In this document: positions 1 to 64,000 of the stretch, one piece after another
Layout: the number at the start of each line of letters is the position of its first letter
Position numbering within the stretch: position 1 is the first letter of the stretch
Program-made: the position numbers and the translations under genes
NCBI RefSeq assembly: GCF_012933465.1
Contig: NZ_JABBND010000024.1
Coordinates: 1-64,000, forward strand
Length of the DNA stretch: 64,000 nucleotides
Reading direction: 5' to 3'
Source of the DNA: Actinomycetospora sp. TBRC 11914
GTDB taxonomy: Bacteria; Actinomycetota; Actinomycetes; Mycobacteriales; Pseudonocardiaceae
Notes under the pieces: generated by a model
What the model saw: the letters and a program-made list of their open reading frames with translations, nothing else
What the model was told of the DNA's origin: nothing
Database searches by the model: none

Positions 1-94
1 GCCCGGTGGGCTGGATGAGGTGCCCCTCGCCGCACCGGGCCCACGGCCGGTCGGGCCTCGGGAACCGCCGCGCCCCGGCCGACGTCGGGAACCC

Positions 95-697
95 GTGATC
101 CGCTACCACTTCGGCACCGGCCGCGGGCCCGTGCACCGGCACGCCTCGCCGGCCGACCTCGACCTGCCGGGCGGCGCCGTGGACGGCCGCCCCGACGCCG
201 TGCGCCTCGACTTCGACGGCGACGGCCGGGCCGACGACGCGCTGTGGGACACCGACGGGGACGGCACCGCGGACCGGGCCCTGCTCGACCTCGACGACGA
301 CGGCCGCCCGGAGCGGGCCTTCACCGACCCCTCCGGCCGCGGGGTGTGGGACGCGCCGGCCGACGTGGCGCTCCGGCCGCTCCGCTTCACCGACGTGCGC
401 GGGCGCGCGGGGAGTGCCCGCCCGGAGATCGACACCGACGGCGACGGCGTCCCCGACGGCGCGGTCGTGGACGTCGACCACGACCCGTCGACCCAGGAGA
501 CCGTCTGCGACCTCGACGGCGACGGGGTGGGCGAGGAGCTGCTGGTCGACGCCGACGGGGACGGGCTCGCCGAGCGCGCCTACACCACGTCCGACGTGGC
601 CTCGCCGCGCTGGGACGTGCTGCTCTCCGACGTCGACCGCGACGGGGCGGCCGAGGTGGTGGTGACGGAGGGCGCGGCGGGCTGGCTGCCGCCGTGA
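95..697 (+). CDS. Asp-rich calcium-binding-type repeat protein
   Basis: About 200 residues with five or more copies of a DxDGDGxxD-type loop (for example DFDGDGRADD, DTDGDGTADR, DTDGDGVPDG, DADGDGLAER), the pattern of thrombospondin type-3 or EF-hand-like calcium loops. No signal peptide or membrane segment is visible after the chosen start. I chose GTG 95 because the preceding 25 in-frame codons are Pro/Arg/Gly-rich and look non-coding. The frame is open to the left edge, so a longer gene cannot be excluded. Role unknown; calcium binding is inferred from the motif only. Its 3' end overlaps the convergent MFS gene by 118 bp. Confidence 0.6.
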   Translation: MIRYHFGTGRGPVHRHASPADLDLPGGAVDGRPDAVRLDFDGDGRADDALWDTDGDGTADRALLDLDDDGRPERAFTDPSGRGVWDAPADVALRPLRFTDVRGRAGSARPEIDTDGDGVPDGAVVDVDHDPSTQETVCDLDGDGVGEELLVDADGDGLAERAYTTSDVASPRWDVLLSDVDRDGAAEVVVTEGAAGWLPP

Positions 698-2037
698 GCG
701 TCGTCGGGGCCGCGGCCGGCGCCGGAGCCGGCGCCGGGGGTGTGGCGCCGGGTCGTGCGCAGCGCGACCTCGTGGACGACGAGCCCGAGCAGGTACACCG
801 CGGCCGCCGTCGAGATGAGCGGCACCGAGCGGCCGTCGAGGGGCGAGAACAGCGCGGCCAGGGCGACGGCGAGGACGTAGGTGACGTTGAAGACGGTGTC
901 CGAGAGCGCGAAGACCCGACCGCGGTGGGCGTCGTCGACCTCGCGCTGCACCGCGGCGTCCGAGCACAGCTTGATCGCCTGCCCGACGAGCCCGAGCAGG
1001 AACGACGCCCCGAGCAGCGCGGGCAGCGTCATCGGCAGCCCGAGGACCAGGAGGGTGGCCGCCGCCAGCACGAGCATGATCCGGACGGTGGCCGGCCGAC
1101 CCACCCGGGCGGTCAGCCACGGGGTCACCAGGGCCGCGACGCCGAGCCCGGTGGCCGCCGCCACCACCGTCTCACCGAGGCCGGCGACCCCCGCGTGCAG
1201 CGCGCCCCAGTCGGTCAGGCCGCGGCGCATGAGCAGCAGCATCACCAGCGTCGCGATGCCGAACGCCAGCCGGTGCGCGGCGACCGCCCAGAACGCCGCG
1301 ACGACGCCGGGTGCCGCCCGGGCCGCCCGCCCGCCGTCGGCGAGGCCGTGGGCGACGGCGCGCACCGCCCGGACCGCGGTCTCGTCGGGCCCGGCGTCGT
1401 CGGGACCGAGCGCGCCGCGGGGGAACCCGAGCGCGACCAGGACGATCACCACCGACCCGACCACCGACACCGCGGTCGCGATCCCCGAGCCGGTGTCGCC
1501 CGTCCCGATCACTCCGGTGAGGGCGAACGCGCAGGAGGCGCCGACGGCGGCGGCGACCGCCCCGCTCGTCGTCACCAGGGAGTTCGCGGCGACGAGGCGG
1601 CGCGGCACGACGACGTGCGGCAGCGCCGCGGACAGGCCGGCCTGCACGAACCGGCTGACCCCGATCGTCGCGAGAGCGCCGAGGTAGAGCCAGGCGCCGG
1701 TGACGCCCGCGGCGACCACCGCCGCCGTCGCCAGCGTCAGGAGCGCCTTGAGCACGCCGGCGACGACGAAGACCCGCCGCCGGTCCCAGCGGTCGAGCAG
1801 GGCTCCGGCGAACGGGCCCACGAGCGAGTACGGCAGCAGCACGACGGCGAGCCCCATCGCCACGAGGACCGGGTCCGACTGGCGCTCCGGGTTGAACAGC
1901 ACGGCGCCGCCGAGGGCGGCCTGGAAGACACCGTCGCCCCACTGGGCCCCGAGGCGGACCGCGAGCAGCCGCACGAAGCCCGGGTGGGCCACCAGCTCGC
2001 GGCGCCGGACCCGCTCCGTGCCCTGTCCTCCGTGCAC
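580..2037 (-). CDS. MFS transporter (Rv0037c-like exporter)
   Basis: About 485-residue integral membrane protein of the major facilitator superfamily with hydrophobic segments across most of its length. The loop after helix 2 carries LLDRWDRRRVFV, a degenerate MFS motif A, and a related loop lies mid-protein (TARVGRPATVRI). By position next to the AlgH-like gene it matches Rv0037c of M. tuberculosis. Substrate unknown; drug or metabolite efflux is a family inference. The start is uncertain: GTG 2037 is used and GTG 2082 is also possible. The C-terminal 50 or so residues are low-complexity (Ser, Thr, Gly) and are encoded partly antisense to the Asp-rich gene. Confidence 0.85.
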   Translation of the reverse strand: MHGGQGTERVRRRELVAHPGFVRLLAVRLGAQWGDGVFQAALGGAVLFNPERQSDPVLVAMGLAVVLLPYSLVGPFAGALLDRWDRRRVFVVAGVLKALLTLATAAVVAAGVTGAWLYLGALATIGVSRFVQAGLSAALPHVVVPRRLVAANSLVTTSGAVAAAVGASCAFALTGVIGTGDTGSGIATAVSVVGSVVIVLVALGFPRGALGPDDAGPDETAVRAVRAVAHGLADGGRAARAAPGVVAAFWAVAAHRLAFGIATLVMLLLMRRGLTDWGALHAGVAGLGETVVAAATGLGVAALVTPWLTARVGRPATVRIMLVLAAATLLVLGLPMTLPALLGASFLLGLVGQAIKLCSDAAVQREVDDAHRGRVFALSDTVFNVTYVLAVALAALFSPLDGRSVPLISTAAAVYLLGLVVHEVALRTTRRHTPGAGSGAGRGPDDAHGGSQPAAPSVTTTSAAPSRSTSESSTSQRGEATSDVV

Positions 2038-2229
2038 GGACGACCCGGCGTCCTGCTGCGGTGCGGAGGGAGGAACGGACACGCAGCAGCACGCTACGCG
2101 CCTGCCCGCCGGAACGGACTCGGACGCCCGGACCGGGCATCCCGGCTCCCCGTCGCGGCGGACGCCGGATCGGTGTGACGGCGGGTGGCCCGGCTGCCCG
2201 GCGGTCGGCCGGGGTGCCACGATGGGTGC

Positions 2230-2832
2230 GTGGCGGAGGGAACGAGGGACGAGCCCACCGAACGCTCGGCCGACGCCGTCGAGGCCGGCACGCTCCTGGT
2301 CGCCGCGCCCACGCTGACCGACCCGAACTTCGTCCGCTCGGTGGTGTTCGTGATCGACCACCGGCCGGAGGGGACCCTCGGCGTCGTCCTGAACCGGCCG
2401 AGCGAGGTCGCGGTCTCCGACGTCCTTCCCCACTGGGGCCCGTTCACGACGCGGCCCAGCGCGGTCTTCGTCGGCGGCCCGGTGGAGCAGAAGACCGCGC
2501 TGTGCCTGGCGGCGCTGCGGACCGGGGAGGACCCGGCGCGGACCGAGGGGGTCGTGGGGGTCCGGGGGCCGGTGGCGCTGGTCGACCTCGACGGTGACCC
2601 CGACTCGCTCGCGCCCCGGGTGCGCGGCCTGCGGGTGTTCGCCGGCTACTCGGGGTGGGACCGGGGGCAGCTCGCGGCGGAGATCGGGCGCGGGGACTGG
2701 TATGTCGTGCCCGCCCTGCCCGACGACGTCCTCGCCCCGCCCCGCCACGACCTCTGGGGCGGCGTGCTGCGGCGCCAGGGCGTCCCGCTCGCGCTGCTCG
2801 CCACCCACGTCGCGGAGCCGACGCGCAACTAG
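2230..2832 (+). CDS. UPF0301 / YqgE-AlgH family protein
   Basis: 200-residue cytoplasmic protein of the YqgE/AlgH family (homologue of Rv0038). It shows the typical opening GTLLVAAPTLTDPNF, then VVLNRPSEVAV, a central VFVGGPVE and the late FAGYSGWDRGQLAAEI signature, followed by W-Y-V-V. Length fits the family (about 185-200). The start GTG 2230 puts the conserved Leu-Leu-Val-Ala strand about 35 residues in; upstream in-frame codons lack family similarity. Biochemical function is not established for the family. It is divergent from the MFS gene. Confidence 0.93.
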   Translation: MAEGTRDEPTERSADAVEAGTLLVAAPTLTDPNFVRSVVFVIDHRPEGTLGVVLNRPSEVAVSDVLPHWGPFTTRPSAVFVGGPVEQKTALCLAALRTGEDPARTEGVVGVRGPVALVDLDGDPDSLAPRVRGLRVFAGYSGWDRGQLAAEIGRGDWYVVPALPDDVLAPPRHDLWGGVLRRQGVPLALLATHVAEPTRN

Positions 2833-2858
2833 CCCCGCTCGCACGCACACTCGACACC

Positions 2859-3359
2859 GTGGCGATCACGCGCGAGCAGCCGGGGCCGGGCCAGGAATCG
2901 GTGTGGGACTACCCCCGCCCGCCGCGGACCGAGCCCGACCACCGGCGGGCCGTCGTGACCCACGCGGGCACGGTCCTCGTCGACACCACCGACCTGGTCC
3001 GCGTCCTCGAGACCAGCCATCCGCCGACGTTCTACCTGCCCCGCACCGCGTTCACCGACGGCGTCCTGCGCCCGGCCGAGCGCCGCACCGTGTGCGAGTG
3101 GAAGGGCACCGCGCGGTACGTCGACGTCGTGCTCCCGGGCACGACGCTGGCGGCGGTCGGCTGGTGGTATCCCGAGGGGGACGTCTCCGCGACCTACCCG
3201 GAGCTCGCCGACCGCGTCGCGCTCTACCCGGCCCCGTTCGACGAGATCACCCTCGACGGCGAGCGGGTCGTCCCGCAGCCGGGCGGGTTCTACGGCGGCT
3301 GGATCACGGCCGACGTCGTCGGGCCCTTCAAGGGCGGCCCGGGCAGCTGGGGCTGGTAG
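2859..3359 (+). CDS. DUF427 domain protein
   Basis: 166-residue soluble protein with the DUF427 pattern: TVLVDTTDLVRVLETSHPPTFYLPR, the core EWKG followed by ARYVDV, and the aromatic region GWWYPEG and AFYPAPF-like segment (ALYPAPFDE). Family members are small beta-rich proteins of unknown function common in actinobacteria. Start GTG 2859 lies 26 bp after the stop of the AlgH-like gene, so the two may be cotranscribed. The C-terminus ends in GGWITADVVGPFKGGPG, as usual for the family. No signal peptide or catalytic motif was recognised. Confidence 0.88.
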   Translation: MAITREQPGPGQESVWDYPRPPRTEPDHRRAVVTHAGTVLVDTTDLVRVLETSHPPTFYLPRTAFTDGVLRPAERRTVCEWKGTARYVDVVLPGTTLAAVGWWYPEGDVSATYPELADRVALYPAPFDEITLDGERVVPQPGGFYGGWITADVVGPFKGGPGSWGW

Positions 3360-3381
3360 GGCTGGTCGGGCTGGTTGGTCC

Positions 3382-3879
3382 TCAGCCCTGCTGCGCGCCG
3401 GCCCGCGGGCACAGCGCGCACGCGCCGCCGCACGTGCCCGCGCCCGAGCCGCAGTCGGCGGCCTCGGCCCCGGCGTCGCCGGTGCCCTCGTCGAGCGTGC
3501 ACGGCCCGGCCGCGAGGCCCTCGGCGGCGAGGGTCTGCTCCCGGTCGACCGCCGCGAACCGGGACCCCACCGCGCCCGCGACCCCGGTGAGCACGACGAG
3601 CCCCACGAACCCGACGACGACGAGCGTCACCGCGGCCGCCGTCGTCGGCGCCAGCAGCGCGACCAGCCCGGCGGCCAAACCCACCACGCCCGCCGCCGCG
3701 AACGCCGGCGCGGCGACCTGGTTGGCGCGGCGGAACGAGTCGACGCGGGACATCGTCCAGACGGTGCGCACCCCGATCACGCGGTTCCGCGGCAGCCGGT
3801 GCGCGGCGGCGAGGATCCCGACGACGAGGACGGCGGCGGCTGCGACGACGAGCACGACGGCCAGGACGGGGACGACCAT
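3382..3879 (-). CDS. SdpI-family membrane protein with Cys-rich tail
   Basis: 165-residue membrane protein. An N-terminal helix (residues 1-26) is followed by the SdpI-type motif RNRVIGVRTVWTM and an SFRRANQVAA segment, then two further hydrophobic helices around residues 55-105. SdpI is the immunity protein against the SdpC toxin in Bacillus; in actinobacteria the fold is widespread and its function mostly unknown. Unusual here is a hydrophilic C-terminal tail carrying five Cys within about 25 residues (CGSGAGTCGGACALC), which could bind metal or form disulfides. It is convergent with the DUF427 gene and divergent from leuS. Confidence 0.75.
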   Translation of the reverse strand: MVVPVLAVVLVVAAAAVLVVGILAAAHRLPRNRVIGVRTVWTMSRVDSFRRANQVAAPAFAAAGVVGLAAGLVALLAPTTAAAVTLVVVGFVGLVVLTGVAGAVGSRFAAVDREQTLAAEGLAAGPCTLDEGTGDAGAEAADCGSGAGTCGGACALCPRAGAQQG

Positions 3880-4024
3880 GGCCCCAGAGTAGGCTCGGGG
3901 GCCGAGGGACCCGGCCGTGACGTCCGCTTCTCGCCGCGGATCGTCGGCGCGGGCCGCCCCGGTCGCCGCAGCCGCCGCGCGGGCGCCGGGCGCAGCGCAT
4001 CGTGTGGTGACCAGGAGGAACGCC

Positions 4025-7012
4025 GTGACCGCCCAGCCCGACGTCGCCCGGAGCGGGAACCCCGGGTCCGACGCCTCCGAGCCCGGCCGCGGCGTGCCGC
4101 CGTACCGCTACACCGCCGCGCTGGCCGGGGAGATCGAGGCCCGCTGGCAGGACCGCTGGGAGGCCGAGGAGACCTTCGCGACGCCGAACCCGACGGGGCC
4201 GCTGGCTCCGCCCGACGATCCGGACGGCTCGACCCTCGACCCGGCCGAGAAGTTCTACCTGATGGACATGTTCCCGTACCCGAGCGGCGCGGGGCTGCAC
4301 GTCGGGCACCCGCTGGGCTTCATCGGGACCGACGTGCTGGGCCGGTTCCTGCGCATGTCCGGGCGGACCGTGCTGCACACGATGGGCTTCGACGCGTTCG
4401 GGCTGCCGGCCGAGCAGTACGCGGTGCAGACCGGGACGCACCCGCGGACCACCACCGAGGCGAACATCGAGCGCTACCGCGCCCAGATCCGCCGGCTGGG
4501 CCTGGCGCACGACAAGCGCCGTTCGGTGGCCACCACCGACGTCGAGTTCTACCGCTGGACGCAGTGGATCTTCCTGCAGATCCACGGGTCGTGGTTCGAC
4601 GAGGCCCAGGGGCGGGCGCGGCCGATCGCCGAGCTCGAGGCGGAGTTCGCCTCCGGTGCGCGGCCGCTGCCCAGCCATCTGGTCGAGCAGGGCCGCGCCT
4701 GGTCGGCGCTGTCGCGGCCCGAGCAGGACCGCGTGCTGGACGGGTTCCGGCTGGCCTACCTGGCCGAGGCGCCGGTGAACTGGTGCCCGGCGCTGGGCAC
4801 GGTGCTCTCCAACGAGGAGGTCACCGCCGACGGGCGCTCCGAGCGCGGCAACTTCCCGGTGTTCCGGCGCCGGCTGCGCCAGTGGATGATGCGGATCACC
4901 GCGTACGCCGACCGCCTGGCCGACGATCTCGACGGCGTCGACTGGCCGGAGTCGGTCAAGGCGATGCAGCGCAACTGGATCGGCCGCTCGCAGGGGGCGC
5001 AGGTGCGCTTCCGGGTGGTCGGCTCGGACCGCGACGTCGAGGTCTTCACGACGCGGCCCGACACCCTGTTCGGCGCGACGTACATGGTCGTGGCGCCCGA
5101 GCACCCGATCGTCGACGCCATCGCGCCGGCCGCGTGGCCGTCGCCGAACACCGGCGAGGAGCTGGACGGCCGCTGGACCGGCGGTCACGAGACCCCCGCC
5201 GAGGCGATCGCGGCCTACCGCCGCGTCGTCGCCTCCCGCTCGGACCTGGAGCGCCAGGAGGCCCGGGAGAAGACCGGCGTCTTCACCGGGGCGTGGGCGG
5301 TCAACCCGGTCGACGGCCGACCGCTGCCGGTCTTCGTCGCCGACTACGTCCTCATGGGCTACGGCACCGGCGCGATCATGGCCGTGCCCGGCCAGGACCA
5401 GCGCGACTGGGACTTCGCGACGGTGTTCGGCCTGCCGATCCGCCGCACGGTGCAGCCCCCGGAGGGCTTCGACGGGGAGGCGTACACCGGCGCCGGCCCG
5501 GCGATCAACTCCTCGAACGACTCGGTGTCGCTCGACGGTCTGCCGATCGACGAGGCCAAGGCGACGATCATCGACTGGCTGTCGGCGCGCGGCGACGGCG
5601 AGGCCGTCGTGCAGTACAAGCTGCGCGACTGGCTGTTCAGCCGGCAGCGCTACTGGGGCGAGCCGTTCCCGGTGGCCTACGCCGCCGACGGCGAGACCGA
5701 CGGCGGCCCGTCGATCCCGCGGGCCCTGCCGGACTCCGACCTGCCGGTGGTGCTGCCCGACGTCGACGAGTACTCCCCGAAGACCTTCGCCCCCGACGAC
5801 CGCGACTCGGCGCCCGAGTCGCCCCTGGCCCGGGCGACCGAGTGGGTGTCGTTCGCCGAGGACCTGCCGTCGGACCCGGAGCGCGGGTGGGCGCAGTACG
5901 TCCGCGAGACGAACACCATGCCGCAGTGGGCGGGCTCGTGCTGGTACCACCTGCGCTACCTGGACCCGTTCAACTCCGAGCGCTTCTGCGACCCCGAGGT
6001 CGAGCGGTTCTGGCTGGGTCCGCGCCCGGACCGGTTCGGGCCGGGCGACCCGGGCGGGGTCGATCTGTACGTCGGCGGCGTCGAGCACGCCGTGCTGCAC
6101 CTGCTCTACGCGCGCTTCTGGCAGAAGGTGCTGTTCGACCTGGGGTACGTGTCCGCGTCGGAGCCCTTCCGCCGGCTGTTCAACCAGGGCTACATCCAGG
6201 CCTGGGCCTACACCGACCACCGCGGCGTGTACGTGCCGGCCGAGGAGGTCGTGGAGGACGTCGACGGGTCCGGATTCACGTGGAACGGGCAGCCGGTCTC
6301 CCGCGAGTACGGGAAGATGGGCAAGTCGCTGCGCAACGTCGTCACCCCCGACGAGATGTGCGCGACCTACGGCGCCGACACGTTCCGGCTCTACGAGATG
6401 TCGACCGGCCCGATGGAGGCCTCGCGGCCGTGGTCGACCCGCGACGTCGTCGGCTCGCAGCGCTTCCTGCAGCGGGTCTGGCGGCTGCTGGTGGACGAGC
6501 AGGACGGCTCGCTGCGGGTGGACGAGGCCGGTGAGCCGTCGACCGACACGCTGCGCCTGCTGCACCGGGTGATCGACGGGGTCCGGACGGACTTCCCGGC
6601 GATGCACTACAACACCGCGGCGGCCAAGCTGATCGAGCTGGCCAACCACCTGACCAAGACCTACCCCGAGGGTGGGCTGCCCCGGTCGGTCGCGGAGCCG
6701 CTGGTGCTCATGCTCTCGCCGCTGTGCCCGCACCTGGCCGAGGAGCTGTGGTCGAAGCTGGGCCACCCGCGGTCGCTGGCCTACGAGCCGTTCCCGGTGC
6801 CGGACGAGGCGCTGCTCGTCGAGGAGACCGTCGAGTACCCGATCCAGGTCAACGGGAAGGTCCGCTCGCGGATCACGGTGCCGGCGTCCGCGACCGAGGA
6901 CGAGGTCCGGGCGGCCGCGCTGGCCGACCCGAAGGTCGTGGAGCTGTTGGGCGGGGCCGAGCCGCGGAAGGTGATCGTGGTCCCCGGCCGGCTGGTGAAC
7001 ATCGTCAAGTAG
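4025..7012 (+). CDS. leuS: leucyl-tRNA synthetase
   Basis: 995-residue class Ia aminoacyl-tRNA synthetase charging tRNA-Leu in the cytoplasm. The HIGH-type motif is HVGH at residues 92-95 and the KMSKS-type motif is KMGKS at 764-768. Between them lies the editing (CP1) domain with TTRPDTLFG and [18 protein letters not shown]. The C-terminal anticodon and extension domains follow ([12 protein letters not shown]). GTG 4025 is preceded by AGGAGG at good spacing. Upstream in-frame codons are Ala/Arg-rich and unlike the family. It is monocistronic here: a convergent-facing 49-bp palindromic repeat starts 23 bp after the stop. Confidence 0.98.
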
Positions 7013-7035
7013 GCGCGGCGCCCGTTCGTTTCCCG

Positions 7036-7084
7036 CGCGAGGGGAGCCCTCGTGCGGCTAGAGCGACCGGATCCTCCCCTCGCG
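7036..7084 (+). repeat. Palindromic repeat family A, copy A1
   Basis: 49-bp element with perfect 10-bp terminal inverted repeats (CGCGAGGGGA at the left end, its complement at the right). The centre reads CTAGAGCGACCGGATC. It lies just downstream of leuS and may serve as its terminator. Confidence 0.85.
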
Positions 7085-7103
7085 TTCGCGGGCCGCCCCG
7101 GTG

Positions 7104-7152
7104 CGCGAGGGGAACCCTCGTACGGATAGAGCGACCGGATCCTCCCCTCGCA
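7104..7152 (+). repeat. Palindromic repeat family A, copy A2
   Basis: Second 49-bp copy, same orientation as A1 and separated from it by 19 bp. It differs from A1 at only a few positions (centre GATAGAGCGACCGGATC; last base A instead of G). It lies 43 bp upstream of the AbiEi-like gene. Confidence 0.85.
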
Positions 7153-7195
7153 ACAGTGGACGGATCCGAGCGCCGCCGGACCGCGTCAGCAGGTC

Positions 7196-8164
7196 ATGCC
7201 GAGGAGAGCGAAGATCGATTGGCGGGCCGTCCGTGAGGCGGCGCCCCACGGGTCCGTCCGGCGGGCCGAGCTCCACGAACTGGGCGTCAGCTCGGGGACG
7301 ATCGCGTGCCGCACGGATTCCGGGCTCTGGGAGAAGGGCCTCCGGGGCCAGGTCCGCCTGGTGACCGGTGAGCCGACCGAGGAGGAGCGCCTCGACAGTG
7401 CCCTGCGGCTCGCCGGCGACGGCGCTGTCGTCAGCGGTGCCGCGGCGTGCCGGCTCTTCGGGCTGACGAAGATCCCCGCTGATGCCACGATCCTGGTGCT
7501 CGTCCCGCACGAGCGCCGCCGGAGCGACGACGGCCACGTCGTGCTCGAACGGACCCGCCGGCCGGTGCCCGCGATCATGCGCGGCGGCTTCCCGTGCGCG
7601 CCCCTCGAGCGCGCCGTGCTCGACACGGCGCGCCGGATGCGCCGCCTCGACCCCGTGCGGGCGCTCCTCGCCGAGGCGGTGCAGCGGGGGTTCACCACCG
7701 AGCCCCGGCTGTCCGCGGAACTGGCCGAAGGCAGCCAGCGGGGCACGCGCCTCCCCCGGATCGCCCTCGGGGAGATCCGGGACGGGGTCCGCTCCGCCCC
7801 CGAGGCGTGGGCCCGCGAGATCGCACGGGAGATGGAGGAACACGAGGGCTTCCCGCGCATCCAGTGGAACCGCGCGATCCACCTCGACACCGGCGAGCGT
7901 CTCTTCGATCCCGACGGCTGGATCGACGAGGTGGCGGCCGCGTGGGAGATCGAGTCGGTGGAGTACCACCTGTCGCCCGAGGACCAGGAGCGCTCCTACC
8001 GACGGCGCGCGCTGATGAACCGCCACGACGTCGTGCTGGTGGAGCACCGTCCCAGCCGGCTGCGCATCGCACCCGCCGAGGTCAAGGCCGACCTGCGGGC
8101 CGCCTATCACCGGGCACTGCGCCGACCCCGTCCACCGGTGGTCGCCCGGGACCCGTCGTCGTGA
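7196..8164 (+). CDS. AbiEi antitoxin-like / DUF559-like protein
   Basis: 322-residue protein. The N-terminal 90 residues resemble the winged-helix AbiEi antitoxin domain (RAELHELGVSSGTIACRTDSG, then GAAACRLFGL). The C-terminal third resembles the restriction-endonuclease-like DUF559/Vsr fold (GWIDEVAAAWEIES, VEYHLSPEDQERSYRRRALM, DVVLVEH). Such proteins are annotated in actinobacteria as type IV toxin-antitoxin antitoxin-domain proteins, but no AbiEii toxin gene is next to it. Whether the nuclease-like domain is active is unknown. It is framed by two inverted pairs of repeat A, and its TGA stop codon lies inside copy A3. The cassette interrupts the conserved leuS to ino1 interval, suggesting acquisition. 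Confidence 0.75.
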   Translation: MPRRAKIDWRAVREAAPHGSVRRAELHELGVSSGTIACRTDSGLWEKGLRGQVRLVTGEPTEEERLDSALRLAGDGAVVSGAAACRLFGLTKIPADATILVLVPHERRRSDDGHVVLERTRRPVPAIMRGGFPCAPLERAVLDTARRMRRLDPVRALLAEAVQRGFTTEPRLSAELAEGSQRGTRLPRIALGEIRDGVRSAPEAWAREIAREMEEHEGFPRIQWNRAIHLDTGERLFDPDGWIDEVAAAWEIESVEYHLSPEDQERSYRRRALMNRHDVVLVEHRPSRLRIAPAEVKADLRAAYHRALRRPRPPVVARDPSS

Positions 8165-8208
8165 GGGGAGGATCGAGTCGCTCTATGCGGCCGAGGGTTC
8201 CCCTCGCG
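8160..8208 (-). repeat. Palindromic repeat family A, copy A3
   Basis: 49-bp copy in inverted orientation relative to A1 and A2. Its first base pairs read CGTGAGGGGA; the C-to-T difference from the consensus CGCGAGGGGA creates the TGA stop codon (8162-8164) of the AbiEi-like gene. Confidence 0.85.
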
Positions 8209-8224
8209 CCGGCGACAGGGCCAG

Positions 8225-8273
8225 CGCGAGGGGACGATCCGGTCGCTCTATCCGCACGAGGGCTCCCCTCGCG
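8225..8273 (-). repeat. Palindromic repeat family A, copy A4
   Basis: 49-bp copy, inverted relative to A1 and A2 and 16 bp from A3, with intact terminal CGCGAGGGG arms. It lies 32 bp past the stop codon of the convergent ino1 gene, where it may act as a bidirectional terminator. Confidence 0.85.
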
Positions 8274-8305
8274 CGGGGATGGACAGAACGGGCCGGGAGC
8301 GGCCC

Positions 8306-9379
8306 TCAGTCCTCGCCGCGGATGAACGCCTCGACCCGGTCGTAGGCCACCGAGTCGCGGTACTGCTCCGGCGGCGACTTCATGAAGTACGACGAGGCCC
8401 CGAGCAGCGGCCCGCCGATGCCCCGGTCCTTCGCGATCTTCGCCGCGCGCACCGCGTCGATGATGATCCCGGCCGAGTTCGGGGAGTCCCAGACCTCGAG
8501 CTTGTACTCGAGCGACAGCGGCACGTCGCCGAACGCGCGCCCCTCGAGGCGGACGTAGGCCCACTTGCGGTCGTCGAGCCACGGCACGTGGTCCGACGGG
8601 CCGATGTGGACGTTGCCCTTGCCCATGTCGCGCTCGATCTGCGAGGTCACCGACTGGGTCTTCGACGTCTTCTTCGACTCCAGGCGCTCCCGCTCGAGCA
8701 TGTTGCGGAAGTCCATGTTGCCGCCGACGTTGAGCTGCATCGTGCGGTCGAGGTGCACGCCGCGGTCCTCGAAGAGCTTGGCCAGCACCCGGTGGGTGAT
8801 GGTCGCGCCGACCTGGGACTTGATGTCGTCCCCGACGATCGGCACCCCGGCCTCGGTGAACTTCGCCGCCCACTCCGGGTCCGACGCGATGAACACCGGC
8901 AGCGCGTTGACGAAGGCGACGCCGGCGTCGAGGGCGCACTGCGCGTAGAACTTGTCGGCCTCCTCGCTGCCCACCGGCAGGTAGGAGACGAGCACGTCGG
9001 CGCGGGACTCGCGCAGCGCGGCCACCACGTCCACCGGCTCCTCGTCGGACTCGGTGATGGTCTCGCGGTAGTAGCGCCCGAGGCCGTCGAAGGTGTGCCC
9101 GCGCTGGACCGTCACGCCGGTCGGCGCGACGTCGGCGATCTTGATCGTGTTGTTCTCGCTGGCGGTGATCGCCTCGGCCAGGTCCTGCCCGACCTTCTTG
9201 GCGTCCACGTCGAACGCGGCCACGAACTGCAGATCGCGCACGTGGTAGCCGCCGAAGTCGACGTGCATGAGCCCGGGCACACGGGTGGCCGGGTCGGCGT
9301 CGGCGTAGTACGTGACGCCCTGGACCAGCGAGGCGGCGCAGTTGCCCACGCCGACGACGGCCACACGGACCTGACCCAT
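8306..9379 (-). CDS. ino1: inositol-1-phosphate synthase
   Basis: 357-residue NAD-dependent myo-inositol-3-phosphate synthase converting glucose-6-phosphate to inositol-1-phosphate for phosphatidylinositol and mycothiol synthesis. The N-terminal Rossmann motif is [16 protein letters not shown]. Family segments [39 protein letters not shown] and [13 protein letters not shown] are all present. Length fits the compact actinobacterial form (Rv0046c type). ATG 9379 begins [10 protein letters not shown] with a GGAGA sequence upstream. A PadR regulator gene lies 135 bp upstream on the same strand, as in mycobacteria. Confidence 0.97.
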
Positions 9380-9514
9380 GGATGGTCTCCTTCGCTCTTC
9401 GTTCGCCCCGGTGGGTGATCTCGGTGGTCGGGGCGTGTCTGACGTACTGGTGGCGGCGCGGGCCGCCGGCGTGGTCCCGGCCGGACGACGACGTCCGTGG
9501 GCCGGGCCGCCCGG

Positions 9515-10120
9515 TCAGTCCGGCGGTTCCACCGCCGGGTCCGCGGTCGGTGGCACCGGGCGCTCGGCGCCGCCCGCCTGGCCGAGCGACCGCTCGTGGT
9601 CGATGAGCTCGTTGAGCCACCGGACCTCGCGCTCGGTCGTGTCGAGCCCGATGCGGTGGAGCTCGCGGGTGTAGCGGTCGATCTGCTCCCCGGCCCGGGT
9701 CATCGTGGTGCGCAGGCCGTCGCGCCGCTCCTCGACGCGTCGGCGCCTGCCCTCGAGGATGCGCATGCGCACCTCCGCAGGGGTCCGGGAGAAGAAGGCC
9801 AGGTGCACGCCGAAGCTCTCGTCGTCGCACGCCTGGGGGCCGGTCTCGGCGAGCAGTTCGTCGAGACGATCTTTCCCCTCCGCGGTGATCTCGTACACGC
9901 GCCGTCCCCGGCGGCCCCAGCTCCCGCGCACCGTCGACTCCGGGTCGCGCTCGGCGATGAGCTCCGCGCGCTGGAGCCGACGCAGGGTCGGGTACACCGA
10001 GCCCCACGAGAACGCACGGAGCGATCCCAGGCGGGCGTGGAGCTGCTTGCGCAGCTCGTAGCCGTGCATGGGCGCCTCGTGCAACAGGCCGAGGACGGCG
10101 AGCTCGAGCACTCGGCCCAC
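9515..10120 (-). CDS. PadR-family transcriptional regulator (Rv0047c-like)
   Basis: 201-residue DNA-binding protein. The N-terminal PadR winged helix is clear: LELAVLGLLHEAPMHGYELR, then FSWGSVYPTLRRLQRAELI and the wing GRRGRRVYEITAEG. The C-terminal half is the helical dimerisation region (Vir C-terminal type) with many Arg and Glu. It is the syntenic partner of ino1, as Rv0047c is of Rv0046c, and a regulatory role on ino1 is inferred from that. The GTG start at 10120 faces a candidate operator with arms TATCG and CGATA about 55 bp upstream. The tail after residue 180 is Pro-rich. Confidence 0.92.
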   Translation of the reverse strand: MGRVLELAVLGLLHEAPMHGYELRKQLHARLGSLRAFSWGSVYPTLRRLQRAELIAERDPESTVRGSWGRRGRRVYEITAEGKDRLDELLAETGPQACDDESFGVHLAFFSRTPAEVRMRILEGRRRRVEERRDGLRTTMTRAGEQIDRYTRELHRIGLDTTEREVRWLNELIDHERSLGQAGGAERPVPPTADPAVEPPD

Positions 10121-10174
10121 CTCCCACGACGGGTCCCGGATCGCCGGCGGTGTCGACGACCTCTCGCCTCACCA

Positions 10175-10187
10175 TATCGCGCCGATA
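10175..10187. promoter_or_regulatory. Candidate PadR operator
   Basis: TATCGCGCCGATA: perfect 5-bp inverted arms TATCG and CGATA around CGC, in the divergent gap between the padR and DUF5318 genes. It is among the few AT-containing palindromes in this region. Autoregulation by the PadR protein is an inference. Confidence 0.4.
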
Positions 10188-10264
10188 CATCGCGCCCCGG
10201 TCCGCGACGACCTCGTCACACGACGGCAGCGCAGGCCCGCGACTCGCTGGCTACGCTGAGGCGC

Positions 10265-10672
10265 GTGCGGACTCCCCGTCAGGTCGTCGACTACGCGCTG
10301 CGTCGTCGCGCGCACCTCGCCGACGTGGCTGCCGGGCGCACCTCGACCGAGGACGCCTGCGACGCCGGGGCCTACCTCCTGCAGGCCGCCACGTACCACG
10401 GCACGCCGACCTCCACGCCGTGCCCGCTGTGCCGCCGCGACGAGGTCGTCAATGTGTCGTGGGTCTTCGGTGAGCGCCTCGGTCCGGTGTCCGGTTCCGC
10501 CCGATCGGATGACGAGATCGCTCGACTGGACGACGCGGCCGGGGAGTTCACGGTGCACGTGGTGGAGGTCTGCCGTACGTGCCGCTGGAACCACCTCGTA
10601 CAGTCCTACGTCTTGGGAGCGGACGACGCCTCGGGCGGCGGCCGCCGTCGGCGTCGGACGGCCTCGCCCTGA
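10265..10672 (+). CDS. DUF5318 protein (Rv0049-like)
   Basis: 135-residue soluble protein. After an Arg-rich helix (YALRRRAHLADVAAGR) come two Cys pairs, CPLC (near residue 58) and CRTC (near residue 108), spaced like a four-Cys zinc ribbon, and the end of the folded part has NHLVQSYVLG. The last 15 residues are Gly/Arg-rich. Position between padR and ponA1 matches Rv0049 of M. tuberculosis. Function unknown; zinc binding is inferred from the Cys pairs. GTG 10265 begins VRTPRQVVDYALRR. ponA1 starts 60 bp downstream, so cotranscription is likely. Confidence 0.85.
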   Translation: MRTPRQVVDYALRRRAHLADVAAGRTSTEDACDAGAYLLQAATYHGTPTSTPCPLCRRDEVVNVSWVFGERLGPVSGSARSDDEIARLDDAAGEFTVHVVEVCRTCRWNHLVQSYVLGADDASGGGRRRRRTASP

Positions 10673-10732
10673 CGCCCCGGCGGGCGTGACGGGGCCGGTT
10701 CCGCCGACCATGCCGTCCCCGGGAGGCGCCAC

Positions 10733-13588
10733 GTGACCGACGACCGTCGTACGGACCGTCGTCCCGTCAGCGGCTCCGCCGCCCCACCGCGGCCCGGGCC
10801 GAACCCGCCGCCGGGCCCGCCCCGCAACCTCCCGCCGGGATGGAGCGCCGTCCCGCCGTCGGAGCGGTCCGGACAGCCGGCCCCCCACGGCGCCGCCAAC
10901 GGCCAGGCCTCCAACGGCCACGCCGCCAACGGCCAGGGCCCCAGTGGCCAGGCCCTCAACGGCCAGGGCCGCACCGGGCAGTCGGGACCGCCCGCTCCCG
11001 GACCCCGTCCCGGCCAGGCCCCGCCGCCCGGACGTCCTGCCCCGCACCCCGTCGGCGGCCGGCACCTCGAGCCGTCCGTCGACGACGGCCCGACCGCCCC
11101 CAACCGCCCGAACGGCGCGGCGGCGCGGAGCGCGGCCGCCCCGGCCACCCGCGTCGGCGCCCCGGCCACCCGGCTCGACGAGCGCCCCGACTCCTGGGGC
11201 GCCGAGCGTCCGGAGCCCCGGCTCCTCACCCACGACGGCGCCCGTCCGCTGGCCGCCACCGGCGCCACCCGCATCGGCGGCCGGCCGGGCACCGCCCCGA
11301 CCGTCGCCACCGACGTCGTCCAGGGCAGCGCCGCGCCGGGCCGCACCCGGCCCCCGGACGACCCGCCGTCGGGCCCGGGAGGCCCCGGCGGCGGCGACGG
11401 GTCCGACGGCGAGCCGCCGAGCCGCCGACAGGCGAAGCTCGCGGCCCTCACCCCGCGGCAGCGCCGCTGGCGGCGGGGGCGCCGGATCGGCTACGTCGTG
11501 GTCGGTCTCGCGATCCTCGGGCCGATCCTCGCGTTCGCCATCGGCTGGATCGTCTTCCGCATCCCGTCGCCGGACGACGCGACCAACAACCAGGTCGCCA
11601 CGATCGACTACTCCGACGGCTCGACGATGGCGAGCCTCGCGCAGGCGCAGGGCAACCGGATCAAGGTGCCGCTGACCCAGGTCCCGGTGTGGGTGCAGCA
11701 CGCGGTGGCCTCGGCCGAGGACCGCAGCTTCTACACCAACTACGGCTTCGACCCGATCGGCATCGCCCGCGCGGCCTGGAACCAGGCGCAGGGCGGGACC
11801 GGCGGCGGCTCCACGATCACCCAGCAGTACGTCAAGAACGTGCTGGTGGGCGACGAGCACTCCTACTGGCGCAAGTACCGCGAGGTCGTCATCGCGGCGA
11901 AGATCAACCAGGAGGAGTCGAAGGACCAGATCCTCGAGAACTACCTGAACACCATCTACTTCGGCCGCGGCGCGTACGGCATCCAGGCCGCCTCGCAGGC
12001 CTACTACGGCCGGGACGTCAGCACGCTGACCCCGGCCGAGGGCGCCGTCCTCGCGGGCCTGATCCAGGCGCCGTCGAAGTGGGACCCGGCCGTGGACCGC
12101 GCCGGCTCCGAGCAGCGCTGGAACTACGTGCTCGACGGCATGGTCGACCAGAAGTGGCTCTCGGCCGCCGACCGCAAGGCCGCGGTGTTCCCCGACGTCC
12201 TCCCGCCCTCGGCCCGCAAGACCGGGATCCCGGACAACGACCGCGGCCACATCGTCTCCGCGATCAAGGACGAGCTCGCCTCCTACGGCATCACCGAGCA
12301 GCAGGTGAACCAGGAGGGCCTCAAGATCGAGACGACGATCGACCCGAAGGTCCAGCAGCAGGCCGCCGACGCGGCCGCGAAGACCCTCCAGGGACAGCCG
12401 GCCAACCTCCGGACCGCGCTCGTCTCGGAGGATCCGCGCACCGGCGCCGTCGTGGCCTACTACGGCGGCAGCGACGGGTCGGGCTTCGACTACGCCCAGA
12501 CGAGCCGTCAGCCCGGGTCCTCGTTCAAGCCGTTCGTGCTCCTCGCCGGGCTCGAGCGCAACCCGCCGATCGGTCTCGGCACGACGTTCGACGGGTCCAC
12601 CCCGCAGACGATCGCGGGCACGAAGGTCGAGAACTCCGACGGCGAGAGCTGCCCGAACTGTGACCTGAAGACGGCGATGACGCTCTCGATCAACACCGTC
12701 TTCTACCAGCTCGGCGTCCAGGTCGGCCCGCAGAAGGTCGCCGACGCGGCCCACCAGGCCGGGATCAGCGCCCCCCTGACGGGCCCCACCGGCGGCATCG
12801 CGATCGGCGACAAGGAGGTCCGCCCCGGCGACATGGCGTCGGCGTACGCCACCTTCGCCGCCGACGGCATCTACCACCGCCCGCACATGGTGACCCGGGT
12901 GACGACGGCGGACGGCCGCATCCTCTACGACGGCGGCGTCACCGCTCCCGAGCAGCGGATGAGCCAGCAGCTCGCCCGGAACGTCACCGAGTCGATGCTC
13001 GACGTGGCCTCCCACTCCCAGATCCCGCTCGCGGCGGGCCGGCCGGTCGCCTCGAAGACCGGCACGGTGCAGTCCTCGCAGCAGGGCCAGAACAACGACG
13101 CCTGGACGGTCGGCTACACGCCGCAGATCTCGACGGCGGTCTGGGTCGGGACCGACGACAACTCGCCGATCAAGACCAAGGGCGGCGCGCCGATCTACGG
13201 CCGCGGCGTGCCGGGCCAGATCTGGCAGAAGTTCATGAACCAGGCGCTGCGCAACGAGCCGGTCCAGCAGTTCTCCGACTTCGAGGCGATCGGCACGCCG
13301 CCGGCGCCGCCGGCCCCCGCCACCCCCACGCCGGACCCGAACAACCCGAACGGCAACAACCAGATCTGCGTCAACGGGGTCTGTATCCCCAACCCGAACG
13401 GCCAGAACGGCAACAACGGGCAGAACAACAACGGGCAGAACAACGGCAACAACCAGAACAACGGCAACAACCAGAACAACGACAACGGCGGCAACAAGAA
13501 CAAGAACAACGGCGGCAACGGGGACAACAACGGGAACAACGACAACGGCGACAACGGTGGCGACCTGTTCCCCGACGACGGCGGCTAG
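10733..13588 (+). CDS. ponA1: bifunctional penicillin-binding protein 1A/1B-type
   Basis: 951-residue class A PBP that polymerises and cross-links peptidoglycan at the cell surface. A long cytoplasmic Pro/Gly/Asn-rich tail (about 250 residues, with NGQ-type repeats) precedes one membrane helix at about 251-275. The glycosyltransferase domain has the catalytic Glu 329 in EDRSFY, then GGSTITQQYVKN and YLNTIYFGRGAYGIQAA. The transpeptidase domain has S596-S-F-K599, S652-I-N654 and K775-T-G777. It ends in an Asn/Gly-rich tail of about 80 residues after a CVNGVCIPNPNG segment. GTG 10733 start. The next gene begins 18 bp after the stop. Confidence 0.97.
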   Translation: MTDDRRTDRRPVSGSAAPPRPGPNPPPGPPRNLPPGWSAVPPSERSGQPAPHGAANGQASNGHAANGQGPSGQALNGQGRTGQSGPPAPGPRPGQAPPPGRPAPHPVGGRHLEPSVDDGPTAPNRPNGAAARSAAAPATRVGAPATRLDERPDSWGAERPEPRLLTHDGARPLAATGATRIGGRPGTAPTVATDVVQGSAAPGRTRPPDDPPSGPGGPGGGDGSDGEPPSRRQAKLAALTPRQRRWRRGRRIGYVVVGLAILGPILAFAIGWIVFRIPSPDDATNNQVATIDYSDGSTMASLAQAQGNRIKVPLTQVPVWVQHAVASAEDRSFYTNYGFDPIGIARAAWNQAQGGTGGGSTITQQYVKNVLVGDEHSYWRKYREVVIAAKINQEESKDQILENYLNTIYFGRGAYGIQAASQAYYGRDVSTLTPAEGAVLAGLIQAPSKWDPAVDRAGSEQRWNYVLDGMVDQKWLSAADRKAAVFPDVLPPSARKTGIPDNDRGHIVSAIKDELASYGITEQQVNQEGLKIETTIDPKVQQQAADAAAKTLQGQPANLRTALVSEDPRTGAVVAYYGGSDGSGFDYAQTSRQPGSSFKPFVLLAGLERNPPIGLGTTFDGSTPQTIAGTKVENSDGESCPNCDLKTAMTLSINTVFYQLGVQVGPQKVADAAHQAGISAPLTGPTGGIAIGDKEVRPGDMASAYATFAADGIYHRPHMVTRVTTADGRILYDGGVTAPEQRMSQQLARNVTESMLDVASHSQIPLAAGRPVASKTGTVQSSQQGQNNDAWTVGYTPQISTAVWVGTDDNSPIKTKGGAPIYGRGVPGQIWQKFMNQALRNEPVQQFSDFEAIGTPPAPPAPATPTPDPNNPNGNNQICVNGVCIPNPNGQNGNNGQNNNGQNNGNNQNNGNNQNNDNGGNKNKNNGGNGDNNGNNDNGDNGGDLFPDDGG

Positions 13589-13606
13589 ACCGTCCCGCGT
13601 GCACCG

Positions 13607-15274
13607 GTGACCTCCCAGGCCCCGCCCGAGCGCGGCCGGACCCACGACCCGGCGTCGCTCGACCCGTCGTCGCGGGTGCTGCCCGCGCACGAGGACGGCT
13701 TCGTCCGCGCGGCCAGCGCCGCCACCGGCGGCCCCCTGGGCTCGCACGCCGTCGTCGGCCGCACCGGCTTCTTCACCCCGCTGCGGGTGGTGCTGCTGCT
13801 CGCGACGATCGTGCTGGCGCTGGGCTGGTTCGCCAAGGCCCCGTGCCTGCAGCAGTACGTCGACGACAACGGGCAGACCCAGCTGGACTGGCGCGACAGC
13901 CGCCAGTACGTCGCGATGTGCTACTCGGACACGGTGCCGCTCTACACCGCGGAGCGGCTCGACTCGGGCGGCGTCCCCTACGTCACCAGCTGGGTCGACC
14001 AGCGCGACGACGGCACCACCCAGGTCCGGTACATGGAGTACCCGGTGCTCACCGGGTTCTTCCAGTGGGTCAACGCGCGGCTCGCGGCGGGCTGGCTCGC
14101 GGCCGGGGTGCTGCCGGGCGCGCTCCCCGTCGTCGTCTACTTCGACCTCTCGGCGTTCTGGCTCGCGCTCGCGTGGCTCGGCGCGATCTGGGCGCTCGTC
14201 CGCCTGAGACCAGGCCGCCCGTGGGACGCCGCGATCGCGGCGACCTCGCCGCTGGTGGCCGTGCACGCGTTCACCAACTTCGACACCCTCGCCGTCGCCG
14301 GCGCGACCCTCGGCATGCTCGCCTGGTCCCGACGACGACCCGGGCTGGCCGGCGTGCTCCTGGGCCTGGGAGCGGCGGCCAAGCTCTACCCGCTGTTCGT
14401 GCTCTTCCCGCTGCTGCTGCTGTGCCTGCGGGCGGGCCGGATGCGGAGCTGGTGGCGGGTGACGGCGGCCGGGATCGTGACGTGGGCCGTGGTCAACGTG
14501 CCGGTCGCGGTGATCGCCCCCCGGGGCTGGTGGGAGTTCTTCCGGCTCAACTCGACCCGCGCCGCCGACCCCGACTCGATCTACAACGTCGTCTCGGGCC
14601 TGACCGGCTGGCCGGGATTCGACGGCCCGCTCCCGCCGGAGGCGACCCCGAGCGTGCTCAACGCCGTCACCGGGGTGCTCTTCGTCGTCTGCTGCCTCGG
14701 CGTCGCGGAGCTGGTGCGCCGCGCGCCCGTCCGGCCACGGCTCGCCTCCGTCGCCTACCTCGTGGTCGCGGCGTTCCTGCTCACCAACAAGGTGTGGAGC
14801 CCCCAGTACTCGCTGTGGCTCGTCCCGCTGGCGGTGCTCGCCTACCCGCGGTGGCGACCCCTGCTGACGTGGATGGCGATCGACGCGTTCGTGTGGGTCC
14901 CGCGGATGTACTACTACCTCGGGACCGCGAACAAGGGCCTGCCCGCGCCGTGGTTCTACGGGGCGGTACTGGTGCGCGACCTCGCGGTGATCGGCGTGGG
15001 GGTGCTCATCGTGCGAACGGTCCTGCGCCCCGAGCTCGACCCGGTGCGCCTGCGCCCCGGACGCCCCGGACCGCCCGTGACCGGCGCGGATCCCGACGGG
15101 GGCGTCCTCGACGGCGCCCCCGACGCCGGGTGGTTCGCCGCCTGGCGGCCGCGTCCCCGTGACCGCGACGCGCCGCTCGCCGCGGCGGGAACGACCACAC
15201 GATCCGGGTGGGGTGCAGCCCCGCGCGGCGCACCGGGTCCCACCGCGCGTGGCCCTACCGTGACGGACCGGTGA
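13607..15274 (+). CDS. GT87/DUF2029-like membrane mannosyltransferase (Rv0051-like)
   Basis: 555-residue polytopic membrane protein. A hydrophilic N-terminus of about 55 residues leads to a first helix ([16 protein letters not shown]), then an outer loop with [22 protein letters not shown] and [12 protein letters not shown], typical of Rv0051 and related lipid-linked-sugar glycosyltransferases. Further helices contain [14 protein letters not shown] and [16 protein letters not shown]. The motif around KLYPL and the P-Q-Y-S segment are shared with GT-C enzymes. Donor and acceptor are unknown. It is tightly linked to ponA1, suggesting a cell-envelope role. The C-terminus is a Pro/Arg-rich cytoplasmic tail. 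Confidence 0.85.
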
Positions 15275-15426
15275 CTGGCGCGTCACCTCCGGAGCAGTGG
15301 CTCGTTGAGCGGACCGTCGGGAAACCCGTCCGACGTCGTCGTGGGTCCGGAGCGCGCGCCGCGCCCGGACCCGTGGCCGCGTGCCGGAGCGGGACCGCAC
15401 ACGTCGTTCCACGTAAGGGGTCCTGC

Positions 15427-16494
15427 ATGGGAACGCGGTTCTCGCGTCTGGTGTCCGTCGCCGCCGCCGGAGGTGTCCTCACCGGCTCGTTGCTGCTCGG
15501 CGGCGGGATGGCGCTCGCGGCGCCGACCGCCCCCACGCCGACCGCCGGCGGCCAGGTCGTGCCGGCCGCGTGCGGCACCACCGTCGCCGCCCGGCCCGGC
15601 GACACCGTCCAGGTGACGCCGCTGCTCGGGCTGCCGTTCAACGTGCCGATCGGCAGCTCCGCCGGCCCGCTGCAGTCGATCAGCCAGTCGGTCGCCGGCT
15701 CGCTGTGCCAGGTGCAGGTCCAGCTCGTGCAGCCGGTGACGACCGCCGTCGCCGCGGCCGCGCCGGCCCTCCAGCCGGTGACCGGCGCCGTCGAGCAGGG
15801 CTCCCGGACCGCGCTGGGTGGCTCGGCGCCCCAGTCCGCGGCGGCCCCCGCCCAGGCGCCCGCCGCCGCGCCGGCCGCGGTCGCGCCGGCCGCGCCCGCC
15901 CCGATGGCGACCACGCCGCTCGCGCCGAGCGCGCTCGCGACGCCGTCCCCGGCGTTCGCGCCGTCGTTCAACTCGCTGCCCTCGTCGTTCCTCGGCTCGG
16001 CCTCCCCCAGCGCCGGGTCCGGCCTGACCACGGGCGCCCCCTCCTACGACGCCGGCCAGCTCCTCGGGTCCGCCTTCCCTGGCCTCAAGGCCGGCGCCCC
16101 CGCCTACCTCGGCTACGACCCGGCCAGCGCGGTGACCACCGCCAGCCAGGTCCAGGCGCTGCCGGTCGACGGGATGTCGAAGGGCATGGGCGTGCCGGTC
16201 ATGCTCGCCGTCCTCGCGCTCGCCGGGGTCGCCGCGTTCGTCGTCCGGGCGCTGGTGCTCCGCCGCACGGCCGCGGCATCCGCCGCCGCGCAGGCCGAGC
16301 CGGTCGCGGACGAGGCCCCGGTGCACGACGACGGGTACGCGCCCTACGACGCGGACGCCACGGAGCTCGTCGACGACGGGCTCTCGGCCGAGGCGCTCAC
16401 CGCGCTGCACTCGCCGGCGCCGTCGTCGCCCGCGGTCGGCTTCCCGCGGCCCGACCTCGAGGACACCGAGCTGATGGGAACCGCGCGGCGCTGA
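15427..16494 (+). CDS. secreted, membrane-anchored Ala/Pro-rich protein
   Basis: 355-residue protein not recognised by family. It begins with a clear signal peptide (MGTRFSRLVSVAAAGG, hydrophobic core, cleavage near ALAAPT). Two Cys follow at about 50 and 98 in an otherwise Val/Gln-rich segment. A long Ala/Pro/Ser linker comes next. Near residue 255 there is a membrane helix (MLAVLALAGVAAFVVRALVL), then an acidic cytoplasmic tail with ELVDDG and DTELMG. ATG 15427 has AAGGGG upstream. A surface structural role is conceivable but unsupported. Confidence 0.75.
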   Translation: MGTRFSRLVSVAAAGGVLTGSLLLGGGMALAAPTAPTPTAGGQVVPAACGTTVAARPGDTVQVTPLLGLPFNVPIGSSAGPLQSISQSVAGSLCQVQVQLVQPVTTAVAAAAPALQPVTGAVEQGSRTALGGSAPQSAAAPAQAPAAAPAAVAPAAPAPMATTPLAPSALATPSPAFAPSFNSLPSSFLGSASPSAGSGLTTGAPSYDAGQLLGSAFPGLKAGAPAYLGYDPASAVTTASQVQALPVDGMSKGMGVPVMLAVLALAGVAAFVVRALVLRRTAAASAAAQAEPVADEAPVHDDGYAPYDADATELVDDGLSAEALTALHSPAPSSPAVGFPRPDLEDTELMGTARR

Positions 16495-16502
16495 GCCGCG
16501 TC

Positions 16503-16520
16503 CGACCCCCGAGGGGGTCG
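16503..16520 (+). terminator. Intrinsic-type hairpin after the secreted-protein gene
   Basis: Perfect 8-bp arms CGACCCCC and GGGGGTCG around GA, starting 9 bp after the stop codon, with no T tract, as usual in high-GC actinobacteria. A second hairpin (arms CCGACCC and GGGTCGG) follows at 16534-16551. Confidence 0.65.
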
Positions 16521-16630
16521 TGACGAACGTGGACCGACCCGGGCGGGTCGGGGCCGGTGGGAGCACCGGTCCCGGCCCGCCCGTCGTCGTCGGCGGAGGA
16601 CCACGTACGCTGGACCGACCGAGAACCCTC

Positions 16631-16657
16631 CTGCCACGGATCGTCCGTGGCCGCCAG
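16631..16657 (+). promoter_or_regulatory. Probable S6:S18-binding leader motif
   Basis: In the rpsF leader a hairpin with arms CCACGGA and TCCGTGG and loop TCG is followed on its 3' side by CCGC and then CAG, which can pair with CTG just before the hairpin. This leaves a bulge containing CCG between two helices. A bulged CCG beside a hairpin in the rpsF mRNA leader is the known S6:S18 autoregulatory motif. The ribosome binding site GGGAGGTGAG follows within 6 bp. The match is by eye and was not folded. Confidence 0.6.
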
Positions 16658-16680
16658 CCCATGGGAGGTGAGTGGTACTC

Positions 16681-17004
16681 GTGCGCCACTACGAAATGGT
16701 CGTGATCCTCGAGCCGAGTCTCGACGAGCGCACCGTGCAGCCGTCGCTGGAGACGTTCCTCAACGTCATCCGCAAGGACGGCGGGACCGTCGAGAACGTC
16801 GACGTCTGGGGACGTCGGCGTCTCGCCTACGAGATCGAGAAGCACGGCGAGGGCATCTACGCCGTCCTCGACGTGAACTGCGAGCCGGCCACCATCAAGG
16901 AGATGGACCGCCAGCTCGCGCTGAACGAGTCGGTGCTCCGCACCAAGGTCATGCGTCGTGACCCCGCCGCTGCGACGCGCCGGGGCAAGGCCGGCGCTGC
17001 CTGA
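16681..17004 (+). CDS. rpsF: 30S ribosomal protein bS6
   Basis: 107 residues beginning [16 protein letters not shown], the standard bS6 opening; conserved [19 protein letters not shown] and [12 protein letters not shown] follow. It binds 16S rRNA together with bS18. GTG 16681 is preferred over the in-frame GTG 16672 because bS6 proteins start at the R-H-Y-E strand and GGGAGGTGAG ends 8 bp upstream. It is the first gene of the rpsF-ssb-rpsR-rplI operon. A candidate S6:S18-binding motif in the leader suggests autogenous control. Its TGA overlaps the ssb ATG by one base. Confidence 0.97.
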
Positions 17005-17531
17005 TGGCGGGCGACACCGTCATCACCGTGGTCGGCAACCTCACCGCCGACCCGGAGCTGCGGTTCACGCCCTCGGGCGCCGCCGTCGCGAACTTCACGG
17101 TCGCGTCGACCCCCCGCACCTTCGACCGCCAGAGCGGCGAGTGGAAGGACGGCGAGGCGCTGTTCCTGCGCTGCAACATCTGGCGCCAGGCGGCGGAGAA
17201 CGTCGCGGAGAGCCTCACCCGCGGCTCCCGCGTGATCGTGCAGGGACGGCTCAAGCAGCGCTCGTTCGAGACCCGCGAGGGTGAGAAGCGCACCGTCATC
17301 GAGCTCGAGGTCGACGAGATCGGCCCCTCGCTGCGCTACGCCACGGCGTCGGTCACCAAGGCCAGCCGCGGGAGCGGCGGCGGTGGGTACGGCGGCGGCA
17401 ACGGCGGCGGTGGCTACGGCGGAGGCGGTGGCTACTCCGGTGGCCAGTCCGGCGGCGACGACCCCTGGGCCTCGGCGCCCGTGGCGGGCTCGTCCGGAGC
17501 CGGCGGCTACGACGACGAGCCCCCCTTCTAG
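17004..17531 (+). CDS. ssb: single-stranded DNA-binding protein
   Basis: 175 residues. The OB-fold (residues 1-115) has [43 protein letters not shown] and [17 protein letters not shown] flexible Gly-rich linker follows, and the acidic tip DDEPPF is the protein-interaction tail that recruits replication and repair partners. Tetrameric SSBs of this type protect single-stranded DNA. It is embedded in the ribosomal protein operon, as usual in actinobacteria. Confidence 0.97.
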
Positions 17532-17579
17532 AGCACCCCTCGCACCATCCCCAGAACTCGGCTAGGAGAAAGAAACACC

Positions 17580-17816
17580 ATGGCGAAGCCGCCGGTGCGC
17601 AAGCCCAAGAAGAAGGTCTGCGCGTTCTGCAAGGACAAGAACCAGGTCATCGACTACAAGGACACCAACCTCCTCCGCAAGTACATCTCGGACCGCGGCA
17701 AGATCCGCGCCCGCCGGGTCTCGGGCAACTGCTCGCAGCACCAGCGGGACGTCGCCGTCGCCGTGAAGAACTCGCGCGAGATGGCGCTGCTGCCCTACAC
17801 GTCGACCGCGCGCTGA
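17580..17816 (+). CDS. rpsR: 30S ribosomal protein bS18
   Basis: 78 residues: [20 protein letters not shown], then [19 protein letters not shown] and [20 protein letters not shown]. The Cys pair CAFC plus the Cys in SGNC makes this the zinc-type (C+) paralogue. Partner of bS6 on the small subunit. The ATG is preceded by AGGAGAAAG in a 48-bp gap after ssb. Confidence 0.97.
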
Positions 17817-17833
17817 GGAAGGGGACCCACGCG

Positions 17834-18286
17834 ATGAAGCTCATCCTCACCGCCGACGTCGCCAACCTCGGCGGCCCGGGCGACCTGGTCGACGTCAAGG
17901 ACGGCTACGGCCGCAACTTCCTCCTGCCCCGCGGCCTGGCGATCATCGCCACCCGCGGCGCCATGAAGCAGGTCGAGACGATCCGCCGGACCCAGGAGGG
18001 CAAGCGGATCCGGGACCTCGACCACGCCAAGGAGGTCGCCGGCGAGCTGCAGGGCGTCGGCACCGTCACCGTCACGGCGAAGTCCGCGGGCCAGGGCGGC
18101 AAGCTCTTCGGCTCCGTGACGCCGGCCGACATCGTCGGCGCGGTGCGCTCGTCGGGCGGACCGAACCTCGACAAGCGCCTGGTCGACACCAAGGGGCACA
18201 TCAAGACCACCGGTGCCCACCAGGTGACCGTCCGGCTGCACCCGGACGTCGCCGTCGAGCTGCCGCTGGACGTCCAGGGCGCCTGA
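17834..18286 (+). CDS. rplI: 50S ribosomal protein bL9
   Basis: 150 residues with the standard N-domain [21 protein letters not shown] and [14 protein letters not shown], a connecting helix and the C-domain with [11 protein letters not shown] and [11 protein letters not shown]. It binds 23S rRNA near the L1 stalk. It closes the rpsF operon and is followed by a strong hairpin terminator. The ATG follows the rpsR stop by 17 bp with a GAAGGGGA ribosome binding site. Confidence 0.97.
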
Positions 18287-18305
18287 CCCGGCCGCAGCGA
18301 CTCCT

Positions 18306-18340
18306 CGGGCCCCGGACCGCCACGTGCGGTCCGGGGCCCG
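18306..18340 (+). terminator. Terminator of the rpsF-rplI operon
   Basis: Perfect 15-bp arms CGGGCCCCGGACCGC and its complement around a 5-base loop (CACGT), 19 bp after the rplI stop. No T tract. Confidence 0.8.
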
Positions 18341-19080
18341 ACGTGTGTCCGGGGGTCGATGGTGGAGGGGCCGGTCGCTGAGTCGGCCGGTGATGGAGGG
18401 GGCGGGGGGCCGACCGAGGGGTACACGGCGCAGCCGCGGAGCGGCGCGGCGGTGACCCATGTGCTCGTGATCATGCGACGGCCGGTGCCGAGGGTGGCGC
18501 CAAAGCCAAAAGTGAAGGGCACCCGGCGCAGCCCGGGACCGGCGGCACGCGGCGTGCTGTGCCCGTGATCACCGACGGGCGGCAGCGAGATCGTCGAGCT
18601 CGTCCCGGAGCGGTCTGCGAGCGGTCCCCCCGACCGGGGCGCCGGGCGGTCGCCACCGCGTCACCCGGCCGTCCGGCGCCGGACGTCCCCCGGTCGTCTC
18701 GCCACGGGCCGCAACCGCGCCGACACGCCGAGCGGTCGCGTGCGACGACATGCCGATCCACTTCCTGTCCACAGGACGCACAGTCCACTGAGCTGCGACG
18801 ACGGCTCCTGGGGACGAGTTGCCAACAGGTTGTCCCCAGGTGTGCCCACCCGCGGGCCCTGTGCATCCCCGTCCGTCCCCAGGCCATCAACACCGACATC
18901 AACACCACCGCCTGGCCCGCCCGCGCCGACGGCCCCTAGCGTGCGTCCGGCACCTCGTCCCGGCCTCGGTCCGCGCGGTCGGCGACGGTGTCGGTGCCCC
19001 GCGGTAGAAGGGGTGCGCCGGACGTGACGGGGCGGGTGCGGGACGCCCCGGGGCCGGCAGCGAGCAGGGAGGAGCGGTCC
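18341..19080. other. Intergenic region before dnaB with DnaA-box-like 9-mers
   Basis: About 740 bp with no credible gene; the open frames here are Arg/Pro-rich and lack family features. It holds two near-matches to the actinobacterial DnaA box TTGTCCACA: CTGTCCACA at 18765-18773 and TTGTCCCCA at 18830-18838, each 8 of 9. Further TCCCCAGG-type words lie nearby. M. tuberculosis also has a gap with a small gene here. The region probably contains the dnaB promoter; I could not place its -10. Confidence 0.4.
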
Positions 19081-20496
19081 GTGGCGGTGCTCGACGAGCG
19101 GGGGGCGGCGGGTGGCCGGGACGGCGGGTACGACCGATCGAGGTCGTCGGGCCAGGACGGCGCGCGCCCGGAGTTCGACCGGCAGCCGCCGCAGGACATC
19201 ACCGCCGAGCAGTCGGTGCTCGGCGCGATCCTGCTGAGCAAGGACGCGATCGCCGACGTCGTCGAGCTGCTGAAGCCGGACGACTTCTACCGCCCCGCGC
19301 ACCAGACGGTCTACGAGTGCGTGCTCGACCTCTACGGCCGCGGCGAGCCGGCCGACCCCGTCACGGTCTCCGCGGAGCTCGAGCGGCGCGGGGAGCTGCT
19401 GCGGATCGGCGGGGCCCCGTACCTGCACACCCTCATCGCCGCGGTCCCGACGGCGGCCAACGCGGCCTACTACGCGGAGATCGTCGCCGATCGCGCGATC
19501 CTGCGGCGCCTGGTGGAGGCCGGCACGCGGATCGTGCAGCTGGGCTACCACGGCGGCGAGGGCGCGGACACCGACGACGTCGTCGACCGGGCCCAGGCCG
19601 CGGTGTACGAGGTGACCGACCGGCGGGTCACCGAGGACTACGTCGCCCTCGAGGACGTCCTGCAGCCGACGATGGACGAGATCGACGCCATCGCCTCGCG
19701 CGGCGGCGTCTCCTTCGGCGTGCCGACCGGTTTCACCGACCTCGACGAGGTCACGAACGGTCTCCACGCCGGACAGATGATCATCGTCGCGGCGAGGCCC
19801 GGAATCGGGAAGAGCACCCTGGGAATGGATTTTGCCCGCTCCGCGAGCATCAAGCACGGCCTGACATCGGCCTTCTTCTCCCTGGAGATGGGCCGCACCG
19901 AGATCGTCATGCGTCTGCTGTCCGCCGAGGCGAAGATCCGGCTGGCCGACATGCGCTCGGGCAACATGACCGACGACGACTGGACCCGCCTCGCCCGCCG
20001 GATGAGCGAGATCTCCGAGGCGCCGATGTTCATCGACGACTCGCCCAACATGACGATCATGGAGATCCGGGCGAAGGCGCGGCGGCTCAAGCAGCGCCAC
20101 GACCTCAAGCTGATCATCCTCGACTACATGCAGCTGATGACCTCGGGCAAGAAGGTCGAGAGCCGGCAGCAGGAGGTCTCGGAGTTCTCCCGACAGCTCA
20201 AGCTGCTGGCCAAGGAGCTCGAGGTGCCCCTGGTCGCGATCAGCCAGCTCAACCGTGGCCCGGAGCAGCGCACCGACAAGAAGCCGATGCTCTCCGACCT
20301 GCGCGAATCCGGGTCGCTGGAGCAGGACGCCGACATGGTCATGCTCATCAGCCGGCCCGACGCCTTCGAGCGCGACGATCCCCGCGCCGGCGAGGCCGAC
20401 CTGATCCTGGCCAAGCACCGCAACGGCCCCACCGCGACGATCACGGTCGCCCACCAGCTGCACTACAGCCGGTTCGCCGACATCGCACGGGGCTGA
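19081..20496 (+). CDS. dnaB: replicative DNA helicase
   Basis: 471-residue hexameric helicase unwinding DNA at the replication fork. The N-terminal domain starts at RQPPQDITAEQSVLGAILL; the RecA-like domain has Walker A ARPGIGKST with Lys 244, then FFSLEM, the Walker B region LKLIILDYMQLM and the DLRESGSLEQDADMV segment. No intein interrupts the gene, unlike many mycobacterial dnaB genes. GTG 19081 has GGGAGGAG upstream. The first 45 residues are a variable Gly/Arg-rich extension. Confidence 0.97.
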   Translation: MAVLDERGAAGGRDGGYDRSRSSGQDGARPEFDRQPPQDITAEQSVLGAILLSKDAIADVVELLKPDDFYRPAHQTVYECVLDLYGRGEPADPVTVSAELERRGELLRIGGAPYLHTLIAAVPTAANAAYYAEIVADRAILRRLVEAGTRIVQLGYHGGEGADTDDVVDRAQAAVYEVTDRRVTEDYVALEDVLQPTMDEIDAIASRGGVSFGVPTGFTDLDEVTNGLHAGQMIIVAARPGIGKSTLGMDFARSASIKHGLTSAFFSLEMGRTEIVMRLLSAEAKIRLADMRSGNMTDDDWTRLARRMSEISEAPMFIDDSPNMTIMEIRAKARRLKQRHDLKLIILDYMQLMTSGKKVESRQQEVSEFSRQLKLLAKELEVPLVAISQLNRGPEQRTDKKPMLSDLRESGSLEQDADMVMLISRPDAFERDDPRAGEADLILAKHRNGPTATITVAHQLHYSRFADIARG

Positions 20497-20513
20497 CCCC
20501 GCAGCGAGCAGCA

Positions 20514-20576
20514 TGATCGTTTCCCCGTAGCGGATCCGGACGCCCGGGCCCCGGATCCGCTACCGGAAGACGATCA
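20514..20576. repeat. 63-bp interrupted palindrome after dnaB
   Basis: Outer arms TGATCGT and ACGATCA and inner arms GTAGCGGATCCGG and its complement, around ACGCCCGGGCC. It lies between the convergent ends of dnaB and the Nudix gene and is probably a bidirectional terminator or a REP-like element. Confidence 0.65.
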
Positions 20577-20638
20577 CGGGGCGGCACGGTCCCCGACGGC
20601 TCGGGGGAGCCACTCCGGCGCACGCACCCCCGCGCGGC

Positions 20639-21130
20639 CTACGGCCCAATCTGCAGGTGTACCGGGTGCTCGGGCAGCGCGAACAGCAGGTCGGCCACCG
20701 GCCGCGGTCGTACGTCGAGGTCGGCGAGCTCGGCCGCCGACACCCACCGGAACACCGACCCCGGGCCCTCCGCCCCGACGAACTCCGAGCCGACGAACTC
20801 CGACCCGTCGGGCAGGCCGTCCGCCGCGCACTCGCCGTAGAACCCGACCTCGTGCACCGCTCCCCGGCCCGGGACCGTGAAGAAGTTCTCCGCGATCACC
20901 CGGACCCGCACCTCGCCCGGCGTCAGGCCGAGCTCCTCCCGTAGCTCCCGGCGCAGCGCCTCCGCGGCGGGCTCGCCGAGCTTCGCGCGGCCGCCCGGCA
21001 GGAACCAGTGGTCCTGGCCGTCGGTGCGGGTGAGCAGGACGCGCCCGGCCCGGACCAGGATCGCGCCGACCCGCAGGCTGAAGAGCCCGCCGGAGGGCGG
21101 GGTCCAGCTGACGTCGGGCGCGGCGCTCAC
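20639..21130 (-). CDS. Nudix hydrolase
   Basis: 163 residues. The Nudix box spans residues 47-69 and matches G-x5-E-x7-REU-x-EE-x-GU (GRAKLGE, then RRELREELGLT). The domain opens with GGLFSLRVGAILVRAGRVLL and WFLPGG before the box. It hydrolyses a nucleoside diphosphate linked to an unknown moiety; the exact substrate cannot be read. GTG 21130 overlaps the upstream methyltransferase stop by 4 nt (GTGA), so translation is probably coupled. Late segment SEFVGSEFVGAEG contains a short internal duplication. Confidence 0.9.
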   Translation of the reverse strand: MSAAPDVSWTPPSGGLFSLRVGAILVRAGRVLLTRTDGQDHWFLPGGRAKLGEPAAEALRRELREELGLTPGEVRVRVIAENFFTVPGRGAVHEVGFYGECAADGLPDGSEFVGSEFVGAEGPGSVFRWVSAAELADLDVRPRPVADLLFALPEHPVHLQIGP

Positions 21131-21984
21131 CGCGCGGCGGGGGCGCGACCCACGGCCGCGTAGGCGCCGATCGGCTCGACGCCGGGCTGCTCCACCGGCC
21201 AGTCCACGGGGTCGACGAGCCCGGGGACGACGAGCTCGAACCCGTCGAGCAGCTCCCGGATCTCCGCGCGGTCGCGGAGCACGACGGGGGTCGCGGCCCC
21301 GCGGTAGCCCCGCTGGATGTCGCGGACGGCCTCCGCGAGGACGGGGTCGTCCTGGTCGGCGCTGCCGTGGTTGAGCGCGAGGACGCTGCCGGGCGCGAGC
21401 GCGGCCCGGTAGCGACCGAAGATGCTCGGCAGGTCGTCGTCGATGAAGTGCAGGACCGCGATCGCCAGGATCGCCACCGGCCGGTCGAAGTCGAGCAGTC
21501 CGGCCACGCCCGGGTCGCGGAGGACCGCCTCGGGCTGGCGCAGGTCGCCCTGCACGACGCGGACCCCGTCGAGACCGGCCGTGAGGTCGCGGGCGTGGTG
21601 GACCGCCACGGGCTCGAAGTCGACGTAGGCGACCCGCGCGTCCGGCCGGGCCGCGAGCGCGATCTCGTGGACGTTGCCGACGGTCGGGACGCCCGAGCCG
21701 AGGTCGAGGAACTGGTCCACGCCCGCCGCGAGGCACCAGCGCACGACGCGGCCGAGGAAGTCGCGGTTGAGCCGGCACACCCGGGGCATGTCCGGGTTGG
21801 CGGCCACGATCGTCGCGGCCTGGGCGCGGTCGCTGGCGAAGTTGTGGGCGCCCCCGAGGAAGTAGTCGTAGATCCGGGCGGCGTTGGCCCGCTCGAAGTC
21901 GATCCCCACCTCGGACATCGTCATCATGCTGGCGAGGTGCGTCCCGACCCGCGGCGTGCCCTCGTCGTCGGAACCCTCGCCCAT
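21127..21984 (-). CDS. SAM-dependent methyltransferase, DUF574 family
   Basis: 285 residues. The family opening ANAARIYDYFLGGAHNFASDR and the cofactor loop FLDLGSGVPTVGNVHEIA are clear, followed by VAYVDFEPVAVHHARDL, GDLRQPEAVL and AVLHFIDDD. DUF574 enzymes are numerous in actinomycetes and their substrates are mostly unknown. ATG 21984 is used; the conserved part begins near residue 23, so an inner ATG is possible. Coupled by overlap to the downstream Nudix gene. Confidence 0.9.
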   Translation of the reverse strand: MGEGSDDEGTPRVGTHLASMMTMSEVGIDFERANAARIYDYFLGGAHNFASDRAQAATIVAANPDMPRVCRLNRDFLGRVVRWCLAAGVDQFLDLGSGVPTVGNVHEIALAARPDARVAYVDFEPVAVHHARDLTAGLDGVRVVQGDLRQPEAVLRDPGVAGLLDFDRPVAILAIAVLHFIDDDLPSIFGRYRAALAPGSVLALNHGSADQDDPVLAEAVRDIQRGYRGAATPVVLRDRAEIRELLDGFELVVPGLVDPVDWPVEQPGVEPIGAYAAVGRAPAAR

Positions 21985-22018
21985 CGCCTGCCCGCCTCTC
22001 CCCGACCCCGGTCCGGAG

Positions 22019-23035
22019 TCAGTCCAGCACGGACGGCAGCCCCAGCGCACGGAAGATCCGGGGACCGATGAAGGAGGTGAGCCCGGCGACGGCGTCCTCG
22101 CGCAGGGTGAGCACGGTGACCGACCAGGCGCGGTGGACGCCGGCCGGTCCGTCGCCGCGCGTCGCGGGACCGTCGAGGTACAGCGCGACGGCGGGCTGGC
22201 CGTTCGCGCTCGTCGGGACCGCACGCCACGACCCGCAGTCGCCGAGCGGCACCGCCCGGGCGAACGCCATGACGTCGTCGCGACCCCGGTACCACTGCGG
22301 CAGCGGCGGCATCGACCACGTGACGTCCTCGGTGAGCAGCGCGAGCAGGGCCGGCGCGTCACGGTGCTCGAGCGCCCGCGCGTAGCCCTCGACGACCCCC
22401 CGCAGCCCGCCGTCGCCGAGCCGGGAGAGGGTGCGCTGCTGGGAGACCGGCGGGACCCGCTCGGCGACCAGGCGCCGTGCGCGCTGCAGCGCCGAGTTCA
22501 CCGACGCCGTCGTCGTCGCCATGATCTCCGCGATCTCGGCGGCCGGGTACCCCAGCACCTCGAACAGCAGCAGGGCGGCGCGCTGGTTGCCCGGGAGGTG
22601 CTGCAGGGCGGCGACGAAGGCGAGCTCGACCGACTCCCGCTCCTCCACCGCGAGGGCGGCGTCGGGGTAGGGCGTCAGCCAGGCGACGTCGCTCGCCGGC
22701 GCGGCGTCGAGGACGGGTTCCGCCGACGCGGGCCCGAGATCCATCGGCAGCGCGCGCCGCCCGCGGGCCTCGGCGAGGTCGATGCAGGTACGGGTGGCGA
22801 CCGTGTACAGCCACGACCGCACGCTGCTCCGCCCCTCGAACCGTGCGATCCCGCGCCAGGCCCGCAGCAGGGCGTCCTGGAGCGCGTCGTCGGCGTCGTG
22901 GGTCGAGCCGAGGATGCGGTAGCAGTGGGCGTGGAGCTCGCGGCGCAGCGGCGCGACCACGCGCTCGAAGGCGGCGTCGTCGCCCGCGCGGGCGGCGGCG
23001 AGGTCGTCGTCGGGGATCGTCGGGGCGCCCTCCAC
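22019..23035 (-). CDS. ECF sigma factor with SnoaL-like C-terminal domain (SigG/SigJ-like)
   Basis: 338 residues. Sigma region 2 spans about residues 10-80 (ELHAHCYRILGSTHDADDALQDALLRAWRGIARFEGRSSVRSWLY), and region 4 about 135-195 (LQHLPGNQRAALLLFEVLGYPAAEIAEIM, then SALQRARRL). A SnoaL/NTF2-like domain of about 130 residues follows (VVEGYARALEHRDAPALLALLTEDVTWSMPP), typical of ECF sigma factors that lack a separate anti-sigma factor. No anti-sigma gene is adjacent, consistent with this class. The MFS gene upstream ends 20 bp before the start and may be cotranscribed. Confidence 0.92.
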   Translation of the reverse strand: MEGAPTIPDDDLAAARAGDDAAFERVVAPLRRELHAHCYRILGSTHDADDALQDALLRAWRGIARFEGRSSVRSWLYTVATRTCIDLAEARGRRALPMDLGPASAEPVLDAAPASDVAWLTPYPDAALAVEERESVELAFVAALQHLPGNQRAALLLFEVLGYPAAEIAEIMATTTASVNSALQRARRLVAERVPPVSQQRTLSRLGDGGLRGVVEGYARALEHRDAPALLALLTEDVTWSMPPLPQWYRGRDDVMAFARAVPLGDCGSWRAVPTSANGQPAVALYLDGPATRGDGPAGVHRAWSVTVLTLREDAVAGLTSFIGPRIFRALGLPSVLD

Positions 23036-23055
23036 CCCGCCGAGTCTGCCTCCTC

Positions 23056-24261
23056 CTACGTGCGCTGCGGGAGCCGCACGACGACGACCGCCGTCGCCGC
23101 CAGCAGCGCGACCAGGAACGCCACGGTCGCCGACCAGCCCGCCGCGCCGAACACCACCCCGCCGAGGGTGCCCCCGACCGACGAACCCACGTAGTAGCTG
23201 AACAGGTACATCCCCGAGGCCACCGCGCGGCCGTGCGTGGCCCGCCGGCCCACGGCGGCCGAGGCGACCGCGTGGCCGGCGAAGAACCCGACCGTGAGCA
23301 GGGCGAGCCCCCCGACGACGAGCGCGAGCACCGGCGCCAGCATCGCCAGCGCCCCGAGCGCGGCGACCCCGGCCGCGGCGAGCACCGTCGCGCGGGTCCC
23401 CCACCGGCCGGAGAGCCGGCCGGCCGCGGTGGAGGTGACCGTGCCGACCGCGTAGAGCACGAACACGAAGCCCACGACGAGGTCGGGCAGCGAGAACGGC
23501 GGGCCGAGCAGGCGGAACGCCACGTAGTTGTAGGCGCAGACGAACACGCCCATGATCAGCAGCCCGACCGCGAAGAGTCGCCGCAGCACCGGGTCGCGCA
23601 GGTGGGCGGCCACCTCGCCGGCGAGCTCGCGGGCGTCGACCGCGGTCGGGGCGAAGCGACGGGACGGCGGCAGGACCAGCCAGAACGCCAGCAGGCACAG
23701 CCCGGAGACGACGGCGATCCCGCCGAGGGCCACGCGCCACGACCCGGTGAGGTCGTCGATCGCGCTGACCACGATCCGGCCGCCGAACCCCCCGACCGAG
23801 TTCCCGGCGATGTAGAGGCCCATCGCCCCGCCGAGGTGGCCGCCGTCGATCTCGTCGGCGAGGTAGGCCATCCCGACGGCGGGCAGGCCCGCGAGCGCCA
23901 CACCCTCGAGCGCCCGGAGCACCAGCAGCAGCCAGAAGGACGGCGCGACCGCGGCGGCCAGACCGAACACCACCGCCCCGAGCAGCGACCACAGCATCAC
24001 CGGGCGCCGGCCCCACCGCTCGGAGAGGGCGGAGGCGGGGATGACGGCGAGCGCGAGCCCGCCGGTCGTGACGGACACGGAGAGCGACGCCGTACCGGGC
24101 GAGACCGCGTAGACGTCGACCAGGCGCGGCAGGAGCGGCTGGGTCGCGTAGAGCAGGGCGAACGTCGTGAAGCCGGCGAAGAACAGCCCGACGGAGACCC
24201 GCCGGAAGCCGGGCTCGCCCCGGCGCAGGCCGGGTTCGACGACGCTGGCGGTGACGGACAT
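23056..24261 (-). CDS. MFS transporter (AraJ/YnfM-type, 12 helices)
   Basis: 401 residues with about 12 hydrophobic helices. Opens FRRVSVGLFFAGFTTFALLYATQPLLP, and motif A appears as ALSERWGRRPVML after helix 2. The central loop (PPSRRFAPTAVDARELAGEV) separates the two halves. The closest general type is the YnfM/AraJ group of exporters; the substrate is unknown. It is followed by the ECF sigma gene on the same strand. Confidence 0.88.
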   Translation of the reverse strand: MSVTASVVEPGLRRGEPGFRRVSVGLFFAGFTTFALLYATQPLLPRLVDVYAVSPGTASLSVSVTTGGLALAVIPASALSERWGRRPVMLWSLLGAVVFGLAAAVAPSFWLLLVLRALEGVALAGLPAVGMAYLADEIDGGHLGGAMGLYIAGNSVGGFGGRIVVSAIDDLTGSWRVALGGIAVVSGLCLLAFWLVLPPSRRFAPTAVDARELAGEVAAHLRDPVLRRLFAVGLLIMGVFVCAYNYVAFRLLGPPFSLPDLVVGFVFVLYAVGTVTSTAAGRLSGRWGTRATVLAAAGVAALGALAMLAPVLALVVGGLALLTVGFFAGHAVASAAVGRRATHGRAVASGMYLFSYYVGSSVGGTLGGVVFGAAGWSATVAFLVALLAATAVVVVRLPQRT

Positions 24262-24283
24262 CGTTGCCCAGGCTAAGGGCTCG

Positions 24284-24616
24284 TCAGCCGCCGCGCGTCG
24301 TCTCGTCCGTCACCCACCGCAGGTACGGCCCGTGCCCGCCGACCACCGGCACCGCGATCACCTCGGGGACGTCGTAGGAGTGCTCGGCCACGAGCCAGGC
24401 GGTGAGCTCGTCGACCCGCGCGGCCGCCGTCTTCACCACCAGCTGCCACTCCGTCTCAACCGACACCGAGCCCTCCCACCGGAACGCGCTGCGGACCGGG
24501 CCCACGATCTGCACGCAGGCGGCGAGGTGCGCCTCGACGAGGCCCCGCGCGAGCCGCTCGGCCTCGTCCTCGGAGTCGGTGGTGGTGACGACGACCGCGG
24601 TGTCGGGGGTGCTCAC
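24284..24616 (-). CDS. cutA: CutA divalent-cation tolerance protein
   Basis: 110 residues with the CutA1 pattern: VVTTTDSEDEAERLARGLVE, HLAACVQIVGPVRSAFRWEG, EWQLVVKTAAARVDEL and SYDVPEVIAVPVVGG. CutA forms trimers and has been linked to copper tolerance, but its role is unresolved. It lies between two MFS genes on the same strand, 22 bp before the next coding region on that strand. Confidence 0.95.
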   Translation of the reverse strand: MSTPDTAVVVTTTDSEDEAERLARGLVEAHLAACVQIVGPVRSAFRWEGSVSVETEWQLVVKTAAARVDELTAWLVAEHSYDVPEVIAVPVVGGHGPYLRWVTDETTRGG

Positions 24617-24625
24617 GGCACCGTC

Positions 24626-25879
24626 CTACCGGACGTGCTCCTCCTCGTGCGCCCCGAACACCTTCCCCTTGGCCTCGGGCCCCACGAGCAGGACGACCGC
24701 CGTGAGGACCAGCACCGGCACGATCACCGCGGCGAGGGCGAACGACCCGCCGTGGTCCTCGGCGAGCAGGCTCTGGAGCGGGAGCACGAACGCCGCGAAC
24801 GCGTTGCCGAGCTGGTAGGTGACGCCCGGGTAGAAACCGCGGACCTCGTCGGGGGACAGCTCGGCGAGGTGGGCTGGTACCACGCCCCAGCCGCCCTGCA
24901 CGAAGACCTGCAGCAGGAAGGCGCCGAGGGTCACCAGGCCGAGGGCCGTCGAGTACGCGAAGAGGAACGCGACCGGGATGCCGAGGACCGCGCAGAACGC
25001 CGCGGTGCGCCGGCGGCCCCAGCGCTCGGAGAGCGCCCCGAAGTAGGCCCCGCCGAGGATCGCGCCGATGTTGTAGATGACGGCGACGACGGTGACCGCG
25101 GTCGTCCCGGCGTGCAGGTCCTTCTGCAGGAACGTCGGCACGTAGTCCTGGGTGCCGTGGCTCATGAAGTTGAACAGCGTCATGAGCACGATGAGGTAGA
25201 GGAAGCGGCGGAGCACCTTCGGCTGCAGGAAGACCCGGCCCGGCCCGACCTGGGTCAGCTCCACCTTCTCCTGGGTGCGCTCCCACGCCTCGGACTCGCC
25301 CACACGGGTCCGGATCAGGAAGGCGATGAGCGCCGGGATCGCGCCGAGCACGAACAGCCAGCGCCAGCCGAGGGCCGGGGTGATGACGAAGTTGGCCAGC
25401 GTCGCGAGCAGGTAGCCGACCGGGTAGCCCTGCTGGAGCAGGCCCGACCAGAAGCCGCGCTTCTCCGCCGGGATCTTCTCGAGGGCCAGCGAGGCACCGA
25501 GGCCCCACTCGCCCCCCATCCCCAGTCCGAACAGGAACCGCAGCACGATCAGCACGGTGAAGGTCGGCGCGAGGCCGGAGAGCACCTCCATCACCGAGTA
25601 GAAGAGGACGTCGACCATGAGCGGGATCCGGCGGCCCTTCTTGTCCGCCCAGATCCCGAACAGCAGCGCCCCGATCGGGCGGGCGATCAGCGTGACCGTC
25701 GTGAGGAAGGTGACCGTCGTCAGCGACTGCCCGAACTCCTTCGCGATCGCCGAGAACACGAAGACCACGAGGAAGAAGTCGAAGGCGTCCATCGCCCAGC
25801 CGAGCCAGGCCGCGAGGAACGCGTTGCGCTGCTCCCGGGTCAGACCGCGTGCCTGCTCGAACAGCCCCGTCCCCGCCAT
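24626..25879 (-). CDS. MFS carboxylate transporter (SHS / sialate-lactate type)
   Basis: 417 residues, 12 predicted helices. The first helix carries the family signature AWLGWAMDAFDFFLVVFVF, and GIWADKKGRRIPLM is motif A. GLGMGGEWGLGASLALEKIP and SGLLQQGYPVGYLLA follow, as in SHS-family lactate, pyruvate or sialic-acid carriers. The specific substrate cannot be read. cutA starts 9 bp downstream on the same strand, so the two are probably cotranscribed. Divergent from the DHA2 transporter gene. Confidence 0.9.
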   Translation of the reverse strand: MAGTGLFEQARGLTREQRNAFLAAWLGWAMDAFDFFLVVFVFSAIAKEFGQSLTTVTFLTTVTLIARPIGALLFGIWADKKGRRIPLMVDVLFYSVMEVLSGLAPTFTVLIVLRFLFGLGMGGEWGLGASLALEKIPAEKRGFWSGLLQQGYPVGYLLATLANFVITPALGWRWLFVLGAIPALIAFLIRTRVGESEAWERTQEKVELTQVGPGRVFLQPKVLRRFLYLIVLMTLFNFMSHGTQDYVPTFLQKDLHAGTTAVTVVAVIYNIGAILGGAYFGALSERWGRRRTAAFCAVLGIPVAFLFAYSTALGLVTLGAFLLQVFVQGGWGVVPAHLAELSPDEVRGFYPGVTYQLGNAFAAFVLPLQSLLAEDHGGSFALAAVIVPVLVLTAVVLLVGPEAKGKVFGAHEEEHVR

Positions 25880-25992
25880 GCGGGCAACTTAGGCTGCGCA
25901 AGCACCGTCGTCATCCCGGACGTCCGGATCCTCCCCGAGGCACGGATCGGACCGGACTCACACCGGGGCACCGTCGTCGGCGGCCTACGCTC

Positions 25993-27438
25993 GTGAGCGT
26001 GGGCAACGATCTGGACCGGCAGGACACGTCGACCCTGCGGCGCCGGATCCTCGTGCTGCTCATCTGCTGCACGAGCCTGCTCGTCGTCTCGATGGACAAC
26101 ACGATCGTCAACGTCGCGCTGCCGGTCATCCGCACCGACCTCGGGGCGTCGATCACCAGCCTGCAGTGGACGATCGACGCCTACACCCTCGTGCTCGCCT
26201 GCTTCCTCATGCTGGCGGGCGCCACCGGGGACCGGGTCGGGCGCAAGCGCACCTTCCAGGTCGGGCTGGGGCTCTTCGGGCTCGGGTCGCTGCTGTGCAG
26301 CCTGGCGCCGTCGGTGGGCTGGCTGATCGGCGCCCGCGCGATCCAGGGCCTGGGCGGGACGATGCTCAACCCGATCGCGATGTCGATCGTGACCAACGTG
26401 TTCACCGACCCCCGCGAGCGCGCCCGCGCCATCGGCGTGTGGGGCTCGGTGGTCGGGATCTCGCTCGGACTCGGCCCCGTGCTCGGCGGGGTGCTCACCG
26501 AGACCGTGGGATGGCGGGCGATCTTCTGGGTCAACGTGCCGGTGGTGATCGTCGCGATCGCGGCCACCGCCCGCTACGTCCCCGAGTCCCGGGCGCCCCA
26601 CGCCCGCCGTCCCGACCCGGTGGGCCAGGTCCTCGTCGTCCTCCTGCTCGCCTCGGTGGTGACCGGCGTGATCGAGGGCACCCGCGTCGGCTGGGGCTCG
26701 CCGCTCATCCTCGGGCTCGGCGGGCTGGCGCTCGTCGCCCTGGTCGCGCTGCTGATCTGGGAGCGCCGGCGCCGGGAGCCGCTGATCGAGCTGCGCTTCT
26801 TCGCGAGCGTGCCGTTCTCCTCGGCCACCGTCGTGGCGGTCTGCGCGTTCGCGGCGTTCGGCTCGTTCCTCTTCCTCTCGACGCTCTACCTGCAGGACGT
26901 CCGCGGCCTGTCCGCCCTCCACGCCGGGCTCGCGCTCCTGCCCGCCGCCGTCACCGCCACGATCTGCGCCCCGCTCTCGGGCCGGCTGGTCGCCTCACGG
27001 GGTCCGCGCACCCCGCTCGTGGTGGCCGGGCTCGCGACGACGGCGGTGGCGGTCGTGATCGCGCTGGCCGGGCCCACCACGCCGTTCTGGGTGCTCCTCG
27101 TCGCCTACGGCGTGTACGGGATCGGGTTCGGGCTGGTCAACCCGCCGATCACCAACACCGCGGTCAGCGGGATGCCGCGCACCCAGGCCGGGGTGGCCGC
27201 CGCCGTCGCGTCGACGAGCCGCCAGATCGGCCAGTCCCTCGGGGTCGCGGTCAGCGGCACCGTCGTCGCCGCGGCCGCGAGCGTCGCCGTCGGCCTCTCC
27301 GCCGCGTGGTGGGTCGTGGCGGCCACGACGTTGGTCATCGCCGTGATCGGGGTGCTCGCCACGACGGCCCGGGCCCACGCCACCGCCGACCGGGTCGCCG
27401 ACCTGTTCGCCGAGGACGCGGAGCCCGCACACGCCTGA
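25993..27438 (+). CDS. MFS drug transporter, DHA2 (EmrB/QacA) family
   Basis: 481 residues, about 14 helices. [34 protein letters not shown] (motif A) and [11 protein letters not shown] (motif C of drug/proton antiporters) identify a 14-helix DHA2 multidrug exporter. Start GTG 25993 (or GTG 25999) leaves a short hydrophilic N-terminus. Its drug spectrum is unknown. A 20-bp perfect palindrome lies 12 bp after the stop. Confidence 0.92.
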
Positions 27439-27449
27439 CCAGCGGCGAT

Positions 27450-27469
27450 GTGACACCGATCGGTGTCAC
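27450..27469. promoter_or_regulatory. 20-bp perfect palindrome upstream of the aldo/keto reductase
   Basis: Arms GTGACACCGA and TCGGTGTCAC with no spacer, 125 bp before the aldo/keto reductase start. Its perfect symmetry and modest GC suggest an operator, although a terminator for the DHA2 gene is equally possible. Confidence 0.4.
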
Positions 27470-27593
27470 GTCCCGCGTCGGAAAGGGTGAACGATCTCAC
27501 GCGCGCCGTCGTGGGACGTCGGCCACTGGCATGGACGCGGTGCGGGTGGCCGGTGGGAGTGTGGGGGCTTCGCAGGGGGAAAGGAGATGCCAC

Positions 27594-28448
27594 GTGACGA
27601 CGACGGAGTCTGCGGCGGCCGCTGCCGGAACATTCGAGCTCGGTGGCGAACTGCCGGTGCGTCGACTCGGGTACGGCGCGATGCGCCTGACGGGCGAGGG
27701 CATCTGGGGCCCGCCGAAGGACCCGGACAACGCGGTCGCGGTGCTGCGGCGCGCGACCGACCTCGGGGTCGACTTCGTGGACACGGCGGACTCCTACGGT
27801 CCCTACGTCAGCGAGGACCTCGTCCGCGAGGCGCTGTACCCGTACCGCGGGGTGACGGTCGCGACCAAGGCCGGCCTGCTGCGCACCGGGCCGAACCGCT
27901 GGATCCCCTGCGGGCGGCCCGAGTACCTGCGCCAGGAGTGCGAGATGAGCCTGCGCCGCCTCGGCGTCGAGACCATCGACCTCTTCCAGCTCCACCGCGT
28001 CGACCCGCACGTCGCGGCCGACGAGCAGTTCGGGCTGCTCGCCGACCTGCAGCGCGAGGGCAAGGTGCGCCACGTCGGGCTCTCGCAGGTCGCGGTCGAG
28101 CAGATCGAGGCCGCGCGGCAGATCGTCGACGTCGCCTCGGTGCAGAACCGCTACAACCTGGTCGACCGGTCCTCCGACGCCGAGCTGCGGTACTGCACCG
28201 AGCACGGCATCGCCTTCATCCCGTGGGCCCCGGCCGACGCCGGCAACCTCGCGAAGGAGGGCAACGCCGCGCACGACGCCGCGGTGTCCCTCGGGGCCAC
28301 CCCGGCGCAGGTGGCGCTGGCCTGGCTGCTCCAGCGCAGCTCGGTGATGGTGCCGATCCCCGGCACCGCCTCCCTCGAGCACCTCGAGGAGAACTGCGCG
28401 GCGGCCGCCCTCGAGCTGCCCCGCGACGTGGTGGACCGCCTGGACTAG
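27594..28448 (+). CDS. aldo/keto reductase
   Basis: 284-residue NAD(P)H-dependent oxidoreductase with a TIM-barrel fold. The catalytic tetrad is visible: Asp and Tyr in FVDTADSYG, Lys in VATKAG, and His in LFQLHRVD. The cofactor-binding end has [15 protein letters not shown]. It belongs to the Tas/YajO-like group that reduces small aldehydes and ketones. GTG 27594 has AAGGAG 8 bp upstream. The stop codon TAG is the first triplet of palindromic element C1. Confidence 0.93.
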
Positions 28449-28519
28449 GTGGGCGGAGCCCCCGTGAGCACTTTCTGGTGCCATGGCACCAGAAAGTGCT
28501 CACGAGGCGAAGCCACCTA
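28446..28519. repeat. Palindromic element C1 carrying stop codons of both flanking genes
   Basis: The core 28464-28503 is a perfect 40-bp palindrome (20-bp arms, centre CCATGG). The outer ends TAGGTGG and CCACCTA are also inverted. The left TAG is the stop of the aldo/keto reductase gene, and the right CTA is the TAG stop of the opposing SDR gene. Probably a bidirectional terminator; related to element C2. Confidence 0.85.
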
Positions 28520-30181
28520 TCGCCGCCGCGCCTTCTCCGCGTCCCGCAGCGCGCGGTCCCGCCGCCGACGGCGCCACACCGCCACCGGGCTGCGCCCCGT
28601 GGCCGGCTCGGCCAGCGGGCCGCGGTGCTCCTCGAGCTCGGCGGCCGCGACGATGCGGCGTTCCATGCCGCCGAAGACCAGCACGTGGAACGGCGCGATG
28701 ACCCACCAGTACGCGTGCCCGGCGAGACCGCGCGGCAGGAAGACCGCCCGCTGCCGGTAGAGCGACCCGCCGGGGCGCGGCGCGACGCGCAGCTCCAGCC
28801 ACGCGAGCCCGGGCGCCTTCATCTCGGCCCGCAGCCGCAGGAGGTACTCGCCGTCCTCGAGGTCGGCGACGGAGGCCGAGGCGTCGGAGCCCGCGGCGGC
28901 CGCCCCGGAGCCGTCAGCGCCGTTCGAGCCCTCGACGCACTCCTCGACCCGCCACCAGTCGAGCGCGTCGCCGACCTTGAGGCGGTCCGCGTCGCGCCGC
29001 CCGCGCCGCAGGCCCACCCCGCCGACCAGCCGGTCCATCACCCCGCGGGCCCGCCAGCCCAGCGGGAACGAGTACCAGCCGCGGTCGCCGCCGATGCCGG
29101 CGATGACGTGCCACAGCGTCTCCGCCGACGCGGCCGCACCCCGCTCCCGCACGTCGGTGTAGACCGTGCCGCCGGCCCAGTCCGGGTCGGAGGGGAGCAG
29201 GTCGGAGGGCATCGGGTCGGACGGGGCGTAGCGCGCGTTCGCGCCCGACCACCGCGTCTCCACCTGGCCCTCGCGGATGCGCGTCAGCGCCAGGTCCACC
29301 GCGGTCCGGAAGCTCGTCAGGCCCTCCGCGGGCGGGTCGACGAAGGTGTCGATGTCGTGCTCCGCGGCGACCACCTCGTGGACGAGGGAGTCGATGAGGG
29401 GCACCGCGGTCGACCGGGGCACCGGCGTGACGAGGTTGACCCAGTGCGAGGACAGCCGCGGGGTGAGCACCGGCACCGGCAGCATCGTGCGACGGGGCAG
29501 GCCCTCGACCTCCGCGAACCCCTCCATCATCTGCAGGTACGTGAGCACGTCGGGGCCGCCGATGTCGAAGGTGCGGTTGACCTCGGGCGGCAGGTCGACG
29601 ACGCGGGTCAGGTAGTGCAGCACGTCGCGGATCGCGATGGGCTGCACGCGGTGGTGCACCCACGACGGCGTCAGCATCACCGGCAGCCGCTCGGTGAGGT
29701 AGCGCAGCATCTCGAAGCTCGCCGACCCGGAGCCGAGGATGACCGCGGCCTGCAGCACGGCGGTCGGGACCCCGGACCGGAGGAAGATCTCCCCGACCTC
29801 GGTGCGGGACGAGAGGTGCTCGGAGAGCTCCACGCCCTCGGGGTGGATCCCGCCGAGGTAGACGATGCGCCGGATCCCCGCGGTGCGGGCGGCCTCGGCG
29901 GTGATGAGCGCCGCGCGGCGGTCCACCTCGGCGAAGCCGGACTCCGAGAGCGAGTGGACGAGGTAGTAGAGGACCTCGGCGCCCTCGCAGGCCTCCCGCA
30001 TCGAGTCCGGGTCGAGCACGTCCCCGCGGACCACCTCGACGCCGTCCTGCTGCGCCCAGGGGATGTCCTTCGTCTTCGCCGGGGTGCGGACCACGCACCG
30101 GACGGTGTGGCCCTCGGCCACGAGTCGCGGGGCGAGCCGCCCGCCGATGTAGCCGGTCGCACCGGTGACCACGCATCGCAC
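28517..30181 (-). CDS. NAD(P)-binding SDR protein with DUF2867 domain
   Basis: 554 residues. The N-terminal 300 residues form an atypical short-chain dehydrogenase with VTGATGYIGGRLAPRLVAEG as the cofactor loop, then YYLVHSLSES and RIVYLGGIHPEG. The C-terminal 200 residues match DUF2867: SAETLWHVIAGIGGDRGWYS, LVGGVGLRRGRRD, VGDALDWWRVE and GHAYWWVIAPFH. This architecture is known from actinobacteria and cyanobacteria; the substrate is unknown. GTG 30181 begins VRCVVTGATG. Confidence 0.9.
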   Translation of the reverse strand: MRCVVTGATGYIGGRLAPRLVAEGHTVRCVVRTPAKTKDIPWAQQDGVEVVRGDVLDPDSMREACEGAEVLYYLVHSLSESGFAEVDRRAALITAEAARTAGIRRIVYLGGIHPEGVELSEHLSSRTEVGEIFLRSGVPTAVLQAAVILGSGSASFEMLRYLTERLPVMLTPSWVHHRVQPIAIRDVLHYLTRVVDLPPEVNRTFDIGGPDVLTYLQMMEGFAEVEGLPRRTMLPVPVLTPRLSSHWVNLVTPVPRSTAVPLIDSLVHEVVAAEHDIDTFVDPPAEGLTSFRTAVDLALTRIREGQVETRWSGANARYAPSDPMPSDLLPSDPDWAGGTVYTDVRERGAAASAETLWHVIAGIGGDRGWYSFPLGWRARGVMDRLVGGVGLRRGRRDADRLKVGDALDWWRVEECVEGSNGADGSGAAAAGSDASASVADLEDGEYLLRLRAEMKAPGLAWLELRVAPRPGGSLYRQRAVFLPRGLAGHAYWWVIAPFHVLVFGGMERRIVAAAELEEHRGPLAEPATGRSPVAVWRRRRRDRALRDAEKARRR

Positions 30182-30545
30182 CGGCGCATCGTCGCGCCGT
30201 GGGGGCCTTCTCGCTCGACGGGGTGCGCCACCACCGTGCGCACCCACTCGATCCGGTTCACGACCCGCCGTACGCGTGTCCCCCACCCGGAGGGCTCACC
30301 CGGGTGGCTCGGTCGAGCAGGTCGACGTCACCCACGGTGAGCGGTGCCCGCAGAGGCGGTCGACCGCCCCTCCTGCCCCGGTGGAGTGACACACGGTCAG
30401 GGGGAGTTCCGGCGTGTCGCGGTTGCTTCGGCGCGTCGCCCACAAGGTCCGGGGCAGGCCTGCCGTTGCCCCGTCTGTCACGGGCGAACGGGGCCGTTCG
30501 CCGCAGCGACGGCACAACCGTGTGGTGCAACGGCGGAGGTGGAAC
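30182..30545. other. Divergent intergenic region, no gene seen
   Basis: 364 bp between divergent genes. An open frame joins it to the downstream Arg-rich protein from ATG 30414, but I see no family support for that extension. It must contain both promoters; no palindrome stood out. Confidence 0.4.
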
Positions 30546-31142
30546 ATGTGGGTCTGGCGAGAGGAGACCGTGCGCGGCGGATGGCGCCTCGACGCCACGG
30601 GCTCGTGGACGTACGACGAGCCGGCGCGGCTGGAGCGGGTCCGCTCGCCGCGCGCCGACCGCGACGTCGAGGCCGAGCGGTTCGCGCGGGAGCGCGCCGC
30701 GCGGGAGCAGCGGGCGCGCGCCGAGCAGCGGCGCCCCGCGCTCGCGGCGGTGCCGCCGCTGGCCGAGCTCGAGGCGACCCCGATCTTCCGGTCGGTGGCG
30801 CACGAGTCGCGGGCCTGGCGCGAGGACCGGTACGAGCCGCGCCGGGCCGAGCGGCGGGCCGAGCGCCGGGCCGAGCGGTGGGACCACCGCGACCGCTGGG
30901 ACCACGACGAGCGTCCGCGGCGCGCCGAGCCGGCGATCCCCGAGCCCCACCCCGGGTCGGGGCCGTTCCCGGCCCAGGGGCACCGGCAGCGGGGGCTCGC
31001 GCCGGTCGACGCCGTGCCGCCGCCGGCGTGGAGCGAGGACGACCGTCCGCGCTCGGCGGAGGACGAGATGCGCCGCCGCGCCGAGCGTCGTCGCCGGCCG
31101 CGGACCGAGCCCGAGAGCGGTCGCCACGTCCTGCGTCGCTGA
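30546..31142 (+). CDS. hypothetical Arg/Glu-rich protein
   Basis: 198 residues, unrecognised. It opens MWVWREETVRGGWRLDATGS and then becomes highly charged (long runs of Arg, Glu and Ala with RRAERRAERRAERWDHRDRW), suggesting a long helix or disordered segment. No signal peptide or membrane helix. ATG 30546 has CGGAGGTG upstream, which decided this start over the in-frame ATG 30414. Function cannot be inferred. Confidence 0.55.
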   Translation: MWVWREETVRGGWRLDATGSWTYDEPARLERVRSPRADRDVEAERFARERAAREQRARAEQRRPALAAVPPLAELEATPIFRSVAHESRAWREDRYEPRRAERRAERRAERWDHRDRWDHDERPRRAEPAIPEPHPGSGPFPAQGHRQRGLAPVDAVPPPAWSEDDRPRSAEDEMRRRAERRRRPRTEPESGRHVLRR

Positions 31143-31377
31143 GGTGCCGGTCCGGACCCGTCGGGGGTGTCCGGAACGGCCACGACGCACGGCCCGGTGA
31201 CACCGGTACGAGGGGCGCCTCCGCGCTGGGGAGCGGACGGAGGTCGCCCCTCGTCGTGCGTCCGGACACGCACGCACCGGGTCCCCGGGGCGTGGGTGTG
31301 GGCGTGGTGAGGTGTGCCCCGACCCGGGGCCGGGTATCGCCCCGGCCACCTGATCCCAGCCGTCGGAGGTCTACCCC

Positions 31378-31971
31378 ATGCTGGTCCGTCGCCTCGCCCG
31401 GCCCCTGCTGGCCGCGGTGTTCATCAAGGGCGGGATCGACACCCTGCTCAACCCCGAGCCCCGCATCAAGAAAGCCGCGCCCAAGGTCCAGCAGGCCCAG
31501 AACGTCGTGGGCGACAAGCTCCCGCCGCAGGCCCCCACCGAGCCCGAGCAGCTCGTCCGCATCGACGCGGGGGTCAAGATCGGGGCGGGCGTGCTGCTCG
31601 CGCTGGGCAAGTTCCCGCGCGTGGCCTCGCTGCTGCTCGCCGGCAGCATCATCCCCACGACGTACACCGCGCACGCCTTCTGGGAGTACGACGGCGAGGA
31701 CCGCGTCGCCCAGGAGCAGCACTTCCTCAAGAACCTCGGCCTGCTCGGCGGGCTGATCCTCGCCGCGGTCGACACCGAGGGGAAGCCGTCGCTGGGCTGG
31801 CGCGCCCGCCGGGCCTCGCGCAAGCTCGCGAAGCAGACCCGGGAGCTGACCGGGAGCTCGGACGGCCCCGACCTCTCGGAGTGGGCCGAGAGCGCCCGGT
31901 CCGCCGCGGGCACGACGGCGGCCACGGTCCGCGACGCGACCGACGTCGCCATCGGCAAGCTCGTCGCCTGA
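31378..31971 (+). CDS. DoxX family membrane protein
   Basis: 197 residues. DoxX features: RRLARPLLAAVFIKGGIDTL, RIDAGVKIGAGVLLALGKFPRVASLLLAGSIIPTTY, AHAFWEYDG and HFLKNLGLLGGLILAAVD, giving four hydrophobic segments. The C-terminal 65 residues are hydrophilic and Arg/Ala-rich. DoxX proteins are associated with redox and quinone functions; in mycobacteria DoxX with SodA and SseA forms a membrane oxidoreductase complex. No such partners are adjacent. Confidence 0.9.
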   Translation: MLVRRLARPLLAAVFIKGGIDTLLNPEPRIKKAAPKVQQAQNVVGDKLPPQAPTEPEQLVRIDAGVKIGAGVLLALGKFPRVASLLLAGSIIPTTYTAHAFWEYDGEDRVAQEQHFLKNLGLLGGLILAAVDTEGKPSLGWRARRASRKLAKQTRELTGSSDGPDLSEWAESARSAAGTTAATVRDATDVAIGKLVA

Positions 31972-31982
31972 CGCCACGCCGC

Positions 31983-32037
31983 ACGACGACGGCCCCGGGA
32001 GCGACGCCGCACGCGTCGCGCCCGGGGCCGTCGTCGT
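31983..32037 (+). terminator. Hairpin terminator after doxX-like gene
   Basis: Arms ACGACGACGGCCCCGGG and its complement, 17 bp each, around a 21-base loop that itself contains a GCG/CGC stem; starts 12 bp after the stop. Confidence 0.7.
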
Positions 32038-32095
32038 CCCCGGCACCCGGTCGAGATCCCCGCACGCCCGCCCCCGGGGTCCTAGGGTGAGCCGG

Positions 32096-33409
32096 ATGTG
32101 GACCAACTGGTCGGGCGGGCAACGGTGCCGGCCCGTCGCGACCGCGCGGCCGCTCGACGAGGCCGGGGTCGCGGGGGTGGTGCGCCGCGCCGCCGAGCGG
32201 GGCCACACGGTCCGCCCGGTCGGGTCCGGCCACGGCTTCTCCGACCTCGCCGTCACCGACGGCGTCCACCTCGACGCGTCCGTCTTCTCCGGCATCACCG
32301 CCGTCTCCTCCGACGGGCGCGGGGACCGCGCCACGGTGCGCGTCCGGGGCGGCACCACGGTCGGTGACCTGCAGGAGGCGCTCGACGAGCGCGGCCTCGC
32401 GCTCCGGGTCCCCCTGGACCTGCGCGGCCCCACCGTCGGCGGCGCGCTCGCGGTGGGCGCCCACGGCAGCGCCCCGCGCGGGGGGTCGCTGTCGGAGGCG
32501 GTGCTGGGGATGCGCCTGGTCGACGGGCGCGGGCGCGTGCGGGACGTGGCCCGGGCCGACCTCGACGCCGCCCGGACCTCCCTCGGCGCGCTGGGTGTGG
32601 TCCTCGACGTGGAGCTCGCGGTCGTCCCGGCCGCGCCGGTGCGGGTCACCCGCTCGTCCCGGCCGGTGGAGGAGGTGCTCGACCCGGATTTCTGGGAGGG
32701 CCACGACCTCGCCGAGGCCGCGTTCTTCCCGTCGGCCCCGACCGCGCTCGCGCGCTGGGCCGAGTACGTCGACCCGGCCGAGGTGCCGGCCGAGGAGGCC
32801 GACGAGGAGGACGACGAGCCGCGGGAGCGCACCGTCGGGGTCACCAGCGCCGGGGCCACCGGCCGGACCGCGCTGGGCGGGGCGGTCGTCGTCGAACGCG
32901 CCCTGCCGCGTCTCGCGCCCTCGCTGAACCGGGTCGCCTCCCGGCTGGCCCGGACGGTCTCCGCGACGGGGGCGGGGCACCGGGTGCTCTCCGACCCGCC
33001 GGCGGTGCGCTACGAGCAGACCGAGTGGGCGCTGCCCCGCGAGGGCCTGCCCGACGGGGTCCGCGCGCTGCTCGGCGCCCTGGCTGACGGTCTCGAGACG
33101 GGACTGCCGGTGCGGATGCGCTTCGGCGCGGCCGAGTCGGGCTGGCTGCACCCCGCGCACGAGCGGGAGACCGGGTGGGTCGCCGTCCGCGTCCCCCGCG
33201 GCACGGACCCGGGACCGGTGCTGGGCCGCGCCGCCGAGGTGCTCCGCGCGCACGGGGGCCGTCCGCACTGGGGCACCCGGCACGACTCCACGGCCGCCGA
33301 CGTCGCGGCCGCCTACCCGCGGCTGCCCGACTTCCTGCGGGTCCGCGACGACTACGACCCGGACCGGGTGTTCACCAACCCGGCGCTGGCCCGGCTGCTC
33401 GGCGACTGA
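32096..33409 (+). CDS. FAD-dependent sugar-lactone oxidase (gulonolactone/arabinonolactone oxidase type)
   Basis: 437 residues. The N-terminal VAO/PCMH FAD domain shows TVRPVGSGHGFSDLAVTDGVHLD, VRVRGGTTVGDLQEALDERG and PTVGGALAVGAHGSAPRGGS. The C-terminal aldonolactone oxidase domain ends with HGGRPHWGTRHDSTAADVA and [23 protein letters not shown]; the HWG motif near the flavin is conserved. It oxidises an aldonolactone or sugar alcohol with oxygen or another acceptor; the substrate is unknown. ATG 32096 is preferred, GTG 32087 is possible. The 3' end overlaps the convergent FUSC gene by 58 bp. Confidence 0.92.
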   Translation: MWTNWSGGQRCRPVATARPLDEAGVAGVVRRAAERGHTVRPVGSGHGFSDLAVTDGVHLDASVFSGITAVSSDGRGDRATVRVRGGTTVGDLQEALDERGLALRVPLDLRGPTVGGALAVGAHGSAPRGGSLSEAVLGMRLVDGRGRVRDVARADLDAARTSLGALGVVLDVELAVVPAAPVRVTRSSRPVEEVLDPDFWEGHDLAEAAFFPSAPTALARWAEYVDPAEVPAEEADEEDDEPRERTVGVTSAGATGRTALGGAVVVERALPRLAPSLNRVASRLARTVSATGAGHRVLSDPPAVRYEQTEWALPREGLPDGVRALLGALADGLETGLPVRMRFGAAESGWLHPAHERETGWVAVRVPRGTDPGPVLGRAAEVLRAHGGRPHWGTRHDSTAADVAAAYPRLPDFLRVRDDYDPDRVFTNPALARLLGD

Positions 33410-35847
33410 CGGACCTCCTCCGCCTCCTCGTCCTGCGCCGCGCCGAGGTCGACCGCGAGGGCCACCACGGCCTGGTCGATGCGGCGCAGCAGACGGGCGA
33501 CGACGAGCATGTCCTGCCGGCGGTGCGGGTCCTCCACGCGCGCGGCGTGGCCCTCGGCGGCGTCGATCGCGTCCTCCGCCGAGTGGACCAGCACCCGCCC
33601 GCCGTCCGAGCGCCGCCGGCCGCGGACCACCACGTCGCGCAGACCGTCGAGGTTGGCCCGGACCGCCCGCAGCGCCGGGGCGAGGGTGGGCCGCCAGCCC
33701 GGGTCGGGGCTGTGGCCCAGGTCGGCGGCGATCCGGGCGAGCGAGCGCGCGTAGTGGTCGACGACGACGAACACGCGCAGCGCCCGGCGGTGGCTGGAGC
33801 GTCCCCGGCGCCGCGGGGTGTCGACGAGCAGGGGCCGGGCCCGGGCGCGCACGGCCGCGAGCTTGGTGTCCATGTCGCGGGCGCGCTCCAGCGGCGGGGT
33901 CGCCACGGTGTCGCCCACCAGGGTGCCGACCGCGCCCGCGAGGACCTCGTCGGCGACGTCCACGAACTCCTCGGTGGCGTCGCCGAACGCCGCCCGCGTG
34001 CCCTTGGGCAGCACGATGAACGCCGCGAGCACGCTGGCCACCACCCCGAGCAGGGTCTCCTCGATGCGCAGCACGAGCGTCTGGACGCTGAAGGCGCCGA
34101 TCAGCCCGTACACCAGCGCGAGCACCGCGGTGATCCAGAAGGCGAGCATGCCGGGCGAGACCCGCACCAGGTAGAGCGCCAGGAACGCGCAGGCGAAGAG
34201 CAGCACCAGCGAGAGCACGTGGTTCCCGGACGTCAGCGCCGCGAGGGCCATGCCGGCCGCGACGCCCCCGACGGTCCCGACGACGCGTCCCCAGCCCCGA
34301 GAGAGCAGGTCGCCCCGGCTGGTGGTGTTGGCGAAGACGACGAAGGCCGCGATCACCGCCCAGTACCACCGCTGCGGGGAGAGGAACTCGCCGGCGACGA
34401 TCGCGAGGGTGGTCCCGACGCCGACCTGGACCGCCTGCCGGGTGGTGAGCAGCAGCCCGGCCTCCCGACGCGGCTGCGCTCCGGCGGCCCCGTCGTCCCC
34501 GGGACCCGGCGCCGCGACCGGTCCGGACCCGGCGTCGTCGTCGGGGCGGTCGGCGCGGTCCGGGCGCCCCTGCCCGATCCCGTCGTCGGAGGCCTCCCGC
34601 GCGACGGCGACCGGCGAGGCCGCCGCCGGCCGCGCCGGCTGCGGCACCCCGGGCAGGGGCATGCCCTCGGTGACCGGCTCCCCGGGGCGGGCCGGGGCGT
34701 CGCGCTGGGCGTACTCGACGGAGTCGGCGACCCGACGGACCGCGAACGCGGCGCGCTGGACCCGTTCGTGGCCGCGGCGGGTGTCGGCGACGAGGCCCGC
34801 CACCGCGCCGCGTGCGTCGGCCAGCTCGGCGAGGACGCGCCGGTGGGGCACCCGGCGCTCGAGGGCGCGCCCGAGGTGGAGCACCCCGGTGCGCAGCGCG
34901 GTGAAGGCGAGCGGGGTCGCCCGCTGGTCGGCCTCCCCGCTGCCGGGTGCGCCCGAGCGGGCGAGGCGCCGGACCGCCACCCCGAGGCGCTCGAGGCCGA
35001 GCTCGGCGTCGACGATCCGCAGCGCGAGCAGCTCGTTGTCCAGCCCGGGCCAGACCCGCTCGGCGTTGGTGCGCTCGAGCTGGTCCTCGACGAGCAGCGC
35101 GGTCTCGTTGAGCCGGCGGCGGGCGCGGTAGAGCCGCTCCAGCACCGCGTCGCCCACCTGCTCGTGCTCGCTCCCGGCGGTCCGGCCGGGCCCGGGGGCG
35201 CCGTCGCCGGCGGCCTCCTGGGCCGCGGCGAGCACGTCGTCGACCCGGCCGACCATCTCGTGGGCCCGCGCGCGGAAGGCGTCGACGAGCCGGCGCAGGG
35301 TGCGCTCCGGGCGCTCGGCGAACAGCACGCCGCGCAGCAGCAGCGTCGAGCCCAGCCCGACGAGGACCGCGAGGCACAGCGCGGGGATCTGGGCGGGCTG
35401 GGCCTGGAGGAACTGGGTGAAGAAGAACGGCATGAACGCGGCCATGCCGAGCGCGAAGCCCCGCGGGCCGAAGCGCCGCACGTAGACCGCGGTGACCATG
35501 ACGGCGACGAACACGACGTCGGCGGCGATGCGCTGCGACGAGAGCAGGGTCCCGACGGTCGTGGCGGCGAGGGCGGGCAGGGCCATGAGCGCGGTGGTGA
35601 CGCGCTGGCGGGGCAGCGAGGTCTCGTTGACCGCCAGGTTGGAGATCATCGCGAGCACGCCGGCGAACAGCACGATCGTGACCGGCTCGCCGGCGAGGAC
35701 CGTCGCCCGGCCGAGCGCGACCAGGCCGGCCGCGAGCGCCATGGAGGCCACCGCGATCGAGGCGAGGCGCAGCCGGGACAGCCCGGGGTCGGCGGTGACG
35801 AGCAGCGTGCGCAGCGACTCGAGCGCCCGCGTCGTGGCCAGCCGCAC
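33352..35847 (-). CDS. FUSC-family membrane protein (YccS/aromatic-acid exporter type)
   Basis: About 831 residues. Two blocks of helices: residues 25-170 ([58 protein letters not shown]) and about 475-620 ([54 protein letters not shown]), separated by long soluble segments. The second block is the FUSC_2 signature seen in YccS and AaeB-like efflux proteins. Cargo unknown. GTG 35847 is chosen because upstream in-frame codons overlap the promoter region of the divergent fadE gene. The C-terminus overlaps the flavoprotein gene. Confidence 0.88.
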
Positions 35848-35955
35848 CGTCGCCGACCTCCCGTTCGACCCGACGCCGTCCGAGCAGGGAGTGTCCCACG
35901 CCGCACGTCCGGAGGCGGGGGCGAACACGACCCGACGACCGGGCCCTCGACACGG

Positions 35956-35992
35956 TTACCACCCGGTAATAAGCTCGGGTTACCCGCCGGTA
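35956..35992. promoter_or_regulatory. Tandem TACC-N4-GGTA operators
   Basis: TTACCACCCGGTAA (35956-35969) and TACCCGCCGGTA (35981-35992): two inverted repeats with identical arms spaced 24 bp apart, upstream of the FadE5-like gene and in the divergent gap with FUSC. They look like paired sites for a TetR-type repressor. No regulator gene is adjacent. Confidence 0.5.
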
Positions 35993-36049
35993 CGAGCCGG
36001 CTCGTGCGTCCTCCCGGGCGCCGACCAACGAGTGTGGAGCGAGACCCGC

Positions 36050-37927
36050 ATGAGCCACTACCGCGCCAACGTCCGCGACATCGAGTTCACCCTCTTCGAA
36101 CTGCTGCGCGTGCAGGACCACTTCGGGAGTGGCCCGTTCGCCGAGACCGACGAGGAGACCGCGCGCGACCTGCTGCGCGAGGTCGCGGCGCTCGCGGAGG
36201 GCCCGCTCGGGGAGTCCTACGTGTCCGGTGACCGCAACCCGGTGCGCTTCGACCCGGCGGAGCACGCGGCCTACCTCGACGAGGGCATCAAGAAGTCCTA
36301 CCGCACGATGTGGGACGCGGAGTGGTGGCGGCTCTCGGCCGACAACGAGCTCGGCGGGATGGGCGTACCGCCGTCGGTGCAGTGGTCGGCGGGCGAGATG
36401 ATCCTCGGCGCCAACGCGCCGGTCTTCATGTACATGGCGGGCCCGAACTTCGCCTCGGTGGTCTACCGCAACGGCACCGAGCAGCAGAAGCACTGGGCGC
36501 AGCTCATGGTCGACCGCGGCTGGGGCGCCACGATGGTCCTCACCGAGCCCGACGCGGGCTCCGACGTCGGCGCCGGCCGCACGAAGGCGAAGGACAACGG
36601 CGACGGCACCTGGTCGATCGAGGGCGTCAAGCGCTTCATCACGAGCGCCGACCAGGACATCACCGAGAACATCATGCACCTGGTGCTCGCCCGCCCCGAG
36701 GGTGCGAAGCCGGGCACCAAGGGCCTCTCGCTCTTCCTCGTCCCGAAGTTCCACTTCGACCCGCAGACCGGCGAGCCGGGTGAGCGCAACGGCGCCTTCG
36801 TCACCAACGTCGAGCACAAGATGGGGCTCAACGCCTCCGCCACCTGCGAGGTCACCTTCGGCGGGAACGGCGTCCCAGCGACCGGCTGGCTGCTCGGCGA
36901 GGTGCACGACGGCATCGCGCAGATGTTCCAGGTCATCGAGTACGCCCGGATGATGGTCGGGACGAAGGCCATCGGGACGCTCTCCACCGGTTACCTCAAC
37001 GCCCTCGAGTACGCCAAGGAGCGCATCCAGGGCGCCGACCTCACCCAGCAGACCAACAAGGCCGCGCCGCGGGTGCCGATCACGAACCACCCCGACGTGC
37101 GCCGCGGCCTGATGCTGCAGAAGGCCTACGCCGAGGGGCTGCGGGCCACGTACGCGTTCACCGCGACCTACCAGGACACGATCCGTCGGGGCACGGCCGC
37201 CGACGCCGAGGCCGGGGACGTCTCCGCCGAGGACGTGGCGCTGGCCGAGAAGGTCAACGACCTCCTGCTGCCGATCGTCAAGGGCGTCGGCTCCGAGCGG
37301 GCCTACGAGAAGCTGACGATCGCGCTGCAGACCCTGGGCGGCTCGGGCTACCTGCAGGACTACCCGATCGAGCAGTACATCCGCGACGCCAAGATCGACT
37401 CGCTCTACGAGGGCACCACGGCGATCCAGGCGCAGGACTTCTTCTTCCGCAAGATCGTCAAGGACAACGGCCAGGCCCTCATGCACGTCGCCGGGCTGAT
37501 CCAGTCCTTCCTCGACTCCGAGGGCGGCAACGGCCGGCTCAAGGAGGAGCGCGCGTTCCTCGCGACCGCGCTCGCCGACGTGCAGGGCATGCTCGGCACG
37601 ATGATCGGCTTCCTGACGTCGTCGCAGGAGGACGTCACCAACCTCTACAAGGTCGGCCAGCACGCGGTCACGTTCCTGATGAGCGTCGGCGACATGCTCA
37701 TCGGCTACCTGCTGCTGCGCGGTGCCGAGGTCGCGATCGCCGCGCTCGACTCAGCAACGGAGCACGCCGTTAGGGGGTCGGCGGGCCGGGACACCGCGTT
37801 CTACGAGGGCAAGGTCGCCGTGGCGCGCTTCTTCACCCGCACCGTGCTGCCGGAGCTGACCGCCCGGAAGGCCACGGTCGACGGCGCCGACAACGCGATC
37901 ATGGAACTGGACGTCGCCGCCTTCTGA
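36050..37927 (+). CDS. acyl-CoA dehydrogenase, FadE5-like
   Basis: 625 residues, longer than typical acyl-CoA dehydrogenases (about 380-400) but usual for the FadE5/DmdC group, which carries an extra C-terminal helical domain. Features: [86 protein letters not shown] and the active-site region [13 protein letters not shown] with the catalytic Glu. FAD-dependent oxidation of acyl-CoA esters in beta-oxidation. ATG 36050. Paired palindromic operators sit about 60-95 bp upstream. Confidence 0.95.
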
Positions 37928-37942
37928 TCCCCGGTCTCGTGG

Positions 37943-37991
37943 CAGCGAAGCGTCGTTGCTTGCATCCGATGCAAGCAACGACGCTTCGCTG
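37943..37991. repeat. 49-bp near-perfect palindrome
   Basis: Perfect 24-bp arms (left arm begins CAGCGAAGCGTCGTTGCTTG) around a single C, 16 bp after the acyl-CoA dehydrogenase stop and 58 bp before argG. Probably a terminator or a REP-like element; it would extrude a very stable cruciform. Confidence 0.8.
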
Positions 37992-38009
37992 GCATCCGGG
38001 GACGGGTGA

Positions 38010-39461
<1,452 letters not shown>

Positions 39462-39464
<3 letters not shown>

Positions 39465-39505
39465 GTGCGCTTCGCGCACGTGCTCACGAGGCCGCAGGCC
39501 ACCTA
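39462..39505. repeat. Palindromic element C2 carrying stop codons of both flanking genes
   Basis: 44 bp from TAGGTG to CCACCTA. The left TAG ends argG; the right CTA is the TAG stop of the opposing DUF1206 gene. It shares GTGCTCACGAGGC and GCCACCTA with element C1 and contains a small hairpin GTGCGC-TTC-GCGCAC. Confidence 0.8.
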
Positions 39506-40393
39506 GATCCGCCGCGCCCTGGCCTCCCCGAACAGGTAGAGCCCGAACGCCACGAACCCGACGGCCACCACGAACAGCAGGAACGGGCCGAAGGGCTGCT
39601 CGGCCAGCGTCTTGAGGGCCGCGTCGATCCCGCCGGCCCGTGAGGGGTCCGCGGTGGAGGCGGCCGTCGCGAAGAGCACCGCCATGACCCCGAAGGCCAC
39701 CGCGCGCAGGGCGTGCCCGGCGACGCCGACCCACACGAACGGTGTCCGCAGCCACGCCGGCAACCGCGAGCGGTCGAGCTCCTCGAGGAAGTCCCGCCGG
39801 ACCCCCGTCCAGCACGTCGCGACCGCGGCGATCGCCACGACGAGGGCGACGAGCCCCACGAGCGCCCGACCGGCGGGCAGCGTCAGCAGATCGGCCGTGG
39901 CCTGCCGGGATCCGCCCGTGCTCGAGCCGGACGAGCCGGTGACCAGCAGCCGCACCCCCAGCGCCGCGACGCCGAACACCGCGAGGGCCCGGGCGCCCGA
40001 CCCGATCCGCTTCTGCGTCCGGTCCCAGCCCGAGGTCCACCGGAAGCCGGTGAGCGCCGCGAGGCCGTGCCAGATCCCGAACGCGACCAGACCGACCACG
40101 ATGACGCCGATGAGGACGAGCCCGAGCGGCTCGGCCGCGATGGTCGCGAGCGCGCCCTGCTGGTCGGCCTGGCCGCCGCGACTCCCGAGCGCCACCTGGA
40201 CCGCGATCACCCCGACGAGCAGGTGGACGATCCCGTAGCCGACCAGACCGACCCGTCCGAGGAGCTCGACACCGCGGGCCGGGGCCTCCCCCTCGCCGCC
40301 GCGACCCAGCCCCGCCAGCCCGCTGCGGACCTCGCGGGCCGCCTCCTCGACCTCCTCGCCGACCCGGCCCGAGTCCTCGGCCCCGTCAGCCAC
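39503..40393 (-). CDS. DUF1206 membrane protein
   Basis: 296 residues with six hydrophobic segments arranged as three repeats of a two-helix unit, the DUF1206 pattern: VGLVGYGIVHLLVGVIAVQVALG, FVWVGVAGHALRAVAFGVMAVLF and FGPFLLFVVAVGFVAFGLYLFGEARARRI. Family function unknown. GTG 40393 overlaps the upstream VanW-protein stop by 8 nt, so translation is coupled. A charged N-terminus of about 45 residues precedes the first helix. Confidence 0.9.
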   Translation of the reverse strand: MADGAEDSGRVGEEVEEAAREVRSGLAGLGRGGEGEAPARGVELLGRVGLVGYGIVHLLVGVIAVQVALGSRGGQADQQGALATIAAEPLGLVLIGVIVVGLVAFGIWHGLAALTGFRWTSGWDRTQKRIGSGARALAVFGVAALGVRLLVTGSSGSSTGGSRQATADLLTLPAGRALVGLVALVVAIAAVATCWTGVRRDFLEELDRSRLPAWLRTPFVWVGVAGHALRAVAFGVMAVLFATAASTADPSRAGGIDAALKTLAEQPFGPFLLFVVAVGFVAFGLYLFGEARARRI

Positions 40394-42344
40394 AGGTGAT
40401 CTGCGGCTCCGGGTTGTAGTGCGCGGTCCGCGGCTCGGACTTCGTCTCGCCGGTCTTGACGTCCTTGAGCACCCGGGTGTCGGTGATCGTGAAGCCGTCG
40501 ACGCCCTTGGAGGGCTTGCACTTCGGGTTGCCGGCGAGGTCACGCGTCCCGGCCGGAATCGGGTTCGTGCGCGGACCGGTCTGCGACGTGACGTCGTAGC
40601 GCTTCTGCCCGAGGATCTGGACCTTGATCGACGACGGCGTCCACAGCGTCCGGATGAGGATCGGCGTCGGGCCGTCGTTGCGGAACTTCAGGTCGATCAC
40701 GCCGTCGAACACGGTCGCCTCGCGGCCCGCCGGGTAGCGGCTGATGTAGTAGCTGTGCTCCTTGTGCTCGACCTCGTCGAGCCCGGCGAAGTACGTGGCG
40801 TTGTAGAGCGTCGTCGAGAACTGCGAGATGCCGCCGCCGACGCCGCGGTCGGGGACACCGTCCTCGATGATCCCGGCCTCGACGTAGCCCTGGGCGGCCT
40901 CCCGGGGGCCGGTGAAGTCGTTGAGGCTGAACGTGTCGCCGGGCTTCACCGTTGCGCCGTTCACCTGCTCGGCGACCCGCTTGATGTTCTGCCCGGAGTC
41001 GGCGGCGAAGCCGCTGGTCTGGAACTCGCCGATGACGGTCGCCGGCCCGATGGCCTGCAGCGACTCGGTGGTGACCTTCGGGGGCGTCGTCGTGTAGACG
41101 GCATTGACCGCCCGGCCGACGGCGGGCGGCGGCGGCGCGGGGGTGCCGCCCGGCGCGGTGGGCGGCGGGGTGAAGGTGGTCGGCGGGGCGGCATCGGCCG
41201 GCTTCGCGAGGGCGTCGACGAGGCCCGCGAACGTCTTCGGGTAGTCGATCTCCCGGCCGGTGACCGCCGGGACCACGGTCGCCGCCGCGCCCTGGAAGGT
41301 GAACGACGCGTCCTTGGGCTCGGCCTCGGTGGACCCGAGGTCGCGGTCGACGACGGCCTGGGCGGTCGGCACGTCGACGCGCGGGCGCAGCCCGCCGGCA
41401 CCGTCGGGGTCGAACTTGAGGAAGGTCCCGATCTCGGTGGGGCTCAGGGTCGCGTTGCGCCCGCTGCCGACGACGTAGGCCGGCCCGGCGACCGCGGGCC
41501 CGGCCACCTCGCGCAGCGCGGTATCGATGCCGTCCTGGGTCACCGACACCGGCTGCGGCGTCACGGGGAGGGCCACCGGCGCGGGGTCGAGCCAGTGCTC
41601 GAGCACGACGCCGGGCGCCGCGGCGGCGTCGACGACGTGGCCGGGCGCGGAGGGGACCCCCACCGGGCGGGCGTCGTCGAACCGGATCGTGCCCTCGACC
41701 GAGGGCTTGTCGAGCTGGGGCCGGACGCGGTCGATGGCCTGCCCCACCGCGACCGGGTTGCCCTTGCTGACCGGGGGGACGTCGCGGTCGGAGAACAACG
41801 ACGCGAGGCGGGTGAACGGGTTCAGCGGCTGCTCGCCCGCCTGGTCGATCGTGGCGTCCAGGTCGAGGTCGAGCCCGGCCGTCCGCGGGTCCAGCGCCGC
41901 CGTGGCGGCCTCCGGTCCACTCCCGGCGACGAGGGTGACCGGGCGCGCGACGCGCGGGCCCAGCTGGGTGCGCAGCACGTCCTGGGCGGCGAGCCGGTTC
42001 ATGCCGCCGATCTCGACGCCGCCCACGGTGACGCCGCGCGGCACGTCGGTGGCCGACACGAGCAGATCGACGACGTAGAGCAGCGCCAGCAGCCCCGCCA
42101 CCGCGCCGCCGCCGATGAGCGCCCGGCGCCGGAGCCGGCGGCGGTCGGCGGGTGGGGTGTCGTCCGGGCCGTCGACGGAGGCCAGCTGCACCGTCGCCTC
42201 GGCGTCGGGATCCCGCTCCGGCTCGGCCGCGAGGGACCGGGTGGCGTCGCCGTCGAGGGGGTCGCCCTCGACCTGGCCACCCCCGAGGGGCTCGCCCTCG
42301 GTGCGGGTGCCGCCCGGGGTGGTCGGATCCGGAGGAGTCGTCAC
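40386..42344 (-). CDS. VanW-family protein with peptidoglycan-binding-like repeats
   Basis: 652 residues. A disordered acidic N-terminus, one membrane helix at about 75-97 (ALIGGGAVAGLLALLYVVDLL), then YoaR/PG_binding_4-type domains (GVTVGGVEIGGMNRLAAQDVL), a Pro-rich linker, and the C-terminal VanW domain: NIKRVAEQVNGATVKPGDTFSLND, GVGGGISQFSTTLYNATYFAG and ISRYPAGREATVF. It is a surface-exposed, membrane-anchored protein likely involved in cell-wall metabolism; no enzymatic activity is established. GTG 42344 overlaps the GroES-like gene by 4 nt. Confidence 0.92.
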   Translation of the reverse strand: MTTPPDPTTPGGTRTEGEPLGGGQVEGDPLDGDATRSLAAEPERDPDAEATVQLASVDGPDDTPPADRRRLRRRALIGGGAVAGLLALLYVVDLLVSATDVPRGVTVGGVEIGGMNRLAAQDVLRTQLGPRVARPVTLVAGSGPEAATAALDPRTAGLDLDLDATIDQAGEQPLNPFTRLASLFSDRDVPPVSKGNPVAVGQAIDRVRPQLDKPSVEGTIRFDDARPVGVPSAPGHVVDAAAAPGVVLEHWLDPAPVALPVTPQPVSVTQDGIDTALREVAGPAVAGPAYVVGSGRNATLSPTEIGTFLKFDPDGAGGLRPRVDVPTAQAVVDRDLGSTEAEPKDASFTFQGAAATVVPAVTGREIDYPKTFAGLVDALAKPADAAPPTTFTPPPTAPGGTPAPPPPAVGRAVNAVYTTTPPKVTTESLQAIGPATVIGEFQTSGFAADSGQNIKRVAEQVNGATVKPGDTFSLNDFTGPREAAQGYVEAGIIEDGVPDRGVGGGISQFSTTLYNATYFAGLDEVEHKEHSYYISRYPAGREATVFDGVIDLKFRNDGPTPILIRTLWTPSSIKVQILGQKRYDVTSQTGPRTNPIPAGTRDLAGNPKCKPSKGVDGFTITDTRVLKDVKTGETKSEPRTAHYNPEPQITCG

Positions 42345-42667
42345 AGGTAGAGCCCCGTCCCGCTCGTCGGCTCGGTGGTGGCGCTGGCGATGGCGTGCAC
42401 GTCGCGCTCGCGCAGGACCACGAAGGTGCGGCCGTCGATCTCCACCTCGGCGTGGTCCTCGGGGCCGTAGAGCACGCGGTCCCCGACCTTGACCGTGCGG
42501 ACGTGGTTCCCCGTGCCGTAGACCTCGCCCCAGGCGAGGCGCTTGGAGACCGACGCGGTCGCCGGGATCACGATGCCGCCGGTGCTGCGGCGCTCGCCCT
42601 CGCCCGGCGTCGGCGACACGAGCACGCGGTCGTGCAGCATCTGGATCTCAAGCCGGGGGTCCGACAC
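42341..42667 (-). CDS. GroES-like co-chaperonin (non-canonical)
   Basis: 108 residues with GroES-type features: IQMLHDRVLVSPTPGEGERRSTGGIVIPATA, the WGEVYGTGN strand and VKVGDRVLYGPEDHAEVEIDG. No groEL is adjacent, so this is the second, actinobacterial GroES-like protein rather than the main GroES; its client is unknown. It is first in a three-gene overlapping set with VanW and DUF1206 genes. GTG 42667 start. Confidence 0.88.
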   Translation of the reverse strand: MSDPRLEIQMLHDRVLVSPTPGEGERRSTGGIVIPATASVSKRLAWGEVYGTGNHVRTVKVGDRVLYGPEDHAEVEIDGRTFVVLRERDVHAIASATTEPTSGTGLYL

Positions 42668-42748
42668 GCCGGAATCGTACGGGGAGGCCCGGATCGCCCG
42701 GTCCGCCGGTCGTCCCGCGCCCGGGACGCCCGCGTCCGGGCACGAAGA

Positions 42749-42795
42749 AGCCCCGTGGCCCTGCCAGGTCGGGGGTCCGGCAGCGCCACGGGGCT
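42749..42795 (-). terminator. Hairpin terminator downstream of the ATPase gene
   Basis: Arms AGCCCCGTGGC and its complement around about 25 bases that include CTGCC/GGCAG pairing. It lies between the stop of the ATPase gene and the start of the GroES-like gene and ends the former. Confidence 0.65.
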
Positions 42796-42910
42796 CGTGT
42801 GGTGTGTCGTCCCGGCCCCGGCGTTCGTTACCCGTCCCGGCAGGTTCACCCGGCCGGCGCAGAAACGCGCCGCCGGTCCACGCTCCGTGCCCGGACGGCG
42901 GCGTCCGTGT

Positions 42911-44101
42911 CTAGTGGCGCCCGAGCAGGAACCGGCCGAAGTGCGGCACGGTGAACGCGATCCAGCCGCGCTCGGCGGAGAACACCAGTCCCTTGCGCAG
43001 CAGGCTGTCGCGGGCCGGGGAGAGCGACGAGGCCCGTTTGCCGAGGTGCTTCGCGAGCGCGGAGGTGAGCACCGGGTCGTCGGTGCCCTCGGCGAGCTCG
43101 GCCATCCCCTGGAGGTACTCCCGCTCGGCCGGCGTCGCCCGCTCGTAGCGGGACCCGAAGAAGCCGACGGCGAGCTCGGCGCCCGCGTCCGGCGCCGCGA
43201 CCCGCACGTCCTCGGCGTCGATCGGGCTCTGCACCGCGGCGTCCCAGGCGGCCTTGCCGTAGGCCTGGACGAAGTAGGGATAGCCGCCGGAGACCTCGTA
43301 GAGCGCGTCGAGCGCCTCCTGGGTGAGCTTCGCGTCCTCGCGCTCGGCCGGGGCGGTGAGCGCGAAATCGGCGTCGGCGCGGTCCAGCTGGCCGATGCGC
43401 ACGTAGCGGAAGAGCCGCTCGGAGTACGACTTCGACGCGGAGAGCACGGCCGGGAGGTGCGGCAGGCCGGCGCCGACGACGACGAGCGGCGCCCCGGACT
43501 GCGAGAGCTCGTGGCAGGCCGCGCACAGCGCCGAGACGTCGTCGATCCGCAGGTCCTGCATCTCGTCGATGAGCAGGGCGACGCCCACCCCGACGTCGGC
43601 CGCGAGCTCGGCCACCACCGCGAACAGCTCGACGAGGTCGATCTCGATGTCGCCGGAGTCGGCCCGGCCGGAGAGCACGGGCGCGTCGATCCCCGGCTGC
43701 CACCGGTCCTTGAGCTTGGCGTCGGACGGGGTCGCCTTGAGCGCGAACGCCTTGAGGACGCCGAGCGTCTCCTCGACGCGGTCGGGGGCGCGGTGGCGGA
43801 CGGCGAGGTCGCGCACGGCGCGGTGCAGGGCGGCGGCGAGCGGGCGGCGGAGGTCGGCGTCGGGGCGGGCCTCGATCTTCCCGGCGCCCCAGCCGGCGCG
43901 GACGGCCATCGAGCGCAGCTCGCCCAGCAGCACCGTCTTCCCGACCCCGCGCAGGCCGGTCAGCACCAGGCTGCGCTCCGGGCGGCCGCGGGCGACCCGC
44001 TCGAGCACGACGTCGAACGCGTCCAGCTCCTTGTCGCGTCCGGCCAGTTCGGGCGGGCGCTGGCCCGCGCCGGGGGCGAACGGGTTCCGCACCGGGTCCA
44101 T
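42911..44101 (-). CDS. AAA/STAND ATP-binding protein (ORC1/Cdc6-like)
   Basis: 396 residues. Walker A is GLRGVGKT near residue 50, and Walker B is VALLIDEMQDL near residue 177. The N-terminus NPFAPGAGQRPPELAGRDKEL is the common opening of this actinobacterial ATPase family. The helical lid has VSGGYPYFVQAYGKAAWD, and the C-terminal winged helix has LAKHLGKRASSLSPARDSLLRKGLVF. Role unknown; the fold resembles ORC/Cdc6 and bacterial ATPases found near mobile DNA. It is followed upstream by the 75-bp tandem repeat array. Confidence 0.88.
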   Translation of the reverse strand: MDPVRNPFAPGAGQRPPELAGRDKELDAFDVVLERVARGRPERSLVLTGLRGVGKTVLLGELRSMAVRAGWGAGKIEARPDADLRRPLAAALHRAVRDLAVRHRAPDRVEETLGVLKAFALKATPSDAKLKDRWQPGIDAPVLSGRADSGDIEIDLVELFAVVAELAADVGVGVALLIDEMQDLRIDDVSALCAACHELSQSGAPLVVVGAGLPHLPAVLSASKSYSERLFRYVRIGQLDRADADFALTAPAEREDAKLTQEALDALYEVSGGYPYFVQAYGKAAWDAAVQSPIDAEDVRVAAPDAGAELAVGFFGSRYERATPAEREYLQGMAELAEGTDDPVLTSALAKHLGKRASSLSPARDSLLRKGLVFSAERGWIAFTVPHFGRFLLGRH

Positions 44102-44230
44102 GCCCTCGGAGAGTATGGGCCCGTCTAGTGATCACCGGATACGTCGGGAGAAACGGCGATCGGCGTGTCGCCCGATCGGGATGTCTACGGTCGTCTCGCC
44201 CGGGCGCTAGACGGCGGGATACGACGCGAT

Positions 44231-44510
44231 CCGAGCGAGGGGCACCATCGCTCGATCTATCCGCCCGGAGGTGCCCTTCGCTCGGAGCTCGGTCGCCGCG
44301 CCGTTCCGAGCGAGGGGCACCACCGCTCGATCTATCCGGCGGTGGCCGCCCCTCGCCGGGACTGCGGTCGCCGCGCCGTTCCGAGCGAGGGGCACCACCG
44401 CTCGATCTATCCGGCGGTGGGCGCCCCCCGCCGGGGCCTCGGTCGCGGGTTCGTTCCGAGCGAGGGGCACCGTCGCTCGATCTATCCGAGCGGGGGTGCC
44501 CTTCGCTCAG
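44231..44510. repeat. Tandem array of palindromic repeat family B (4 copies, 75-bp period)
   Basis: Four 55-bp palindromes at 44231-44285, 44306-44360, 44381-44435 and 44456-44510, starting exactly 75 bp apart and separated by similar 20-bp spacers (GGTCGCCGCGCCGTT-type). Left arm CCGAGCGAGGGGCAC, centre GCTCGATCTATCCG, right arm its near-complement. Shared words GCGAGGGG and TCTATCCG link it to family A. The array fills the 405-bp gap between the ATPase and TetR genes. The TetR gene's TGA stop (44507-44509) lies inside the last copy. Confidence 0.9.
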
Positions 44511-45190
44511 GCGCCGGGACCCCCGGCACCGCCGCGCAGTCGGTCGAGGCCGGGCCAGACGACGGCGGTGAGCATCCGCGCGAGGACGTCGGCCGGCGGC
44601 TCGTCCGATGCCGGGTGCCCGTCGCCCCCCGCGGTCGCGCTCCGCTGGGCCGCGTCGCCCCCGCCGAGCCACCAGTCGGTCAGGCCCTCCGCGGCACCGA
44701 CGAGGGTGTGCGCGATCGGCTCGGCCGCGGCCACCGACCCGCCGAGCTCCGCGGCGAGCAGCTCCGCCGCGCGCCGGACGATCCCCCGCCGGGCGGCGTC
44801 GACCTGGCCGGCGAACTCACCCGTCGAGGCCTGCCGGTAGAGCACCGTCCAGCCCTGCCGGTGGGTGGTGACGGCGTGGAAGAACGCGCGCAGCGCGCGG
44901 TACAGGCGTGCCTCGGCGTCGTCGGGACCCGTCGTCGTGACCCCGGACCCGACCGCCGCCGTCATCGCCGTGACCAGCCGGTCCGCCTCGCGGGCCAGGC
45001 AGGCGGCGAACAGCTCGTCCTTGGTGCCGCCGTGGGCGTAGACGAGCGGCTTCGAGACGCCGGCGCGGGCCGCGATCGCGTCCATCGACGCGCCGTGCAG
45101 CCCCTCCTCGGAGAACACCGCGATCGCCGCGTCGAGCACCTGGCGGCGGCGCACCTCCGGGGCGAGGCGGCGGCGAGCGGTGCGGGTCAC
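44507..45190 (-). CDS. TetR-family regulator
   Basis: 227 residues. The N-terminal helix-turn-helix is RRRQVLDAAIAVFSEEGLHGASMDAIAARAGVSKPLVYAHGGTKDEL. The ligand-binding domain has AFFHAVTTHRQGWTVLYRQAS and HTLVGAAEGLTDWWL. Divergent from the SCP2 and acyl-CoA dehydrogenase genes, with a palindrome in the gap, so it probably represses that lipid or sterol operon and itself. GTG 45190 start. Its last codons read into repeat B4. Confidence 0.92.
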   Translation of the reverse strand: MTRTARRRLAPEVRRRQVLDAAIAVFSEEGLHGASMDAIAARAGVSKPLVYAHGGTKDELFAACLAREADRLVTAMTAAVGSGVTTTGPDDAEARLYRALRAFFHAVTTHRQGWTVLYRQASTGEFAGQVDAARRGIVRRAAELLAAELGGSVAAAEPIAHTLVGAAEGLTDWWLGGGDAAQRSATAGGDGHPASDEPPADVLARMLTAVVWPGLDRLRGGAGGPGA

Positions 45191-45203
45191 GCTTGCATCT
45201 TAT

Positions 45204-45222
45204 CTACTACTGCGTAAAGTAG
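45204..45222. promoter_or_regulatory. Candidate TetR operator
   Basis: CTACTACTGCGTAAAGTAG, with 5-bp inverted ends CTACT and AGTAG, is an AT-rich island 14 bp before the TetR start and 61 bp before the SCP2 gene. The position suits control of both promoters. Confidence 0.55.
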
Positions 45223-45282
45223 CGACTGTTCGCGGGACCGCTGGTACCGCACATCCCTGACGACGACGCCGGAGAGAAGGCC

Positions 45283-45822
45283 GTGGCCGAGAAGATCGAC
45301 GTGAACGAGCTGGGTCGCAGCGTCGACCTCAAGACGCTGTCCGACGAGGACCTGGTGGACGCCATGCGCAACGCGCTGGCCGAGCCCGAGTCCGCGAAGA
45401 ACGTGGACGCCTCGATCTTCGCGCGGCTGGTGAAGGGCGCGAAGAAGTCGCAGCTCGAGGCGCTGATGAACTCCGACGCCCGCCGGCCCGTGATCGACGC
45501 GATCTTCGGGCGGATGAGCGAGTTCTACTCGTCGTCGGGGGCGAGCGCGAAGCGCCAGGTCGTGCACTGGCACGTCACCGGGGCTCCCGGCGGCGGCAGC
45601 GACGACTACCAGACCGTGATGCAGCACGGCACCTGCACGGTGTCGACCAGCCTCGACGAGGAGCCGCGCACCGAGCTGTTCATGAACGGCACGGAGTTCC
45701 TCAAGGTCGTCACCAACAACGCCAACCCGATCACCCTGTTCATGACCCGCAAGCTCAAGGTCTCCGGGGACGTCGGGTTCGCGACCGCCCTGCAGAAGAT
45801 GTTCACCATCCCCTCGGCCTGA
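45283..45822 (+). CDS. SCP2 sterol-binding domain protein
   Basis: 179 residues: an N-terminal helical part (TLSDEDLVDAMRNALAEPESAKNV, LVKGAKKSQLEALMNSD) and an SCP2-like lipid-binding domain (VVHWHVTGAPGGGSDDYQTVM, TVSTSLDEEPRTELFMNGTEF, LKVSGDVGFATALQKMF). It probably binds a fatty-acyl or sterol ligand. It lies 10 bp upstream of an acyl-CoA dehydrogenase, forming an operon divergent from the TetR gene. GTG 45283 with GGAGAGAAGG upstream. Confidence 0.92.
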   Translation: MAEKIDVNELGRSVDLKTLSDEDLVDAMRNALAEPESAKNVDASIFARLVKGAKKSQLEALMNSDARRPVIDAIFGRMSEFYSSSGASAKRQVVHWHVTGAPGGGSDDYQTVMQHGTCTVSTSLDEEPRTELFMNGTEFLKVVTNNANPITLFMTRKLKVSGDVGFATALQKMFTIPSA

Positions 45823-45832
45823 AGGACCCCCC

Positions 45833-47044
45833 ATGGCTTTCTCGATGGAACTGTCCGAGGACCACACCGACCTGCGCGACTGGGCGCACGGCTTCGCCGA
45901 GGAGGTCATCCGCCCGGCGGCCGAGGAGTGGGACGAGCGCGAGGAGACCCCCTGGCCGGTCCTGCAGGAGGCCGCGAAGATCGAGCTCTACAACTTCGAG
46001 ACGCTCGCGTCCTTCTGGGGTGACGAGACCGGGCTGTCGCTGCCGATCGTCAACGAGGAGCTCTTCTGGGGCGACGGCGGCATCGGCATGGCGATCTTCG
46101 GCACGACCCTCGCCGTCGCCGGCATCTTCGCCTCGGGCACGCCCGAGCAGATGGTCGAGTTCATCCCGCAGTGCTACGGCGACGCCGACGACGTCAAGGT
46201 CGGTGCCTTCTGCTCCTCGGAGCCGGAGTCGGGCTCGGACGTCTCGGCGATGCGGACCAAGGCCGTCTACGACGAGGCCAAGGACCAGTGGACGCTCTCG
46301 GGCCAGAAGGCCTGGGCCACCAACGGCGGGATCGCCAACATCCACGTGGTGCAGGCCGTGGTCGACCCGTCGCTGGGCAGCCGGGGGCAGGCCGCGTTCG
46401 TGGTGCCGCCGAACACGCCGGGCCTCGAGTCCACGCGCAAGATCAAGAAGATGGGGCTGCGCGCCTCGCACACCGCCGACGTGTTCCTCGACGACGTCGT
46501 CGTCCCCGGCTCCTGCCTGCTCGGCGGGAAGGACAAGCTCGACGAGCGCCTGGCCCGGGCACGGGAGGGCGCCAAGTCCAAGGGCTCGGCGGCGATGCAG
46601 ACCTTCGAGCTCTCGCGCCCGACCGTCGGGGCCCAGGCCGTGGGCATCGCCCGGGCGGCCTACGAGTACGCGCTCGAGTACGCCAAGGGCCGGGAGACGT
46701 TCGGCCGGCCGATCATCGACAACCAGTCGATCGCCTTCACCCTCGCCGACATGAAGACCGAGATCGACGCGGCACGGATGCTCGTGTGGCGGGCCGCCTG
46801 GATGGGGCGCAACGGCGTGCCGTTCGAGGCGGGCGAGGGCTCGATGTCGAAGCTGAAGGCCGGCCGGACCGCGGTGTGGGCCACCGAGCGGGCCATCCAG
46901 ATCCTCGGCGGCGCCGGCTACTCCCGGGAGCACCCCGTGGAGCGCATGCACCGCGACTCGAAGATCTACGACATCTTCGAGGGCACCGAGCAGATCCAGC
47001 AGCTCGTCATCGCCCGCTCCATCTCCGGGCGCCACATCCCCTGA
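45833..47044 (+). CDS. acyl-CoA dehydrogenase, 3' end supplied by the AICE
   Basis: 403 residues. Opens MAFSMELSEDHTDLRDWAHGFA; has FCSSEPESGSDVSAMRTKA, WATNGGIANIHVVQAVVDPS, the FAD loop YAKGRETFGRPIIDNQSIAF, LGGAGYSREHPVERMHRDSK and the conserved end IYDIFEGTEQIQQLVIARSI. FAD-dependent acyl-CoA oxidation, in an operon with the SCP2 gene. The element recombined within 46962-47007, so the codons after 47007 come from the mobile element yet keep the reading frame and the ending SISGRHIP. The displaced host end (SISGRHIA) is at 60767-60849. Confidence 0.95.
   Translation: MAFSMELSEDHTDLRDWAHGFAEEVIRPAAEEWDEREETPWPVLQEAAKIELYNFETLASFWGDETGLSLPIVNEELFWGDGGIGMAIFGTTLAVAGIFASGTPEQMVEFIPQCYGDADDVKVGAFCSSEPESGSDVSAMRTKAVYDEAKDQWTLSGQKAWATNGGIANIHVVQAVVDPSLGSRGQAAFVVPPNTPGLESTRKIKKMGLRASHTADVFLDDVVVPGSCLLGGKDKLDERLARAREGAKSKGSAAMQTFELSRPTVGAQAVGIARAAYEYALEYAKGRETFGRPIIDNQSIAFTLADMKTEIDAARMLVWRAAWMGRNGVPFEAGEGSMSKLKAGRTAVWATERAIQILGGAGYSREHPVERMHRDSKIYDIFEGTEQIQQLVIARSISGRHIP
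46962..47007. other. attL core
   Basis: 46 bp starting AGATCTACGACATCTTCGAG, identical to 60767-60812. Downstream to the stop codon the two copies differ only at four positions, three of them synonymous. Confidence 0.85.
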
Positions 47045-47060
47045 CGCTCCCCAGCGGCAT

Positions 47061-47099
47061 CGGCGCCGGTCACGAGGGTTCTCCTCGTGATCGGCGCCG
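47061..47099 (+). terminator. Element-borne terminator for the acyl-CoA dehydrogenase
   Basis: Arms CGGCGCCGGTCACGAGG and CCTCGTGATCGGCGCCG (one mismatch) around GTTCT, 16 bp after the restored stop codon. It also separates the host transcript from the convergent integrase gene. Confidence 0.75.
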
Positions 47100-47157
47100 T
47101 CGTGTGTCCTCGCCGTACGTCGTCCCCGGCGTGCGGTCTTCGTCAGCAAGCTCATGA

Positions 47158-48387
47158 TCAGGCCGTCGTCAGGCCGTCGGAGGTATGCACGGCGGCCCCG
47201 AGCAAGGCGTCCACGGCCTGCCGAGCGCGAGCGTGGCTCGACGGCACGAGGTGGGTGTAGGTCCGGAGCGTGAAGCCGGGGTCGGTGTGGCCCAGGTACT
47301 CGGCGACCTCCTTGATCGAGACGCCGCCGGCCAGGAGCGTCGAGGCGTAAAAGTGCCGCAGGGCGTGCATACCGTCGGTCCGAGGTTCGTAGGCGAGCTC
47401 GGCGGTCCGGAACGCCCCGCGCCACATCACCTTGTTGAAGTGGTCGCCCGAGTGGGGCGCGCCCCGCTCGTTGGTCAGCAGCAGCTCGACCTCGACGGTG
47501 CGCCCTCCCGGCTCCAACCACGGCAGCCGGACCCGGACCGGGGGAAAGGCCCGACGATGTGTCGCGACGGCGCCGCGGACCCTGTCGGGCAGCGGGACGC
47601 TCCGGGACTTGCCGCCCTTGGGTGGGGCGAAGACGAGCTGACCGCGGATGATCCGCAGTTGCCGAACGACGTGCACCACCGACTCTACGGCGTCGACGTC
47701 ACCGGGCGAGAGCCCGAGTACTTCACCCTGACGCAGGCCGAGCCCGGCCCCGAGGTCGACCGCGAGACGCCACCGCTCGGCCAGCCCTTCCTGCACGGCG
47801 CGGACTCGTTCCACCGGCCACGGCACGACGCGGCGGCTGGATCGCCGCGGCTTCTTGATGCTCCGTGCCTGACAAGGATTGTCACGAATGAGCTTGTCCT
47901 CGACGGCGGCGTTCATGATCGAGGAGAGCGTGTCGAAGAGGACCGCCCGATACGTCCCGTCGAGTCGTCGCTCCTCCAGCCATGCGAGCCAGTCACGCAC
48001 GCGGGCCGGCCCGACGGCATCGACCGGGCGCCGGTCGAAGAATGGGTAGAGCTGGCTGCGCAGCCGGCTCTCGATGGACTGTCGGGAGGACGCGTCGCTG
48101 GACTGTCCCTTGACCCAACTCTCCGCGTACTCGCGGAACGGCAGCTTGCCGGCGTCCGGGTCGAGGTAGGTCCCCGCGCGGACACCGGACTCCATCTCCC
48201 CGAGGAAGTCCTCCGCGGCCTTCTTGCGTCGGTCAGGGAACGACTTCGACCGCTCTCGGCCCTCGGGGTCGATGTAGCGCACCTTGTAGCGAAGGCCGGT
48301 GCCGTGCAGGTCGGTGCGCTCTCGTCGCGTCTCGCCGGTGAGCTCGTCCCGCACGGTCCGGAACCAACGGTCTTGTACGTGGCCCAT
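47158..48387 (-). CDS. int: tyrosine site-specific integrase
   Basis: 409 residues. The N-terminal arm-binding-like region has GLRYKVRYIDPEGRERSKSF, followed by a core-binding SAM-like domain (EYAESWVKGQ) and the catalytic domain: Arg in GLGLRQGEVLGL, Lys in KGGKSRSVPLP, HALRHFYAS, LGHTD and the nucleophile Tyr 377 in RTYTHL. It integrates and, with the excisionase, excises the element. It sits next to attL, reading toward it. Its 3' end carries one copy of the 26-bp repeat. Confidence 0.96.
   Translation of the reverse strand: MGHVQDRWFRTVRDELTGETRRERTDLHGTGLRYKVRYIDPEGRERSKSFPDRRKKAAEDFLGEMESGVRAGTYLDPDAGKLPFREYAESWVKGQSSDASSRQSIESRLRSQLYPFFDRRPVDAVGPARVRDWLAWLEERRLDGTYRAVLFDTLSSIMNAAVEDKLIRDNPCQARSIKKPRRSSRRVVPWPVERVRAVQEGLAERWRLAVDLGAGLGLRQGEVLGLSPGDVDAVESVVHVVRQLRIIRGQLVFAPPKGGKSRSVPLPDRVRGAVATHRRAFPPVRVRLPWLEPGGRTVEVELLLTNERGAPHSGDHFNKVMWRGAFRTAELAYEPRTDGMHALRHFYASTLLAGGVSIKEVAEYLGHTDPGFTLRTYTHLVPSSHARARQAVDALLGAAVHTSDGLTTA
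47159..47184. repeat. Left copy of a 26-bp repeat flanking the att core (candidate arm site)
   Basis: CAGGCCGTCGTCAGGCCGTC followed by GGAGGT. It recurs at 60643-60668 with one mismatch, in the same orientation, and overlaps the last codons of the integrase gene. It contains an internal direct repeat of AGGCCGTCG. Confidence 0.6.
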
Positions 48388-48393
48388 GAGTGA

Positions 48394-48582
48394 TCACGCC
48401 GCTTCGGGCTGGGTCGCCCATGCCCGGACCTGATCAGGCGCGTACCGGAGGTGACGACCGATCTTCCGGACCGGAGGACCCTCGCCGCGCCACTTCCACT
48501 GGTAGAGCGTCTTCACAGGGATGCCGAGGTAGGCCGAGACGTCGTCGACCGACCAGAGACCCTCCGTCGGTGTGGTCGTCAT
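48394..48582 (-). CDS. xis: excisionase / MerR-like helix-turn-helix protein
   Basis: 62 residues: LWSVDDVSAYLGIPVKTLYQWKWRGEGP followed by RKIGRHLRYAPDQVRAW, the standard Xis/BldC-like winged helix of AICEs. It directs excision with Int. It ends 6 bp before the int start and its ATG overlaps the stop of the replication gene by 4 nt, giving the order rep-xis-int. Confidence 0.93.
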   Translation of the reverse strand: MTTTPTEGLWSVDDVSAYLGIPVKTLYQWKWRGEGPPVRKIGRHLRYAPDQVRAWATQPEAA

Positions 48583-50273
48583 GCTGCTGCTCCTTGATCG
48601 TGAGTTGCCGAGCTGACGTCGTCCTTGGCTTGGTCGTACTGCTGGCGCCATCGGCGGCGTTGGGCGATCGATCGGAGGAGTAGTTCGAGCCGGTCGGGTT
48701 GGTCGGGGTCTTGGGGTCCGATGAGCTGCCAGGTGTAGCGCTCGGAGTCGGCTTCGTCGGTGTCGTGTTCGGGCTTGGCGCCGACGGCGCCGAGGACGCG
48801 CAGGACGTGGGTGCGGCGTTCGCCGCGGTGTTCGGTGAGGGTCTTGCCGGACCACTTCCGCGAGACGAGGCAGCGGCGGCCGCCGTATCCGAGGTGTCCG
48901 GCCTTGTGTGCCTTGGCCTTGCACTTGCCCGGGGCGAGCCCGGCCCGGGCGCCCTTCGGGGTGATGCCGTACAGGAGCCAGTTCGGGCAGGTCTCTGAGC
49001 ACGGCTCGTACCGGAGCGCGTCGACGAGCCGGTCGACGTGATGTTCGGCGGCCGGCGTCTCCGGTGCGTGGCACTCGGCGACGCCCTTGGTCAGGTACTT
49101 GGTCAGGTAGCCCAGCGCCCGTTCGGCTTCGCCGGTCTCGCCGAGGACGCCTTGAACGTCGACCTGTGGGCCGAACCCGAGCACGTGGGCGGGGATGGCG
49201 TCGTCGCCGGTGGTGTGGGTGTCGAGGGCCTGCTCCCAGGTTGGGAGCGGGAGCCCGGTGTCGGGGTCGACGTAGCAGGAGTGCTTGCGGGTCTCGTCCC
49301 AGACTGGCGGGTTCTCCACCGTGTAGACGGGTTGGTCGGCTGGGGGCCACCAGACTTGGTGGTAGGTGGCGGCGGCGACCTCACGGATCAACTTGCGCGG
49401 GAGGGTGCCGCGGATGGCGGCGTGCAGGTGTGGTGCGCCGCGGCGTTGGGGTTCGACGGCGGCGAAGTACTGGATGTTCCAGCCGGCGGCTCGGCGCAGG
49501 TTCTGCCAGAACCGATCGACGAGCTTGCCGAAGTGCAGCGCGTCGCGGGCGGCGCGGCGGTAGTCGTAGCGGTCGGGGTCGCGTGGGGCGCCGTCGGAGC
49601 GGACCGGCCCGTACGAGGGCAGGGTCATCGTCACGAAGGTCGAGGGCCGGTAGGTCCGCCCGTTGGGGGCCTCGAACACCCGCCCGGTGGTCTGGGCGCG
49701 GACCTTGTGCCGAGGCAGGTTGGGGGCGTCCTGACGGCGTCGGGTGCTGCGGGTCCTCCGCTTCGGCCCCTGCTCCCCGTCGTCTTCTTCGCCGCGCGGA
49801 TGGCGGGGGGTGGTGAGGGTGCCGCGGATGCCTTCGGCGCGCAGCAGGGCGTCGGCTTGGTCGATGGCCGCCTCGAGGTCGCGGGCGCGGTCGGTGTCGC
49901 CGTGCTCGAGCGCGGCGGCGTGGTCGTCTTCGAGGTCGGCGCGGTGGCCGAGCAGGGCCCGTTGCCGCACGGTGGGTTCGGCGGTGGTGATGGTGGGTTC
50001 CTCGGACAGGTGCCAGCCTTCGCGGGCCTGGTGCATCCGCAACCGCCGCGCCCGAGCCGCGCACGGTCCACAGACCGCCGCCCGGGTGGCCCCGCAGGGG
50101 ATCGGGACCACCGTGGCCTGTCCGGTCTCGGTGTCGATCCGTCGGACCGCGAGCGGACGCACGCAGGCGCCGACCTCTTCGGCGTGCGTGATCGCCAGTT
50201 CCCGGGCGAGTGGGGCGGTGATCTTCCCGACCGGCACCGGCCCCGGCTCCTGGACCGTCTCGGGGGCGGTCAT
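48579..50273 (-). CDS. replication initiator, RepSA-like
   Basis: 564 residues. The N-terminus has a Cys cluster (PCGATRAAVCGPCAARARRLR). The central HUH-type motif is PHLHAAIRG with His 282 and His 284, preceded by the conserved RPSTFVTMTLPSYG and FFWQNLRRAAGW-like region (FWQNLRRAAGWNIQYFAAVEPQ). The Tyr-rich motif GYLTKYLTKG spans about 388-397. It is a rolling-circle initiator for the excised form, typical of AICEs. The start overlaps the FtsK gene stop by 4 nt (ATGA), and the stop overlaps xis by 4 nt. Confidence 0.93.
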   Translation of the reverse strand: MTAPETVQEPGPVPVGKITAPLARELAITHAEEVGACVRPLAVRRIDTETGQATVVPIPCGATRAAVCGPCAARARRLRMHQAREGWHLSEEPTITTAEPTVRQRALLGHRADLEDDHAAALEHGDTDRARDLEAAIDQADALLRAEGIRGTLTTPRHPRGEEDDGEQGPKRRTRSTRRRQDAPNLPRHKVRAQTTGRVFEAPNGRTYRPSTFVTMTLPSYGPVRSDGAPRDPDRYDYRRAARDALHFGKLVDRFWQNLRRAAGWNIQYFAAVEPQRRGAPHLHAAIRGTLPRKLIREVAAATYHQVWWPPADQPVYTVENPPVWDETRKHSCYVDPDTGLPLPTWEQALDTHTTGDDAIPAHVLGFGPQVDVQGVLGETGEAERALGYLTKYLTKGVAECHAPETPAAEHHVDRLVDALRYEPCSETCPNWLLYGITPKGARAGLAPGKCKAKAHKAGHLGYGGRRCLVSRKWSGKTLTEHRGERRTHVLRVLGAVGAKPEHDTDEADSERYTWQLIGPQDPDQPDRLELLLRSIAQRRRWRQQYDQAKDDVSSATHDQGAAA

Positions 50274-51826
50274 CGGCGGGCCTTGCGGCGCGGCCGAGGG
50301 GTGTCCTCGGGCTGGTCGGCGGTGTCGTCGAGGATTTCGCCGTCGATGACGTCCGGGACCAGCCGGGAGGGGGTGGGGTAGGTGTCGGCGAGCCAGGCGA
50401 GTTGGTCGTCGTCGACGAACCCGGCCCTGACCTTGGTCACGGTCGGGGAGCCGTCCTCGATGACGTAACCGATCCCGGGCGCGGTGATCGGGATGCGGTC
50501 GGCGGTGGCGCCGCGGTCGCGGGCCCCGTCGCCGAGGACCATCGCCACCTCGGACTTCTCGGACAGGCGTAGGGCGATGCGGGTGGTGAACAGGTTCCGC
50601 AGCTCCAGGACGTCCTTGCGGGGGTCCTGCACACACCCGACCACCGAGACGCCGGGGGCGCGGCCCTTGGTCAGCAGCCGGCCCAGCGCGAGCTTGGCCC
50701 GATCACGCAGCTGCCGATCCCCGAGATAGGCGGTCAGCGAGGCGATCTCGTCGACCACCACCAGGTAGAACGGCTCGGCGACCGTCGGGACGTGCTGGCG
50801 GGAGACCCCGCGGAGCTCCTTGGCTCGGGCCTGGACGAGGTCGGCGGCCAGTTCCAGGGCCTCAACCATCTCGGCATCCGTTTCGCACGCAAGGTGCCAG
50901 AACAGGCCGGGGTAGAGCCCGAACTCCATGCCGCCCTTCGGGTCGATCCCGATCACCCGCACCGACCCCGCCGCAATCGCCGGCGCGAGCTGAGTGAACA
51001 ACGCCGCCACCACCGTCGACTTCCCCGCCCCGGTCGCGCCGGCGACGAGGAGGTGGCGGCCGCGGAGCTGGAGCAGCCACGGCGTGCCGTCCTCGCGCTG
51101 CCCAAGCTCCAGCGCGGACAGGTCGACATCATCGGGAGTGCGGGGTGGCGCGACGCCGTCGAGCAGGGTGTCGGCGGCGATCACCCGCAGCAGACACCAC
51201 CCCCGCCGCGTCGGGTAGGGCAGGACGCGGACCTCCAGGGCATGGAACTCCGAGCGCAACGCATCACAGCGTTCCGCGAGGTCCTCGGCGGTCACCCCGG
51301 GACAGAGCTGCACCGACAGGACGTCGGCATAGCGACCCAGCTGGACCCACCACAACCGCGGAACCCGAACGGTGTGGTGGGCGTCGCGGGCGGCGAGCCC
51401 GCAGGAGGCCAACAGGTCGCTCCAGGTCCAGCGGTAGCGGACGCGGCGGGCGAACCGGTCCGCCCGGGACTCGACGAGCCGGTCGAACGAGTCCGGCCAC
51501 ATCCATCGCCACCCAGCCCCAGCTGCGAGCAACACCGCGGCGAAGGCGAGGCCGGCCATGCGGCCCTCCAGGTTCCACAGCACCACGACCCCGGCGAACG
51601 CGGCGCCGACGAGGGGGACATAGGCCAGGAACCACACGGCCATGCCCGCGGCCCACACCGTCAGGGCGATCAGGCGGACGGTGGCGGCCAACGCGGACCG
51701 GCGGAGGCGGGCGCCGAGGGTGATGGGGCGTTCGATGCGGGTGGGCTGGATGTCGGCGCGGCGGCGGACGGTGGTGCCGCGCAGCGCGGAGGTGTCGAAA
51801 AGCTGCAACCCAAGAAGCGGAGACAT
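50270..51826 (-). CDS. FtsK/SpoIIIE-type DNA translocase (TraSA/TraB-like)
   Basis: 518 residues. Two or three membrane helices at about 45-115 (LIALTVWAAGMAVWFLAYVPL, MAGLAFAAVLLAAGAG), then the motor domain with Walker A GATGAGKS (Lys 269), FYLVVVDEIASLTAYLG as Walker B and a C-terminal winged segment. In AICEs and Streptomyces plasmids this single protein transfers double-stranded DNA between mycelia. Start ATG 51826 overlaps the preceding small gene by one base (TGATG). Confidence 0.93.
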   Translation of the reverse strand: MSPLLGLQLFDTSALRGTTVRRRADIQPTRIERPITLGARLRRSALAATVRLIALTVWAAGMAVWFLAYVPLVGAAFAGVVVLWNLEGRMAGLAFAAVLLAAGAGWRWMWPDSFDRLVESRADRFARRVRYRWTWSDLLASCGLAARDAHHTVRVPRLWWVQLGRYADVLSVQLCPGVTAEDLAERCDALRSEFHALEVRVLPYPTRRGWCLLRVIAADTLLDGVAPPRTPDDVDLSALELGQREDGTPWLLQLRGRHLLVAGATGAGKSTVVAALFTQLAPAIAAGSVRVIGIDPKGGMEFGLYPGLFWHLACETDAEMVEALELAADLVQARAKELRGVSRQHVPTVAEPFYLVVVDEIASLTAYLGDRQLRDRAKLALGRLLTKGRAPGVSVVGCVQDPRKDVLELRNLFTTRIALRLSEKSEVAMVLGDGARDRGATADRIPITAPGIGYVIEDGSPTVTKVRAGFVDDDQLAWLADTYPTPSRLVPDVIDGEILDDTADQPEDTPRPRRKARR

Positions 51827-51999
51827 CAGGAGGCCTTCCGGGAGCGTCCACACCGGGTGGGGTGCAGGGCGGTGAGGGGGAAGAGGGGCTGTTGGTCGAG
51901 GTGGCCGGCACACCGTCGTCGGTCGCGGCGGGGGCGGTCATCGCTGAGGCGGGCGCGGCAGACCTCGCAGCGCGCGGCGACTATCTCGACGGCGCTCAC
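51826..51999 (-). CDS. small Cys-containing protein (possible zinc finger)
   Basis: 57 residues from GTG 51999: VSAVEIVAARCEVCRARLSD, then CAGHLDQQPLF and a Cys near the end (HPTRCGRSRKAS). The pair CEVC and two later Cys could bind zinc. It overlaps the WhiB gene end by 62 bp in another frame and the translocase ATG by one base, consistent with the coupled operon. Small genes sit at this position in other AICEs. Coding status is supported by overlap only. Confidence 0.55.
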   Translation of the reverse strand: MSAVEIVAARCEVCRARLSDDRPRRDRRRCAGHLDQQPLFPLTALHPTRCGRSRKAS

Positions 52000-52405
52000 G
52001 CCACCGCGCCCGACGGCTCGGCATGTCGGCGAGGGCGTCGAGGTGGCGGGCGTGGTCGCGGAGCTGCACGTAGAGCCGGCCCCGCTCGGTGGCGGACAGC
52101 CCGCCGAACACGCCATAGCGCGCCAACGGGGGCTCGCGGGTCATCGCCTCAGCCAGGCACGCCGCCTGCACCGGGCACCCGGCACAGACCTGCTTGGCCT
52201 GCTCCACCCGGGCAGCGCCGAGGAGTCCGGTCTCGGTGGGCGGGAAGAACACCGTCTCGTCCATCCCCGCGCACGCGGCGTCCTCGTGCCAGTCGGGGAC
52301 CGAGCCGCCCTCGAAGACCAGCTCGCGGACCAGGGACCGCAGCCGCTCACGGGTCATCCGCCGCACCGAGCGGACCGGGCGGGTCGTCGGGTCGACGGTG
52401 CTCAC
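51938..52405 (-). CDS. WhiB-family iron-sulfur regulator
   Basis: 155 residues. Cluster Cys: one in DAACAGMDETVFFP and three in CAGCPVQAACLAEA (C-x2-C-x5-C). The usual GVWGG turn is GVFGG here (YGVFGGLSATERG). The C-terminus is Arg-rich (SRRARWRERRRDSRRALRG), as in DNA-binding WhiB proteins. WhiB proteins bind a 4Fe-4S cluster and act with the housekeeping sigma factor. Its presence in the transfer operon suggests element-encoded control. GTG 52405 overlaps the upstream gene by 4 nt. Confidence 0.92.
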   Translation of the reverse strand: MSTVDPTTRPVRSVRRMTRERLRSLVRELVFEGGSVPDWHEDAACAGMDETVFFPPTETGLLGAARVEQAKQVCAGCPVQAACLAEAMTREPPLARYGVFGGLSATERGRLYVQLRDHARHLDALADMPSRRARWRERRRDSRRALRGLPRPPQR

Positions 52406-52677
52406 GCCGCACCCCCCGAAGCAGGACCGGGTACGCGCGCCGCGACCGTGGCGGCGGGAACCGTCCAGCGCTCGCACGCCTCGACGAACACCTGCAGGGC
52501 GGCGAGCAGGGAGCGGGCTGCTTCCAGCTCCTCGTCGCTGACCTCGTCGAGGTGCCGCGGGGTCAGGGTGAGCACTGTGCGGGCGTCCTCGACGACGTCG
52601 AGGATCGGGGTCTGATCCGGCGGGGTGATCACCTCGGCCCGCCCGATCGGGGTCAGGCGCACCGACAGCCCGCGCAT
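52402..52677 (-). CDS. hypothetical AICE protein
   Basis: 91 residues, not recognised. Opens MRGLSVRLTPIGRAEVITPP, with a predicted helix HLDEVSDEELEAARSLLAALQVFVEACERW. It overlaps the WhiB gene by 4 nt and the Pra-like gene by 1 nt (TGATG), so it belongs to the core operon. No Cys, signal peptide or membrane helix. Confidence 0.75.
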   Translation of the reverse strand: MRGLSVRLTPIGRAEVITPPDQTPILDVVEDARTVLTLTPRHLDEVSDEELEAARSLLAALQVFVEACERWTVPAATVAARVPGPASGGAA

Positions 52678-53114
52678 CAGGCCACCGCCTCAGCCGACTT
52701 GCCCGACGACGTGGCGTGGCGGCGGTTCTGGCCGGGGGCGTGCATCCCAGTCGCGCGCAGGCTGAACGCCACCCGCGGTCGCGGGCTGTTGGAGTCCAGG
52801 TACGGGGTGACCTCCAGGCCCTCGAACTCCACCGGCCGGAACGGCAGACCGGGCAGCGCTTCCGGGGGCACCGGCTGCACCTCGGCCGCGATCTTCACCG
52901 TCACCGACCGCTCGGCCTTGCGGGCCTCGGGGTCCGGGTCGTGGACCCCGACCTCCCACAGCGGCAGCCCCGTCACGGTGTCGTGCTGCTGCACGAACTT
53001 GTCCTTGCTCGACCGATCGAAGTCGCGGACGGGCTCTGCGCCGTCGGTGGTCAGGAACGCGCCGTGCGGGAACACGTCTTCCATCGCCACCCGCAGACGC
53101 CGCTTGATTGCCAT
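52677..53114 (-). CDS. Pra-like replication/integration/excision activator
   Basis: 145 residues. Opens MAIKRRLRVAMEDVFPHGAFL, then VTGLPLWEVGVHDPDPEARK, SVTVKIAAEVQPVPPEALPG and FRPVEFEGLEVTPYLDSN, which I recognise as the family named for pSAM2 Pra, the activator of replication, integration and excision. It is the first gene of the leftward operon, with GATCGATTGC just upstream. ATG 53114 is chosen over 53129 because family members begin at M-A-I/x-K/R. Confidence 0.8.
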   Translation of the reverse strand: MAIKRRLRVAMEDVFPHGAFLTTDGAEPVRDFDRSSKDKFVQQHDTVTGLPLWEVGVHDPDPEARKAERSVTVKIAAEVQPVPPEALPGLPFRPVEFEGLEVTPYLDSNSPRPRVAFSLRATGMHAPGQNRRHATSSGKSAEAVA

Positions 53115-53244
53115 GATCGATTGCTCCACTTCGCTGAATCGAGACCCGCTGGTCGGGGTCTGCGTCTAGCGTCGGAGCGGTCACGGGGGTCGACCCGGAA
53201 GAAAATTCCGGGGTCCTTCGCCGGGGCGGAGGGAGGTTGTTGCC

Positions 53245-54474
53245 ATGCGAGGCATGACCGAATCACTGACCATCGGCGAGCGCGTGGCGTTCTACCGCCG
53301 CCGTCGCGGCCTGTCCCAGAGTGTCGTGGCCGGGCTGGTCGGCCGAACCGAGGACTGGCTGAGCAAGATCGAGAACAACCGGGCCGAACTCGACCGGCTC
53401 TCGGTGATCCGGAAGTTCGCCGACGTCCTCGATGTCTCGCTCGGTGACCTCCTCGGTGAACCGACCTTGCTCGACTGGACCGCCGAGAGCGGAACGAGCA
53501 CCGTCCCCGCTCTCCGCGCCGTGTTGATGGACTATCGCCAGCTCAACAGCGTCTTGCGTCGGGCTTCGGTAGCGACCGAGGCACCGGCCCTGGACAACAT
53601 CGAGCGTGACGTCGCAGCGGTCTTCGACGCCTACCAGGCGTCCCGGTTCGGATTCGTCACCACGCGTATGCCGCTGCTGCTCACCGACGCGCTCGCCGCC
53701 GCCGACTTCTACGACGGACCGGCCGGCGAACGCGCACACGCAATGCTCGCACTCGCCTACCAGGTCTCGGCGTCCACGCTGACGAAGCTGGGGGAGTGCG
53801 ATCTCGCGTGGATGGCGGCTGACCGTGGACTCGCCGCAGCGCAACGCTCCGGGAGCCTCCCCGTCATGGGGTCTCTGCTCCGGTCGGTCGTGCACTCCCT
53901 GCTCTCGACCGGCCGCTACGACGCCGCGGTCCAGCTGACCGCCGACGGCTCCGACCATCTCTCGGGCTCACTCGGCGGCGCCGACACCCGACTCTGGTCG
54001 GTGTATGGGTCGCTGTTCCTAGCGGGGGCCATGGCGTCGTCTCGCATGGACGATCGCGGCATGACCCGGGACTTCCTCGAGCAGGCGCAGCGGGCCGCCG
54101 GTTACCTCGGCGCTGACGCCAACCACATGTGGACCGCCTTCGGCCCGACCAACGTCGCCATCCACCGCGTTGCGACCGCGATGGAACTCGGCGACGTGCA
54201 GGTCGCGGCCGACCTCGGCCCCACGGTCGACACGTCCGGCCTCCCAACCGAACGGCGGGTCCGCCACGCCCTGGAGACCGCGCGCGCCCTCTCGGTGTCC
54301 GGACGACGCGACCAGGCACTCGTCACCGTTCTCGACGCGGAAAGGCTCGCCCCCGAGCAGGTCCGCCACCACTTCATCAGCCGCCAGCTTGTGCTCTCGT
54401 GGATGAAGAACCCTCGCGGCACCGTCACGACCGAGTTGGGCGCTTTGGCCCATCGCCTGCGGCTCGCCGCTTGA
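53245..54474 (+). CDS. XRE-family regulator with TPR-like sensor domain
   Basis: 409 residues. Helix-turn-helix: GERVAFYRRRRGLSQSVVAGLVGRTEDWLSKIENNRAELDRLSVI. The rest is all-helical with repeated Ala/Leu patterns (AMLALAYQVSASTLTKLGECDLAWMAADRGLAAAQ), typical of TPR-containing regulators (Rgg/NprR-like or actinobacterial XRE proteins). Divergent from the Pra-operon with 130 bp between them, so it is the probable element repressor or activator. ATG 53245 with GGAGGGAGG upstream. Confidence 0.88.
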   Translation: MRGMTESLTIGERVAFYRRRRGLSQSVVAGLVGRTEDWLSKIENNRAELDRLSVIRKFADVLDVSLGDLLGEPTLLDWTAESGTSTVPALRAVLMDYRQLNSVLRRASVATEAPALDNIERDVAAVFDAYQASRFGFVTTRMPLLLTDALAAADFYDGPAGERAHAMLALAYQVSASTLTKLGECDLAWMAADRGLAAAQRSGSLPVMGSLLRSVVHSLLSTGRYDAAVQLTADGSDHLSGSLGGADTRLWSVYGSLFLAGAMASSRMDDRGMTRDFLEQAQRAAGYLGADANHMWTAFGPTNVAIHRVATAMELGDVQVAADLGPTVDTSGLPTERRVRHALETARALSVSGRRDQALVTVLDAERLAPEQVRHHFISRQLVLSWMKNPRGTVTTELGALAHRLRLAA

Positions 54475-54520
54475 ACAGGCACACCTGAGCCGGCGCCCGG
54501 CCGTCAGTACCCTCACGGGC

Positions 54521-54997
54521 ATGAGCGCACCGGAGGACTCGTTCGCTACGCCGCGCGTCGCGGCCGGAGCCTTCTTCCTCGATGCCTCGGGTCGGGTCCT
54601 GCTCGTGCACCCGACCTACAAGGACACCTGGGACATCCCCGGCGGGTACGTCGAGCGAGGCGAGTCGCCAGCGTCGGCCTGTCGACGCGAGGTACGGGAA
54701 GAACTCGCTCTCGATCGCGAACCGCTTCGCCTGGCCGCCGTGGACTGGGCTCCCAACGACCGCGAGGGTGACAAGCTGCTGTTCGTCTTCGACTGCGGTC
54801 CGCTCGGCGAGGACGAGGCCCGTATCCAGCTCGACGGGCGCGAACTCGACCGCTGGGAATGGGTCGGACGCGACCGACTCGACGAGTACCTCATCCCCCG
54901 TCTTGCCCGCCGCGTCGGCTCACTGATGGCCGGGGACACCGAAGGTGGAGCGTACTTCGAGCACGGTGTTCCGTTCCCTGGGCCGGCGCTGGTCTGA
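54521..54997 (+). CDS. Nudix hydrolase, Pif-like
   Basis: 158 residues. Nudix box at 42-64: GYVERGESPASACRREVREELAL, with Ala 63 where the consensus has Gly. Opens VAAGAFFLDASGRVLLVHPTYKDTWDIPGG. pSAM2 encodes the Nudix protein Pif, which blocks redundant transfer into cells already holding the element; the position beside the regulator in an AICE suggests the same job. The biochemical substrate cannot be read. 46 bp after the XRE gene, so probably cotranscribed. Confidence 0.85.
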   Translation: MSAPEDSFATPRVAAGAFFLDASGRVLLVHPTYKDTWDIPGGYVERGESPASACRREVREELALDREPLRLAAVDWAPNDREGDKLLFVFDCGPLGEDEARIQLDGRELDRWEWVGRDRLDEYLIPRLARRVGSLMAGDTEGGAYFEHGVPFPGPALV

Positions 54998-55258
54998 TCC
55001 TGGGTCGCCTCCGCGCTCATGGCCGCGCGGGGCCGAGGCCAACCGCGATGGACCGCCTTCGGCGGGCGGTCTGTCGGCCCCGGAGCGTCACACGGGCGTC
55101 CTCACGTTCAAGGGTGCTTCGCATCGCTGCGCGACGGACTCCGTCCGCCCTTGATCGCGAGCCTCGACGCCCGTGCTCAGGCGCTCCAAGCGCGGCGGGG
55201 GCAGCACCCCGCCACCACCTCCGGGGCCGACAGACCCCGGCTGCGCTTGGAGGCCCCC

Positions 55259-55621
55259 ATGACCATGCTTCGCGATCTCCTCGCCACCTGGGAGAACTGG
55301 TCCGCCCGCGACACCCTGACCCGCGCCCTCAGTACCGCGACCACCGAACACGACCGCGACGTCCTCCGACGTGGGCTGCACACGACTCCTGACGTCGACC
55401 CGCTCGACGCACTGCGCGCCGGCTCCGAGCTCGTCGCGCTGCTCCGCGGCTGGCAGTGGCAGGCCGTCTACGCCGCCCGACGCGCCGGTTCGTCCTGGAA
55501 CCATGTCGCGTGCGCGCTCGACATCACCGCCGAGCAGGCCCGTGCGGACTACCTCGCCGCAGTCGTGCAGCAGGAGCGCCACGGGATCAGCGACGTCACC
55601 GCCTACCGCGAGGTCCTGTAG
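55259..55621 (+). CDS. hypothetical AICE-associated helical protein
   Basis: 120 residues: MTMLRDLLATWENWSARDTL, then DALRAGSELVALLRGWQWQAVYAARRAGSSW and VACALDITAEQARADYLAAVV, the last part resembling a helix-turn-helix of sigma-like type. Not assigned to a family. 261 bp after the Nudix gene, a gap in which I see no gene. The ATG has GGAGGCC just upstream. Confidence 0.65.
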   Translation: MTMLRDLLATWENWSARDTLTRALSTATTEHDRDVLRRGLHTTPDVDPLDALRAGSELVALLRGWQWQAVYAARRAGSSWNHVACALDITAEQARADYLAAVVQQERHGISDVTAYREVL

Positions 55622-55665
55622 CCGCCGCCGTGCCGGGTTGACCTCTCTTCAGGAGAGCCCCACCA

Positions 55666-55731
55666 GGACCCCGGCCCTGTGCTCCACCCGGACCCCGGCG
55701 CTGTGCTCCAGGACCCTGGAACTGTGGTTGT
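55666..55731. repeat. GGACCC-type direct repeats (candidate clt / transfer locus)
   Basis: GGACCCCGGC(C/G)CTGTGCTCC at 55666-55686 and 55690-55710, then a diverged third unit GGACCCTGGAACTGTG from 55711. Streptomyces TraB recognises short direct repeats at the clt site; whether these serve that role is a guess. Confidence 0.35.
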
Positions 55732-56071
55732 GGACAAGGCCGGTACGACCTGCACCTCCGGCACGACCTGCACGACCACCGGCACGACGGGCACGACGGG
55801 CACGACGGGCACGAACGGCAAGCCCGGCACCGATATCGTGAAGGGCACCGACGGGACCGGCCACGCCGACAACGGCACCGGCAAGACCGGCACCGGCACG
55901 ACTGGCACGACCGGCCGCTGACCCGTCCTCACCGCTAGCCCGGCCCCGACACTCGCGGGGCCGGGCCAAACGTCGTCACGGCGCCGCGGCACTCCAGCCA
56001 CGGCAGAACACCGGGCCCGAGGGCGCTTGCGCAGCCCAAGTAACTCCTAAGGGCGGGCAGCGTCCGTTGCG

Positions 56072-56127
56072 GGACGCACGCAGGCGCCGACGTCTTCGGC
56101 GTGCGCGACCGCGAGTTCCCGGGCGAG
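56072..56127 (-). pseudogene. Fragment of a second RepSA-like gene
   Basis: 52 of 56 bp match the N-terminal part of the element's own replication gene (50155-50210). On the minus strand it encodes LARELAVAHAEDVGACVRP, against LARELAITHAEEVGACVRP in the intact gene. No longer frame survives, so it is a relic. Confidence 0.75.
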
Positions 56128-56261
56128 CGTGAGCGCGTTGCCGAGTTGACCTCTCTTCAGTCAAGGCGGCGCCTCCGGCGCCGCGCCGGCACGGCCCTCG
56201 GCCCTGGCCTCCCGCTCCGCTTCGGCGGGCCGGGGCCTGCCGGCTGCGCACCGTGGCGGAC

Positions 56262-57305
56262 CTAATTCTTCGAGGGCCGGTCCTCGTTCGCTTGTCGGCG
56301 CTGACGTACTTCCTCGTCAAGGGTGCGGGCCTGCTCGTGGTCCCCGAGCGCGTGCAGGTCGGTGGCGAGGTTGTTGGCTGAGGTCAGGGTGTCGGGGTGG
56401 TCCTCGCCCAGGACCCGGCGGCGGCGGGTGAGGGTGTCCTCGTTGAGGGTGCGGGCCTGCTCGTAGTCCCCGAGCTCGCGCAGGTCGATGGCGAGGTTGT
56501 TGGCCGAGAGCAGGGTGTGGGGGTGGTCCTCGCCCAGGACCCGGCGTTTACGGGTGAGGGTGTCCTCGTTGAGGGTGCGGGCCTGCTCGTAGTCCCCGAG
56601 CTCGCGCAGGTCGAGGGCGAGGTTGTTGGCCGTGCTCAGGGTGTCGGGGTGGTCCTCGCCCAGGACCCGGCGGAAGCGGGTGAGGGTGTCCTCGTTGAGG
56701 GTGCGGGCCTGCTCGTAGTCCCCGAGCGCGTGCAGGTCGAGGGCGAGGTTGTTGGCCGAGCTCAGGGTGTCGGGGTGGTCCTCGCCCAGGACCCGGCGGG
56801 TGCGGGTGAGGGTGTCCTCGTCGAGGGTGCGGGCCTGCTCGTAGTCCCTGAGCGCGCGCAGGTCGTTGGCGAGGTTGTTGGCCGTGCTCAGGGTGTGGGG
56901 GTGGTCCTCGCCCAGGACCCGGCGGGAGCGGGTAAGGGTGTCCTCGTCGAGGGTGCGGGCCTGGCCAAAGCGCCCCACCGCGCGTAAGTCGATGGCGAGG
57001 TCGTTGGCCGAGGACAGCGTCGTTTGGTGGTCGGGGCCGAGGCGCGCGAGGTTGCGTTCGTGGGCTTGTTCAAACAGCGGCAGCGCGCGCCAGGGGTCAC
57101 CGCGGGTCTGGAGGTAGTCGCCGCTTTTGGTCAGCAGCCAGCACGCCTGGTCCTCGTTGGCGTGGGCGTAGGACCCGGTGCTGACCGCGAGGGCATGGGG
57201 CAGCAGTTGCGCCCACACCGGCCAGGTCTCAGGGCTGTTCCACGGAACCTCCGGCGCCTCCGCTCGCACCAACGACACCGCCACCGAACCGAGATGCACG
57301 TTCAT
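56262..57305 (-). CDS. TPR protein coupled to the STAND ATPase
   Basis: 347 residues. After a lead segment (AEAPEVPWNSPETWPVWAQLLPHAL) come six 42-residue TPR units of kinesin-light-chain type, each with ARTLxEDTLTRxRRVLGEDH and an SANNLAxDL segment. The lead segment is normally fused to NB-ARC ATPases. The ATG overlaps the ATPase stop by 4 nt (ATGA), so this is the split C-terminal half of a DUF4062-NB-ARC-TPR protein. Probably the sensor of the system. Units are nearly identical at DNA level (126-bp tandem repeat). Confidence 0.85.
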   Translation of the reverse strand: MNVHLGSVAVSLVRAEAPEVPWNSPETWPVWAQLLPHALAVSTGSYAHANEDQACWLLTKSGDYLQTRGDPWRALPLFEQAHERNLARLGPDHQTTLSSANDLAIDLRAVGRFGQARTLDEDTLTRSRRVLGEDHPHTLSTANNLANDLRALRDYEQARTLDEDTLTRTRRVLGEDHPDTLSSANNLALDLHALGDYEQARTLNEDTLTRFRRVLGEDHPDTLSTANNLALDLRELGDYEQARTLNEDTLTRKRRVLGEDHPHTLLSANNLAIDLRELGDYEQARTLNEDTLTRRRRVLGEDHPDTLTSANNLATDLHALGDHEQARTLDEEVRQRRQANEDRPSKN

Positions 57306-58852
57306 GGGGCATCGGCGCCGTTGTCGTGTTCTCGATCGTGGCGCTCACGCAGGAGGGCCTGGACCAGGCGGTGAAGGGTCAGCGAGTCGGTGTCGATTCG
57401 GGCGAGGGCGCGGCGACGTAGCTGGCCGGTGAGGTCGGTGAAGGCCAGCGGGTCGCCCGCGACCGCTGCGAGGGGGTCGGGCAGCAGGTCGGTGTGGCCG
57501 GTGAACAGGCTAAAGGGGATGGGTTCTGGCGCCAGATAGGCGCCAATGGTCAGTAGCTGCAGCGCAGCCGGCTCGTCATCGGCCAGGTGGTCGAAGACCA
57601 GCCCCCAGCTCGCGGCGAGCGAGGTTGGGTAGTCGGCGGGCCGGCCGCGGGCGGTGATCTCCCTCGCGCGGGAGTCGAGCAGTCGTAGGTAGTGCTCGGT
57701 GTCCATGCCGCTCTCGGCGAGGTAAGCGCCGGCCTGGGTCAGCGCGAGCGGCAGCCGATCAAGGGCTGCGGCGACGCGTGCTGCCTCGGTGTCGGAGAGC
57801 GCGGGGGCGCGAGCTTGCAGCAGGGTGACCGCCTCACCGCGACCGAGGACGTCGAGGGCGACCGGGTCGGCGATGCCCTCCCAGTTCGGGTTTCGCGAGG
57901 TGATCAAAACGTGGCCTGGCCCGGCCGGTAGGTGCTCGAGCAGGGTGGCGGGGTCTTCGGCGTTGTCGAAGCAGATCAGCCATCGGTCGTGGTCGTGGAA
58001 GAAAGTGTGCAGCCGGGCCACTGCGACCCCGACCGCTTCCGAGGTTCCCGCGAGGCCGATGCTTTGGGCGCATTCGGCCAGGGATGCGGGGATCATCGCG
58101 GGGTCCTCGGAGGGGACCCACCACACCAGGTCATAGTCCTCGCCATGGCAGTGGGCGTATTCGATGGCGAGGGCAGTCTTGCCGACTCCGCCCATGCCGT
58201 GCAGTGCGTGGATCACGCTCACCGCTCGCTCACCCTGCTCCAGCGCGGCGCGCAGCACGGCGAAGACCTCGCTGCGGCCGGTGAAGACCTGGTTGCGTGG
58301 CGGCACCCGCCACACCCGCAGACCAGCCGAGGTCGCGGGGCTGTCGCCGATCGTGACGGTGAGCTTGTGGAGGGCGCGTTCTACCAGTGTCGCCAGCTCG
58401 TCGGGGCTCGTGGCCGTGTCACGCGTGATGCGGGCCTGTCCGACCCGACGGCGGAATGCTTCTTGCTCCCTGGCGTGCTCGACCTCGGCGAAGAGCTCCC
58501 GGTGGCCCTCGGTGGTGTCGAGCAGGAACACCAGCAGTGGTTTACCGGCCCGGTGGGCGGTGTCGAACTCCAACTCGGTATAGGACACGGTCGGGTGGTG
58601 ATCGGGCACGGTCGAGCCGTAGCGGAAGCCGAGCACCCCGAGATAGACATCGGTGGATTCCACCGCCTCCCGGCACACCTGGACCGGCGGGTGCGGCTCA
58701 GCGCTCCAATGCTTCATGTCCACTGGAACGTGACCGGCCGCAATGACAGCGGCCTCGACCTTGTCGATGAACGACGCCCCGGCAGGATGGCGGCGCAGTT
58801 CGCTGGTGTGACTCAGGAACACCCGCAACGGTCGACCCTGGCTACCCCCCAT
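57302..58852 (-). CDS. STAND NTPase: DUF4062 - NB-ARC
   Basis: 516 residues. DUF4062 at about 8-110 (LRVFLSHTSELRRHPAG, VQVCREAVESTDVYLGVLGFRYGS), then NB-ARC: NQVFTGRSEVFAVLRAALEQ, Walker A GMGGVGKT with Lys 225, Walker B WLICFDNAED, GHVLITSRN and LPLALTQAGAYLAESG, ending in a winged helix (LRRRALARIDTDSLTLHRLVQALLRE). Related proteins carry TPRs in the same chain; here they follow as a separate coupled ORF. NB-ARC proteins of this type occur in antiphage and signalling systems. ATG 58852 is used; ATG 58864 is possible. Divergent from the DUF4231 gene, 52 bp away. Confidence 0.88.
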   Translation of the reverse strand: MGGSQGRPLRVFLSHTSELRRHPAGASFIDKVEAAVIAAGHVPVDMKHWSAEPHPPVQVCREAVESTDVYLGVLGFRYGSTVPDHHPTVSYTELEFDTAHRAGKPLLVFLLDTTEGHRELFAEVEHAREQEAFRRRVGQARITRDTATSPDELATLVERALHKLTVTIGDSPATSAGLRVWRVPPRNQVFTGRSEVFAVLRAALEQGERAVSVIHALHGMGGVGKTALAIEYAHCHGEDYDLVWWVPSEDPAMIPASLAECAQSIGLAGTSEAVGVAVARLHTFFHDHDRWLICFDNAEDPATLLEHLPAGPGHVLITSRNPNWEGIADPVALDVLGRGEAVTLLQARAPALSDTEAARVAAALDRLPLALTQAGAYLAESGMDTEHYLRLLDSRAREITARGRPADYPTSLAASWGLVFDHLADDEPAALQLLTIGAYLAPEPIPFSLFTGHTDLLPDPLAAVAGDPLAFTDLTGQLRRRALARIDTDSLTLHRLVQALLRERHDREHDNGADAP

Positions 58853-58904
58853 GGGTCCTAGCATCCCGGAACGTCACGCACAGCAACACCACCGGGGGCG
58901 CAGG

Positions 58905-59435
58905 ATGGAACAGGCCGACACCACGGCATCAGACGAACCCGCTCCATCACCGTCGCGCTCGGAGCCCAGTAGCCCGATGCCATCTGGCGCGGCCGAGTCC
59001 GCTCGCGCTGAGCGACCGGACCCCACGTGGGAGCGGCTGGAGGACCAACTGCGGTGGTACAGCCAGGCCAGTCGTCGCGCGAAGTCCTCCTTCCAGCGGC
59101 TCAAGGTCGCCGAGCTCATCGTGGGCGCCACCGTGCCGGTGGTGGCGGCGCTGCAGGTGCCGGCGGCGATCACCGCGGTCCTCGCGGCGCTGGTGGTGAT
59201 CGCTGAAGGGGTGCAGCAGCTGTTCGGCTGGCAACGCGACTGGCTGGGCTACCGCGGGGTGCTGCAGTCGCTCAAGCGGGAGAAGTTCCTTTTCCTCGCC
59301 CACGCCGGCCCTTACACGGGACCTGACCGGACCGGGGTGCTGGCCGCACGCATCGAGACGCTCATGGCCCAGGAACACAGCTCCTGGACCGAGAACCACG
59401 ACGCCGACTATGACACCGGCACACGCCCCCAGTAG
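58905..59435 (+). CDS. DUF4231 / SLATT-like membrane protein
   Basis: 176 residues. A Pro/Ser-rich N-terminus, an amphipathic stretch TWERLEDQLRWYSQASRRAKSSFQRLK, and two hydrophobic helices at about 69-105 (LIVGATVPVVAAL, AITAVLAALVVIAEGVQQLF). After them come GWQRDWLGYRGVLQSLKREKFLF and the ending AQEHSSWTE. DUF4231 proteins belong to the SLATT superfamily, predicted pore-forming effectors in conflict systems. The neighbouring STAND gene suggests the same here. ATG 58905 has GCGCAGG upstream. Convergent with the second TPR gene. Confidence 0.83.
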   Translation: MEQADTTASDEPAPSPSRSEPSSPMPSGAAESARAERPDPTWERLEDQLRWYSQASRRAKSSFQRLKVAELIVGATVPVVAALQVPAAITAVLAALVVIAEGVQQLFGWQRDWLGYRGVLQSLKREKFLFLAHAGPYTGPDRTGVLAARIETLMAQEHSSWTENHDADYDTGTRPQ

Positions 59436-59462
59436 TCCCACGCCGCGGCCGCAGACCCATGC

Positions 59463-60473
59463 CTACAGCCGCCACGCACCCGCCCGCACGTCGTGTGCCT
59501 CCTGCGCCCGACCAAGGACGTCGAGGTCGAGGGCGAGGTTGTTGGCCGTGCTCAGGGTGTTGGGGTGGTCGTCGCCCAGGACCCGGCGTTTACGGGTGAG
59601 GGTGTCCTCGTTGAGGGTGCGGGCCTGCTCGTAGTCCCCGAGCGCGTGCAGGTCGAGGGCGAGGTTGTTGGCCGTGCTCAGGGTGTTGGGGTGGTCCTCG
59701 CCCAGGACCCGGCGTTTACGGGTGAGGGTGTCCTCGTTGAGGGTGCGGGCCTGCTCGTAGTGCTCGAGCGCGTGCAGGTCGAGGGCGAGGTTGTTGGCCG
59801 AGAGCAGGGTGTTGGGGTGGTCCTCGCCCAGGACCCGGCGGGAGCGGGTGAGGGTGTCCTCGTTGAGGGTGCGGGCCTGCTCGTAGTGCTCGAGCGCGTG
59901 CAGGTCGAGGGCGAGGTTGGCGGCCGAGAGCAGGGTGCTGGGGTGGTCCTCGCCCAGGACCCGGCGGGAGCGGGTGAGGGTGTCCTCGTTGAGGGTGCGG
60001 GCCTGCTCGTAGTCCCCGAGCTCGCGCAGGTCGAGGGCGAGGTTGTTGGCCGAGCTCAGGGTGTCGGGGTGGTCGTCGCCCAGGACCCGGCGGGAGCGGG
60101 TAAGGGTGTCCTCGTCGAGGGTGCGGGCCTGGCCAAAGCGCCCCACCGCGCGCAGGTCGACGGCGAGGTCGTTGGCCGAGGACAGCGTCGTTTGGTGGTC
60201 GGGGCCGAGGCGCGCGAGGTTGCGTTCGTAGGCTTGTTCAAACAGCGGCAGCGCGCGCCACGGGTCACCGCGGGTCTGCAGGTAGTCGCCGCTCTTGGTC
60301 AGCAGCCAGCACGCCTGGTCCTCGTCGGCGTGGCCGTAGGACCCGGCGCTGACCGCGAGGGCATGGGGCAGCAACTGCGCCCACACCGGCCAGGTCTCAG
60401 GGCTGTTCCACGGAACCTCCGGCGCCTCCGCCCGCACCACCAACGCCGCCACCGAACCGAGGTACGTGCCCAC
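59463..60473 (-). CDS. free-standing TPR protein, paralogue of the STAND-coupled TPR protein
   Basis: 336 residues from GTG 60473, starting VGTYLGSVAALVVRAEAPEV, aligned with the first TPR protein and near-identical for about 270 residues at DNA level. Six 42-residue TPR units (last one ends at AQEAHDVRAG). It lacks any ATPase in front: the upstream 160 bp have no P-loop. An in-frame ATG at 60629 would extend it without family similarity. Probably a duplicated sensor module or the remains of a second STAND protein. Confidence 0.75.
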   Translation of the reverse strand: MGTYLGSVAALVVRAEAPEVPWNSPETWPVWAQLLPHALAVSAGSYGHADEDQACWLLTKSGDYLQTRGDPWRALPLFEQAYERNLARLGPDHQTTLSSANDLAVDLRAVGRFGQARTLDEDTLTRSRRVLGDDHPDTLSSANNLALDLRELGDYEQARTLNEDTLTRSRRVLGEDHPSTLLSAANLALDLHALEHYEQARTLNEDTLTRSRRVLGEDHPNTLLSANNLALDLHALEHYEQARTLNEDTLTRKRRVLGEDHPNTLSTANNLALDLHALGDYEQARTLNEDTLTRKRRVLGDDHPNTLSTANNLALDLDVLGRAQEAHDVRAGAWRL

Positions 60474-60642
60474 ACTGGGAGCGTGCCACCGATGCGCTCT
60501 GGGGACACGCGTGCTGCCACTTGCAGCCAACTCGGCGCACGCCCCCGGATTCTTCCGACCGTGGACGAAGCCCAACCTGTGGAGACGGACACCACCGGAC
60601 CGCGTCGGAAGCTCGCGAGCCAGTCGCAAGACGAAGGCTGCC

Positions 60643-60668
60643 CAGGCCGTCGTCAGGCCGTCGAAGGT
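60643..60668. repeat. Right copy of the 26-bp repeat flanking the att core
   Basis: Matches 47159-47184 in 25 of 26 positions, 98 bp left of the attR core. In the circular form the two copies would flank the att core on both sides. Confidence 0.6.
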
Positions 60669-60766
60669 CGGAGAGCGCCCAGCGGAGCTGAGAAGTGTCG
60701 AGCAGCTTCGGCCCAGGTCGGAGCAGGTCCTGTCGCGGTAACCGCAGGTCGCCGACGACCCGCGAC

Positions 60767-60812
60767 AGATCTACGACATCTTCGAGGGCACCGAGCAGAT
60801 CCAGCAGCTCGT
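60767..60812. other. attR core
   Basis: Identical to 46962-47007 over 46 bp; the direct repeat left by site-specific integration. Confidence 0.85.
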
Positions 60813-60849
60813 GATCGCCCGCTCGATCTCGGGGCGCCACATCGCCTGA
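60767..60849 (+). pseudogene. Displaced 3' end of the acyl-CoA dehydrogenase
   Basis: Encodes IYDIFEGTEQIQQLVIARSI then SGRHIA and a TGA, with no start codon. It is the host gene end pushed 13.8 kb to the right by integration; the intact gene at 45833-47044 uses the element's own copy. The host terminator follows at 60883-60928. Confidence 0.85.
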
Positions 60850-60882
60850 GAGCCCGGTCCTCGGCGACGCTCCCCGCGGAGC

Positions 60883-60928
60883 GGACGGCCCGTTCGTGCG
60901 CCCCGTCGGCGCCGCGAGCGGGCCGTCC
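60883..60928 (+). terminator. Original host terminator after the displaced gene end
   Basis: Arms GGACGGCCCG and its complement with a 26-base loop that contains a GGCGCC stem. Between the gene relic and the convergent cupin gene. Confidence 0.65.
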
Positions 60929-60946
60929 GTGTGTCGGCCGCCGGGG

Positions 60947-61438
60947 TCAGTGCGTCGGCGGCGGGCCGAGGATCTCGATCTGGTGGCGCGCGGCGGCGTG
61001 GCCGAGACGCTCGACGTCGACGGGGCCCGGCACCGGCAGCTCACGGCGGCGGGCCGGCTCCCCGACCTCGGCGGCGAAGTCCTCGAAGCCGCCGGGCGTG
61101 GTGATCTGCAGGGCCCGCAGCGGTTCGTCGACGCCGACGAGGAACGTGTGCGGCAGGCCGGCGGGCAGCAGGACGAAGTCCCCCGGCCCGGCCTCGAACG
61201 TCTCCCCGTCGCCGGTGAACCGGGCGGAGCCCGCGAGGACGTAGAAGGCCTCGTCCTCCTCGAGGTGCCGGTGCAGCGGCGGGGCGAAGCCCGCCGGGTG
61301 GGCGATCTCGACCACGGTCAGCCGGCCGCGGGTCTCGGCGCCGCCCGCCTTGACCGTCGCCAGGGTGCCGAGGAACCACAGGGCCTCGCCCTCGTCGGGG
61401 CGCCGGCGGTAGGGCCGGAGGGAATCGCTGACGGACAC
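60947..61438 (-). CDS. cupin-domain protein
   Basis: 163 residues. Cupin motif 1: HPAGFAPPLHRHLEEDEAFYVLAG, with the metal-binding His-x-His and Glu. Cupin motif 2: GDFVLLPAGLPHTFLVG. The pattern fits quercetin-dioxygenase-like single-cupin proteins; reaction unknown. GTG 61438 is chosen because the upstream part is Arg/Gly-rich. First host gene after the element, convergent to the acyl-CoA dehydrogenase relic. Confidence 0.88.
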   Translation of the reverse strand: MSVSDSLRPYRRRPDEGEALWFLGTLATVKAGGAETRGRLTVVEIAHPAGFAPPLHRHLEEDEAFYVLAGSARFTGDGETFEAGPGDFVLLPAGLPHTFLVGVDEPLRALQITTPGGFEDFAAEVGEPARRRELPVPGPVDVERLGHAAARHQIEILGPPPTH

Positions 61439-61586
61439 GCGCGGACCTCTCGATCGACGCCCGCCCTCGGGCGGGACGACGGAACGGGCGGGGGACATCA
61501 CCTGGAGTGAGGACAGTAGCGGATCATTCTCCAGTAATCACCCTGGTGGCCCTGGTTCTCTGACTCTCGGTGACCACACTAGGGAC

Positions 61587-62297
61587 ATGGTCGTCATGAT
61601 GGTGCTCGCCGTCGTCATCATCGGCGTCACCGTGGCCGTCCGGTATCGACGACGTCGTCGGCGGGCAGCGGCGCTCGGGGCCTGGGCCGCGCGCGAAGGC
61701 TGGACGTTCACCAGCACCGACCCCTCCGTCCGCACCATCCCGTGCGGTCCCGCCGAGCACCGGGCGACCGAGCGCCACGTCCTGCGCGGGACCGCCCGCG
61801 ACGGCCGGCCGGCGGTCGCCTTCGACGCCTCGTACGTCGTCCGGCAGGTGGGCTCGGCGGGTTCCGCGGGCGACGACGGCGACGGGTCGACCGGCGGCCC
61901 GACGACCGTCGCGCAGGCGGTGGTCGCGACGACCGTCGCGCCCTCGGTCCCCGGCGGGCACCCGATGGTCCAGGTGTCGCCGTACCGGGGTGTCCGCTTC
62001 CTGCGCCGGCTCGGGCGTGACCGCCGGGCCGTCGTGACGGGGCTCCCGGACTTCGACGACCACTTCGACCTGCTCACCGACCACCCGGTCGCGGCCGCGG
62101 CCACCGTCGGGCCCGAGGTGCTCGCGTGGCTCGTCGCCGACCCGCGCATGCGCACGACGTCGTTCCGGCTCCAGGGGGACACCCTCGCGGTGTGGCGTGG
62201 TGGGGAGCTGACCCCGGATCTCCTCGGACACCTGCTGGACCTGGCGACGGAGCTGCGCACCCGGCTCGGGCAGGACGGGCACCGCGTGGTCGCGTGA
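61587..62297 (+). CDS. membrane-anchored protein of unknown function
   Basis: 236 residues. One N-terminal membrane helix (VVMMVLAVVIIGVTVAV) and RYRRRRRR as the inner anchor, then a soluble domain with AWAAREGWTFTSTD, VLRGTARDGRPAVAFDASY, VTGLPDFDDHFDL and SFRLQGDTLAVWRGG. This topology matches other DUF3137-like or unnamed actinobacterial proteins, but I do not recognise the family. ATG 61587. Confidence 0.7.
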   Translation: MVVMMVLAVVIIGVTVAVRYRRRRRRAAALGAWAAREGWTFTSTDPSVRTIPCGPAEHRATERHVLRGTARDGRPAVAFDASYVVRQVGSAGSAGDDGDGSTGGPTTVAQAVVATTVAPSVPGGHPMVQVSPYRGVRFLRRLGRDRRAVVTGLPDFDDHFDLLTDHPVAAAATVGPEVLAWLVADPRMRTTSFRLQGDTLAVWRGGELTPDLLGHLLDLATELRTRLGQDGHRVVA

Positions 62298-62448
62298 CCG
62301 TCGAGCGGACTCCCACGGCCCCCGCCGCAGCCCTGGAGGTCCGCTCGTGCGGACGGGTCCCGCGAGCGGCGTCACCGACCTCTGGTGCGGCCCCGGCGGG
62401 GCGCAGGACACTGGGTCCCCTGCGACCGACGGCCCCCAGGAGGCACAC

Positions 62449-62811
62449 GTGACGGCGACGACCGGGATGCAGAAGGCCCACCTCGGGTCCGCGGCGGCGG
62501 ACACCCACGGCGCGATCTCGAAGCGGACGGTCGAGCTCGACGGCGTCAGCGTCACGGAGGTGACGTTCGGCGTGGGCGCGCGGTGGTCGAAGGACCTCAA
62601 GCCCGACGTCGGCACCGAGTCCTGCGAGCTGCCCCACGTGGCGCTGGTGCTGTCCGGCACGCTGCACGTGGTGATGGACGACGGGAGCGAGGACGAGTTC
62701 GGCCCGCACGACGTGATGCTCCTCCCGCCCGGCCACGACGCCTGGTCGGTCGGTGACGAGCCCTGCACCTTCGTCGAGTTCTCCCGCGGGAACGATCTCT
62801 ACCTGACCTGA
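62449..62811 (+). CDS. cupin-domain protein
   Basis: 120 residues. VTEVTFGVGARWSKDLKPDVGTESCELPHVALVLSGTLHVVMDDGSEDEF and VMLLPPGHDAWSVGDEPC form a small cupin barrel. The metal-binding His are fewer than usual (one in LPHVAL, one in GHDAW). Role unknown. GTG 62449 has CCAGGAGG upstream, which fixes the start. Confidence 0.82.
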   Translation: MTATTGMQKAHLGSAAADTHGAISKRTVELDGVSVTEVTFGVGARWSKDLKPDVGTESCELPHVALVLSGTLHVVMDDGSEDEFGPHDVMLLPPGHDAWSVGDEPCTFVEFSRGNDLYLT

Positions 62812-62917
62812 GGTCGCGGGAGGGGGGACCGACGACGACGCCACCCCCGCCCGGGGGGATTGCCGGACAGTGACGCCGGGCACACGACCCCCGCACGCCC
62901 GACCCGCGGAGGACCGC

Positions 62918-64000
62918 ATGGCCGTCGACACCCCGATCCCCGCCGACCCGTCGGGGACGCCCCACCAGCTCACCGAGGCGCTCGGCACGGACTTCTTCTC
63001 GGTCCGCGACCAGTTCACCGCGCAGCAGTGGGACACGTTCACCGCGATGCGGCGCTTCGTCGACCACGAGGTGATCCCCGCGGCGGCCGCGGCGTGGGAC
63101 GCCGCCGAGATGTCGTGGGACGTCATCCACGGCCTGCCCCGCCTCGGCGTCGTGGGCGACGACATCACCGGCTACGGCTGCCCCGGCCTCGACCCGCTGA
63201 CCCACGGGCTCGTGGCCATGGAGCTGGCGCGCGGTGACGGCAGCCTCGCGACGTTCCACGCCGTGCAGTCGGGCCTGGCGATGAAGGCGATCGCCATGCT
63301 GGGCTCGGAGGAGCAGAAGCAGGAGTTCCTGCCGGCCATGGCCCGCCTCGACCTCATCGGCGCCTTCGGGCTCACCGAGCCCGAGCACGGGTCCGACTCG
63401 GTGTCGCTGTCGACCACCGCCCGGCGCGACGGCGACGACTGGGTCATCGACGGCCGCAAGCGCTGGATCGGCAACGGGAGCATCGCCGGCCGCACCGTGG
63501 TCTGGGCCCGCGACACCGAGACCCAGGCGGTCAAGGGCTTCCTCGTCGACACCTCCACGCCGGGGTACGAGGGCACCGTCATCCCCCGCAAGGGATCCAT
63601 GCGCTCGGTCTGGCAGGCGGACATCGTGCTCGACGGCGTGCGCGTGCCCGACCGTGACCGGCTGCCGGGCGGCGAGTCGTTCAAGGACACCGGTCGCGTG
63701 CTCGCCACCACCCGCGGCACCTGCGCCTGGATGGCGCTCGGACACGCGACCGCGGCCTACGACGCCGCCCTGCGCTACGCGCTGGAGCGCACGCAGTTCG
63801 GCCGGCCACTGGCCTCGTTCCAGATCGTGCAGGAGCGCCTGGTCAAGATGCTCGCCGAGCTCACGGGGATGCAGCTCTACTGCATGCAGATCGCGCGGCT
63901 GGCCGAGCAGGGGGACCTGGCCCCGACCATCGCCGGGCTGGCCAAGATGAACAACACCCGCAAGGCCCGCTGGGTGATCGCCGAGGCCCGCGACCTGCTG
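62918..64000 (+). CDS. acyl-CoA dehydrogenase (glutaryl-CoA dehydrogenase-like), partial
   Basis: 361 residues read to the window edge with no stop. Opens MAVDTPIPADPSGTPHQLTE; TFHAVQSGLAMKAIAMLGSEEQKQEFLPAMARL, GAFGLTEPEHGSDSVSLSTTA, GRKRWIGNGSIAGRTVVWARD and RTQFGRPLASFQIVQERLVKM place it in the acyl-CoA dehydrogenase family near glutaryl-CoA dehydrogenases. The catalytic C-terminal region is missing from the window. ATG 62918 has GCGGAGGAC upstream. Confidence 0.93.
   Translation, partial: MAVDTPIPADPSGTPHQLTEALGTDFFSVRDQFTAQQWDTFTAMRRFVDHEVIPAAAAAWDAAEMSWDVIHGLPRLGVVGDDITGYGCPGLDPLTHGLVAMELARGDGSLATFHAVQSGLAMKAIAMLGSEEQKQEFLPAMARLDLIGAFGLTEPEHGSDSVSLSTTARRDGDDWVIDGRKRWIGNGSIAGRTVVWARDTETQAVKGFLVDTSTPGYEGTVIPRKGSMRSVWQADIVLDGVRVPDRDRLPGGESFKDTGRVLATTRGTCAWMALGHATAAYDAALRYALERTQFGRPLASFQIVQERLVKMLAELTGMQLYCMQIARLAEQGDLAPTIAGLAKMNNTRKARWVIAEARDLL

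Follow-up and report, generated by a model that had tools for sequence, protein, structure and literature searches.

Does the block of four open reading frames carried by an integrative element of Actinomycetospora sp. TBRC 11914 encode an antiphage defence module, and, if so, which of its products would sense the infection and which would act on it? A first-pass annotation of the window (the whole stretch of 64,000 nucleotides, positions 1 to 64,000 of contig NZ_JABBND010000024.1) proposed a STAND ATPase beside a SLATT-type membrane protein within AICE cargo. The four ORFs lie where it had placed them and carry the domains it had named, according to the ORF list and the Pfam cut-offs, which the domains of all four exceed, and Pfam and NCBIfam both uphold the presence of a STAND protein that has a repeat sensor and a SLATT gene as its neighbour. 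The features are as follows.

46951..47044 (+): attL repeat, at the 3' end of an intact acyl-CoA dehydrogenase gene
47158..54997: AICE backbone (Pfam), with integrase (47158-48387), RepSA, FtsK/SpoIIIE transfer protein, WhiB, HTH_31 regulator and NUDIX
56240..60642: interval with exactly the four ORFs, swapped as one block in two sister AICEs
56262..57305 (-): TPR-A, 347 aa, Pfam TPR_12 (4.1e-88), about seven 42-residue TPR units
57302..58864 (-): STAND, 520 aa, DUF4062 (3.3e-15), NB-ARC (2.3e-6), winged helix
58905..59435 (+): DUF4231/SLATT, 176 aa, PF14015 (1.7e-23), NCBIfam SLATT_1 (5.9e-29; 100.7 bits against a cut-off of 41)
59463..60473 (-): TPR-B, 336 aa from GTG, TPR_12 (1.2e-69), no ATPase
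60760..60849 (+): attR repeat, a copy of the acyl-CoA dehydrogenase tail

The assignment of the module to AICE cargo holds. The two direct repeats (46951-47044 and 60760-60849) are 91.5% identical over 94 columns and enclose a tyrosine integrase, a pSAM2-type Rep and an FtsK/SpoIIIE transfer gene, by which an AICE is recognized, together with WhiB and NUDIX. Sister elements occupy the same site, and the integrase is 91-93% identical in 3 of the 17 other genomes of the genus. Two of them, L231 and L232, keep the flanks 56129-56239 and 60643-60849 and differ in the interior, where other genes take the place of all four ORFs. A search across the genus with the right-flank DNA gave mostly short, weak matches and found no empty site.

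The STAND stop and the TPR-A start overlap by four bases (ATGA), TPR-A being in frame -1. The overlap is a normal coupling arrangement, and the "coupled TPR sensor" had been taken for a component of its own. Judged from the alignment, however, STAND and TPR-A are one gene split in two, TPR-A being its C-terminal sensor half, because a single reading frame continues across the split point in all 16 aligned relatives (17 sequences including the window gene; L108, cut short by the end of its contig, was left out, as were the partial or broken relatives in L110-L114). The same continuity rules out descent of TPR-A as a gene of its own. It is the inter-domain linker that is split, with nothing missing, and the sensor is here encoded by a separate ORF rather than in the same chain. 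A chimaeric origin of TPR-A, considered on its third-position G+C, was rejected, as the gap of about 0.095 to the STAND half is matched by the relative L098 (0.097). The "spare TPR protein", in turn, is by its sequence a recent orphan duplicate of the TPR-A half that lacks the ATPase: positions 59524-60461 match 56356-57293 with 93.6% DNA identity over 938 bp and no gaps. Over 312 codons the two copies differ by 10.5 synonymous and 49.5 non-synonymous changes (dN 0.075, dS 0.045), a comparison that is not conclusive and in which purifying selection since the duplication is not apparent. The first-pass annotation was silent on the gene split, on the duplication and on DUF4062 as a likely effector.

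It had instead envisaged a STAND protein that would act through a pore-former supplied in trans in place of a fused effector, and this part does not stand, as a TIR-like DUF4062 domain sits in cis. By sequence the N-terminal domain is DUF4062 and not a canonical TIR. The model of STAND residues 1-180 (pLDDT 75.4) matches TIR and NDT structures. Among solved folds, N-glycosidases of the DNPH1/NDT kind come closer than TIR itself, and a comparison of profiles gives TIR a moderate likeness (77.8% for A3, but no more than 35.1% for A1, the family alignment). Residues S94, Y95, T96, E97, E99, G226, G228, K229, D300, R324 and H498 are invariant in the 17 aligned sequences, and E97 and E99 are also invariant against DUF4062 proteins from phage contigs. 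Either of these two may be the catalytic Glu; in the A3 comparison it is E99, and not E97, that lines up with the TIR Glu. The DUF4062 family has been reported to comprise antiphage NADases (2026 preprint, PMC13174449). Given the predicted TIR/NDT fold, the invariant Glu pair and this report, DUF4062 is the likely effector, the STAND protein would thus carry its effector with it, and SLATT would be at most a second one; the candidate role of SLATT as the only effector is ruled out by the fold and the Glu pair. The nucleotide site of the STAND NTPase is intact: NB-ARC scores above its cut-off, and the P-loop, D300, R324 and H498 are invariant. Sequence searches of the PDB with STAND and SLATT gave no match; PADLOC returned nothing for either, and for TPR-A (2e-5) and TPR-B (0.0033) only weak, repeat-driven matches to PD-T4-6.

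The DUF4231/SLATT product is predicted to be a two-helix membrane protein, its model (pLDDT 76 from 3 sequences) being a helical hairpin with helices at 40-81, 85-132 and 142-170. The gene is divergent from STAND across a gap of 40 bp, with the starts as chosen in this analysis. The linkage of the two, which was checked in other genomes, is recurrent but optional and confined to a minority. DUF4231 adjoins 2 (L046, L109) of the 17 other full-length relatives among the matches listed, with seven candidates scored per genome in a single family (200 genomes) and a sample of one class (394 genomes); none was found in the stretches fetched for the other 15, which also speaks against a pore-former in trans, although the stretches of L046, L099, L100, L107 and L108 end at a contig end, beyond which a DUF4231 could escape. 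Outside the family it is near none of 60 DUF4062 regions, a part of the listed DUF4062 places. In L046 and L109 the SLATT protein is longer and of a double-SLATT type. A third instance is plasmid pVL1_5 of Methylobacterium indicum (NZ_AP024150.1), in which a DUF4231 gene lies between two TIR/DUF4062-like STAND genes. Orientation is not kept, as divergent, co-directional and convergent pairs all occur. Absence of recurrent linkage, which the first-pass annotation had set as grounds for giving up its proposal, is thus not what was found. By a hand estimate, about 0.03 co-locations would be expected by chance among 38 other DUF4062 places and two (L046, L109) were seen, assuming uniform placement over ~1.46 Gb, with clustering in defence islands left out and DUF4231 places taken from the matches listed. 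Plasmid searches gave no match with SLATT, and with the pVL1_5 DUF4231 only that protein itself.

We also considered DUF4231 from its own side, in 65 loci (40 places from the top of the listed DUF4231 matches plus 29 earlier ones, minus L039, L040, L042 and L043, in which the profile found no DUF4231; L002, L109 and L184, found or picked by another route, were kept outside the set). TIR genes are the commoner neighbours here: one lies within 2 kb in 15 of these loci, as judged with a profile that was seeded with five TIR genes beside DUF4231 and therefore favours such TIRs, and 49 have neither TIR nor DUF4062-STAND within that distance. As a control, the TIR profile of one round earlier was run on the 80 DUF4062 regions L095-L174, where it gave two matches (L103, L139). 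Twelve of the 15 TIRs also pass the Pfam cut-off of 28, two of them barely (L200 with 28.8, L205 with 28.4); L216 scored 27.6, and L208 and L224 have no TIR row in the Pfam output. Genes in the fetched loci were called by a simple script based on third-position G+C and are approximate; on L183 it found nothing.

The individual parts of the module are known, and their combination looks rare. No system of a DUF4062-STAND with SLATT is named in titles and abstract openings within the part of the open-licence literature covered. According to PMC9122126, the TIR-NLR of P4-like satellites is a validated single-gene system for which protection has been shown, and which likewise joins an N-terminal TIR fold, a central STAND NTPase and C-terminal TPRs in mobile cargo; the present locus, known from sequence alone, differs in its TIR-like DUF4062, in the chain split before the TPRs and in the divergent SLATT neighbour. 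Swarozyc, a DUF4062 NADase that senses the phage portal via a winged auxiliary domain (PMC13174449), also uses DUF4062 as the effector domain, but its C-terminal portal-binding winged domain is absent here, with NB-ARC and TPRs instead. The Swarozyc-type likeness lies in a SYTELE motif that the STAND protein shares with DUF4062 proteins of similar length from phage contigs, these being the proteins compared; for KpSwz itself a residue E97 has been published. Pairs of TIR and 2TM SLATT genes are described in PMC9503650, and PMC9122126 mentions TIR with transmembrane proteins in phage AC1. As in such pairs, a 2TM SLATT gene adjoins a TIR-fold gene, at 40 bp; unlike in them, the enzyme domain forms part of a fusion with a STAND switch and a repeat sensor, and the order is divergent, whereas the TIR-SLATT genes in L002, L035, L037, L038 and L047 are co-directional. 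The pVL1_5 trio (TIR-ATPase-TPR, DUF4231, DUF4062-like-ATPase-TPR) resembles the block in that its short DUF4231 gene diverges from a DUF4062-like STAND and has a second TPR gene as a flanking neighbour, but both of its STAND genes are complete; its DUF4062 match (21.1 bits) is below the cut-off of 24.7.

We propose that the block is a mobile module for abortive infection, built as a bacterial NLR (STAND), with an NADase and a SLATT membrane effector, and put the probability of this reading at about one half. TPR-A, probably made by termination-reinitiation, would work as a separate chain, and the TPRs would bind a phage protein; NB-ARC would then exchange its nucleotide and oligomerise, the clustered DUF4062 domains would cleave NAD, and the cell would stop growing or die ahead of phage release. 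SLATT may be a second, membrane effector, opened either by a product derived from NAD or on contact with the oligomer, upon which the cell may leak; its opening by an ADP-ribose derivative appears in PMC9503650 only as a prediction. It is tantalizing to go further and consider TPR-A and TPR-B as exchangeable sensors, competing or recombining at the linker, which serve one ATPase/NADase chain with a SLATT pore gated by the NAD product, although we regard this elaboration as improbable.

The simplest alternative is that STAND alone is the defence, an NADase of the TIR-NLR type as in most relatives, with SLATT either an unrelated passenger or a small system of its own within the same cargo interval. 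We regard this as possible, if clearly short of an even chance. It would agree with the lack of a DUF4231 near 15 of the 17 relatives, with the 49 of 65 DUF4231 loci free of TIR and DUF4062-STAND, and with the validation of TIR-NLR as a single gene; nor was any other small membrane gene seen to recur beside the STAND relatives, by eye and by a simple hydropathy scan whose sensitivity is such that it recovers just one of the two SLATT helices in the window. On the other hand, the adjacency in L046 and L109 exceeds the uniform chance model, the divergent layout is repeated on pVL1_5 in another phylum, and STAND and SLATT both belong to the one replaced interval. Several observations weigh against the module as we propose it: the role of DUF4062 is predicted from sequence or model for every member of the subfamily, the linkage to DUF4231 is infrequent within the family, absent from the 60 regions outside it and variable in orientation, the gene split could be damage, the SLATTs of L046 and L109 are of the double type, the DUF4062 model is closest to DNPH1/NDT with a moderate TIR profile comparison that places the TIR Glu at E99, and PADLOC recognizes neither STAND nor SLATT.

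If the split is indeed damage, the block could be decaying cargo, in which one of two tandem STAND genes survives as TPR-B after loss of its ATPase and a frame change has split the second, with little or nothing still working. A tandem pair does exist (L099), as does a relative with several frame breaks (L111), and the continuity of all 16 aligned relatives, the missing ATPase of TPR-B and the dN and dS values would all fit. Yet both halves retain all the listed switch residues, the linker split with its ATGA overlap removes nothing, and third-position G+C is still high in both halves (0.83, 0.92), and we therefore find decay unlikely. Finally, the STAND half scores 346 bits with NCBIfam FxSxx_TPR (NF040586; cut-off 300), and TPR-A alone 293.4, which could suggest an NB-ARC-TPR regulator of FxSxx/AfsR-like type with a housekeeping or developmental role. 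In an FxSxx-COOH system (FxsT) a radical SAM maturase and an FxSxx peptide would presumably lie next door, but Pfam matched no radical SAM protein in the AICE ORFs submitted to it (a set that takes in neither small ORFs nor the remainder of the window). The mobile location, the interval filled otherwise in two sister elements, the N-terminal DUF4062, and the genus itself, in which 9 other genomes have no full-length match among the matches listed and 2 of these 9 have weak partial ones, make such a role very improbable.

If the proposed module of NADase and membrane effector is real, a TIR-type NLR and a TIR-SLATT pair are joined here in one mobile block of 4.4 kb. It would provide a natural sensor on a separate chain, with sensor, switch, NADase and membrane effector each removable alone, and would thereby offer a system in which to ask if an ADP-ribose product opens SLATT.

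The four ORFs that the first-pass annotation had placed between 56262 and 60473, in the cargo of the AICE, are borne out in number and position by ORF calls, Pfam and NCBIfam; with the direct repeats of the element they are arranged as follows:

46951-47044, left copy of the direct repeat, the 3'-terminal part of an intact acyl-CoA dehydrogenase gene
57305-56262, (-), TPR-A, after STAND with a 4-base ATGA overlap
58864-57302, (-), STAND, with DUF4062, NB-ARC and winged helix
58905-59435, (+), SLATT, the DUF4231 gene (Pfam, NCBIfam), its start 40 bp from STAND
60473-59463, (-), TPR-B, beyond SLATT and convergent with it
60760-60849, right copy of the direct repeat

STAND and TPR-A read as one gene in two pieces. 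Among the matches listed from 200 genomes of the family, those at 17 other places span almost the whole of STAND; all were fetched, and 16 were aligned with the window, L108 being left out as it runs off its contig. The reading frame continues past the window's stop into an LLPHVL helix in all 16, and TPR repeats follow in 15, the sequence of L107 stopping shortly after. The end of STAND and the start of TPR-A both lie inside a variable linker, with no residues lost. The split may represent termination-reinitiation yielding two chains, a frame break abolishing function, or an assembly error. Two genomes, G180 and G154, carry four and three full-length DUF4062-NB-ARC-TPR genes, respectively, with TPR arrays of differing length.

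Within TPR-B, 59524-60461 matches 56356-57293 of TPR-A with 93.6% identity over 938 bp without gaps, the homology starting at the split, 12 bases into TPR-A. Since a tandem pair of STAND genes exists in one locus of these two genomes (L099), TPR-B may be the remnant of a second STAND gene. Few positions vary among the ten complete 42-residue units in TPR-A and TPR-B, chiefly 10, 20, 23, 24, 30, 33, 34, 36 and 37, as would be expected of a modular sensor.

The AICE (~13.9 kb) encodes a tyrosine integrase, RepSA, an FtsK/SpoIIIE protein, WhiB, an HTH regulator and a NUDIX protein (Pfam). AICEs usually prefer tRNA genes for integration; here the site is the 3' end of the acyl-CoA dehydrogenase gene. 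An integrase 91-93% identical is present in 3 of 17 other genomes of the genus; the sister elements there (L231, L232, L233) all adjoin the acyl-CoA dehydrogenase gene, and the left portion of the backbone is common to them. Two sister contigs are long enough for comparison of the cargo interval, that of L233 stopping earlier. Between conserved flanks (56129-56239 and 60643-60849), L231 has an M78/IrrE-type peptidase and a PF09000 'Cytotoxic' protein (L231:12797-14340), and L232 an AraC-type regulator and an alpha/beta hydrolase (L232:12356-14348). The interval is not the sole variable stretch, as L231 also diverges over ~53114-55015, where the window has HTH and NUDIX, and L232 does so over ~55236-56132. 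The four ORFs thus occupy one interval exchanged whole, which fits a single mobile block and does not prove their joint action. A small ORF rich in Gly-Thr repeats (55679-55921, +) lies between the NUDIX region and this interval.

Among the matches listed, DUF4231 adjoins 2 of the 17 full-length relatives, upstream and co-directional in L046 and convergent in L109; an insensitive scan revealed no other recurrent small membrane gene beside them. Because ~0.03 DUF4231 neighbours are expected by chance among 38 other DUF4062 places (a hand estimate from listed positions under a uniform model), these two adjacencies are unlikely to be accidental under that model, but joint residence in defence islands could account for them. 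DUF4231 was found in none of 60 DUF4062 regions fetched, among the places listed, from other families of the class. In a Methylobacterium indicum plasmid, pVL1_5 (NZ_AP024150.1; L184, 1430-7757, a tblastn match), a 173-aa DUF4231 protein is encoded between TIR-ATPase-TPR and DUF4062-like-ATPase-TPR genes, divergently from the latter, whose DUF4062 match (21.1 bits) is below the cut-off; the trio is annotated fxsT, DUF4231, fxsT.

Seen from the SLATT side, a TIR match lies within 2 kb in 15 of 65 DUF4231 loci (among the matches listed), which are 15 of the 16 having any TIR; a DUF4062-STAND gene lies within that distance of DUF4231 in one, L046. Of the three closest SLATT relatives, L047 has SLATT followed by a 187-aa gene (L047:1448-2008, no Pfam match) and a TIR-nSTAND1 gene, and profile matches revealed no TIR in the fetched loci of the other two, L048 and L049. 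By eye, an out-of-frame trace near 11106 of L049 suggests that the 187-aa gene possibly follows SLATT there too. Large beta-propeller proteins adjoin DUF4231 genes in five loci, a further repeat-sensor arrangement with SLATT; their N-terminal TIR matches exceed the cut-off for L200 and L205 and are weaker for L208, L216 and L224. L196 is a possible defence island: in the 19 kb surrounding its DUF4231 gene, the TIR profile matches three times and DUF4062 once.

The main idea of the first-pass annotation, that a pore-former acting in trans takes the place of a fused effector, does not match the sequence, in which a TIR-like DUF4062 domain is present in cis. The most likely reading, with a probability of about 0.5 for the statement as a whole, is an abortive-infection module of the NLR type, in which the TIR-like NADase lies in cis and SLATT is probably a second effector. 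That SLATT is incidental is a less likely rival reading, and decay of the cargo is less likely still; these readings overlap somewhat. A published survey describes adjacent TIR and 2TM SLATT genes in firmicute phages and predicts SLATT regulation by ADP-ribose derivatives (PMC9503650), and another paper places SLATT with nucleotide-related effectors, TIR among them (PMC7159879). In Rousset et al. (PMC9122126), protection is shown both for a TIR-STAND-TPR encoded by a single gene and for a TIR gene accompanied by transmembrane partners. The block joins two arrangements that are already known, and it is their combination that is new.
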